Made by a program: the position numbers and the translations under genes
Source of the DNA: a virus
Virus record (IMG/VR): IMGVR_UViG_3300009285_001410
Location: 1 to 27,314 of that record
Length of the DNA stretch: 27,314 nucleotides
Reading direction: 5' to 3' (one strand)
Part shown: positions 1-27,314 of the stretch, piece after piece
Position numbering within the stretch: the stretch's first letter is position 1
How the letters are laid out: each line of letters begins with the position of its first letter
Notes under the pieces: model-generated
Database searches by the model: none
The model's input: only the letters and a program-made list of their open reading frames with translations
What the model was told of the DNA's origin: nothing

Positions 1-785
1 GCCCCGCCAAGACCGAACAAGCCTTGCGTCATGGCGTTTTGCTGGCCCATGTTGGCGTTGTATAGACCTTGGTCGTATTGCCCTTGAGCCTGAGAAGCTC
101 CTAAATAATTCGCCCCTCCACCGGGGGGTTGAAACTGCGGGTTCTGAACCTGCGCTCCGGTTCTCAACGCATTCAGGATGTTCAGCGGCTGGTTATACGT
201 CGAAGACGCAAGCTGGTAGGTCTGCGGCATGGTCGATATGGCTCCAAGCCGCGCCTGCTGGTAGGCATCATTTCTCTGCTGCCCGAAGTTCCGCATCTCC
301 TTGTCATAAGCTTCACCACCGGCAACCAATCCCTGGTTTGCGAGCTGCGTGCGTAGACCAGATTCGCGATCCTGCCACTGAGGATCAAGCCTTGAGGTCT
401 GGGCCTGATAAGCCTGATCGGCTATTTGGGGAACCGACGACAAATCCATCGGCTGCCCGTATTGCTGCTGGACTCCAGGAATCTGCTGCTGGGTAACATC
501 CCCCAACTCCCTGGACAGATTCATCTGCGTGTCCAGCGTCTGCTGGGCTTGGGGAGCCAACGAAATCGTTGACCTATAACCTGACGGACTGCTCTGGTCT
601 CCCGAATAGACGAGATTCCCGTAAGGTGTGAACTGACTCGTCTTGTTGCTTAGAGCCGTCGCCTCGGCAGCGCCCTTATAGTCGGGGGCTGGAGGTGGAC
701 TAGGCGAGTCCTTGTGATACCTCGCCGCGTGTAGCGGGTCTACGCAGCCTTGGCGTAGTGCTTCGAGAAATCTTGAGAGATCCAC
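1..785 (-). CDS. Gln/Pro-rich tail or ejection protein, C-terminus cut by window edge
   Basis: The frame is open from the left window edge to about 785, so the C-terminus is missing. The visible 260 or so residues are rich in Gln, Tyr, Asn, Pro and Gly. A Pro-rich stretch (SPSPPPAPDYKGAAEATA) is followed by TPYGNLVYSG and several Gln clusters. This composition is common in podovirus virion proteins encoded after the stabilisation protein, such as ejection or tail-needle-type proteins. I infer a virion role without assigning a specific family. The start is uncertain: the only usable start codon near the beginning is a GTG at 785, with AAGGA nine bases upstream. That start overlaps the GNAT-like gene by 46 bases, which is longer than the other overlaps here. 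Confidence 0.6.
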   Translation of the reverse strand, partial: MDLSRFLEALRQGCVDPLHAARYHKDSPSPPPAPDYKGAAEATALSNKTSQFTPYGNLVYSGDQSSPSGYRSTISLAPQAQQTLDTQMNLSRELGDVTQQQIPGVQQQYGQPMDLSSVPQIADQAYQAQTSRLDPQWQDRESGLRTQLANQGLVAGGEAYDKEMRNFGQQRNDAYQQARLGAISTMPQTYQLASSTYNQPLNILNALRTGAQVQNPQFQPPGGGANYLGASQAQGQYDQGLYNANMGQQNAMTQGLFGLGG

Positions 786-1174
786 TTGCAGCGATCCTTC
801 CACATGACGTAAATGATCAAGTCGCCTGTGGGATGCGCGCCGCGAAGAGTGGTCTCCCGCTCGAATCCTAGGTGTTCATCAAACTGCCGTGCTTCTGAAT
901 TTCCTTCTCCTACCAATCCTGTCACCCTTCCAACCTTCGCCTGGTTGAAAGGATAGTCAAAACACACACGAAGATATTCCCTAGTGAGCCATCGCTTGGT
1001 TCCATCGGAGGCGACATGCATCAGCATGTTGACCCCGTTGAAATCACTGTAAGCGACGCCGGCAACCAAATGCCCTTTCTTCTCCCAGCCGATTCCAACC
1101 GCAGAACCGAAGTTGCCGAATTCGTTCGTTCGCCCCGCAACCCATTCCACTACCTGTTGCCCGGTGACGATCAA
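740..1174 (-). CDS. GNAT-like acetyltransferase-fold phage protein
   Basis: This 144-residue protein resembles the small GNAT-fold proteins often found among podovirus neck and tail genes. It has the long beta strands and final helix of that fold, with a segment near residues 96-110 (ARQFDEHLGFERETTLRG) like the end of N-acetyltransferase domains, where 'GFxxE' follows a helix. No strong acetyl-CoA-binding Q/RxxGxG/A motif is visible, so enzymatic activity is doubtful and a structural role is possible. The start is TTG, overlapping the stop of the upstream stabilisation gene (TTGA), with GGGG seven bases before it. Confidence 0.55.
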   Translation of the reverse strand: MIVTGQQVVEWVAGRTNEFGNFGSAVGIGWEKKGHLVAGVAYSDFNGVNMLMHVASDGTKRWLTREYLRVCFDYPFNQAKVGRVTGLVGEGNSEARQFDEHLGFERETTLRGAHPTGDLIIYVMWKDRCKWISQDFSKHYAKAA

Positions 1175-2793
1175 AGAAAAGCCCCTTCTTCATAGACAAT
1201 CGTGGAATTGACCCACTGCAATTCAATTCCATTGATATCGGCGTTTATCGTGGGAGCGAAAGCATTTCCTACACCCCTCGCTCCATTCCAGGATTTTCTG
1301 AGGTCTATGGCAGGAGCCCACAGGGCAGAATCAAATTTTCCAGTATCCCACGTCCCATATAAGGAAGTTCGCGTCTCCAGCGAAGAGTCGTTTTCCGTGG
1401 TGTCGAAATCGACGTTGACCCCCCCGAAAACACTAGGCGAGCCGCTGGTATAGTACACCGTCTCAAACGCGGTAACTCTTTTTTCTATTCCTGCCTTGTT
1501 CAGGTAATTAAATGCCTGAATCCCCCTGACGCTGATATCCGTTCCAGCATCTGCGTTGGAATTCCAGGCCCTTCCTACCAGTTGATAACCCCCGAAATAG
1601 AGAATGTCGTTGAAGACTTCCCAACATCCAGCATTCCATCCACTGAACGGCCACCACGTTTTCTTGATGGTGTTCATCGCGTACTGGACTTGCCTATTCC
1701 TCTCGACTTCAGGGACGTTGAGAATCAATTGATTAGCGTTCGGATAAAACACCAGTTGCCAGCCGAAATTAGAGGCGTAGTTAAGAGCCGCCTCGCTGAA
1801 CGTCGGTTTTATCTTGTCGGTCAACGCTACGGAATGATTTACCCGAGAGCTTTGCAAAGCAGCAGACATCGGGAGAACGCCGTCCCTGTTTATTACGAGG
1901 AGATCCCCGCCCCACTTGAGAAAGCATCGTCTTCCCAGAGGAGAGCCGATCTCCCAAATACCCACCAGGGCCCATGTAGTCGCTGAAGCAGGGTCTGTAC
2001 CTCTGTAGACAATGACCTCCCCATTACTCGTAATCCAGACTGCAAGATCGTCAACCCCGTATCCTGCGTCTATGGTCCAGGTCCCCATCGCCATCAAGTA
2101 ACCGCCCTTCCTGGCGACGCTGCGCAAATCCAAGGCTGAAGCTGCCCCGGCAATAGACTTGGTCGGCAGATACCAAGCCCTCAGACTGCCGTTCTCTACG
2201 AACCAAAGCCTTTCTTTGTGTGCGTTGACGTGAACGAGATTCGCACTAGTGACTCCGGTAATAGTCGGAGTTGCCCACGTAGTTCCGTCGTAAGACCGAA
2301 CATCGTCCGCTCCATTTGCAGAGATAAGATAATTTCCCCCAGAGGTCGCGAAGTTGACGTACTGCCAACGGCCATTCGTCAACCCGGTTACATCTGTTGA
2401 ACTACCGGCAGTTTCTATAACAAGCGTCCTGCCGTCCTCTGTAGTGACGTAATTGCCGTTCTCGTCAGTAAGATAACTATCCTGAGTAGTGACCCCGTAA
2501 ATGGTCCCCGCTGAAGTTGCCGCAAATAATTTATTCGTCGTTGAACCCGAGTACGCCATCAGGGTTTCAACATAACCAATAATGCTGGAAGTCCATGGGG
2601 TGTAACCCTTGCGGGCATCTACCGAAGTCTTGCTCGACCAATAATTCTGCAAGACCGCAGCGTCCGTTTCTTCCATGTCTGCGAGACTGTCCCGCGTGTT
2701 TAGACCTCCATAGGGAGGCGGCAAAGTCTTTGCCTTTGCCCTGCCCTTCTGGGCTTTCTTCGACAGCTTTTCTCTCTGTTGTGCGAGGATCAT
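1171..2793 (-). CDS. Phage stabilisation protein, P22 gp10-like
   Basis: A 540-residue protein built mostly of short beta strands with repeated Gly, Trp, Tyr and Asn, as in the beta-propeller-like stabilisation (packaged-DNA accessory) proteins of P22-type podoviruses. The N-terminus is basic (residues 4-23), followed by PPYGGLNTRDSLADME, a signature of this group: 'GGLN..D....M....A..L.N' introducing the domain. Later parts (for example LWFVENGSLRAWYLP and WWPFSGW) fit the same fold. In P22-like phages this protein closes the portal vertex after packaging. It follows the adaptor gene with an ATGA overlap, which matches the usual order adaptor, then stabilisation protein. Assignment is by composition and order, not by search. 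Confidence 0.65.
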   Translation of the reverse strand: MILAQQREKLSKKAQKGRAKAKTLPPPYGGLNTRDSLADMEETDAAVLQNYWSSKTSVDARKGYTPWTSSIIGYVETLMAYSGSTTNKLFAATSAGTIYGVTTQDSYLTDENGNYVTTEDGRTLVIETAGSSTDVTGLTNGRWQYVNFATSGGNYLISANGADDVRSYDGTTWATPTITGVTSANLVHVNAHKERLWFVENGSLRAWYLPTKSIAGAASALDLRSVARKGGYLMAMGTWTIDAGYGVDDLAVWITSNGEVIVYRGTDPASATTWALVGIWEIGSPLGRRCFLKWGGDLLVINRDGVLPMSAALQSSRVNHSVALTDKIKPTFSEAALNYASNFGWQLVFYPNANQLILNVPEVERNRQVQYAMNTIKKTWWPFSGWNAGCWEVFNDILYFGGYQLVGRAWNSNADAGTDISVRGIQAFNYLNKAGIEKRVTAFETVYYTSGSPSVFGGVNVDFDTTENDSSLETRTSLYGTWDTGKFDSALWAPAIDLRKSWNGARGVGNAFAPTINADINGIELQWVNSTIVYEEGAFL

Positions 2794-3710
2794 CCGAAAC
2801 CCGAATCTGGAAGATGTTCAGGACCGATCAGTACTTCAGGCACTCTGGGGGCCATGCTGAGAGTCGGAGAGCCTGCATCATTCGCCTTTGCGATATCCAC
2901 TTGCGCCCTGTAGTCCCTATACACAGCCGTCGTATCGAAGTTTTTAGTCTCGAAATACTTCAGCTTGATCAAGGCCCTCATTACAGGATCAGGAAAGATG
3001 CAGGTATCGGTGTCTACGGTGTAAAGCTCCTTGCTCAACGCAGTCGCGCCGGTGGCTAAAATCCACCACTTGCTCTGATAGGTGTAGGAGAGATTTTCAT
3101 CATCCCCAAGAGGAGGCCAGATCTGGAAAAACCCTTGCTGCTGCCAATGCCTGATCCTCGGGCCTCTCGCGATATATCCCGACCTGAACCATTCGGACTG
3201 CTGAGGCGTCAGGGGCCCAATAAGGGACCAATGAGCGTCTTTGTCCCAATGAGTTCTATCCACCATCCGGTCGAAGTCAGAGGGGACCGCAAACCTGACC
3301 TTGGAGAACGTCAGCGTCACACCCGACCCGGAAGCAGTCGCTTCCCGATTCATTACAACCGTATTCCCAGAGGGAGCGGCGTTGATGAACGTATCTTGTG
3401 GAATTCCAGTTCCCTCGACCATGAAGGTGGTACCGAGAGAAGCTATGGAAGACATGCTTGTAAGACTCGTGCTTCCCGAGGTCGTGGTCCCGGTGTAGGC
3501 GAAGTAGGTCGCCTCGAAGTTGTACTGAGTCCTCCCGTACTGCCAGTCGAATTCTCGATTCAGCTCCCCGCCTGCAGAATTGATCAGAGCTAAAGTCTGC
3601 GTCACGTCCTGATTCGTGTTCCCAACGACCGTAGAGGGAGATCCATACCCGACAACCCCCATGCCTTGCAGGGTCGTTTGGAACAGCGAGAGGAGCGTGG
3701 AATTAGCCAA
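2790..3710 (-). CDS. Head-tail adaptor protein
   Basis: This 306-residue protein has the pattern of podovirus head-to-tail adaptor or head-completion proteins. The N-terminal helical segment (QTTLQGMGVVGYGSPSTVVG, then a helix around 'TLALINSAGGELNREFDWQ') matches the 'ALxxLNxAxxEIxxxxdWxxL' pattern typical of these proteins. A beta-rich Ser/Thr/Gly region follows (residues about 70-130), then RFAVPSDFDRMVDRTHWD and helices at the C-terminus. It lies directly before the stabilisation gene and overlaps it by four bases. The start is TTG inside the end of the upstream gene, with AGGGA six bases before it. A role joining portal and tail is inferred. Confidence 0.6.
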   Translation of the reverse strand: MANSTLLSLFQTTLQGMGVVGYGSPSTVVGNTNQDVTQTLALINSAGGELNREFDWQYGRTQYNFEATYFAYTGTTTSGSTSLTSMSSIASLGTTFMVEGTGIPQDTFINAAPSGNTVVMNREATASGSGVTLTFSKVRFAVPSDFDRMVDRTHWDKDAHWSLIGPLTPQQSEWFRSGYIARGPRIRHWQQQGFFQIWPPLGDDENLSYTYQSKWWILATGATALSKELYTVDTDTCIFPDPVMRALIKLKYFETKNFDTTAVYRDYRAQVDIAKANDAGSPTLSMAPRVPEVLIGPEHLPDSGFG

Positions 3711-4437
3711 GGGCTTCCCTGATCTTCTCCACGCCTAGCTTGTGGTGGGGCTTCTTGCCGAACTTTTCGACATACTGCGCAACCAACTTTGACTGGAGAA
3801 AAGCATCGCGAGGATGTGGACCGTCTTCCGGCACAGGGGCTTGACTCTCAGATACGCCCCCACTGTTGCGTTGCTCCGGGTTGGTTAACAATGACTCCAG
3901 TTTCGCAAGCCGTTCTTTCATATCGGCTAGCTCTTTGTCCTTCGCGGCCATCGCTTCCTTGACTTCCACCCCCATCCGGTTTCTAAGGGCTTGTCTCGCC
4001 TGCTCCCTAAGACCTAACCCCCCCATGCCCATTCTCTGAACTTGCTCGTCAGAAGCACCCGCAATCTGCTCCACGACGGAAAACCGCAGATACTTGAGCT
4101 CCCTGACCTGATCCGCCGTCAGAACATCCCACTCTTCGATCTTCCATCCCGGAATCCCGGTATCCTGGGAAATCATGCCTTCCTTCATCTGGAAGTACAG
4201 CCACTTGTTGGGCCATCTGGCTTTGTGGTCGTCCCTCACCGCAGTCTCGATGACGGAAGTCTTGTCTCCGGGTTTCTGAATCCGGACATAGGGCATCGCC
4301 GGCCCTTTCACTTTCTTTCCGGTCTCCATCGATTTATTCCAGTCTTCAGGTTCGTGCATGTAAAACTCCACGAACAGAAGATCATCCGGATTTACTGCTC
4401 CCACAAAGTCAGGGTTGTTCAGGTCAGACGCAAGCAT
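3703..4437 (-). CDS. Uncharacterised phage head-module protein with coiled coil
   Basis: I do not recognise a named family. The 244 residues show an N-terminal beta-rich part (VNPDDLLFVEFYMHEPEDW) and a middle part rich in aromatic residues. A charged helix follows, likely coiled coil, at about residues 145-190 (MAAKDKELADMKERLAKLES). A Pro/Gly/Ser-rich linker leads to a basic C-terminal helix. Proteins of similar build occur between capsid and adaptor genes in several podoviruses. It starts at an ATG with a strong AGGAG six bases upstream, one of the few genes here not coupled to its neighbour by overlap. Confidence 0.55.
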   Translation of the reverse strand: MLASDLNNPDFVGAVNPDDLLFVEFYMHEPEDWNKSMETGKKVKGPAMPYVRIQKPGDKTSVIETAVRDDHKARWPNKWLYFQMKEGMISQDTGIPGWKIEEWDVLTADQVRELKYLRFSVVEQIAGASDEQVQRMGMGGLGLREQARQALRNRMGVEVKEAMAAKDKELADMKERLAKLESLLTNPEQRNSGGVSESQAPVPEDGPHPRDAFLQSKLVAQYVEKFGKKPHHKLGVEKIREALG

Positions 4438-4446
4438 TCACGACTC

Positions 4447-5340
4447 CTATAAGTTGGACCAAAGTGTTTTGGCCTTCCACTTCCACTCTCTTGCAAACTG
4501 CTTGGCTCTGGGTTCCAGATCAGTCCTGTAGCCCATAGCAATGGCTAAATGCGGAATCAGTCCATCCCCGTGAACGTGAAGCGTGACGCCCTGGTTAGTC
4601 ATCATCGGGGCTAGAAACTTGAAATCCTCTGCCTGCTGCGCCATCCAGGGAGCGCATTCGAAAACCCGCTTGTTGCACAGGATCTGCATCCGCCTCTCGA
4701 CGGTCGTGCTCTTGCGTATGTGGGTATCGCCGTTGTGAAAAGAGCTGTCCGCCCCGTATAGATGAATCTCTCTGTAGCCTATAGGAACGGACAGAATCAT
4801 TGCCCTCGTAACTGCTGCGCTTCCGCCGATTACCATCGGCTCCATCTTCCCGCGCTTCTCCAACAGATCCTGAATATGCGTATCGCCGGCCGCGTGCCAG
4901 CAAACGATTCTCTGGCCCTTGAGAAGATCGAAAGACTCCGGAGGGCATCGCGACGCGAGCAGATACGTCACCTCGGGATGGGGAGTTACAAACTCCAGCA
5001 TCAACGGGTCTGCGTCGAAGCACATCATGTACTTCGGAATCACATCTCTCTCTAAAAGAAACTGGCAGGCGGCGTTGCACGCCATGATGTCGCCTGGAAA
5101 TTTCTTCAACTGCCGCCAATTCGCCTTTAGAGAAGGGCCGCTGCCGACTATGGCAACAGCCCCCGACTTGGTATCCATCAGATCGTTGAACGGGATGTAA
5201 TCCAGTCCAAGCGCATGCTCGATATTCCGAGCAATGTCCTCGTCCGTATTTGCCAGAGCTGAATGGATCTTCAGCGGCAGCCAGACAGGATGATCTGATG
5301 GTTTCAAGCTTAGGCTTCCTGGTTGATGCTTCTCGGCCAC
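4447..5340 (-). CDS. DUF115/MptE-like Rossmann protein, possible glycosyltransferase
   Basis: A 297-residue protein with the hallmarks of the DUF115 (6-hydroxymethylpterin pyrophosphokinase MptE-like) family. It has a glycine motif VGSGPSL at residues 65-71, an acidic strand CFDADP near 107-112, IGGSAAVTRA at about 171-180, and YGADSSFHNG from 195. The same domain type forms the core of Maf proteins, which transfer nonulosonic acids to flagellin, and it also occurs in phage structural operons. It sits between the decoration-like protein and the head genes, so a virion-glycosylation role is a reasonable inference but unproven. The GTG start at 5340 overlaps the upstream gene by 31 bases. A TTG at 5307, nine bases after AGGA and just past the upstream stop, is an equally good start. 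Confidence 0.6.
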   Translation of the reverse strand: MAEKHQPGSLSLKPSDHPVWLPLKIHSALANTDEDIARNIEHALGLDYIPFNDLMDTKSGAVAIVGSGPSLKANWRQLKKFPGDIMACNAACQFLLERDVIPKYMMCFDADPLMLEFVTPHPEVTYLLASRCPPESFDLLKGQRIVCWHAAGDTHIQDLLEKRGKMEPMVIGGSAAVTRAMILSVPIGYREIHLYGADSSFHNGDTHIRKSTTVERRMQILCNKRVFECAPWMAQQAEDFKFLAPMMTNQGVTLHVHGDGLIPHLAIAMGYRTDLEPRAKQFAREWKWKAKTLWSNL

Positions 5341-5816
5341 GTCACCATGCCCGTGGCGACAGAAGCCGTCGCGGTGCTCGCCGAGGTGGTAATGTAGATG
5401 CCAAGAGCAGTCGCACCCAGATTGCCAGCCGGCTGGCTGATGACCCTGCCGGTGCTCGCAAAGGCAAGACCGACGTTACTGCCAGCAGTGCAAGTCCCGG
5501 TACAGAGGATGTACAGGTTCCTGCCCTTCTTGGCGATCCATCCGAACTGACTCTGAGAGACCGTGTTTTGCACGAACCCGATGGAGTAGCCATTCGAGTT
5601 GATTGCGCTGCCGGTCAACATGGCAGTCGTAAGGGCAAAAGCGGTCCCGGCAGTATTGACGAGAACAGCATAGCCCGTGGTGAAAGTTCCAGAGCAGCAC
5701 ACGTACTGATGCTGCTGCTCGTCGGTTGCTTCAAGCGTGGTGCCAAGGGCGAACAGAGCGGTCGAATCGTCCGCAGTCAGGCTCGCACCGAGGAGACTGG
5801 AGGTAACAGTTGCCAT
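5310..5816 (-). CDS. Capsid decoration-like protein
   Basis: A 168-residue protein rich in Ala, Thr, Ser and Gly with alternating beta-strand pattern throughout, directly downstream of the major capsid gene. Size, position and composition fit capsid decoration or head-fibre proteins, though no diagnostic motif is visible. Several Cys residues occur in the middle (CCSGTF, CTGTCTAG), unusual for a virion protein and possibly disulphide or metal related. The ATG start has a strong AAGGAG upstream, as does the capsid gene, which suggests high expression. Confidence 0.6.
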   Translation of the reverse strand: MATVTSSLLGASLTADDSTALFALGTTLEATDEQQHQYVCCSGTFTTGYAVLVNTAGTAFALTTAMLTGSAINSNGYSIGFVQNTVSQSQFGWIAKKGRNLYILCTGTCTAGSNVGLAFASTGRVISQPAGNLGATALGIYITTSASTATASVATGMVTWPRSINQEA

Positions 5817-5827
5817 TTAATTTCTCC

Positions 5828-6862
5828 TTAAGCGATGAGCACGCCGCAGAACTGCGGGCCGCTGCTCGTCATGTTGCCGGCCCATCCGATGAGCTTCACG
5901 ATGGCGTCTTGGTTCACTGATTGACGCTCACCGCCGATGGGAACGAAGTTTCTCTCCTTGTGCGGACGCCAGAAAATGTAGTCCGTATTCAGAGCCCACA
6001 TATGAGCCGCTGTAGCGCCGCCCGTGGTCCCTGCCGTATTGACCGCATTGTTCACGCCGCCGCCCATCACGACAGTCGCTCCCATGCCGCCGCCGTAAAA
6101 AGCTAGCTCCGGACCGAAACCCGCACCGGCTTTTCCATCGCCCGAGGTCGTTTGAATCCTCTGAATGGCTTGCAACGAATTCACGTAGAACGCGAAGTAC
6201 GTCGCATCCCCGATCCACAGATCCGGCTTGTTCGACCCCCTGACACATCTCAGAGCTAGGGTCGTCATGTACTGCTGGATGTTCGCGGCAGAAACAGCAG
6301 CCCCTCCATCCGTCACTCCACGGTAGTACTGCGATCTCCAGAAGTTGTAAGTCGTTCTGGAAATCCCGCCGTAAGTGCCGGTAGTCGGATCATCCGGGAC
6401 CGCAAGCGCAAGACCGGTGACGTTCTTAGAGGCGTTGCCCGTACCGTCCTGGTAGAGGTCGTAATCCATCCGGTTCTGAAGCTGTGTTTCAGCAACCTTT
6501 ACTCTCCCTTCCATGAGGTCGATGATCTGTTCCTTGCCGGCGTTCTGAAGCATCTCAAGACCCGACATCGAAACAGCACCCGCGTACTGCTTGATGGAAA
6601 ACTCAGCCGAGCTGATCGGGCTGTTCGGGGCGATATTGATCACCTCGTAACCCGAGTAGCTGTTGGCGTTGATCGTGGCCGAGTCCGTATACATGACCTC
6701 TTCCATGATCACGTTTCCGCCGGAGAACGTTCTGACGTTCCCCTTTGCCTTCACCTTTCGGAGAAGGGCGTTGTTGTTCGTAACGTTGTCCGCCAGCTCG
6801 CCGGAACGATTCTGAATCGTGGTAGCGATGATGTCGGTGTACGAACTATTGGCAAAAGGCAT
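5828..6862 (-). CDS. Major capsid protein
   Basis: This 344-residue protein follows the scaffold gene and has the layout of HK97-fold capsid proteins. A helical N-terminus (SYTDIIATTIQNRSGELADN) is followed by an extended-loop-like beta region (FSGGNVIMEEVMY), then a helix with MEGRVKVAETQLQNRMDYDL. Further on come WIGDATYFAFYVNSL and a C-terminal strand region containing WRPHKERNFVPIGG. I believe it is the capsid subunit from size, order (portal, scaffold, capsid) and these features. AAGGAGC precedes the ATG, a good ribosome-binding site matching the need for hundreds of copies per virion. A gap of 20 bases separates it from the scaffold stop. Confidence 0.85.
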   Translation of the reverse strand: MPFANSSYTDIIATTIQNRSGELADNVTNNNALLRKVKAKGNVRTFSGGNVIMEEVMYTDSATINANSYSGYEVINIAPNSPISSAEFSIKQYAGAVSMSGLEMLQNAGKEQIIDLMEGRVKVAETQLQNRMDYDLYQDGTGNASKNVTGLALAVPDDPTTGTYGGISRTTYNFWRSQYYRGVTDGGAAVSAANIQQYMTTLALRCVRGSNKPDLWIGDATYFAFYVNSLQAIQRIQTTSGDGKAGAGFGPELAFYGGGMGATVVMGGGVNNAVNTAGTTGGATAAHMWALNTDYIFWRPHKERNFVPIGGERQSVNQDAIVKLIGWAGNMTSSGPQFCGVLIA

Positions 6863-6882
6863 GACTGCTCCTTAAGTTCGTG

Positions 6883-7977
6883 TTACACCCTGCCGCCTAC
6901 ATGCTGGTCGAATGCATCTTCCAGCGTGGCGCGCAGACCCTTTTTCGCTCCAGGTGAAGCTCCTGCCGGTGTTGACGACTTGGGGCTCACGCTGTTGCGA
7001 CGCGCTCTTTCCGCCTCTTCCCTGGCTTTCTTCTGGCGTTCCGCTTCTTCTCTCTCGCGCTGCTGTTTCTGCAACGTGTCGAAGATTTCGGAATGCCTCG
7101 GATGCCGGATCGCGGCTTCGTAAGCGCTTGGGATGTCATCGGCCAGTCCGGACTCAAGGAGTTGAGCCATCGTTTCCCTGACAACCTCGTAATGCGGGTG
7201 CAGAGGTTTCCCGTCCGCACCCTTTGCCTCTGAAAACTCCCTCGCCTGCTGAATGGCGAGATGCTGCGCAAACTGCGATGCAACAAGCTTCTCAACGTCA
7301 GGCTGTGGAGCCGGTTGAGATTGATGCTGCTGATTCAGTAACTGCTGGTTGAAATAGATTTGCCCGTCCTGTCCCTGGACGAACAATTGCTGAACCGGTA
7401 CTTGATAGTCCTGAGCAATGCGCAATAGCGTGGATAGCTTCTGCTCGGGAGAGCCGAAAGCTAATGACTTGTGGATCTCGGCGTACTTGGAGAACTGCTT
7501 TGCGGGGTCAATCCCCCACCGCTGAAAGTCTTGCTGGTAGGGAGCAACGGCATCCAGCAAAGGCTTTGCCCGCTCCCACTCCTGCTTATAGGTCGAAACG
7601 CCTTTGGCAAACTCCCCCTCCCGCTGGTGCAGATACTCCGCAAGGGATGGGTCGATCTTTTCCCAGTGATCCCAATATTCCTTCTTCCAGCTTGAAGGAC
7701 GGGGAGGACGGGGTTTCGCCTCTACCGCAAGCGCAGCAGGCGCTTGGGGGGCCTCAGGCTCGCGTAGGGCCTTTCCAGGCAATAAACGGCCCTGCTCGTC
7801 ACGAGCCCTGCCGGCCGTTCTACCGGGCTTCTCGGGTTCTTGCGCAGCCTCGGACTTTGGCTCTGCCCCTTCTACGGGGGCCGCAGGCGTTTCTGTGGCC
7901 TGCGGAGCCGATTCCTGAGGTTCTTTCGCTACTTCGTCGTACGCTGCGCTAAGTTGATCCCGAAGTGATTCGGACAT
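6883..7977 (-). CDS. Scaffolding protein
   Basis: A 364-residue, highly charged, mostly helical protein immediately before the capsid gene. The N-terminal 100 residues are rich in Glu, Pro, Ala and Lys and look disordered. The middle has the WKKEYWDHWEKIDPSLAEYL pattern and helices seen in phage scaffold proteins of this type ('yW..l.pe....l..Re.e...g'). The C-terminal 70 residues contain a long charged helix (QKQQREREEAERQKKAREEA) and a basic/Gly tail. Such proteins guide procapsid assembly and are not kept in the virion. A good GGAGAGGG precedes the ATG. A predicted terminator lies just upstream, so this gene may have its own promoter or depend on read-through. Confidence 0.8.
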   Translation of the reverse strand: MSESLRDQLSAAYDEVAKEPQESAPQATETPAAPVEGAEPKSEAAQEPEKPGRTAGRARDEQGRLLPGKALREPEAPQAPAALAVEAKPRPPRPSSWKKEYWDHWEKIDPSLAEYLHQREGEFAKGVSTYKQEWERAKPLLDAVAPYQQDFQRWGIDPAKQFSKYAEIHKSLAFGSPEQKLSTLLRIAQDYQVPVQQLFVQGQDGQIYFNQQLLNQQHQSQPAPQPDVEKLVASQFAQHLAIQQAREFSEAKGADGKPLHPHYEVVRETMAQLLESGLADDIPSAYEAAIRHPRHSEIFDTLQKQQREREEAERQKKAREEAERARRNSVSPKSSTPAGASPGAKKGLRATLEDAFDQHVGGRV

Positions 7978-7991
7978 TGCCCTCTCCAGTT

Positions 7992-8022
7992 AAAAGGAAC
8001 CCCGCCCTCCATTCGGACGGGG
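7992..8022 (-). terminator. Rho-independent terminator-like hairpin before the scaffold gene
   Basis: Read on the minus strand, CCCCGTCC pairs with GGGCGGGG across a seven-base loop to give an eight-pair GC-rich stem (one T-G pair). TTCCTTTT follows directly. Stem arms lie at 8015-8022 and 8000-8007. A second, weaker hairpin (ACGTC, four-base loop, GACGT) lies just upstream at about 8031-8044. The site fills most of the 78-base gap between the 119-residue protein gene and the scaffold gene, the largest gap within the head genes. The U-tract is interrupted by CC, so termination may be partial. Confidence 0.6.
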
Positions 8023-8055
8023 CTTGCCCACGTCTCACGACGTTGGCTAAACTCA

Positions 8056-8415
8056 TTACGCGCTCAGGAAACCCATCCAGCGCGTAGAGGTGAACTTCTT
8101 CACCTTGACCGCCGTATTGGGAGCCAGAGTAAAACCGCTATTCGAGGAAAGAGCGTTGACCCTCTCCCCCGAAGGCGGGTAAACCGTGATCGCGGAAGAC
8201 GTGAGGTTGCAGACATCAACCTCGTCGTTGATCTCCGCAGACGGAAGAACGACCCCACCGGTCCCGGAAGTCACCGCATTAACGCTTCTCGTCAGAGCCG
8301 TCCCGGTTCCCTGAGTCGTACCAGCAGCGGCAACCGCTCCATTGGTCTGTCCCTGCATCGCCTTGGCGGACATCGAGGAAAATCCGCCCTTCATGATGTC
8401 TAGTGCAAGTGCCAT
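8056..8415 (-). CDS. Small virion-type protein, paralogue of the gene at 9150
   Basis: A 119-residue protein rich in Ala, Thr, Ser, Gly and Val, predicted to be beta-rich. Its C-terminal third (VYPPSGERVNAL, then APNTAVKVKKF and STRWMGFLSA) matches the product of the gene at 9150-9515 (IYPPSSQRINAL, AVNTGCLFKMV, ATRWFGVLSA). The middle parts align as well: both have QG followed by a Thr/Ala run, VT, and G(A)GVVL. Small phage proteins with 'YPPxGxxIN' occur in head modules, perhaps as fibre or decoration subunits. No biochemical role is known to me. The ATG has GGGAGAAG upstream. It is the last gene before the terminator-like hairpin. Confidence 0.6.
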   Translation of the reverse strand: MALALDIMKGGFSSMSAKAMQGQTNGAVAAAGTTQGTGTALTRSVNAVTSGTGGVVLPSAEINDEVDVCNLTSSAITVYPPSGERVNALSSNSGFTLAPNTAVKVKKFTSTRWMGFLSA

Positions 8416-8769
8416 TTACTTCTCCCGTGAGTTCCACTTCCAGTTGTCTATCGCCCGCTGGTGCATGGCTCTGAATTCCTTATCCGTGAGCGAGGCGATC
8501 TGGCTCCTGATAAGCTCCTTGCGCTTCTGTGGAGAAACGTCGGGAATGCCCTGGCAAGGCTTTGACAGGCTGGAATCGTTTCCGACCTCTTCATAGCCGT
8601 GATCCTTTAAATGCTCTCTGTGCTTAGACCGCGATGCGATTACCTCGCCCGTGATCATTGACCTATAGGGCTTGATGTCCGGCATCACGTGGGGAGCTAC
8701 CCTTTCATCCGATACCTCTCCCATCTTCGTCCTGTATTCGTTCAGGGCTTTTCTGAGTTCGTCGCTCAT
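8416..8769 (-). CDS. Conserved-type small phage protein, function unknown
   Basis: This 117-residue, charged, mostly helical protein contains MPDIKPYRSMITGEVIASRS at about residues 29-48 and then HREHLKDHGYEEVGND. I recognise this as a pattern repeated in many phage head modules ('PYRSMITGExIxSRSxHRExLkxHgxxEVGN'), but I know no function. It overlaps the upstream gene by four bases (ATGA) and abuts the 119-residue gene downstream. The C-terminus has helices ending in WKWNSREK. Confidence 0.55.
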   Translation of the reverse strand: MSDELRKALNEYRTKMGEVSDERVAPHVMPDIKPYRSMITGEVIASRSKHREHLKDHGYEEVGNDSSLSKPCQGIPDVSPQKRKELIRSQIASLTDKEFRAMHQRAIDNWKWNSREK

Positions 8770-9149
8770 GGAATTGGAAACCTCAAGTCTTGCGGGCCAG
8801 CGAATGGGCTTTGACCACGTAATATCCTCGCCATCGCGTGAGAGCTGGCTTTATCCACCGCACTTTGCGGCAGTTGTTCCAATCCACCACCACCAATCAC
8901 AGCAGATATTTCTTCTGGAGCAAGTGTTGGCACAAGCAAAGGAAACTCAACATTGCGTCCGTTAAGATCGGACTCCATAGAAACCTCAGTAGCTATTTGT
9001 CCTGATGGTGTTGGGATTGGCCCGAAGAATCCCATTCCTTTAGGAGATACACCACTATGGCGCAGACCAAACGGTGCAACTCCTGGCTGTCCAGAGTTCT
9101 GCCGTAAACCACCACCTAAAGCCAAAGCGTATTCTTGTGGTGTAGGCAT
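8766..9149 (-). CDS. Small phage virion-associated protein, function unknown
   Basis: A 127-residue protein, rich in Gly and Pro. It holds PKGMGFFGPIPTPSGQIATE at about residues 36-55 and FPLLVPTLAPEEISAVI at about 69-85. The pattern 'PKGxGxFGP......TExS......(x)PxLVPTL...E' is familiar from uncharacterised phage head proteins, sometimes as a module in larger internal proteins. The rest looks flexible. Base composition is lower in GC than the flanking capsid genes (two 60-base rows near 8881-9000 are 43-45% GC by hand count, against 65% for a row at 6001). That may mean recent acquisition together with the next upstream gene. Confidence 0.5.
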   Translation of the reverse strand: MPTPQEYALALGGGLRQNSGQPGVAPFGLRHSGVSPKGMGFFGPIPTPSGQIATEVSMESDLNGRNVEFPLLVPTLAPEEISAVIGGGGLEQLPQSAVDKASSHAMARILRGQSPFAGPQDLRFPIP

Positions 9150-9515
9150 TTACGCGCTCAACACTCCAAACCATCTCGTAGCCGAAACCATCTTGAAAAG
9201 ACACCCCGTATTCACAGCCAGCGTCACTGCCTGGTTCGTGGGCAAGGCATTGATCCTCTGACTTGAAGGCGGATAAATCTTCAATGGATTAGCTCCGGCG
9301 TTAAATACTGTCTGGGTGTCGCCTGCTGTAGCATTACTTGCAAGGACAACGCCTGCTCCAGCGCCAACTGTTGTAACCTCATTGTCTGCATTAACGAGTT
9401 CAGCCGCGTCACCTTGCGATGAACCAGCAGCGCTAATCGACGTGCCCGCGTCCTGGCAGATTGCCTGTACCGCAAGCCCATGAAGTCCAGCTCCGAAGAC
9501 CTTGTAGCCCAGCAT
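9150..9515 (-). CDS. Small virion-type protein, paralogue of the gene at 8056
   Basis: A 121-residue, Ala/Gly/Thr-rich protein, predicted beta-rich, similar in length and C-terminal pattern to the product of 8056-8415 (shared YPPS, INAL/VNAL, NT, TRW.G.LSA). The two genes are separated by two unrelated small genes and so look like an old duplication or independent acquisitions of one family. The base composition is AT-richer than that of the paralogue. The ATG lies two bases from the portal stop. A role as a small head or fibre component is inferred from position only. Confidence 0.6.
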   Translation of the reverse strand: MLGYKVFGAGLHGLAVQAICQDAGTSISAAGSSQGDAAELVNADNEVTTVGAGAGVVLASNATAGDTQTVFNAGANPLKIYPPSSQRINALPTNQAVTLAVNTGCLFKMVSATRWFGVLSA

Positions 9516-9516
9516 T

Positions 9517-11667
9517 TCACTGCGGCCTCTTGGGTGTTTTCATTTGTTGCATCTTCATCTGATGCTGTCTCTGCATCATCTGGTCCTTCATCCCCATAGT
9601 GGCCTTCTGATGTTGCTGCTCCATTGCCATTCCCTGCTGCTCCATCTGCATATGCTGCTGCTGCATCTGAGCGTCGTTCATCATCTCCTGCTGCTGCATC
9701 TGGCCTTCCATCTGCTGCCTATGAGAATCCATCTCCATCTCTCGTTGCATATGCTGCTCTTTCATGCCCATCTCTTTTTCTTTGAGCTGCATTTCCTTCT
9801 CTTTCACCGCGATCTTGATCTGCCCCTCCTTCTCCGCAGTCTCAGCCTTTACTTGCTCGGGAGACTTCTGCGGTTGCGTAGCCTGCTGCTTCAACTGATC
9901 CAAAGCCTGATCGAACGTCCCCTCTATAGCTTTCCCTACCTTGAAGGCTTGAATGCCGAACTTTCCTATCTCCACGACAAGAGGAATCAGAGCCGGTGCT
10001 ACAGCTCCAACTTCAGCAGCCTGCTTGAGATACGCCCCAAAAGCAGTGAGCATTTCCATTCTGTCCTGCTTCTCCTGCGCCTCGTCCATCTCGACAAGAG
10101 AATCCACAGAGACTTCGATCCGGAAAGACCTCAAAGGATTCGGAGCCTCAGCTTCGGGATCTTGAATCCTGTCCTTTCCAATCAATAACTCCATCGCAGG
10201 CCCCAAAGGCTGGGGTTGCCCGTCAGGCCCTGGAATGGGTTGAGGCGGTGTTTGTTGCCCGGTCATCGGATCAACACCTGGCTCGCTCATCAGGAAAACA
10301 TGGGGTTTATCCTCATCCGATAACTGATCCACCGCAGCTATGGAAGCTATGGTCTTCGGAGAGAACTTCGTGCAAATGATCTGCGCCTTCAACTGCAATA
10401 CGTTCGTTGCGTATTGAGCTACCGCTTTTTGCATGTCCGAGAGTCTTAAAGTAGCCCCCTTGCCTTTCATCTGGGTCTGACCGAGCTTCTCTTTCGGGTC
10501 TACTTCCCCCCTCATCACATCAATAACTCCGGATAGCTCGTCAACCTCGGACTTTTTCTGCTGGAAAGCCTCTACTGACATCTTCAAAGCGTCTGCGATC
10601 ATCTTCAGGTCAAGAATATCGATCTGGCCCTTCAAACCCTGCTTCTCGGCAAATGCCGCCCAGTTCTTCACCGGCATCAAGATGCCGTTCTCTCCTTCGG
10701 TGAAAAGCCTTGAGAGAGACGCATCCGCCGAAGCGTCATAGACGCCCTTGACTTGCAGCATTTTGATCAAACCTGAAATCCGATCTGCTAACGTATCAAG
10801 ATCATTCGCCTGGTCCTGGTACAAGGTGAAATCAGGAACCGGAATCAAAGACTCGTTGGTGATCGTCGCGTACAAAGGTTGTGGACACGGGAAGAAATCT
10901 TTAAGCCCGAGAGGGTCTTCGCGCTCATCCAAAAGGCTTTTATAGCTCTTGGAGAGCCAGACAAAAGATCCCGTCTCTTTGTCGGCCAATTCATAGATCA
11001 AAGCCTGCTTCTTGATCGGAACCTGGTTATCCCGGTTCGCTCTCTTCAAATCCTCAGGAGTCGCATCGTAGGGAAGGACTTTTGCAATCTTCTTCCCGAA
11101 CCGCTCCACGACTGCGTTCTCGTTCATATAGACCTTGCGCCATACGAGAGTCACTTCCTCCCAAGTTCTAGCTACCGAATGACCAAAGTCCTTCCAGTGG
11201 ACATAGTCCGTAGGAGCACATTCATAATCCAGTTCTTGGCTGTCCTCTACGTCTTCGGTGACTTGTGAAGACTTCTTGAACTTCGGCTCATACCTCGCCC
11301 AGCTCGTCCCCCTGCCTCCCAGAAACCTGTCCTGTACCGACTGCTTCATCGTCATCCGATAATCGTTGTAATGCTGGACCTCGAATTCCAAAGCCCTTTC
11401 CAGAATCAACGCAGCTACACGTCCTACGGGGTCGTTGTCCCTGAACCTTCTTGAGACATCGGGTTGGGGAAGTCTCGAAAAACAAGCGGGGCTCAAAGTC
11501 TGGACGTTCGACCATAAAACATTGAACCTGGAAGTCCTTGCATTCGCGTCTCGTTTTTCGTCCCGGTATCTCTTCAAAATCTTATCGACGCGGGTCTCCC
11601 ACGGCTTGAACTCACGCTCATACGCGGAGATCGCATCCAGGTAAGTCTGAAGCCTGTTTACGTCCAT
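9517..11667 (-). CDS. Portal protein with Met/Gln-rich C-terminal tail
   Basis: This 716-residue protein has the size and order of P22-type portals (terminase, then portal, then scaffold and capsid). The N-terminal region includes LDAISAYEREFKPWETRVDK and a helix followed by RFNVLWSNVQTLSPACFSRL, the 'F..lwsnv.tl.P.lf...P.p.v..R' pattern of this portal group. The central region has FTLYQDQANDLDTLADRISG, resembling the portal stem and wing helices. A C-terminal extension from about residue 595 consists of Lys/Glu and then Met/Gln-rich helices. The portal forms the dodecameric ring for DNA entry. The ATG overlaps the stop of the 96-residue gene (TAATG). Confidence 0.85.
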   Translation of the reverse strand: MDVNRLQTYLDAISAYEREFKPWETRVDKILKRYRDEKRDANARTSRFNVLWSNVQTLSPACFSRLPQPDVSRRFRDNDPVGRVAALILERALEFEVQHYNDYRMTMKQSVQDRFLGGRGTSWARYEPKFKKSSQVTEDVEDSQELDYECAPTDYVHWKDFGHSVARTWEEVTLVWRKVYMNENAVVERFGKKIAKVLPYDATPEDLKRANRDNQVPIKKQALIYELADKETGSFVWLSKSYKSLLDEREDPLGLKDFFPCPQPLYATITNESLIPVPDFTLYQDQANDLDTLADRISGLIKMLQVKGVYDASADASLSRLFTEGENGILMPVKNWAAFAEKQGLKGQIDILDLKMIADALKMSVEAFQQKKSEVDELSGVIDVMRGEVDPKEKLGQTQMKGKGATLRLSDMQKAVAQYATNVLQLKAQIICTKFSPKTIASIAAVDQLSDEDKPHVFLMSEPGVDPMTGQQTPPQPIPGPDGQPQPLGPAMELLIGKDRIQDPEAEAPNPLRSFRIEVSVDSLVEMDEAQEKQDRMEMLTAFGAYLKQAAEVGAVAPALIPLVVEIGKFGIQAFKVGKAIEGTFDQALDQLKQQATQPQKSPEQVKAETAEKEGQIKIAVKEKEMQLKEKEMGMKEQHMQREMEMDSHRQQMEGQMQQQEMMNDAQMQQQHMQMEQQGMAMEQQHQKATMGMKDQMMQRQHQMKMQQMKTPKRPQ
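9530..9850 (-). repeat. Low-complexity Met/Gln/Lys/Glu-coding tract in the portal gene
   Basis: The last 100 or so codons of the portal gene are dominated by CAG, CAA, ATG, GAG and AAG. They code for imperfect short repeats such as MQQQ, HMQMEQQ and KEKEM. On the plus strand this appears as repeated CTGCTGCAT-type units. The unit is irregular, so it is a compositional repeat more than a clean tandem array. It probably forms a long helix or coiled coil like the C-terminal barrel of some P22-type portals. Such tracts can vary in length between relatives by slippage. Confidence 0.6.
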
Positions 11668-11957
11668 TACCCCGCCGGATTCCAGTAGATCGTCAGATCC
11701 ACGTCCTCATTCGTCACGCAATATGTAATCCCGCTCGCACATTGAGCCGGCAAAGAATAAAAAGTATTCGACACCATGCTCATGGTCCCGACAATCGGTG
11801 TTCCGGTCGCGGAGCCTTGCCACAACTGCACCAGTTGACCCGTCAGCACCGTAGCAACGGAAATCCCGATCAACGAGGAATTCCCAGAAGTCAGAACCCT
11901 CACCCCGGTCGAAGTAACCCTGGTCGGTGTACCGACCTCCCTTACGTAGTTCGCCAT
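11667..11957 (-). CDS. Small phage protein upstream of portal, function unknown
   Basis: A 96-residue protein with beta-rich pattern: repeated Val/Thr/Ser/Gly, VLTGQLVQLWQGSATGTPIV in the middle and DVDLTIYWNPAG at the end. I do not recognise it. It resembles small structural or decoration proteins of phages in composition. It lies between the methyltransferase and portal genes, three bases after the former's stop. It overlaps the portal start by one base. Confidence 0.5.
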   Translation of the reverse strand: MANYVREVGTPTRVTSTGVRVLTSGNSSLIGISVATVLTGQLVQLWQGSATGTPIVGTMSMVSNTFYSLPAQCASGITYCVTNEDVDLTIYWNPAG

Positions 11958-11960
11958 GCC

Positions 11961-12677
11961 CTATCTCCTAAGCAACACCGACAAGTAATCAGGTAGAGCT
12001 AAAGTGTCCGCAAGCCTCTCAGACGTAGGACGCCAGCGCCCGAAAGCCGCGTCCCATACCGCAGCCTTGACTACCGTCATCCCGGCCTGACGCACAATCT
12101 CATTCACCTCACGCATCGCATAAATACGATGGCACGTGCCGAATCGCTCCGTTATCTCTATGCTCGCTACCGGAAGCGACAGAACAGCCAAGCCTCCAGG
12201 TTTTAAAACTCTCCTGATCTCCCTCATCATCCGATAGTCCCCATCCTCGGATTCACCATCCCCGTAACGCCCAAGACCTACGTGGCAAATCACACAAGAG
12301 CTGGACACCGCATCGAAGGACTCATCATCAAACGGCAGATCGCTTGCATCCCCGAACACCCACCTCAACCTATCAGTCGGGGGTTTACGTACGTCTACGT
12401 AGGTAACACTCCAACCCTCATCCTGTAATTCGAAGGCTTCAAATAGCGGCGACCCGACAACCAGGCATCTACCATTACCTTTCAACTCACCCACCGCAAA
12501 ATCAGCAGAACCGTTGTACCAATGCTGCCAATGCGGAATCTCCAGAGGCACCAGCACACCATCGATCAACTGCTCAATCCGGGGTTTATGAGTCTTCCCG
12601 TAATCACGCTCGGCAAACCACTGCTCATCCACCGTCCGGTTGTGCTTGGAGATAAGCGAGACATTTTCCCTTCTCAC
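11961..12677 (-). CDS. DUF268-like SAM-dependent methyltransferase
   Basis: A 238-residue class I methyltransferase-like protein. CLVVGSPLFEAFELQDEGW (about residues 70-88) takes the place of motif I, with a weak Gly pattern. VTYVDVR is the acidic strand of motif II, and FGDASDLPFDDESFDAVSSS is motif IV. VICHVGLGRYGDGES, then REIRRVLKPGGLAVLSLPV, closes the core. The 'HIGLGRYGD..D..GD' element with 'LKPGG' is typical of DUF268-type proteins, which often sit in glycan gene clusters. A sugar or glycan methyl transfer is possible. The start is GTG, sharing one base with the terminase stop (TAGTG), with GGGAG just upstream. It interrupts the usual terminase-portal pair. Confidence 0.65.
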   Translation of the reverse strand: MRRENVSLISKHNRTVDEQWFAERDYGKTHKPRIEQLIDGVLVPLEIPHWQHWYNGSADFAVGELKGNGRCLVVGSPLFEAFELQDEGWSVTYVDVRKPPTDRLRWVFGDASDLPFDDESFDAVSSSCVICHVGLGRYGDGESEDGDYRMMREIRRVLKPGGLAVLSLPVASIEITERFGTCHRIYAMREVNEIVRQAGMTVVKAAVWDAAFGRWRPTSERLADTLALPDYLSVLLRR

Positions 12678-14047
12678 TAAATACGCTCCCCGCGACTGAC
12701 TAACCTGTCATGCTCTTTCCAAGCCTGATCTAAAGTCTGCTTCTCGGGCTCCCTGTACTTGGTCCAGTCAACCTTAGGCTTCTCCACTACAACTACCCGC
12801 TCCTTCATGACCTTCGCACCCTCGCAAAACGCATCCGCCCCATCAGCCGCCCAGTCATCAACAGGATTCTTCCCGTAAGCCTTCCTCTCCTCGTCATACT
12901 CATAAGCCCACGACCTCAGAGCCGCGAGACCTTGCGCACACTTCGTCTTGTTGAAATGACAATGCCTCATGACTACCTGACCAGCATTGATGCTGTGGCT
13001 CTTCAGGTTCGACCGAGGAACGATCTCTACCCGTGAAGCCCCAAACCCCTCGATGAACTGCTCAATGGCCGAATGCTGGGCAGAGAAGGTCTTCGCCCGA
13101 GCATCATGCGGTAACCAAATCTTCCCCAGCCTCCTCTTCCCGATCCGCTCCTTCAGCCTCTCGATCCACTCCGGAGCGTTAAGCCCCGCTTCCTCGTCAT
13201 AATCGACCAATCCAAACCCATCAACCCTCGGCTGCCAGAACCAGAACGCCGAGGTATGACGCCTTCCAAGGTCAGCACTGATCTCCAACGCAGCCCCGTC
13301 CCAGTCGTACTCGACCCCATCGTTGATCCGCCCAGCCTTCTCGGCCTGCTCGACATACCGACCCAAGATCGAGCCGACATTCGCGGCCGACCAATCGCAG
13401 TAGTACTCCTGCCTGAACAACTCATCAGGCATGGACCGACGCTCTTCAGCTAACAGCTCATCACTGAGGATCTTGGTGTCGTCAACGGTCAGAAGCGAGG
13501 TGAACCAGGCCGGCGTGTCCTTAGCCTGCTGCCACACGTCGTAAGCGTGGTTAAAGCCCCTGGGAGTCGTTATGATCAGCTCAGAGCCGTCATTCATCGC
13601 CAGAGCGGGTCTCAGGAAGTTCCGCGCCTGCGGCGTCATCAGGGCGAACTCCGAGTACGTGATGTGGGTCGGAAAAGCTCCGACTAACGTGTCGTAGTTG
13701 TCCGCCCCCACCGGCTGCCAGATCGACCCATTCACAAGTTCAAGCTTCATCTCGTGATCCAGCCGCCTCTTGACAATAGCCTCAGGAAAGTTCACGTCGA
13801 TTAACCGCTTGCCGTCAGGAGTGATCGCGTCCCAAATGACCTTCCGCGCGTCCTCGTACTTTGGGAGAGCGTGCCAGTAGAGCCCGACCCTCCTACAAGC
13901 AAGCTCCGACTCGATGAACGTTGCAGTCCTGTCCTTCCCAGCCTTCCGGTGCCAGACGCAGTAGGCCCGCTTGCCCCCACCTCGATAGAAATCCACCACC
14001 TGACGTTGATAGGGCCTTGCCGGGAACTTGATCCGAATCTCATTCAA
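12677..14047 (-). CDS. Terminase large subunit
   Basis: A 456-residue DNA-packaging motor protein. The ATPase half has YQRQVVDF (about residues 13-20) followed by a Walker A-like HRKAGKDRT at 33-41. This is the 'HRRxGKD' variant of several phages, not the textbook GxxxxGKT. A Walker B-like strand ends in ITYSEF (129-134), with Glu in place as the catalytic acid. IITTPRGF at about 158-165 is a coupling-motif position. The nuclease half carries acidic residues at D259 (ISADLG), D315 (LPHDAR) and D402/D405 (DGADAF). It starts at TTG with AGGG seven bases upstream; the nearby ATG is in another frame. A gap of 137 bases separates it from the small subunit. Confidence 0.9.
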   Translation of the reverse strand: MNEIRIKFPARPYQRQVVDFYRGGGKRAYCVWHRKAGKDRTATFIESELACRRVGLYWHALPKYEDARKVIWDAITPDGKRLIDVNFPEAIVKRRLDHEMKLELVNGSIWQPVGADNYDTLVGAFPTHITYSEFALMTPQARNFLRPALAMNDGSELIITTPRGFNHAYDVWQQAKDTPAWFTSLLTVDDTKILSDELLAEERRSMPDELFRQEYYCDWSAANVGSILGRYVEQAEKAGRINDGVEYDWDGAALEISADLGRRHTSAFWFWQPRVDGFGLVDYDEEAGLNAPEWIERLKERIGKRRLGKIWLPHDARAKTFSAQHSAIEQFIEGFGASRVEIVPRSNLKSHSINAGQVVMRHCHFNKTKCAQGLAALRSWAYEYDEERKAYGKNPVDDWAADGADAFCEGAKVMKERVVVVEKPKVDWTKYREPEKQTLDQAWKEHDRLVSRGERI

Positions 14048-14184
14048 ATCAATGCCCTAGAGATTTAACATAATGAAGCTTGGACATCCCGCGCTGCACC
14101 AATCTCGGGCAATCAATGGCCTGGGCCGCATATCTAACCCACATTCTCAGCCTACGCCGCTTTTATTGCGCTGCATCACGGACA

Positions 14185-14595
14185 TCACGCAGCCTCGTGG
14201 ACGATCTTCAGCTCGCCCTCATGCTGCACGTCGTGCTTATCCCGCCACTGCGCGGACTTGCGGTTCTTCAGCCAGAAAATGGCTGCCGTGGTGTCTGGCG
14301 GAACATGCTCGCGATACGGCGCATTGATAATCGTGCCCTGATGATTGAAGATTTTCAGGGCATCAAAGGTGTACCCGACGGCGCGGTGGAATAGGCTGCG
14401 CTCGACCTTCCCATCGGCCTCAGCCTTGCCCATCTTTAGGGCGTGCAAAAACTCTGGGTGCTGCGCTTGCCAATTAGCGATAGTCCGGATAGAAACATCA
14501 AAGAAATCAGCTAGATCGGCGTCTGTAGCGCCGAGTTTGCAGAGTTTCGCAGCCTGCTTCACGAATTCCGGCTTAAACGCAGTTGGCCTAGCCAT
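14185..14595 (-). CDS. Terminase small subunit
   Basis: A 136-residue protein starting MARPTAFKPEFVKQAAKLCK, with a helix-turn-helix (GATDADLADFFDVSIRTIAN, about residues 22-41) followed by WQAQHPEF. This is a typical DNA-recognition domain of small terminase subunits that bind the packaging site. The C-terminal half has VERSLFHRAVGYTFDALKIF and then AIFWLKNRKSAQWRDKHDVQ, the 'FwLKNr....WrdK' pattern common in this family. The start is the ATG at 14595, inside the end of the small membrane-protein gene. An in-frame upstream ATG at 14682 would add 29 residues unlike the family. It precedes the large subunit. Confidence 0.9.
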   Translation of the reverse strand: MARPTAFKPEFVKQAAKLCKLGATDADLADFFDVSIRTIANWQAQHPEFLHALKMGKAEADGKVERSLFHRAVGYTFDALKIFNHQGTIINAPYREHVPPDTTAAIFWLKNRKSAQWRDKHDVQHEGELKIVHEAA

Positions 14596-14746
14596 AGCTA
14601 TTCTCAAGCCGAATAGCGACCATGAGAATTCCGATGATCCCAAACGCCGTAGAGGCGGCGACGGTCTGCCAGCCATAGGCAATAGCTAATAGGGTTGTGA
14701 GAGCGGCGAAGAGGAGGACGACGAAAAGGTATTCGTGGTATCTCAT
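14588..14746 (-). CDS. Small two-helix membrane protein
   Basis: A 52-residue protein that starts MRYHEYLFVVLLFAALTTLL and has two hydrophobic stretches of about 17-20 residues (roughly 6-23 and 28-45) with a short loop between. It begins with an ATGA overlap on the upstream 111-residue gene and ends eight bases inside the terminase small subunit gene. Such coupling on both sides supports it being real. Two-helix proteins of this size near phage packaging genes include some holin-like proteins, but no lysis partner is visible in this window, so no function is assigned. Confidence 0.6.
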   Translation of the reverse strand: MRYHEYLFVVLLFAALTTLLAIAYGWQTVAASTAFGIIGILMVAIRLENSYG

Positions 14747-15078
14747 GTACACACCCACTTGCCGTTTTCCTCCTTGGCCTCTCCCAGCACCGCTAGGACG
14801 AGGATGTTGCCTGGAGCTACCCAGCCTGTAGCCTCGTCACCATCAGTCTCTCCGAGGCGGATAAGACCGTCTGTGGATCTCCTGCCTGTTTCCTTGACCT
14901 TGTCCCTGCGTAGAGTGACCTGGTGCACTACACCAGCAGGTTGAGTCCTGAGCTGCACGATGCAGACATAGTCTTTATCGAGCGCTGCCAAGGAAAGCGG
15001 ACCGACCCTCACGTCAGGAGCCCCAGCGAGGAAGGAGGTGTCGGGCTGCTCTGCGGGGGCCAGTCCACCAACCCACAC
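14743..15078 (-). CDS. Small protein, function unknown
   Basis: An 111-residue frame with protein-like composition: VRVGPLSLAALDKDYVCIVQ in the middle, GWVAPGNILVLAVLGEA near the end, mainly beta-type. I do not recognise it. The start is unclear. The GTG at 15078 lacks a convincing ribosome-binding site, and the same frame stays open upstream to 15108 with protein-like residues (LPVFLVNPDVV) but no standard start codon. A shorter start or a mutated upstream end is possible. The stop overlaps the membrane-protein start (ATGA), which favours a translated gene. Confidence 0.45.
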   Translation of the reverse strand: MWVGGLAPAEQPDTSFLAGAPDVRVGPLSLAALDKDYVCIVQLRTQPAGVVHQVTLRRDKVKETGRRSTDGLIRLGETDGDEATGWVAPGNILVLAVLGEAKEENGKWVCT

Positions 15079-15115
15079 TACATCAGGATTTACAAGAAAA
15101 ACAGGAAGTTATCTT

Positions 15116-15316
15116 CTACGTAGACTTCTTCACTCTGGCCTTCTGGTGCATCTCAACCAAGCGAACCGCCCTGAGACCCAGAGGTCTTTGACCAGATTTC
15201 CAATTGCTCACTTGCCGATCGCTGACTCCTAAGGTTTCGGCAATACGCTCAAGACCTATACCAATGTTCTGCAGTTCCTGGATCAGCCGCGCCCAGTATT
15301 CTTGTTCTTCTGTCAC
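15116..15316 (-). CDS. Small helix-turn-helix protein
   Basis: A 66-residue protein with a clear helix-turn-helix: ERIAETLGVSDRQVSNWKSG at about residues 23-42, as in Cro/CI-type or transposase-type DNA-binding domains ('iA..lgvs.rqVsnW..G'). The remainder is short flanking helices, with a basic C-terminus (KARVKKST). The start is GTG in a GTGA overlap with the hisF-like gene, preceded by AGGAAGG. It might regulate the sugar genes or the late genes; this is a guess from position. It marks the end of the sugar cassette. Confidence 0.6.
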   Translation of the reverse strand: MTEEQEYWARLIQELQNIGIGLERIAETLGVSDRQVSNWKSGQRPLGLRAVRLVEMHQKARVKKST

Positions 15317-16044
15317 AGCGCCTTCCTGATCTCCCCGAAAGTAAGCTTCCCGTAATGCAGGACGCTCGCCATGGCCACCGCATCAGCCTTTCCCTCCCCG
15401 AGTACCTCCCTGATGTGCTCGACGCAGCCAGCGCCTCCACAAGCCGTTACAGGCACCGAAACATGAGGGGCTATCGCTTTGACAAGCTCGACATCGAAGC
15501 CTTTCCGCGTCCCCTCCTGGTCAATGGACGTAAGGAGGATTTCCCCCGCCCCAAGCTCAACCGCTTCATGCGCCCATTCGACTGCATCCTTGCCCGTTTT
15601 TTCCCGGCCGTTATCGGTGAATGCTTCCCAGCCCACCTCCAGCCGCCTTTTGGCTTCGATTGATACAACAATGCATTGCGACCCGTAATAGTCCGCGCAT
15701 TCCTTGATAAGACCTGGATTACGGATAGCGGCGGTGTTGATTGCAACCTTGTCTGCACCAGACTCCAGTAGTCTTCGTACATCTGCTCGCGATTTGATAC
15801 CCCCGCCCACAGTAACGGGAATAAATACGTCCTCTGTTGTTTCTGCGAGTAAGGACCGGAGCTGATTTCTACCGTATAGCGTTGCAACGGTATCGATGTA
15901 GAGAAGTTCATCCGCACCTCCCTCTGCATACTTCCGTGCGAGGTCTGAAGGCTTCCCGACAACCCTGAGTCCCTCGAAATTGATTCCCTTGACGACGTTA
16001 GGCCCCTTGATATCCAAACGGGCGATTAGCCTAAGAAGGGACAC
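15313..16044 (-). CDS. hisF: HisF-like (beta/alpha)8-barrel protein of surface-sugar clusters
   Basis: A 243-residue TIM-barrel protein of the HisF family (imidazole glycerol phosphate synthase cyclase subunit). It shows [19 protein letters not shown] at the start, [20 protein letters not shown] (about 76-95) and [10 protein letters not shown] near residue 208, both phosphate-binding elements. D11 is conserved. The second catalytic position, Asp130 in the enzymes studied, is Glu here (VVSIEAKR, E130). No HisH glutaminase partner is in this window. In sugar clusters HisF-like proteins work with a PseA/WbpG-like amidotransferase, which this window has at 19632, so a role in forming an acetamidino group is inferred. 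The start is GTG, overlapping the NeuB-like gene by 14 bases. Confidence 0.75.
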
Positions 16045-16804
16045 GCCACGCCTTTCTCAACCCTTCCTCGCACGCCAATACTCTCTTTTCAGGGCTCCCC
16101 AAGGCGTACTCGACTTCCATAATTCCTAGCCTCATCGCCTTGAACTCCCTCGGCTCGATAGAGGCTTTGTGGTCCGGCCCTCGCTGCCTTCTATCAAGCG
16201 TCAGGTGCTTTTCAATGACCGTCGCCCCCCTCGCTACCGCCGCTATGGGAACCGTGATCCCAGATGTGTGATCCGACAACCCAACCGGATATCCGAACTT
16301 TCGCAGCGTATCCATGGCTCTGAGATTCACGTCCTCTAATCTGCATGGATAAGACGATGTGCAATGAAGCAGTGTGACGTTCGCCGCCAAGGTATCCAAA
16401 GCTCGTTCAATATCCTTTAAATCGCTCATCCCTGTAGATAGAATGACCGGAAGACCTGTTTGATAAGCCCCATAGAGAAGATCGAAGTTCCCCAAGCAAC
16501 CTGACGCAATCTTGATCCTTTGGACCTTGAGCTTTACCAGGAATTCCAAAGACTCGACATCGAACGGCGTGCACATGAATTCGATGCCGATGGCCTTGCA
16601 ATACGCCGCTATGTCAATCATCTGGATTTGAGATAGCTCCAGATGCTTAATCCTGTCGTCTTTCCAAAGCTTCCGACTGCTGAACAATTGAAACTTACAG
16701 GCATCTGCGCCGGCATCCTTTGCAGCGTCGGCAAGCTTTAGAGCGGTGCCGAACTCCCCGTTATGGCAAACCCCGGCTTCAGCAATCAGAAAGGTTCTAG
16801 ACAT
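16031..16804 (-). CDS. neuB: NeuB-like nonulosonic acid synthase, catalytic barrel only
   Basis: Sialic-acid-type synthases condense phosphoenolpyruvate with an N-acetylated hexosamine to make a nine-carbon acid. This 257-residue protein has the family's barrel: FLIAEAGVCHNGEFGTALKL at the start, DACKFQLF, IEFMCTPFD, RIKIASGCLGNFDLL, VILSTGM, CTSSYPCRLEDVNL, and VIEKHLTLDRRQRGPDHKAS. The last holds H200 and H212, matching the metal-binding His residues of NeuB. Cellular enzymes have about 340 residues and a C-terminal antifreeze-like (SAF) domain. Here the frame stops right after the barrel, so that domain is absent. This domain contributes to the active site in the solved enzymes, so its loss is notable. 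The ATG overlaps the neuC stop by eight bases. The exact sugar (sialic, legionaminic or other) cannot be told. Confidence 0.85.
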   Translation of the reverse strand: MSRTFLIAEAGVCHNGEFGTALKLADAAKDAGADACKFQLFSSRKLWKDDRIKHLELSQIQMIDIAAYCKAIGIEFMCTPFDVESLEFLVKLKVQRIKIASGCLGNFDLLYGAYQTGLPVILSTGMSDLKDIERALDTLAANVTLLHCTSSYPCRLEDVNLRAMDTLRKFGYPVGLSDHTSGITVPIAAVARGATVIEKHLTLDRRQRGPDHKASIEPREFKAMRLGIMEVEYALGSPEKRVLACEEGLRKAWRVPS

Positions 16805-17609
16805 TTGTGTACTTCAGGATTGTGGCGATTCGTTGACTGGCGTTCCCATCTCCCCATGGGATTGTTCTTCCCTTCTGTCTCTTGCCGATCATGCGCGTTT
16901 TGATCCCAAGCTCTGGAGCTTCGTAGAGCATGGCTGAAGAGTTACCAATGAACTCTTCGCAGTTCGCCATGACGCTTAGAAATTGCGCGTGGCTGAACTC
17001 CAAAGTACCAGGGATGCGCTCGCTTCCCCGGTCTGGATTCGGCTTGATCCAGATAGCACTGCGCCCCGCAATCGCTTCCTCTACTGCCTTGAGGTCTACG
17101 GTGTCGTCTATCGTCTCCGGGTAATACGCCACCAAGACGTAAGGCTTCTGGATGCATGGAGTCATCTTCCGCCACGGCCCATGTCTTATGTAGTCCACGC
17201 CAGGATTACCGACAAGATGGACGTTCTTCATCCCCATATGAGTAAGGCGGGCCATTGCAGATGTTGAAGTGACGAAGTGAAGAGACGCCATCCTAGAAAT
17301 ACAGTCCCTCATGGCGTCGTCGTAGGAGCCCTCGGTTACATCCCCTCCCGCTATATGAGCAATTGGCACTCGCGCCAAATGACAAGCTGTAGCCGCAGCA
17401 AGGATTTCGTACCTATCCCCAAGCATCAAAACGACATCAGGACGGCCTTCCGCAATCTGGCTCTTGGTCCATAGAAACGCATCATCGAATCTGCACCCCT
17501 TCAGACTCAGCCGATTTACCGAGAAGAACGGATCTTCGGACAGGACTTTGGACGGCCACTCCAACAGCCCTTCATCCGCTCTAGACCCAATGACGATGCA
17601 GACTTTCAT
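16797..17609 (-). CDS. neuC: NeuC/LegG-like UDP-sugar 2-epimerase (hydrolysing), short form
   Basis: Hydrolysing 2-epimerases turn UDP-GlcNAc or its diamino derivative into free ManNAc-type sugars, the substrate of NeuB. The 270 residues start with VCIVIGSRADEG, then have VVLMLGDRYEILAAATACHL (59-78), IAHIAGGDVTEGSYDDAMRD (83-102), HLVGNPGVDYI, and NSSAMLYEAPELGIKT, all characteristic. The family norm is about 370-390 residues; here the first domain is shortened (GDR at 64-66, normally nearer 85-95) and other loops are short. The usual 'RHxItKM' element reads RDCISRM, with the His missing. ATG start in an ATGA overlap with the NeuA-like gene. Confidence 0.85.
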   Translation of the reverse strand: MKVCIVIGSRADEGLLEWPSKVLSEDPFFSVNRLSLKGCRFDDAFLWTKSQIAEGRPDVVLMLGDRYEILAAATACHLARVPIAHIAGGDVTEGSYDDAMRDCISRMASLHFVTSTSAMARLTHMGMKNVHLVGNPGVDYIRHGPWRKMTPCIQKPYVLVAYYPETIDDTVDLKAVEEAIAGRSAIWIKPNPDRGSERIPGTLEFSHAQFLSVMANCEEFIGNSSAMLYEAPELGIKTRMIGKRQKGRTIPWGDGNASQRIATILKYTNV

Positions 17610-18106
17610 TTCAGAAAATCAGCCTCTTCGTTGATATCCAAACTCCTCTCTTCGGGCATGACGTACTTCATCAATCCGGCATGGCTGAAGTCGTGCTTTG
17701 CGATCCACTCTGCTTTAGCAACATAGACCGCTCCGTTTGTCCTCCATGTCCCATTGCTGTATGAGATACAACCGTCCCCCATCTGGGCCCGCTCGATACA
17801 GGCGTCGATATCCTCTGCTGTGCGCAGCGGGCTGGTAGGCTGGAGCAGGACTACCCAATCGTGCGGAGCCTGCTCCAAGTGGTAGCGCAGCACGTCTTCA
17901 CTGGCTGCGTCGTCTGTGCATAGCTCCGGTGGGCGGTCTTGGTCAAGAGACACCTTTACATTGTCGATATACTTAGATGCAGCGGCATGCTCTACGCTCC
18001 ACATGACCAGCGGCTTTCCTCGGTAGTCGCGGAAGTTCTTCCAAGGCACGCGCTTGGAGCCTGAGCGCGCAGGAATCACTGCCAATACTGTTTTACCGTT
18101 GATCAT
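17606..18106 (-). CDS. neuA: NeuA-like CMP-nonulosonate cytidylyltransferase, short form
   Basis: It would activate a nonulosonic acid with CTP. The 166 residues show the nucleotide-binding motif VLAVIPARSGSKRVPWKNF (7-25), then GKPLVMWS, LLQPTSPLRTAEDID (87-101), and SLDINEEADF (155-164), whose Asp residues match the metal-binding site. Cellular enzymes are about 220-230 residues. A visible deletion lies after VKVSLDQ (51-57): the usual segment between 'VSTDdeeIa' and 'RPxEL' is missing, so RPPEL follows directly. The first ATG overlaps the end of the glycosyltransferase gene by 14 bases. It is followed by NeuC and NeuB, the classic order for this pathway. Confidence 0.85.
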   Translation of the reverse strand: MINGKTVLAVIPARSGSKRVPWKNFRDYRGKPLVMWSVEHAAASKYIDNVKVSLDQDRPPELCTDDAASEDVLRYHLEQAPHDWVVLLQPTSPLRTAEDIDACIERAQMGDGCISYSNGTWRTNGAVYVAKAEWIAKHDFSHAGLMKYVMPEERSLDINEEADFLK

Positions 18107-19244
18107 ATTGCTCTAGGAACTTCGCTCCGATCCGCATCCTGATCTCCCCATGCAGGGGCTTGGCGTTGTAGGCACTCATCGAACGCGGGAATAGCTTCCA
18201 GAATTCGCGCTGCCTTATATACTCCCAATCGTCGTAGAACGGATATCCGCCACAACGTACTTCCATCTCCCCAACTACGTCCCTGATCTCCTCGGGCGTG
18301 TTATCGACCAGCGTTATCCCGGCCTCTGTGAATTTCTCGCTCGACATGAACTGCCCCGCCCCGCTCTCGTAGATTTCCTTCAGCGACATTCTTTTTCCAT
18401 CTTTGTAGTGGTGCTTCCAGATCGCCAGAGAGCGTTTGTTGAAGGTCGATAGGTATTCAATCGGAACGTAGTTCACGTAGCAGACAGGTCTGCGAAAGAT
18501 CACTGGAATTGCATCTATCCCCGTCCCGTTCGATATCGCGAACTCGCACTTGGCTCCCAAGTACACATCCATGAACTCGGAGCGCATGCCGTTGGTGGCG
18601 TAGTCAATGATCCACCTTGACTCTGCTCGCTTGGCAACCTTCGCGCCCATCCTGAAGACGTAATAACCGCGCTTGACAAGCTCCTCGGCCACAAGCGGGT
18701 AAGTGTCAATGTCCGAGTCTCGGTAGCCGTGATAAGTAAGATCAGGCAGGTAAGCAGAATCCCGCACGATGAGACATACCCACTTCGCATTTTCTGGAAT
18801 GCCCCACTCTGCCAACGTCTTGCGGCCTAATCTTTCCTCGGCCTCGGTAAACTCTAGATGAGGCCCCTGCTTTTCAAAGAGGTTGTGAATGTCGCGGTCC
18901 AACTGTTCCGAATTACATACATGCTTCTCCCATCCGCGAAACATGCGATTGACGAGAATGAGGAGCCTTGTAAATCTCGTGGGGTCTACCAAGATTTCTC
19001 GCCCGATCATCTTCGCCAGTTGCTTGTTCGATACCTTGTTTCTGTGCGTCCAGATGTCGAAGGACTTGGGATGTAAGCCCGCGTCCTTCTCGCAGAGATA
19101 GCATTCTGTATTGCCTGCCAGGTGGCCTATGCGCTCGCTCCAGAATTCTCCGAAGCGGATAAGAACACCGCAGCGAGCGAGCAGGCGGACTGAACCGACG
19201 ATCAGCAACGCAAGTGGAATGAGGAGGAGACGGACGAACTTCAA
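18093..19244 (-). CDS. TIGR04372-type glycosyltransferase
   Basis: A 383-residue protein beginning with a basic/hydrophobic segment (FVRLLLIPLALLIVGSVRLL), a membrane anchor or signal-like helix. It then shows RIGHLAGNTECYLCEKDAGL (38-57), CLIVRDSAYL, YHGYRDSDIDTYPLVAEEL, MGAKVAK, and EFMDVYLGAKCEFAISNGTG followed by DAIPVIFRRPVCYVNYVP. These match what I know of the TIGR04372 family of putative glycosyltransferases from polysaccharide clusters. It is the only clear transferase in the cassette and so the best candidate to use the CMP- or NDP-sugar. The start is TTG in a TTGA overlap with the HTH-like gene; its ribosome-binding site is weak. Confidence 0.75.
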   Translation of the reverse strand: MKFVRLLLIPLALLIVGSVRLLARCGVLIRFGEFWSERIGHLAGNTECYLCEKDAGLHPKSFDIWTHRNKVSNKQLAKMIGREILVDPTRFTRLLILVNRMFRGWEKHVCNSEQLDRDIHNLFEKQGPHLEFTEAEERLGRKTLAEWGIPENAKWVCLIVRDSAYLPDLTYHGYRDSDIDTYPLVAEELVKRGYYVFRMGAKVAKRAESRWIIDYATNGMRSEFMDVYLGAKCEFAISNGTGIDAIPVIFRRPVCYVNYVPIEYLSTFNKRSLAIWKHHYKDGKRMSLKEIYESGAGQFMSSEKFTEAGITLVDNTPEEIRDVVGEMEVRCGGYPFYDDWEYIRQREFWKLFPRSMSAYNAKPLHGEIRMRIGAKFLEQYDQR

Positions 19245-19600
19245 TGGGACGGGCCTTTACTCTCCCACATCGCAATAAGACGCTCCTGATTGCTCTCTAT
19301 CCGATCCATTTGCGTCTGAAGGTCTTTCATCACGTCTATGGCCCCAACGGTGGCCACGAATCTCGTCTTTTCACCAATCGCTTTAAGCCTCTCTTGCTTT
19401 TGGGAAATTTCTACACTCACCCTTTCCTTTGCGGCTAATACCTCAGGCTCATTCAGCAACATTCTCGGCACGCCCCTAGCTCCAATGGGACCATCGTGAA
19501 CTGTAATTCCAAGTCTTTCAAAATTTCCCCTACCAATTCCACGAGGATTTAGACCAAGAATATTCGCGGCTTCTTTCGCATCTATGAACTTCATCTTCAT
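19241..19600 (-). CDS. Small HTH-like protein with coiled coil
   Basis: This 119-residue protein starts MKMKFIDAKEAANILGLNPR, the beginning of a MerR/excisionase-like helix-turn-helix ('fid.keAA.iLGl...'). It continues with GNFERLGITVHDG and PRMLLNEPEV and ends in helices with a heptad-like pattern (ISQKQERLKAIGEKTR and LQTQMDRIESNQERL). I do not know a named family. It stands out as a non-enzyme within the sugar genes. It has its own strong ribosome-binding site (GGAGAG, seven bases) and a 31-base gap upstream, unlike its coupled neighbours. It may be a later insertion or a regulator. Confidence 0.55.
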   Translation of the reverse strand: MKMKFIDAKEAANILGLNPRGIGRGNFERLGITVHDGPIGARGVPRMLLNEPEVLAAKERVSVEISQKQERLKAIGEKTRFVATVGAIDVMKDLQTQMDRIESNQERLIAMWESKGPSH

Positions 19601-19631
19601 TGCATTCTCTCCAAAGTAGTTTGGATTACAA

Positions 19632-20708
19632 TTAAGACACCACGCACTTCAACTTGTCGCCATCCCACACTTCCGGTGACTTCCAACTCTCAATGATCAG
19701 CAGCGCCTGCGCTTCTGTAATGCCCATGTAGGCGCAGGCTTCGGAGAAATACTTCTTCGGAAACTCGTCGTCGAAGCGGTGAACTAGCGCTACGCCTTCC
19801 TCGCGCGTGATCTTGCCGTCGCGGATTTCGTGCGCCGTGTCACTCGTACAACGCCCGATGCCAAACTTGATATATGCCAAGTAGTAATGCAAACCGTCGA
19901 GTCTGTCGTCGAGACTTGCATACTTGGAATACGTGCCCTCAGTTCGCTCTGGATTAGGGCTAAATCCTGTATGCTCGGAGCAGTAGTAGAAATTCTCCTG
20001 CGGGTCCCACTTTTTGTAGTAGCTGAAGAAGTGGATTTCCCCTTCGAAGCTTTGCGGCCCCCGGAATGGCTCAAGGTCTTTTTGGCTGATGCCATGCTCT
20101 CTCCAGAACTCCGGCGGCTTACCGGAAAAGTAATGAGCGTCGTGGTCCTCAATCTTTCGCATTGCTCGCGGGTCTTTCACCGCTCCACCGTATTCAGCTT
20201 CTCCATCCTCCCCGTACATGATCAGAGGAACGCGATACCTGACCGCCATCTGTAAGGGGAAATTCGTTTGCCCATAGATGAATGGTTGAAACGGATCGCC
20301 CATGTGCTCAAAGGCCAAGCGCGTGAGCTTGCTGGTAGTAACACCGTTCGGCCTGCCCTGGATCACGTCGAAACCTGAAGCGACAAAGGCATCGAGGTTC
20401 TTCCGTCCTATCTCAGTAGGCAGAAGCGGAGCCCACGTCACACAAAGCGGCGTCATGCCGTACTTGGTCTTCAGTTGATGAGCGACAAACCCGCCGTCCT
20501 TCCCGCCGCTACAGGGAACAATGACATCGAATTCGCCATTACCCTTACGGTGCTTATCGCAGAGTGCGATCAACTCGCGCTCCCTTGCGGCCCAATCCGT
20601 ATAAGCCTTGCGCTCTGCGAATCGGCAGGCAGAGCAAACGCCCTCGTCATCGAATGTAATTCTCGGCCGCATGGAGCTGATCGTGCATCTGGTGCAGAAG
20701 CGGATCAC
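19632..20708 (-). CDS. N-acetyl sugar amidotransferase, PseA/WbpG-like
   Basis: The family (PseA, WbpG) uses a PP-loop ATPase fold to place an amidino nitrogen on an N-acetyl sugar, as in acetamidino forms of pseudaminic acid or ManNAc-type uronic acid. The 358 residues fit the usual full length. Cysteines at 5, 8, 25 and 28 (CTRC and CSAC) form the family's N-terminal pair of CxxC motifs. The PP-loop is PCSGGKDGG at 65-73 (usual SGGKDS, with Gly for the final Ser). Later parts include MYGEDGEAEYGG (164-175) and the C-terminal AYIKFGIGRCTSD. It pairs naturally with the hisF-like gene at 15313. Start GTG in a GTGA overlap with the upstream gene, which argues it is co-translated with the thiamine-diphosphate enzyme. 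Confidence 0.85.
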   Translation of the reverse strand: MIRFCTRCTISSMRPRITFDDEGVCSACRFAERKAYTDWAARERELIALCDKHRKGNGEFDVIVPCSGGKDGGFVAHQLKTKYGMTPLCVTWAPLLPTEIGRKNLDAFVASGFDVIQGRPNGVTTSKLTRLAFEHMGDPFQPFIYGQTNFPLQMAVRYRVPLIMYGEDGEAEYGGAVKDPRAMRKIEDHDAHYFSGKPPEFWREHGISQKDLEPFRGPQSFEGEIHFFSYYKKWDPQENFYYCSEHTGFSPNPERTEGTYSKYASLDDRLDGLHYYLAYIKFGIGRCTSDTAHEIRDGKITREEGVALVHRFDDEFPKKYFSEACAYMGITEAQALLIIESWKSPEVWDGDKLKCVVS

Positions 20709-21223
20709 TTGCGGTACTCCGATGCGTACTCAATAAGCAACGTGCTTGCCTCACGGTTGAGAGCGTCTCTATATGCCGGCATGATCGATTCAACGTGAGT
20801 CAACGGCTGAACGTGGACCGTGCGCAGCATCTTCGCAAAAGCTTCTGTGTGATCCTGGCAATGCTGCGGCCCTGGATTCAGGGGCTCTGTACTTCCTACC
20901 GCCGTCCTGATGATCACCTTCGGTCTATAGCTAGACATCAGCGGAAGCTTGTCCAAGTGATTGACTAGTTGGTTGGCGGCTAGGAGAAGAAAGTCGAAGC
21001 GCGGATACACGCTCACGACTAACTGACCTGTCAGAGCAAGGCCAGTAGAAAAGCCCATCTGGAAGTCCTCAGCGACAGGCATTTCTATACGCTGCTCCAT
21101 CGGCACACCGGAGAACGAGGGATGCATCGCCTGCCCGTCGTAGCGGATGGATTGCCCGAGGAACAACGCCCCCTGCTTGGCAAGGAACGTCATGGCGTTG
21201 GTTAGTTCTAGAAAGTAATCCAC
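20705..21223 (-). CDS. Thiamine-diphosphate enzyme, E1 beta-like subunit (Pyr domain only)
   Basis: This 172-residue protein matches the first domain of E1 beta subunits and transketolase-like enzymes, which binds the pyrimidine ring of thiamine diphosphate. It has LFLGQSIRYDGQAMHP, RIEMPVAEDFQMGFSTGLAL (45-64; E52 matches the conserved Glu that activates the cofactor) and FDFLLLAANQLVNHLDKLP. Normal E1 beta chains have about 325 residues with a C-terminal domain, absent here. The GTG at 21223 is chosen because it begins the family-like sequence and overlaps the alpha-like gene by 16 bases. An in-frame upstream start at 21340 would lie deep inside that gene. Substrate unknown. Confidence 0.75.
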   Translation of the reverse strand: MDYFLELTNAMTFLAKQGALFLGQSIRYDGQAMHPSFSGVPMEQRIEMPVAEDFQMGFSTGLALTGQLVVSVYPRFDFLLLAANQLVNHLDKLPLMSSYRPKVIIRTAVGSTEPLNPGPQHCQDHTEAFAKMLRTVHVQPLTHVESIMPAYRDALNREASTLLIEYASEYRK

Positions 21224-21792
21224 TTGCCTATCCCGCAATGCGGGTGAGTGCGCTCGTATGCGTAGCGCAGAACCTTCGGCGGCGTGAATGGCTCCTGCTC
21301 CAACCCCCAAGCCTCTTGCGTAGGTGTATTCGTAGAGCACCCGTTATCCTCAATCACAAACTCTATCGGTAAATTGTGACCCTCTGCATACTCGTATGCC
21401 TCGCAATAAGACCCTGTGCAAGCCGCCATATCTCCTACAAAGCACCAGACGCGATCACTCGTCCCCTTCAACCCCGCCGCTACGCCGCAGGCAATCGATG
21501 AGATCCCGCCAACAATTGCGCTGGTAAGGAACCGATGCTCCGGAAAGTTCACGTTCATGCTAGGCCCGGTGAGAATGTGGGCCTTGAGTTTTGCCGGAGG
21601 CACGCCGTGCAAGAGCGCGTGATAATGCGAGCGCCAAGTCGAAAAGACCCAATCCGTTCTCTTGATGTCCTTGAAGATTTCTATCAACTGCTCCTCATTC
21701 CCACCGGATAGATGCACCGGCCCATGTATCTCTCCGCGCTCGAAACACTTCGCAATGTCCTCCTCAAAAGCGATCAATTCTTCAGCCGTCAC
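21208..21792 (-). CDS. Thiamine-diphosphate enzyme, E1 alpha-like subunit (PP domain)
   Basis: A 194-residue protein like the E1 alpha chain of 2-oxoacid dehydrogenases, which binds the diphosphate of thiamine diphosphate. It shows HGPVHLSGGNEEQLIEIF, VFSTWRSHYHALLHGV (49-64, the 'STYRgHgh.la.Gv' motif), AIVGGISSIACGVAAGLK, and the cofactor motif from FVGDMAACTGSY (118-129) to N150 in EDNGCSTNTPT. GDM replaces the common GDG. E1 alpha chains have about 320-360 residues; this one ends soon after the cofactor motif. With the 172-residue partner it would make a minimal PP + Pyr enzyme. No E2 or E3 gene is present, so a simple decarboxylase or carboligase is more likely than a dehydrogenase complex. 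GTG start, 11-base overlap with the SIS gene. Confidence 0.8.
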   Translation of the reverse strand: MTAEELIAFEEDIAKCFERGEIHGPVHLSGGNEEQLIEIFKDIKRTDWVFSTWRSHYHALLHGVPPAKLKAHILTGPSMNVNFPEHRFLTSAIVGGISSIACGVAAGLKGTSDRVWCFVGDMAACTGSYCEAYEYAEGHNLPIEFVIEDNGCSTNTPTQEAWGLEQEPFTPPKVLRYAYERTHPHCGIGKWITF

Positions 21793-22198
21793 GCAACGCC
21801 CTCATCAAGTCGTGTCCAAGCTTTACCTGCGCCTCTTCAGATGCCTGCATGTTCATCGTTTTTAGATAATCGGTAATCAACACGCACTCCATGCCGATAA
21901 GCTTCGCTGCCGCTATGGCGTTGAGAATGTTCTTCGATGTCCCGCTACCGGACAGAGCGATCAACAAATCCCCAGGCTCTCCATGAACCGCGAGCCAGTC
22001 GGCAAAGACCAATTCGTAATCCCGGTCGTTCGCTATCCTGGTTAACGAGGAAGGATTCAGCGTGTGCGCCCTGACCCCTACACTCTCCAAGTCGTTCTGG
22101 ATGTGCATTGCGTTGGCGAAACTTCCGCCATTGCCCACGAGGTAGACCCGTTTTGCTTTTCTAATAGCTTCAACGATTGAGATAGTCGAGTAGCTCAT
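21782..22198 (-). CDS. SIS-domain sugar isomerase, GmhA-like, short form
   Basis: GmhA converts sedoheptulose 7-phosphate to D-glycero-D-manno-heptose 7-phosphate. The 138 residues hold VYLVGNGGSFANAMHIQNDL (18-37), like the GmhA motif 'GNGGSaadA.H...dl', and LIALSGSGTSKNILNAIAAA (79-98), the SIS phosphate-binding motif. Family members have about 190 residues, so the N-terminal helix and C-terminal part are cut short and the catalytic His of GmhA is not clearly matched. The neighbouring kinase and nucleotidyltransferase of the heptose route support the heptose reading; other phosphosugar isomerases remain possible. The ATG overlaps the kinase gene by 29 bases. Confidence 0.75.
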   Translation of the reverse strand: MSYSTISIVEAIRKAKRVYLVGNGGSFANAMHIQNDLESVGVRAHTLNPSSLTRIANDRDYELVFADWLAVHGEPGDLLIALSGSGTSKNILNAIAAAKLIGMECVLITDYLKTMNMQASEEAQVKLGHDLMRALRDG

Positions 22199-23003
22199 TT
22201 TTGGTTATTGGCTTTCTATGCCCAACGGTCTGCGCCTTCAGGGCTCCTGCCGCATTTCCAATGCGCATAAGATCGGCTAGTGAAGCTTCCTCGGCCATGC
22301 AGGCCGTCACCGCGAAGAACGCATCCCCAGCCCCCATCGTATCGACCACCCGATCTGTAAACGCCGGAACCTTGACAAATCCCTCTTTCTCCGACCAGCC
22401 GATAGACCCATCCCTCCCGAGCGTCACAACGACCATTCCGGCAATCCTTGCCAAGCTGTCCAAAGACAGCCGGATATCACCATCCCTGTTCTGGGTCGCC
22501 AGCCGCGCCTCGGGCTCGTCCACGCACAGGTAATCGGCATTGGGGTATTTGGTCGCTAGGTTGAAACCGTAATTGCCGGAATTGGTCTGCACGTTCACCG
22601 CCAAGAACTTGGACTCCCTGCAAAGCTTCTCCACCACCGCAGGGGTCATCATCCCGTGGCCATAATCAGTGACGATCACCGCATCGTAGCTTTCAAGAGC
22701 AGGCCACATCATCAGCGCATGATCGACATTACCCCCGTAGACCTCGAATAGCTTTCTGTGATGCGACGCCTCAAGGTATCGCTCTTTACGAACCTCACAC
22801 GTCGAGAAGATGTGAACGCCGGCAACGAAATCGCGCGCGTGAGCAGCAGCCGCAACAACCCCACCCTCGAATACCTCGGTGTCCTGGTGCTCAATACAGA
22901 CAATGGCTTCCTTTAGCGGCCTCCCCAAAAGCTTCCCGTAGTGGTACACATCCTGAATGCGCTCCCCAACGAACAACACCCGCTTGTTAGAATCAGGCAG
23001 CAA
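22170..23003 (-). CDS. PfkB-family sugar kinase, HldE N-terminal-domain-like
   Basis: HldE's kinase domain phosphorylates heptose 7-phosphate at carbon 1. This 277-residue protein has the ribokinase-fold signatures: RVLFVGERIQDVYHYG at the start, GGVVAAAAHARDF (47-59), VIVTDYGHGMMT (109-120), NADYLCVDEPEA, VVVTLGRDGS, and VVDTMGAGDAFFA (219-231) with the GAGD anion-hole motif and catalytic D227. In cellular HldE it is fused ahead of the nucleotidyltransferase; here the two are separate genes in reversed order. The TTG at 23003 is used because GAGGG lies upstream and the frame overlaps the previous gene by 11 bases. A GTG at 22979 is an alternative that would trim the protein by eight residues. 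Confidence 0.8.
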   Translation of the reverse strand: MLPDSNKRVLFVGERIQDVYHYGKLLGRPLKEAIVCIEHQDTEVFEGGVVAAAAHARDFVAGVHIFSTCEVRKERYLEASHHRKLFEVYGGNVDHALMMWPALESYDAVIVTDYGHGMMTPAVVEKLCRESKFLAVNVQTNSGNYGFNLATKYPNADYLCVDEPEARLATQNRDGDIRLSLDSLARIAGMVVVTLGRDGSIGWSEKEGFVKVPAFTDRVVDTMGAGDAFFAVTACMAEEASLADLMRIGNAAGALKAQTVGHRKPITKNELLDYLNR

Positions 23004-23400
23004 GACGCATCACCCTCAATATCGCGTCGGTCGCGCTTAACTTTGCGGACGTGGTGAACCTCAGTTCCGCGCCGACCTCCCGGCATGCTCTTTCCACTTC
23101 CTCTGTCCACCTGTCCCCGTTTGCGTAGTCTCTGCCCTTAACGAAGATCGCCGGCCGCACCAGCCTGATAGCCTCCATCGCAGAGGCTACGGGTACGATC
23201 TCATCCACGCACTCCAGCTCTATGAGCAAATCGTGCCGGTCCCACCACTTATAGATGGGTCTACCGGGTCCCTTGTTCACATGCTCATCCAGGGTAAGAG
23301 ACACAACGAGCTTGTCGCCCATAGCCCTCGCTTCTTTGAGATGCCTAACGTGCCCGACGTGGAGCAGATCGAAGCAGCCGTTGGCCAAGACTACTTTCAC
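22993..23400 (-). CDS. HldE C-terminal-domain-like nucleotidyltransferase
   Basis: A 135-residue cytidylyltransferase-fold protein that would add a nucleotide to heptose 1-phosphate. It shows VVLANGCFDLLHVGHVRHLK with the HVGH motif at 14-17, GPGRPIYKWWDRHDLLIELE (44-63), the 'RP......R...l..l..VD' element, FVKGRDY (86-92) and TTSAKLSATDAI, close to the ending of RfaE2-type enzymes (SxxSTSxII). Length fits a stand-alone domain. Whether the activated sugar is ADP-, CDP- or GDP-linked cannot be read here. GTG start, GTGA overlap with the radical SAM gene. Confidence 0.85.
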   Translation of the reverse strand: MKVVLANGCFDLLHVGHVRHLKEARAMGDKLVVSLTLDEHVNKGPGRPIYKWWDRHDLLIELECVDEIVPVASAMEAIRLVRPAIFVKGRDYANGDRWTEEVERACREVGAELRFTTSAKLSATDAILRVMRLAA

Positions 23401-24545
23401 AGGAACCCCAAATGCGGCGGCGGTGGAGTCGTCGGCAAAGCCTTGCCGGCATGAACGTAATCGAAGAGAACCTTGTTGGTGTTCGTCTGTAGACAGTTCG
23501 GGCCGCAGCGAGATCTTGGATCAAATTCATCGGATGCGAGGTAGCGAATGACCTCCCAATACCTGTCGCTCTGCCAAATATCCTTGAATCGTTGCTCGCA
23601 GATGTTCCCGATGTGGAAAGCCTTATAGCGCTCGTTGAAGAGAAACCCGCAGGGAGCTATCAATCCGTTCCCCGACATCTGCAATATGAAGGGAGGGCCG
23701 TAACACTTGGAATACTCCCGCTTTCCGTCATTGGATATCCGGCTCCACTTCACCACTACCCGGAATTCGTCATCCCCCATTTCTTCTATCGTGCGGAATG
23801 TTTCGTGCAGCTTCTCGTATTTCGTGTAATCGATCCCGAGCTGCCCATCCACATCATCGGCGCAGTGCTTCACGATTGCGTAATCAGGCCGCAGCTTGGA
23901 TGCTAGTTCTGCGAACGGGATTAGCTCAGGCTCGTACTTCGGCTCGCACACAAGCTGCATGTTGATCGTGACTCCGAGTTTGTCGCGGCGCTTGATCTCC
24001 ATTGCGTCCTTGATGTTCTGCACCACCACATCGAACCACTCCGGTTTCACGCCCATGATGCGGGAATAGCCTTCCCTAGTCCCACCGGAGAAGTTGAACC
24101 GCAGGTAGGACAGATGCGGCAGGATGCGCTCCAGCATCTGGCGCTTCAGAACCTTGCCGTTGGTCCCGATGCCGATTTGCAGTCCTACTTTAGCCCCGTG
24201 CTCGATGGACTCGGCGTAGAACGGAACGATGCTCGATTCCCCGTCGCTGATAAGCGAAACGCCCTTTACCCCGATCTCGGCTGCATCAGAGAGGAACTGA
24301 AGCGCGATCTCTCGGGTAATTTCTTGACCCTGGCTCGCCTGCATCTGGGCGTAGCAGAACTCGCAGGCGTAATTACATTTGCGCGTCCAAGCCACGTCCA
24401 TGGTGATGGGCGCAATCTTCTCTCCCCTTTGCCATGCGGCGATGCGCTCCGGGTACCAGCCAACCTTTGTTGAATCCAATTGGTAATCGTAGATGCTTGG
24501 CTTTTCTACGATGTGATCGACAAGTTCCGGTAATGAGCTGCTCAT
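23397..24545 (-). CDS. Radical SAM protein with SPASM-like C-terminus
   Basis: A 382-residue radical SAM enzyme. The iron-sulphur motif CNYACEFC has Cys 57, 61 and 64 (CxxxCxxC), followed by YAQ. SLISDGESSIVPFY (97-110) is the glycine/SAM-contact region. Cys at 281, 299, 316, 347 and 351 suggest one or two further clusters, as in SPASM proteins, with SGNGLIAPCGFLF and HIGNICEQRFKDIW resembling the SPASM motif. No B12-binding domain is seen. No peptide precursor is near, so a sugar or nucleotide substrate is more likely than a RiPP; radical SAM enzymes that epimerise, dehydrate or deaminate sugars are known. The substrate is not known. ATG in an ATGA overlap; the GTG of the next gene overlaps its stop. 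Confidence 0.8.
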   Translation of the reverse strand: MSSSLPELVDHIVEKPSIYDYQLDSTKVGWYPERIAAWQRGEKIAPITMDVAWTRKCNYACEFCYAQMQASQGQEITREIALQFLSDAAEIGVKGVSLISDGESSIVPFYAESIEHGAKVGLQIGIGTNGKVLKRQMLERILPHLSYLRFNFSGGTREGYSRIMGVKPEWFDVVVQNIKDAMEIKRRDKLGVTINMQLVCEPKYEPELIPFAELASKLRPDYAIVKHCADDVDGQLGIDYTKYEKLHETFRTIEEMGDDEFRVVVKWSRISNDGKREYSKCYGPPFILQMSGNGLIAPCGFLFNERYKAFHIGNICEQRFKDIWQSDRYWEVIRYLASDEFDPRSRCGPNCLQTNTNKVLFDYVHAGKALPTTPPPPHLGFL

Positions 24546-24727
24546 AGACGATCCCTTTCGGCTGGAGTCATTTTGATTCTGAGTTTTGAGTCGTCGGCCA
24601 TGCGATCTTTAAAAACCCGACAGTCCAGCCCTGTAAGGGCGCGTAGGTGCTTCTCGAAATCGAGCAAAGCCTTGCCTTGGGCTTCGTTCGACACGCCTTC
24701 ATCGAACTTGACAATGACCTTGATCAT
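24542..24727 (-). CDS. Small protein of the sugar cassette, function unknown
   Basis: A 61-residue protein: MIKVIVKFDEGVSNEAQGKA, a helix with LLDFEKHLRALTGLDCRVF, then DDSKLRIKMTPAERDRL. It looks like a small alpha/beta protein with strand, helix and strand. I do not recognise a family. It is tightly coupled by ATGA overlaps to the aminotransferase gene before it and to the radical SAM gene after it, so it is probably translated. It may help one of them or be an independent accessory protein. Confidence 0.55.
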   Translation of the reverse strand: MIKVIVKFDEGVSNEAQGKALLDFEKHLRALTGLDCRVFKDRMADDSKLRIKMTPAERDRL

Positions 24728-25335
24728 TTGAAAGCCGGATGCTTGGAAAGATCCGGGTAGTCCTCTGAGCCGCCGATGTCGGCATTGACCTTCGGCAGAT
24801 GGTAGAGCCGCAGGAGCAGCGTGGCGGCCACAGATGGAATCATCAGGCAGTGGTGCCCGATGAGATCGAAGGTATCGTCGGCAGGATCAACGCCCTCGGT
24901 GCGACCGTCGAAGCGCATCCTGTGGAACCACGCATCTGCCTCGGGGTTGTCGTGAAGTATTGCTCCACCTTGCTCCGCACCGAGAATCTTGCGGGCCGCG
25001 AAACTCACGCACTGGAACCGGCCGGCGCGATACATGCCGGAAGTCAAGCGGCAGGCTGAGTCCCAAATAGGATAAGGGGCGAGCATGTATTCCCCTTTCC
25101 ATTCTTCATCTGCAAATTGCACCCAGCCGCCTGCATTAAGGATGGCGCATGGGACCGAAACATAAGTGCGCTTAGGAAGCTCGATGAAGCCACTGCACCC
25201 CTCGTCTTGGTCGAAGTGCCATTGCACAGCAAGCATGATCGCCGCCGTGCAACTGTTTACCGCCACCGCGAACGGCGCTCCGGTGTACTCGCACAGGGCC
25301 TTTTCGAAATCTTCTGTGACCTTATAGGGGTTCAA
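24724..25335 (-). CDS. Short DegT/DnrJ/EryC1/StrS-type aminotransferase
   Basis: Family members use PLP to put an amino group on keto-sugars. Counting from the TTG at 25335, this 203-residue protein shows NPYKVTEDFEKALCEYTGAP (2-21), VAVNSCTAAIMLAVQ (24-38; the 'v.Sgt.Al.lal' motif), PKRTYVSVPCAIL (54-66, like 'vp..Tf.at..ai'), WDSACRL with D92 at the PLP-ring Asp, and CVSFAARKILGAEQGGAI with K116 as the Schiff-base Lys. Cellular enzymes have about 370-390 residues; the C-terminal domain is missing. Two TTG starts are possible: 25341 lies only one base after AGGAGG, while 25335 lies seven bases after it and is preferred. It overlaps the NeuD-like gene. Confidence 0.75.
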   Translation of the reverse strand: MNPYKVTEDFEKALCEYTGAPFAVAVNSCTAAIMLAVQWHFDQDEGCSGFIELPKRTYVSVPCAILNAGGWVQFADEEWKGEYMLAPYPIWDSACRLTSGMYRAGRFQCVSFAARKILGAEQGGAILHDNPEADAWFHRMRFDGRTEGVDPADDTFDLIGHHCLMIPSVAATLLLRLYHLPKVNADIGGSEDYPDLSKHPAFK

Positions 25336-25777
25336 TCTCAAGCCTCCTCGCCTTCACAAGCGACCAAGCAGGAATCCTCGCACCGGGTGCTACGCCAACC
25401 CCTACCCCGATCAGCGCACCTTCCCCGACGTGGACATTCCCGCAGAGATGAGCCCCCGGAGCGATATGGGCGTAGTCCTTAACCAAGCAATCGTGATCGA
25501 CCGAGGCGCAGGTATTCACGATGCAATGCCTGCCTATCCGCGCTCCGGGTTGAATCACAGCTCCAGCCATGACTACCGTACCTTCCCCGATCACGACATC
25601 CCTTGCCACATAAGCTCTCGGGTGAATCTGCGCAGGAGCGAATCTCCACTCTTCTTTCTTCAACCGCTCTACCTCACACTTCCGGGATCGGTTATCACCT
25701 ACCGCAACAATCGCCCCGTTCCAGTCATCAACGAAATCCCTCAAGACCTTCGCATGGCCTCCATTGCCGACCATCAT
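25322..25777 (-). CDS. NeuD/PglD-like sugar acetyltransferase, short form
   Basis: These enzymes put acetyl groups on nonulosonic acids or on UDP-amino-sugars. The 151 residues open with MMVGNGGHAKVLRDF, the start of the N-terminal domain of NeuD/PglD ('GaGGHAkVv.d'), and continue with left-handed beta-helix repeats from about residue 49: IHPRAYVARDVVIGEGTVVM, AVIQPGARIG, and NTCASVDHDCLVKDYAHIAP with the likely catalytic H95. LCGNVHVGEGALIGVGVGVA follows. The family has about 200-215 residues, so the N-terminal domain is trimmed. The ATG at 25777 overlaps the nuclease stop (ATGA). The frame stays open upstream to 25933, but the extra residues are unlike the family. Confidence 0.8.
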   Translation of the reverse strand: MMVGNGGHAKVLRDFVDDWNGAIVAVGDNRSRKCEVERLKKEEWRFAPAQIHPRAYVARDVVIGEGTVVMAGAVIQPGARIGRHCIVNTCASVDHDCLVKDYAHIAPGAHLCGNVHVGEGALIGVGVGVAPGARIPAWSLVKARRLEIEPL

Positions 25778-26109
25778 TGCTTCAACGCCCTCTCTATCGT
25801 CGTCAACGCCTGACCGTTCTTGATGTGCTTTCCGGTGAACCGAAGAAGCTTCCAGCCAGACAACGTAAGGGCGTTGTATTTCTCTATGTCCTTTTCCATG
25901 CCCGAACCTCGGTTGTGCCTTCCGTTGACCCAACCACCGCCCTCAACCTCGATAGCCAGCTTTCGCTCGGCAAAAGCGAAATCAACTCTCCATTTCCTTA
26001 TCGGATGAAAGCGAAACTCGCTCGCATAGACCAAATGAACAGCGTCCATCTGCCATGCAAGCAAGACCTCTAAGGGCGAGCGCTTGAACTTTTGTGGGAT
26101 AGGTCTCAT
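25774..26109 (-). CDS. PD-(D/E)XK nuclease-like protein (DUF559/VSR-like)
   Basis: A 111-residue protein with the fold signature of short restriction-endonuclease-type nucleases: SPLEVLLAWQ, FRFHPIRKWRVDFAF (32-46, D43), LAIEVEGGGW (51-60, E54 and E56) and a C-terminal strand GWKLLRFTGKHI with a helix. This is the pattern of DUF559/VSR-type nucleases; 'D...ExE' acids would bind the metal. Between a NinB-like gene and the sugar cassette it may serve recombination, for instance as a junction or nicking nuclease; that is inferred. The ATG at 26109 is chosen for its ATGA overlap with the NinB-like gene; GAGG lies eight bases before it. A longer frame to 26148 would start inside the upstream gene. 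Confidence 0.7.
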   Translation of the reverse strand: MRPIPQKFKRSPLEVLLAWQMDAVHLVYASEFRFHPIRKWRVDFAFAERKLAIEVEGGGWVNGRHNRGSGMEKDIEKYNALTLSGWKLLRFTGKHIKNGQALTTIERALKQ

Positions 26110-26504
26110 GCGACCTCGGGCACGAGAAGACCTCTCTGAGCCGCCCACGCCTCCACCTGAGTCATGTAGTCCGCGAAGGCAGGTACATCAAGGGTGGTGC
26201 TGGAAACCGGCCTTACCAGCGTCTCGCCGCTCGGCAGGGCTATTTCCTCATGGCCGATGAACTTCCCCTTGAAGTACTCGTGCCAGACCTCGGCGGTGTA
26301 TTTCCGGCCCTCGACCTCCAGCTCGGCAATCTCTCCGAGGATTGACCAGTACCTTTTGTTTTGCTGAAGCGAGCGAGACTGCTTTGCTGGGGCGATGGTT
26401 AGAAGGTAGTCGTCCTCCTCGCGTATCAGGAAATTGGACAGCAGCGAAAGAACTTCCATCAGCCGCTTGCGGCTGTTGCCTATGCGGAAGCTGCGTTCGA
26501 TCAC
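26106..26504 (-). CDS. ninB: NinB-like recombination protein
   Basis: A 132-residue protein resembling lambda NinB (Orf), which helps phage recombination at single-stranded DNA. The family elements visible are RSLQQNKRYWSILGEIA (44-60), AEVWHEYFKGKFIG (71-84), PSGETLVRPVSSTTLDV and DYMTQVEAWAAQRGL, all typical of this family. The length (about 130-145 in relatives) fits. GTG start in a GTGA overlap with the small upstream gene. Confidence 0.85.
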   Translation of the reverse strand: MIERSFRIGNSRKRLMEVLSLLSNFLIREEDDYLLTIAPAKQSRSLQQNKRYWSILGEIAELEVEGRKYTAEVWHEYFKGKFIGHEEIALPSGETLVRPVSSTTLDVPAFADYMTQVEAWAAQRGLLVPEVA

Positions 26505-26671
26505 GCCGCGTCCTTCATCGCCATCCAGGCATAGGCCAATTCAGCAGGAGTTAAAGGTCTGTTCTCCCGCTTCCAGTTCTTCGGGTCGTCAAGCCAGTCA
26601 TCGTCTGCGATGGTGCGCACCGGAAGCCGGTTCAGCATCCGCTCGTGGGCGATGCGCTGCTCTAGGGTCAT
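26501..26671 (-). CDS. Small protein upstream of ninB, function unknown
   Basis: A 56-residue protein starting MTLEQRIAHERMLNRLPVRT and ending in RPLTPAELAYAWMAMKDAA, mainly helical with a Trp/Asp-rich middle (DDDWLDDPKNWK). I recognise no family. It fills the gap between the zinc-ribbon and ninB genes and ends in a GTGA overlap with ninB, which supports it as real. The ribosome-binding site is weak (GGA about ten bases before the ATG). It is too short for many ORF callers. Confidence 0.5.
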   Translation of the reverse strand: MTLEQRIAHERMLNRLPVRTIADDDWLDDPKNWKRENRPLTPAELAYAWMAMKDAA

Positions 26672-26699
26672 GGAGCAGTTCCGAAGGATGAACTAAGGT

Positions 26700-26894
26700 T
26701 CACGCGTTTTGTGTTACGTCGCTTTCATGTCCGCAGACGACGCACTTATCGCTGCCGTCCACGATCTCGGCGCGGCACTTCGGGCACTCGGGGAATACCG
26801 TTGCATGGCCGACTTCACCGCAGCATGCCCAAGTTGACGGCTCATGGCTTTGCGGCATGGTCTTGTAGCAAAACGGGCATGCGTAGCGGATCAT
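26700..26894 (-). CDS. Small zinc-ribbon protein
   Basis: A 64-residue protein with paired Cys motifs: CPFC (6-9), CC and a following His in the middle (WACCGEVGH), CPKC, and CVVCGH near the end. These give about two treble-clef or zinc-ribbon units ('CPKC......D.CVVCGH'). Such proteins bind zinc and sometimes DNA, RNA or proteins; the role here is unknown. The ATG at 26894 overlaps the methyltransferase stop (ATGA) and has AGAGGGG about eight bases upstream. A start at 26948 would be in the middle of the methyltransferase. Confidence 0.6.
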   Translation of the reverse strand: MIRYACPFCYKTMPQSHEPSTWACCGEVGHATVFPECPKCRAEIVDGSDKCVVCGHESDVTQNA

Positions 26895-27314
26895 GCGAAT
26901 AACCCCTCTGATTTGGCGATACGTTGCGCCCGGTAGGCACGTTCGCAAGTCGTATCGAAGTAGCGTTCTTCAATCTCACAAGCGACAACCTGGCGACCTT
27001 CGAGCAAGGCAGCCTCGACCGTGCTACCACTGCCGGTCATCGGGTCGTATACCGTCTCACCGAGCACGCTGCTGCTTTCAATAATCTGCCGCAGGATGTC
27101 TACCGGCTTTTCGTTCGGGTGCCGCTTCACGGCTCCACTGTTTGCGCGGAGGCTTCTCAAAATGCTGCCCTTCCGCAGACGCGCGGCAAGCTTCCCGTAG
27201 CCCTTCGCCAAGTTGGCCTTGCTGATCTCGTAGACGGCGAATTGAATCGGCTCGTGCTGCGGACCCCACGGGGCCGTCAAATCGCCCATGCCGATCATTT
27301 CCTTATCCCATATC
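26891..27314 (-). CDS. DNA methyltransferase (N6-adenine or N4-cytosine type), N-terminus cut by window edge
   Basis: The frame is open to the right edge, so the N-terminus, including the catalytic (D/S)PP(Y/W) motif, lies outside the window. Upstream of the ATG at 27298 the same frame reads IWDKE, the usual continuation of 'l.WdK...' in phage DNA methylases, so the ATG is internal. The rest shows GPQHEPIQFAVYE, RHPNEKPVDILRQIIESSS, and the SAM-binding motif I YDPMTGSGST with EAALLEGRQVVACEIEERYF. With the catalytic motif before motif I it is a beta-class enzyme. Met replaces the usual Phe in DPFxGSG. It may protect the phage DNA from restriction or mark it. Confidence 0.85.
   Translation of the reverse strand, partial: IWDKEMIGMGDLTAPWGPQHEPIQFAVYEISKANLAKGYGKLAARLRKGSILRSLRANSGAVKRHPNEKPVDILRQIIESSSVLGETVYDPMTGSGSTVEAALLEGRQVVACEIEERYFDTTCERAYRAQRIAKSEGLFA

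Follow-up and report, generated by a model that had tools for sequence, protein, structure and literature searches.

A Maf-like DUF115 protein encoded behind the capsid decoration gene of an uncultivated phage and its possible role in virion glycosylation

Glycosylation of phage virions is already known from mycobacteriophages, whose enzymes, to our knowledge, are not Maf-like and involve no nonulosonic acid (NulO) pathway. Phage-encoded transferases modify the capsid proteins of Che8 and Rita (Freeman et al. 2023, as cited in PMC11256854). Bacterial Maf proteins consist of three domains, with PF01973 forming the sialyltransferase-like centre (PMC11339370), and act on flagellin before its export (PMC4065374). 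Our search of open-licence papers retrieved no report of Maf-like or NulO-based glycosylation of phage virions, and the papers found for DUF115/MptE-like proteins in connection with phages contained nothing on virions.

The DNA analysed here (hereafter the window) is a single IMG/VR record with a length of 27,314 bases. It encodes a single-domain protein of 297 amino acids on the minus strand (4447-5340), the strand being unspecified in the first-pass annotation. This reading frame is intact, and a plus-strand reading of the same interval was ruled out by nine in-frame stops. The protein matches PF01973 (MptE-like, formerly DUF115) with 61.6 bits against a Pfam gathering cut-off of 34.6 (E=1e-16), and thus the similarity goes beyond the motifs to which the first-pass annotation had confined it; no other Pfam family was matched at E up to 0.1. 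A chance match is excluded, since PF01973 exceeds the cut-off in 24 of the 50 examined records with a related capsid protein, where a single copy occupies the slot behind the capsid gene. Across the relatives, the invariant residues include S70, L95, G188, G196, D198, S199, and Q236, and D109 and H149 are nearly invariant. Looking for a counterpart of the catalytic histidine base of the GT42 and GT29 sialyltransferases brought up the conserved S70, D109, H149, D198, S199, and Q236. The GTG start codon at 5340 creates a 31-nt overlap with the preceding gene. A TTG near 5307, preceded by a GGAAG-like site, could serve as the start instead, as neither homology nor confident modelling extends to the first ~20 residues.

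An AlphaFold2 model built from 29 relatives (mean pLDDT 89.5, pTM 0.85) supports the Maf-related enzyme class suspected from the letters alone. In the proposed comparison with known structures, Foldseek returned the Maf protein 5MU5 as the best PDB match (E=4e-9, 270 columns, TM 0.60 on the query), followed by the archaeal MptE 8SD5 (1e-6) and then by mammalian GT29 and bacterial GT42 sialyltransferases. A profile search (hmmsearch) gave the same order, with 5MU5 at E=1e-17, MptE at 3.5e-6, and the GT42 enzyme CstII only weakly (E=0.008) in a match running through the motifs GxGPSLK and LGYxxIxLxGxD. With PF01973 as its sole Pfam family and this weak CstII match, the protein does not belong to GT42 or GT29 by sequence. 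In the model, the 297 residues comprise the Maf core and a C-terminal helix only, and both the N- and the C-terminal domain of Maf are missing; the NCBIfam model for PseD yields 14.6 bits at a cut-off of 670. Because only the central domain is present, the protein is Maf-like and not a Maf, and the best reading of the model is a stripped-down Maf-like transferase with a predicted sialyltransferase fold.

The gene is part of the head module, which on the minus strand reads terminase (TerL), methyltransferase, portal, small genes, scaffold, major capsid protein (MCP), a 168-aa protein, DUF115, phrog_20268, and tail genes. The MCP (5828-6862, phrog_9953, E=1.4e-91) is 45% identical to the capsid proteins of Mx8 and BUCT555, and the slot is closed by the conserved phrog_20268 gene of unknown function (3703-4437, hereafter p3703). 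For the 168-aa protein (5310-5816, minus strand), the AlphaFold2 model is beta-rich (pLDDT 77), and its top 17 PDB matches in Foldseek are all chains of phage capsid structures, including the phi29 head-fibre base and the capsid-stabilising protein of TW1, with modest E-values (2e-3 to 0.16) and probabilities mostly of 0.94-1.00. Its homologue in Mx8 is annotated as "major virion structural protein". Together with the fold matches, this indicates that the protein is most likely a capsid decoration (cement) protein, so that the DUF115 gene does directly follow a decoration-type gene, as initially annotated, which itself follows the MCP gene. Serine and threonine make up 26% of this candidate acceptor, the highest share among the window proteins scanned, an argument weakened by the equally Ser/Thr-rich short decoration proteins of phages without DUF115. 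The SAM-methyltransferase-like gene between terminase and portal (11961-12677) is present only in the window and in the related contig G034 among the loci fetched, and is possibly a partner of the sugar pathway described below.

A capsid-based scan yielded 80 viral loci sharing the order portal-scaffold-MCP-decoration-[slot]-p3703-tail. The arrangement MCP-decoration-DUF115 is kept even in a second clade (clade 2), whose MCP is only ~25% identical to that of the window and whose DUF115 protein is homologous to the one studied here (hhalign E=1e-8; PF01973 E=2e-22). The tie between DUF115 and the capsid module is therefore well supported by synteny across deep lineages. DUF115-free loci lack the slot, and their decoration protein is usually a short form of 97-103 aa. 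A long decoration protein (≥140 aa) was found in all 41 DUF115-positive tree rows vs. nine of the 35 DUF115-free rows (Fisher 5e-13, uncorrected for kinship), but this link loses its significance when phylogeny is taken into account: the DUF115 label changes ~9 times on the capsid tree, and ~2.6 of six independent contrasts agree while none oppose (p 0.25).

Variability of the slot is also found in the form of fusions, in which DUF115 is joined to FkbM and other methyltransferases or, in four loci (L042:6943-9249, L059:6442-7845, L069:10897-12333, and L072:11014-13026), to an N-terminal GT8-type domain (6MW5, E=3e-5; glycosyltransferase phrog_1962, E=4e-31), with a methyltransferase domain also present in L042 and L072. 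Slot neighbours include weak GT4 and GT8 matches and, in L056, adjacent methyltransferases. A small HNH-like ORF (~151-171 aa, recognised by eye) lies between the capsid and decoration genes in L017 (8879-9334), L019, L021, L022, L037, and L077. Among cultured phages that share this capsid protein (Mx8, BUCT555, and ppBjS10J-1), none has DUF115 in the slot. Bacterial genomes, screened for a prophage or host assignment, contributed two MAG contigs whose capsid protein is distant, neither of them with DUF115. Taken together, the DUF115 rows were too diverse for their alignment to serve as a scan query. Among 50,697 public phage records (tblastn, E up to 1e-3), the individual DUF115 queries from the window, G094, L221, and L056 had no match, and the L017 fusion matched one record with its methyltransferase part only.

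The homologues of neuA, neuB, and neuC reported by the first-pass annotation were confirmed as parts of a larger cassette (15313-25933), with NeuB and NeuC being short and below the NCBIfam equivalog cut-offs. On the minus strand, its genes encode a HisF/WbuZ-type amidation partner (15313-16044; TIGR00735 E=2e-84, TIGR03572 E=2e-81), a NeuB-type NulO synthase of 257 aa of which only the catalytic part is matched (16031-16804; TIGR03569 E=1.4e-86), a NeuC/LegG-type UDP-sugar 2-epimerase of 270 aa (16797-17609; TIGR03568 E=8e-53), a CMP-NulO synthetase of the NeuA/PseF type with 166 aa (17606-18106; TIGR03584 E=1e-16, PF02348 E=3e-14), a second transferase of the TIGR04372 glycosyltransferase family (18093-19244; E=1e-59, over cut-off), a WbuX-type N-acetyl sugar amidotransferase (19632-20708; TIGR03573 E=8e-96, over cut-off), a compact DegT-type aminotransferase of 205 aa (24724-25341; PF01041 E=1e-16), and a NeuD/PglD-type acetyltransferase (25322-25933; TIGR03570 E=8e-43, just below cut-off). 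NeuA and DegT are similarly short in G034, and the short NulO enzymes thus look like conserved compact versions rather than products of decay. By its gene content, the cassette looks more like a neuraminic/legionaminic type with amidation. It further includes a stretch (20705-23400) conserved in G034 with a split TPP-dependent E1-like enzyme, a SIS isomerase, a PfkB kinase, and a small nucleotidyltransferase, which resemble a second sugar pathway, of the NDP-heptose type or another. A radical SAM/SPASM protein (23397-24545), also found in G034, scores against the PADLOC viperin models (pVip) at E=5e-14 but stays far below the NCBIfam viperin cut-off.

One relative, G034, is a near-complete contig of 45.5 kb with both ends running into the same capsid gene. 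It retains the whole cassette at 39-74% identity and a DUF115 protein at 64%. A search for neuB returned 71 viral contigs, of which 50 were examined and seven belong to this capsid lineage. DUF115 exceeds the cut-off in six of these seven vs. two of the 43 others. Three starting points, namely neuB, the clade's own MCP, and the clade's own DUF115, were used to sample clade 2, and in all members with both sites visible, neuB lies ~5-9 kb from the MCP gene on the upstream side and DUF115 is present. A CMP-sugar synthetase is encoded in 11 of the 14 neuB-positive records of the lineage, and among the 50 capsid-relative records only in G034, itself neuB-positive. One record, G096, carries a pseudaminic-type set of PseB-like protein, class III aminotransferase, PseH, NeuB, and cytidylyltransferase. 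Besides the window, TIGR04372 occurs in one (G034) and GT2 in none of the 14 neuB-positive lineage records, so that, of the transferase-type proteins found, DUF115 alone is common to the neuB-positive phages of the lineage.

The converse does not hold. As the initial annotation had cautioned, DUF115 is also present in phages without such cassettes, namely in 23 of 48 neuB-free capsid-relative records (fragments included, near-complete genomes among them), and these phages must rely on a donor from the host or on another sugar. Tested inside the lineage, neuB and DUF115 are linked at p=0.056 uncorrected and at 0.008 when clade 2 is included, with the rows being related to each other. The survey of co-occurrence called for at the outset thus shows a link that is real but one-sided: within the lineage neuB goes along with DUF115, but DUF115 often occurs without neuB and is rare in other neuB-carrying viruses. 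A control set chosen by DNA methylase yielded only two loci and was not usable. In G078, the sole neuB-positive record of the lineage to lack PF01973, a 304-aa protein directly behind the capsid gene (L145:3692-4606) appeared DUF115-like by eye; profile comparison gave no support, and it was not counted. The G094 phage (L202) has two DUF115 genes (16375-17283 and 18032-18859) flanking a p3703-like gene as well as a PseB-like/NeuB/WbuX/HisF cassette. Another DUF115 phage, represented by L004 and L010 of the same contig and with no neuB found, encodes a WbuX relative (66% identity) between tail genes at L010:14115.

From the domain family, the predicted fold, the decoration-type fold of the neighbour, the synteny, and the co-occurrence computed here, we infer virion glycosylation as the best explanation, and with it a donor, an acceptor, a timing, and a biological role (particle masking). 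We assign a probability of about 0.6 to the reading that a cytoplasmic Maf-like enzyme glycosylates a virion protein, most likely the decoration protein, via a CMP-activated donor, here probably the NulO of the cassette; this phage and far relatives with the same arrangement and sugar-making genes would thereby probably coat their own particles with sialic-acid-like sugars. The late-expressed enzyme would take up the CMP-activated NulO in the cytoplasm during infection and transfer the sugar onto Ser/Thr residues of a newly made virion protein, with the decoration protein as the likeliest acceptor and the capsid protein as second choice. Transfer would take place before or during head assembly, before the decoration protein docks on the capsid, and would parallel the action of Maf on flagellin before export. 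The donor in this phage would probably come from its own neuABC/neuD/DegT/WbuX/HisF cassette, and relatives without a cassette would have to draw on the host, possibly for CMP-Kdo, or use a different sugar. Kdo is a natural donor candidate because a bacterial Maf has been reported to accept CMP-Kdo (PMC11339370). In mycobacteriophages, capsid glycans reportedly shield the particle from antibodies (PMC11256854), which makes shielding a possible benefit here; masking in other settings is just as possible.

Before 2023, the known phage transferases mostly had the host surface or DNA as their target. Both targets are named in PMC12619734. The enzyme could modify a host surface glycan or protein, such as LPS or flagellin, to exclude other phages, a reading favoured by the Maf core fold and by the action of Maf itself on flagellin. 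We consider this unlikely, as the gene is locked into the late structural module behind the decoration gene over very large evolutionary distances, the flagellin-related C-terminal domain of Maf is missing, and there is no membrane-protein context; no flagellin was seen in the window. Glycosylation of DNA was set aside, as no gene for hypermodified-base synthesis was seen. Slightly less probable than a host target is that DUF115 glycosylates the virion with a sugar unrelated to the neu genes, and that the cassette feeds TIGR04372, which has its own target. TIGR04372 lies inside the cassette in both the window and G034 and could be the NulO user in these two phages, DUF115 is common without neuB, and the GT8-type and methyltransferase fusions in the slot suggest that other sugars are usable. 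Yet the other neuB-positive phages of the lineage lack TIGR04372, all but one of them have DUF115 where the slot is visible, and CMP-NulO is the type of donor used by the Maf and sialyltransferase folds, all of which speaks against this reading.

The Pfam family takes its name from MptE, and 8SD5 is second to Maf in both the structural and the profile search, so that a pterin diphosphokinase, a nucleotide/folate enzyme placed next to capsid genes incidentally, also has to be weighed. This reading is very improbable: Maf scores far better in the profile search, the window showed no folate gene, and the slot partners and co-occurring genes encode glycosyltransferases, methyltransferases, and NulO enzymes.

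Extending virion glycosylation from this phage to its relatives leads to a wider proposal, for which we see slightly less than even odds: that an uncultivated, widespread lineage covers its capsids with legionaminic- or pseudaminic-type sugars through a transferase that derives from Maf and specifically serves an extended decoration protein, with several members bringing a whole CMP-sugar pathway and the virion mimicking bacterial or eukaryotic surface glycans. If true, NulO-bearing particles would take virion glycosylation outside the actinobacterial phages, demonstrate that an enzyme for flagellin-type protein glycosylation is reused on capsids, and account for the presence of sugar pathways of up to about 10 kb in small phages. 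The DUF115 enzyme and the adjoining decoration protein form a concrete pair for future experiments, and a single-domain Maf-like enzyme working on a small beta-structured protein would be a useful tool for protein O-sialylation.

The closest described systems include the Maf enzymes that glycosylate flagellin (M. magneticum 5MU5, C. botulinum CbMaf, and C. jejuni Maf4), which share with the phage protein the PF01973 core, the predicted fold, a genome that also encodes CMP-nonulosonic-acid genes, and, if the decoration protein is the acceptor, an adjacent acceptor gene. In contrast to the three-domain Maf, the phage protein has one domain of about 300 aa and is phage-encoded in a head-gene module without flagellin. 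The GT42 and GT29 sialyltransferases (CstII, ST8SiaIII) are alike in fold, and CstII also shares the two motifs of the profile match, but sequence similarity is low and these enzymes act on glycans and not directly on protein. MptE, the archaeal 6-hydroxymethylpterin diphosphokinase (8SD5), belongs to the same Pfam family and has a related fold, but is a weaker match than Maf, and the window offers no folate context. The mycobacteriophages Che8 and Rita resemble the proposed system in the way it would work, as phage-encoded transferases modify capsid proteins. In the related mycobacteriophage Maravista the glycosyltransferases are located near the 3' end of the genome (PMC11256854), whereas the DUF115 gene of the window lies behind the capsid genes.

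Follow-up and report, generated by a model that had tools for sequence, protein, structure and literature searches.

Compact phage genes for a putative nonulosonic acid and a heptose-type sugar, with a Maf-type gene beside the capsid genes

Gene content of the cassette

The window analysed here, a stretch of 27314 bases, is the complete IMG/VR entry IMGVR_UViG_3300009285_001410 and belongs to an uncultured bacterial virus with head genes like those of Myxococcus phage Mx8. The record is classed as linear and is therefore probably a fragment. Between ninB/nuclease and the terminase, positions 15313-25777 hold a single minus-strand series of 16 open reading frames (ORFs), with small gaps and with overlaps between most genes. 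An initial annotation had counted 15 genes; its continuous gene run stands, but the count rises to 16, including two small ORFs without known family (24542-24727 and 19241-19600). The gene families it named agree with Pfam and NCBIfam searches, in which the NeuD query began at 25780, one codon before the start at 25777.

25322..25777, minus strand: NeuD/PglD-like hexapeptide acetyltransferase, about 151 aa, most of the PglD_N domain absent; Hexapep 8e-16; TIGR03570 147.8 bits (cut-off 160.8)
24724..25341, minus strand: compact DegT/DnrJ/EryC1 sugar 4-aminotransferase (mini-DegT), 205 aa; PF01041 1.2e-16, 61.4 bits over 19.8
24542..24727, minus strand: p61, small conserved protein preceding the radical SAM gene; no match in family searches
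23397..24545, minus strand: radical SAM/SPASM enzyme, 382 aa; PF04055 2e-11, PF13186 1e-7; CxxxCxxC at 57-64
22993..23400, minus strand: HldE-C-like nucleotidyltransferase; PF01467; TIGR02199 97.8 bits (cut-off 181.5); HVGH motif
22170..23003, minus strand: HldE-N/PfkB-like sugar kinase; PF00294 9e-21
21782..22198, minus strand: GmhA-like SIS isomerase, 138 aa; PF13580; TIGR00441 68.5 bits (cut-off 209); matches GmhA structures
21208..21792, minus strand: compact ThDP enzyme, PP-domain subunit (alpha, E1-type); PF00676 9e-14; phrog_34187; 19-row alignment
20705..21226, minus strand: compact ThDP enzyme, Pyr-domain subunit (beta); second half of phrog_34187; weak Transket_pyr-type match, E 0.001, below cut-off
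19632..20708, minus strand: WbuX/PseA-type N-acetyl sugar amidotransferase; TIGR03573 321.4 bits (cut-off 203.2); PDB 8wex 5e-91
19241..19600, minus strand: p119, no family match; in L195, a sister phage, a PseB-like dehydratase occupies this slot
18093..19244, minus strand: TIGR04372 glycosyltransferase; 201.5 bits (cut-off 45); hydrophobic N-terminus
17606..18106, minus strand: compact NeuA/PseF CMP-sugar synthetase, 166 aa; PF02348 3e-14, 53.8 bits over 22.6; PseF 61 bits (cut-off 206)
16797..17609, minus strand: compact NeuC-type 2-epimerase, 270 aa; PF02350 2e-37, over cut-off; TIGR03568 179.7 bits (cut-off 235.9)
16031..16804, minus strand: NeuB-type synthase, 257 aa; PF03102 3e-75, 253 bits over cut-off 22.1; PDB 6ncs, 1xuu
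15313..16044, minus strand: HisF/WbuZ-like partner of the amidotransferase; hisF 283 bits (cut-off 294.55), WbuZ 273 (cut-off 299.7)

Many of these genes are shorter than their family profiles, and relatives of similarly compact size occur in other phages. The NCBIfam equivalog or subfamily cut-offs for NeuA, NeuB, NeuC, NeuD, GmhA, HldE, HisF and PseC/LegC are missed. Active-site motifs, with residues that we take to be catalytic, are present.

Among the nonulosonate-type enzymes, the mini-DegT falls below the PseC and LegC equivalog scores (37.9 vs 423.5 and 28.6 vs 420). Its AlphaFold2 model (pLDDT 93.3) gives Foldseek matches to ArnB, PseC and perosamine synthase and a VIA-align result of Z 19.7 and rmsd 3.0 with 195 residues aligned; the predicted structure fits sugar aminotransferases. 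D94 and K118, presumably the PLP aspartate and the PLP lysine, are invariant in a 12-row alignment. The amidotransferase carries the PP-loop SGGKDG and the Cys motifs CTRC and CSAC. NeuA passes the PF02348 cut-off and misses those of NCBIfam. The best PDB match of NeuC is the hydrolyzing diacetylbacillosamine 2-epimerase 5xvs, and throughout its compact clade two His kept in longer NeuC are changed. NeuB has no SAF domain match and reaches 290.6 bits against TIGR03569 (cut-off 399.65), and its motifs LSDHT at 176 and EKHLT at 198 contain His that we take to be metal-binding; viral NeuB lengths form two groups, of 220-282 aa and 313-368 aa. In the TIGR04372 protein, the Kyte-Doolittle 19-residue mean is 2.2 at residue 4.

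The GmhA-, kinase- and nucleotidyltransferase-like proteins have their best NCBIfam matches in ADP-heptose families, each below cut-off. The radical SAM enzyme reaches the cut-off of no NCBIfam equivalog. Of its 14 viral relatives, 12 share 64-81% identity with it, another 62% and the last 25%. Its neighbour p61 is found in 13 of 16 examined loci with the radical SAM gene (13 aligned), and a p61 model of pLDDT 80 gave no significant fold match. The likely start of the ThDP beta subunit is 21226, which falls within the end of alpha, rather than 21340. No GmhB, HldD or HisH was found in the window, where three GmhB-like queries gave no match.

Modules and their recurrence in other phages

These data support the earlier reading that the phage carries a cassette for a nonulosonic acid and a heptose-type sugar. 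Two other phages, L020 and L195, hold nearly the whole set, and because they are independent assemblies, the cassette is neither chance nor a lone chimera. The set stays together in them under differing gene orders. One genome scan by ThDP alpha, covering 73 loci, revealed no intact block in a bacterial chromosome without phage context; the sole near-full copy was L195 itself, whose contig also encodes portal, terminase and capsid proteins.

In all 38 comparisons, of which 35 concern cassette genes, third codon positions are the most divergent; dN/dS is 0.09-0.34 in the 16 comparisons with computable dS. Judged by this codon pattern, every cassette gene compared (15 of the 16 ORFs) looks to be under purifying selection.

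The initial annotation had inferred that the genes work as one pathway; we find two separable modules. Other phage loci contain the kinase, SIS, ThDP, p61, radical SAM and nucleotidyltransferase genes without nonulosonate genes, and others again contain DegT, PseA, HisF and NeuB without the heptose-type module. The latter module stands on its own, and cells have parts of it too. Its kinase and nucleotidyltransferase are a fused gene in phages L090 and L093, and in cyanophages ThDP alpha and beta are one gene.

As previously noted, no UDP-GlcNAc 4,6-dehydratase is found in the window, but L195 encodes a PseB-like one (TIGR03589 272 bits, below the cut-off of 408; Polysacc_synt_2 223 bits, over cut-off). 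The 45.5 kb record of L020 has no TIGR03589 match, and this genome is probably complete, because its ends overlap by 391 bases with 378 identities. Absence from both the window record and the probably complete L020 indicates that the host likely provides the dehydratase, and the earlier proposal that host enzymes may supply precursors is probable. Homologues of the L195 dehydratase lie directly upstream of mini-DegT in L126, L129, L133, L138, L146, L148 and L153; in the DegT scan, 17 of 80 loci have one no more than 600 bases from it. L138 has a HisH-like gene as well, and the L126 PseI clears its cut-off (387.5 vs 340.25); PseB-like and PseI-type genes accompany the enzyme combination in other phages. 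The L195 dehydratase, together with the dehydratases directly before mini-DegT elsewhere, suggests from gene content that the cassette product may be a diamino nonulosonic acid that bears an acetamidino group. The phage nonulosonate route occurs in two flavours, a NeuC/NeuD type and a PseB/GNAT/PseI type.

The PF01973 gene beside the capsid genes

A further gene lies outside the cassette, second after the major capsid protein.

5828..6862, minus strand: major capsid protein, possible acceptor; phrog_9953 1e-91; 45% to Mx8
5310..5816, minus strand: Ser/Thr-rich protein, possible acceptor, between the capsid protein and the PF01973 gene; 26% Ser+Thr vs 15% in the capsid protein
4447..5340, minus strand: PF01973 (MptE-like / Maf_flag10) protein, 297 aa; 61.6 bits (cut-off 34.6)

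The PF01973 protein is a lone domain with a single family match. The family also includes the pterin kinase MptE; phmmer values for the window protein are 0.04 for MptE and 0.23 for 5mu5, presumably Maf, both weak. Maf_flag10 is pfam01973, the sialyltransferase-like domain of Maf, in the excerpt of PMC11339370.

The gene is likewise beside the capsid gene in L020, L195, L085 and L098. It is present in 5 of 5 cassette carriers whose slot is visible and in 29 of 68 capsid relatives that include the slot and in which no NeuB was seen (one-sided Fisher p 0.0185, a value that ignores shared descent, all carriers being one capsid lineage). About two in five NeuB-less relatives have it, so the gene does not depend on a nonulosonate pathway being present on its contig. 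Identity to the window copy is 64, 63, 55 and 34% in four carriers, 26-42% in 20 others and again 64% in L336, a 10 kb contig with no cassette gene seen; it does not cleanly separate the carriers. Only 2 of 31 other NulO-type records tested, mostly Pse-type, have PF01973 over cut-off, indicating that those phages use another transferase or target.

Nonulosonate genes also occur in the virion region of relatives: in L339 (the L085 contig) the PF01973 gene is followed 1.6 kb later by PseA, with virion genes around it, and in L364 PseA-NeuC-NeuB-HisF stand directly before portal. The initial annotation had listed virion, host surface and, less likely, DNA as targets. For DNA we found no support; the virion becomes likelier than was argued there, because a Maf-type gene lies beside the capsid genes, a link absent from that account.

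Proposed route, known systems and rival explanations

We consider it about an even chance that the phage produces CMP-nonulosonate itself and uses it to glycosylate its own virion. The gene families, their compactness, the selection pattern, synteny and recurrence are observed; products, chemistry and target are what we infer. Module A (NeuD, DegT, PseA, NeuA, NeuC, NeuB, HisF) would lead to a CMP-activated diamino nonulosonic acid. Going by enzyme family, the 4-keto sugar from a UDP-GlcNAc 4,6-dehydratase, likely of the host and in L195 the phage's own, would gain a 4-amino group from mini-DegT, which NeuD would acetylate; NeuC would carry out hydrolysis and 2-epimerisation, NeuB condensation with PEP and NeuA formation of the CMP-sugar, and PseA with HisF would convert an N-acetyl to an acetamidino group. 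Module B (SIS, kinase, nucleotidyltransferase, two-part ThDP enzyme, radical SAM, p61) would yield a sugar of the NDP-heptose type, which its ThDP and radical SAM enzymes would supply or alter. The PF01973 protein would then act on virion proteins as Maf acts on flagellin, attaching the nonulosonic acid, and the second sugar may be added by TIGR04372. More tentative, at somewhat under even, is the full picture of a small tailed phage whose miniaturised pathway delivers an acetamidino sialic-acid-family sugar, and perhaps a heptose derivative, to the capsid via a Maf-type transferase whose gene lies beside that of the capsid protein, with the transferase widespread in the lineage and the sugar pathway present in some members.

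Bacterial legionaminic, 8-epilegionaminic and pseudaminic acid pathways likewise have DegT, NeuD, NeuC, NeuB and NeuA homologues at successive steps and an acetamidino step by PseA/WbuX with HisF. The cassette differs in its phage context, compact enzymes, NeuB without SAF and the lack of dehydratase and HisH in the record, and L195 pairs a PseB-like dehydratase with a NeuC-type epimerase in a mixed set. GmhA-, HldE-N- and HldE-C-like proteins recall the ADP-heptose pathway (GmhA, HldE, GmhB, HldD), but the window, in which no GmhB or HldD was found, has the ThDP enzyme, radical SAM and p61 in addition; the ThDP gene of Prochlorococcus L220 lies beside genes read as GmhA, HldE, GmhB and HldD. 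The LPS-type clusters of cyanophages S-SM2 and P-TIM68 share the compact ThDP enzyme, kinase, nucleotidyltransferase and SIS isomerase, but have the ThDP subunits in one gene, together with an alcohol dehydrogenase and epimerases, and no radical SAM or NulO gene is annotated in the stretches examined. Giant viruses also encode rare sugars for the virion, such as viosamine in mimivirus, although this is a eukaryotic virus with other sugars. Maf flagellin nonulosonate transferases share the PF01973/Maf_flag10 domain (PMC11339370, as excerpted). Maf has a three-domain architecture, unlike the lone domain here, which lies beside capsid genes rather than flagellin. Phage O-acetyltransferases of Acinetobacter nonulosonate capsules (PMC6586298) reportedly alter nonulosonic acids too, but they modify a sugar of the host, and in the present case the phage would make the sugar. 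The phage-linked nonulosonate synthase pseI, named in a marine phage gene review (PMC6359870, in part), is a single gene and not a pathway.

The main rival, a substantial though doubtful possibility, is that during infection the apparently membrane-anchored TIGR04372 enzyme puts CMP-nonulosonate- and NDP-heptose-derived sugars on host LPS or capsule, masking receptors, sparing progeny from debris and excluding rival phages. TIGR04372 homologues occur in 3 of 3 near-complete cassettes, the apparent membrane anchor of the window protein suits a lipid-linked host glycan, PF01973 is mostly absent from Pse-type cassettes, and the ThDP, kinase, nucleotidyltransferase and isomerase families are shared with the LPS-type clusters of cyanophages (PMC3037559, as excerpted). 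The window cassette, however, sits between ninB/nuclease and terminase, two relatives have NulO genes in the head/tail row, and flippase, polymerase and lipid-linking families were not found among the window proteins scanned.

It is improbable that the compact enzymes are repurposed for other amino sugars or small molecules, for instance in counter-defence. Missed curated cut-offs in most enzymes, the SAF-less NeuB, the two changed NeuC His, a radical SAM enzyme without NCBIfam equivalog at cut-off and a p61 that matches nothing would all fit this, but the enzyme combination parallels the successive steps of a nonulosonate route and is found again in other phages alongside genes of PseB-like and PseI type, the L126 PseI being over its cut-off. 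Neutral cargo filling a headful-packaged genome, an idea akin to the 'stuffer DNA' raised for cyanophage LPS clusters in the excerpt of PMC3037559, is very improbable indeed: all cassette genes compared show the codon-position pattern that purifying selection leaves, and the set stays together although its gene order varies.

The surface-sugar genes of phages tend to be seen as auxiliary genes, scattered and without a clear use. In the present case an almost complete route to a relative of sialic acid turns up repeatedly in phages, compact and apparently under selection, and in one phage lineage a Maf-family gene lies beside the capsid genes. If virion glycosylation by the phage's own pathway is true, phages would make sialic-acid mimics, the phage virion would carry virus-encoded nonulosonylation, and small enzymes would become available for chemoenzymatic synthesis. 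The old question of the role of phage LPS-type clusters would then be directly testable by virion mass spectrometry.

Phage context and recurrence of the cassette

The window record is classed by IMG/VR as linear, with the 27,314 bases making up the whole record. Its minus strand carries a methyltransferase fragment, a zinc-ribbon-like protein, NinB and a DUF559 nuclease, followed by the cassette, an HTH gene and then the terminase, portal, capsid and tail genes. The portal and capsid proteins share 28-45% identity with those of Myxococcus phages Mx8/Mx9, Stenotrophomonas phage BUCT555 and Bradyrhizobium phage ppBjS10J-1.

25777-15313, minus strand: the 16 cassette ORFs, with the putative nonulosonic acid (NulO) genes of module A and the putative heptose-type set of module B
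24542-24727, minus strand: p61, a small cassette ORF of no known family
19241-19600, minus strand: p119, likewise
4447-5340: PF01973 gene
11961-12677, minus strand: Methyltransf_11/DUF268-like methyltransferase directly after the terminase large subunit
740-1174, minus strand: phrog_4470 acyl-CoA N-acyltransferase of the tail region; GNAT genes are similarly placed in BUCT555 and ppBjS10J-1

Pfam and NCBIfam upheld the gene families named for the cassette in the initial annotation, and the cassette itself proved real, not a product of chance, and richer than described there. The Rfam search gave 0 matches, and the promoter and terminator scan found fewer sites than shuffled sequences did.

Searches with ThDP alpha (217 of 219 viral stretches, 80 kept), PseA (2 of 4), radical SAM (14 of 19) and NeuB (71 of 83) supplied related loci, against which the window proteins were compared by tblastn. 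The 45.5 kb record L020 holds homologues of 15 of the 16 cassette ORFs, p119 being the one absent. When the ThDP alignment was run against the species genomes (76 of 168 stretches, 73 loci), one further near-complete set emerged, L195; its contig, 29.6 kb long and assigned to a Sulfuricaulis bin, carries portal, terminase and capsid genes as well. L195 has no SIS (GmhA-like isomerase) gene, a different HldE-type kinase and a distant nucleotidyltransferase (27%). A NeuC scan of viral sequences gave one relative. A misbinned bacterial island is ruled out, as phage head genes share the contig with the cassette in the window, L020 and L195.

The UDP-GlcNAc dehydratase reported missing is indeed absent from the window, but the sister phage L195 supplies this step: a PseB-like UDP-GlcNAc 4,6-dehydratase gene lies there between PseA and the glycosyltransferase. 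Its product misses the TIGR03589 cut-off (272 against 408 bits) and passes that of Polysacc_synt_2 (223 bits). No TIGR03589 match occurs anywhere in the L020 record, which is probably a complete genome, since its ends share a 391-base overlap with 378 identities; for L020, the host would therefore have to supply the dehydratase step.

Compact enzymes in two separable modules

Lengths of cassette enzymes in the window
DegT: 205 aa
NeuB: 257 aa
NeuC: 270 aa
NeuA: 166 aa
NeuD: ~151 aa
SIS: 138 aa
ThDP alpha: 194 aa
ThDP beta: ~173 aa

Viral relatives of DegT measure 201-225 aa (n = 12, one contig being counted twice, as L020 and L084), those of ThDP alpha 182-232 aa with two exceptions of 402 aa, and viral NeuB lengths fall into two groups, 220-282 and 313-368 aa. 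The predicted model of this mini-DegT (pLDDT 93.3, 12 sequences) matches sugar aminotransferases including ArnB, PseC and perosamine synthase in Foldseek, with 195 residues aligned to such enzymes by VIA-align (Z 19.7, rmsd 3.0), and its aspartate and lysine are invariant in the 12-row alignment.

Third codon positions differ most in all 38 comparisons with relatives (35 of 15 cassette genes, p119 being left out, two of the PF01973 gene and one of the capsid gene). Values of dN/dS range from 0.09 to 0.34 in the 16 comparisons with computable dS; dS is saturated in the other 22, so that for p61, SIS, ThDP alpha, NeuA, NeuC, NeuB and HisF the codon-position pattern is the sole evidence of selection. 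The absence of internal stops and the purifying-type pattern rule out decay of the cassette genes. Phages are not alone in having the compact version: ThDP alpha genes of similar size are present on contigs with the labels SAR11, Prochlorococcus, DPANN archaea, Chloroflexi and Patescibacteria, so that an origin of this compact enzyme in phages only is ruled out. Among genome loci L201-L241, several Nanoarchaeota, Pacearchaeota and Woesearchaeota contigs combine compact two-part ThDP enzymes with radical SAM genes, and in a giant phage (LR756501.1, 735 kb, uncultured; 322608-324252) a compact ThDP alpha (43.9%) lies beside a radical SAM protein (23.8%).

Other phage loci hold module B, comprising the kinase, SIS isomerase, both ThDP subunits, p61, radical SAM enzyme and nucleotidyltransferase, in the absence of nonulosonate genes. 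A joint comparison of 16 radical SAM loci, counting L020 and L195, showed ThDP alpha in 14 and p61, which adjoins the radical SAM gene, in 13. The 13 copies of p61 share invariant Q17, E25, L28, V38, K40, D45, D46, R50, M53, T54 and R58; a fold search gave nothing at E <= 0.001, the best hits, 4-oxalocrotonate tautomerases at 0.15, not being significant.

ThDP genes of Prochlorococcus L220 and archaeal L201 and L224 lie near genes read as GmhA, HldE, GmhB or HldD homologues, and in L208 and L231, both nanoarchaeal, the ThDP genes have a nucleotidyltransferase-kinase fusion and radical SAM genes nearby, the L231 radical SAM protein being 47% identical to that of the window. The kinase and nucleotidyltransferase are one fused gene in phages and nanoarchaea alike (L090:6062-7411, L093:5874-7178, L208:6805-8346, L231:1436-2977). 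In all four fusions the order of the two parts is opposite to that in E. coli HldE. GmhA, kinase/HldE, nucleotidyltransferase and GmhB are all missing from 50 of the 80 viral loci kept from the ThDP scan and from 34 of the 73 genome loci, so the link to heptose genes is partial: for a portion of the loci where it occurs, gene neighbourhoods connect the ThDP enzyme with heptose chemistry.

Phosphonopyruvate and sulfopyruvate decarboxylases were considered as identities for the ThDP pair; in Pfam, alpha matches E1 instead. E1-like pairs attach a two-carbon branch in avilamycin-type sugars, and the cassette pair might act likewise or might provide a ketose phosphate in a transketolase-like step. 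Cyanophages S-SM2 and P-TIM68 encode the ThDP enzyme in a single gene, and its neighbourhood includes genes for a kinase, a nucleotidyltransferase and a phosphoheptose isomerase. Such cyanophage LPS clusters were noted by Sullivan et al. 2010 (PMC3037559), who left it undecided whether they are functional or stuffer DNA.

Module A also occurs alone, without module B. The DegT-alignment scan matched at least 556 viral stretches, from 600 listed, so that mini-DegT (~205 aa) forms a very large viral family; among the best 80 loci (L261 and L153 being the same contig), most have no nonulosonate gene nearby. Within 6 kb of mini-DegT, PseA was found in 16 of these 80, HisF in 14, NeuB in 18 and a GNAT homologue in 15, and a dehydratase homologue lies within 600 bases in 17. 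The PseB-like dehydratase directly precedes mini-DegT in L126, L129, L133, L138, L146, L148 and L153. L126-type loci look like pseudaminic acid cassettes, since the PseI of L126 exceeds its cut-off (387.5 against 340.25) and a GNAT acetyltransferase accompanies it. A recurrent viral cassette of this type, whole or partial (PseB-like, mini-DegT, NeuA, PseA, HisF, GNAT, PseI), is carried by L126, L129, L133, L146, L148, most of L242-L261 and L275; in L126 and L133 its end adjoins a gene read as the terminase small subunit.

The window-type cassette, with NeuD and NeuC, looks like a legionaminic type. By pathway logic, the pairing of a PseB-like dehydratase with a NeuC-type epimerase in L195 would suit an 8-epi isomer. 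HisH, the glutaminase partner, has no gene in the window; a HisH-like protein of L138 scores 99.7 bits (cut-off 105.4).

A Maf-family gene beside the capsid gene and the possible target of the sugar

In the window, the capsid gene is followed by that of a Ser/Thr-rich protein (26% Ser+Thr) and then by the PF01973 gene (61.6 bits, cut-off 34.6). According to PMC11339370, the domain, Maf_flag10, resembles the sialyltransferase Cst-II and belongs to Maf enzymes, which attach nonulosonic acids to flagellin. The family also includes the pterin kinase MptE, and weak sequence matches to solved structures (MptE 0.04, PDB entry 5mu5 0.23) do not discriminate. A tblastn search with this protein against the phages collection gave no match.

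PF01973 exceeds its cut-off in 6 of 35 NulO-type records (L020, L195, L085, L098 and the otherwise different L153 and L257); the contig of L097, one of those without it, lacks a capsid gene. Among 40 control viral records, eight of them with a NeuB-family gene and no cassette, one is over the cut-off (L006, a module B phage) and three reach E 0.001.

Capsid relatives show a wider distribution. In 48 records (45 of 80 capsid-scan contigs, above 11 kb, plus three named phages) PF01973 occurs in 20 and NeuB in none; in 33 further contigs below 11 kb the counts are 10 and 1 (L364), and the last two of the 80, L085 and L020, were entered as carriers. Of 78 contigs, 65 extend at least 1400 bases past the capsid gene and 13 end earlier, including carrier L364. 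PF01973 fills this slot in 29 of the 65, or 29 of 68 with the named phages, so that confinement to cassette carriers is ruled out. All five carriers with a visible slot have it (window, L020, L195, L098 and L085, where PseA is the only module A gene visible). The difference gives a one-sided Fisher p of 0.0185, with shared descent ignored and with non-carriers being contig fragments whose absent parts may hold NeuB. Identity to the window copy is 64, 63, 55 and 34% in the four other carriers, 26-42% in 20 relatives and 27-37% in nine of ten more; in L336, a 10 kb contig on which no cassette gene is visible, it is 64%. Among NeuB-less Mx8-like relatives (L417-L446), the PF01973 open frame next to the capsid gene frequently exceeds the window's in length, reaching 829 aa at most, and perhaps includes extra domains.

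Phage-borne surface-sugar genes are of a kind already known, and a marine phage review has pseI among its table abbreviations (PMC6359870). A search of the open-access literature, with subscription papers and preprints outside its range, found no report of a phage-borne nonulosonic acid pathway, nor of a compact, nearly complete nonulosonate route accompanied by a Maf-family gene next to capsid genes.

DNA had been named as a less likely acceptor of the sugar; this reading was rejected, as no base-modifying partner was found among the window proteins scanned, a subset of the ORFs. The host surface stays a strong rival, because the TIGR04372 transferase, membrane-anchored-looking by hydropathy of the window copy, is present in all three near-complete sets; the spread of the PF01973 gene beyond the cassette also counts against the virion. 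Sugar genes do lie among virion genes elsewhere: on L339 (the L085 contig) PseA follows the PF01973 gene by 1.6 kb and lies between an SU10-adaptor-like gene and the next tail gene; the portal gene of L364 has PseA-NeuC-NeuB-HisF directly upstream. Taken together, this placement, the PF01973 gene beside the capsid and its association with carriers suggest the virion as a reasonable target of the sugar.
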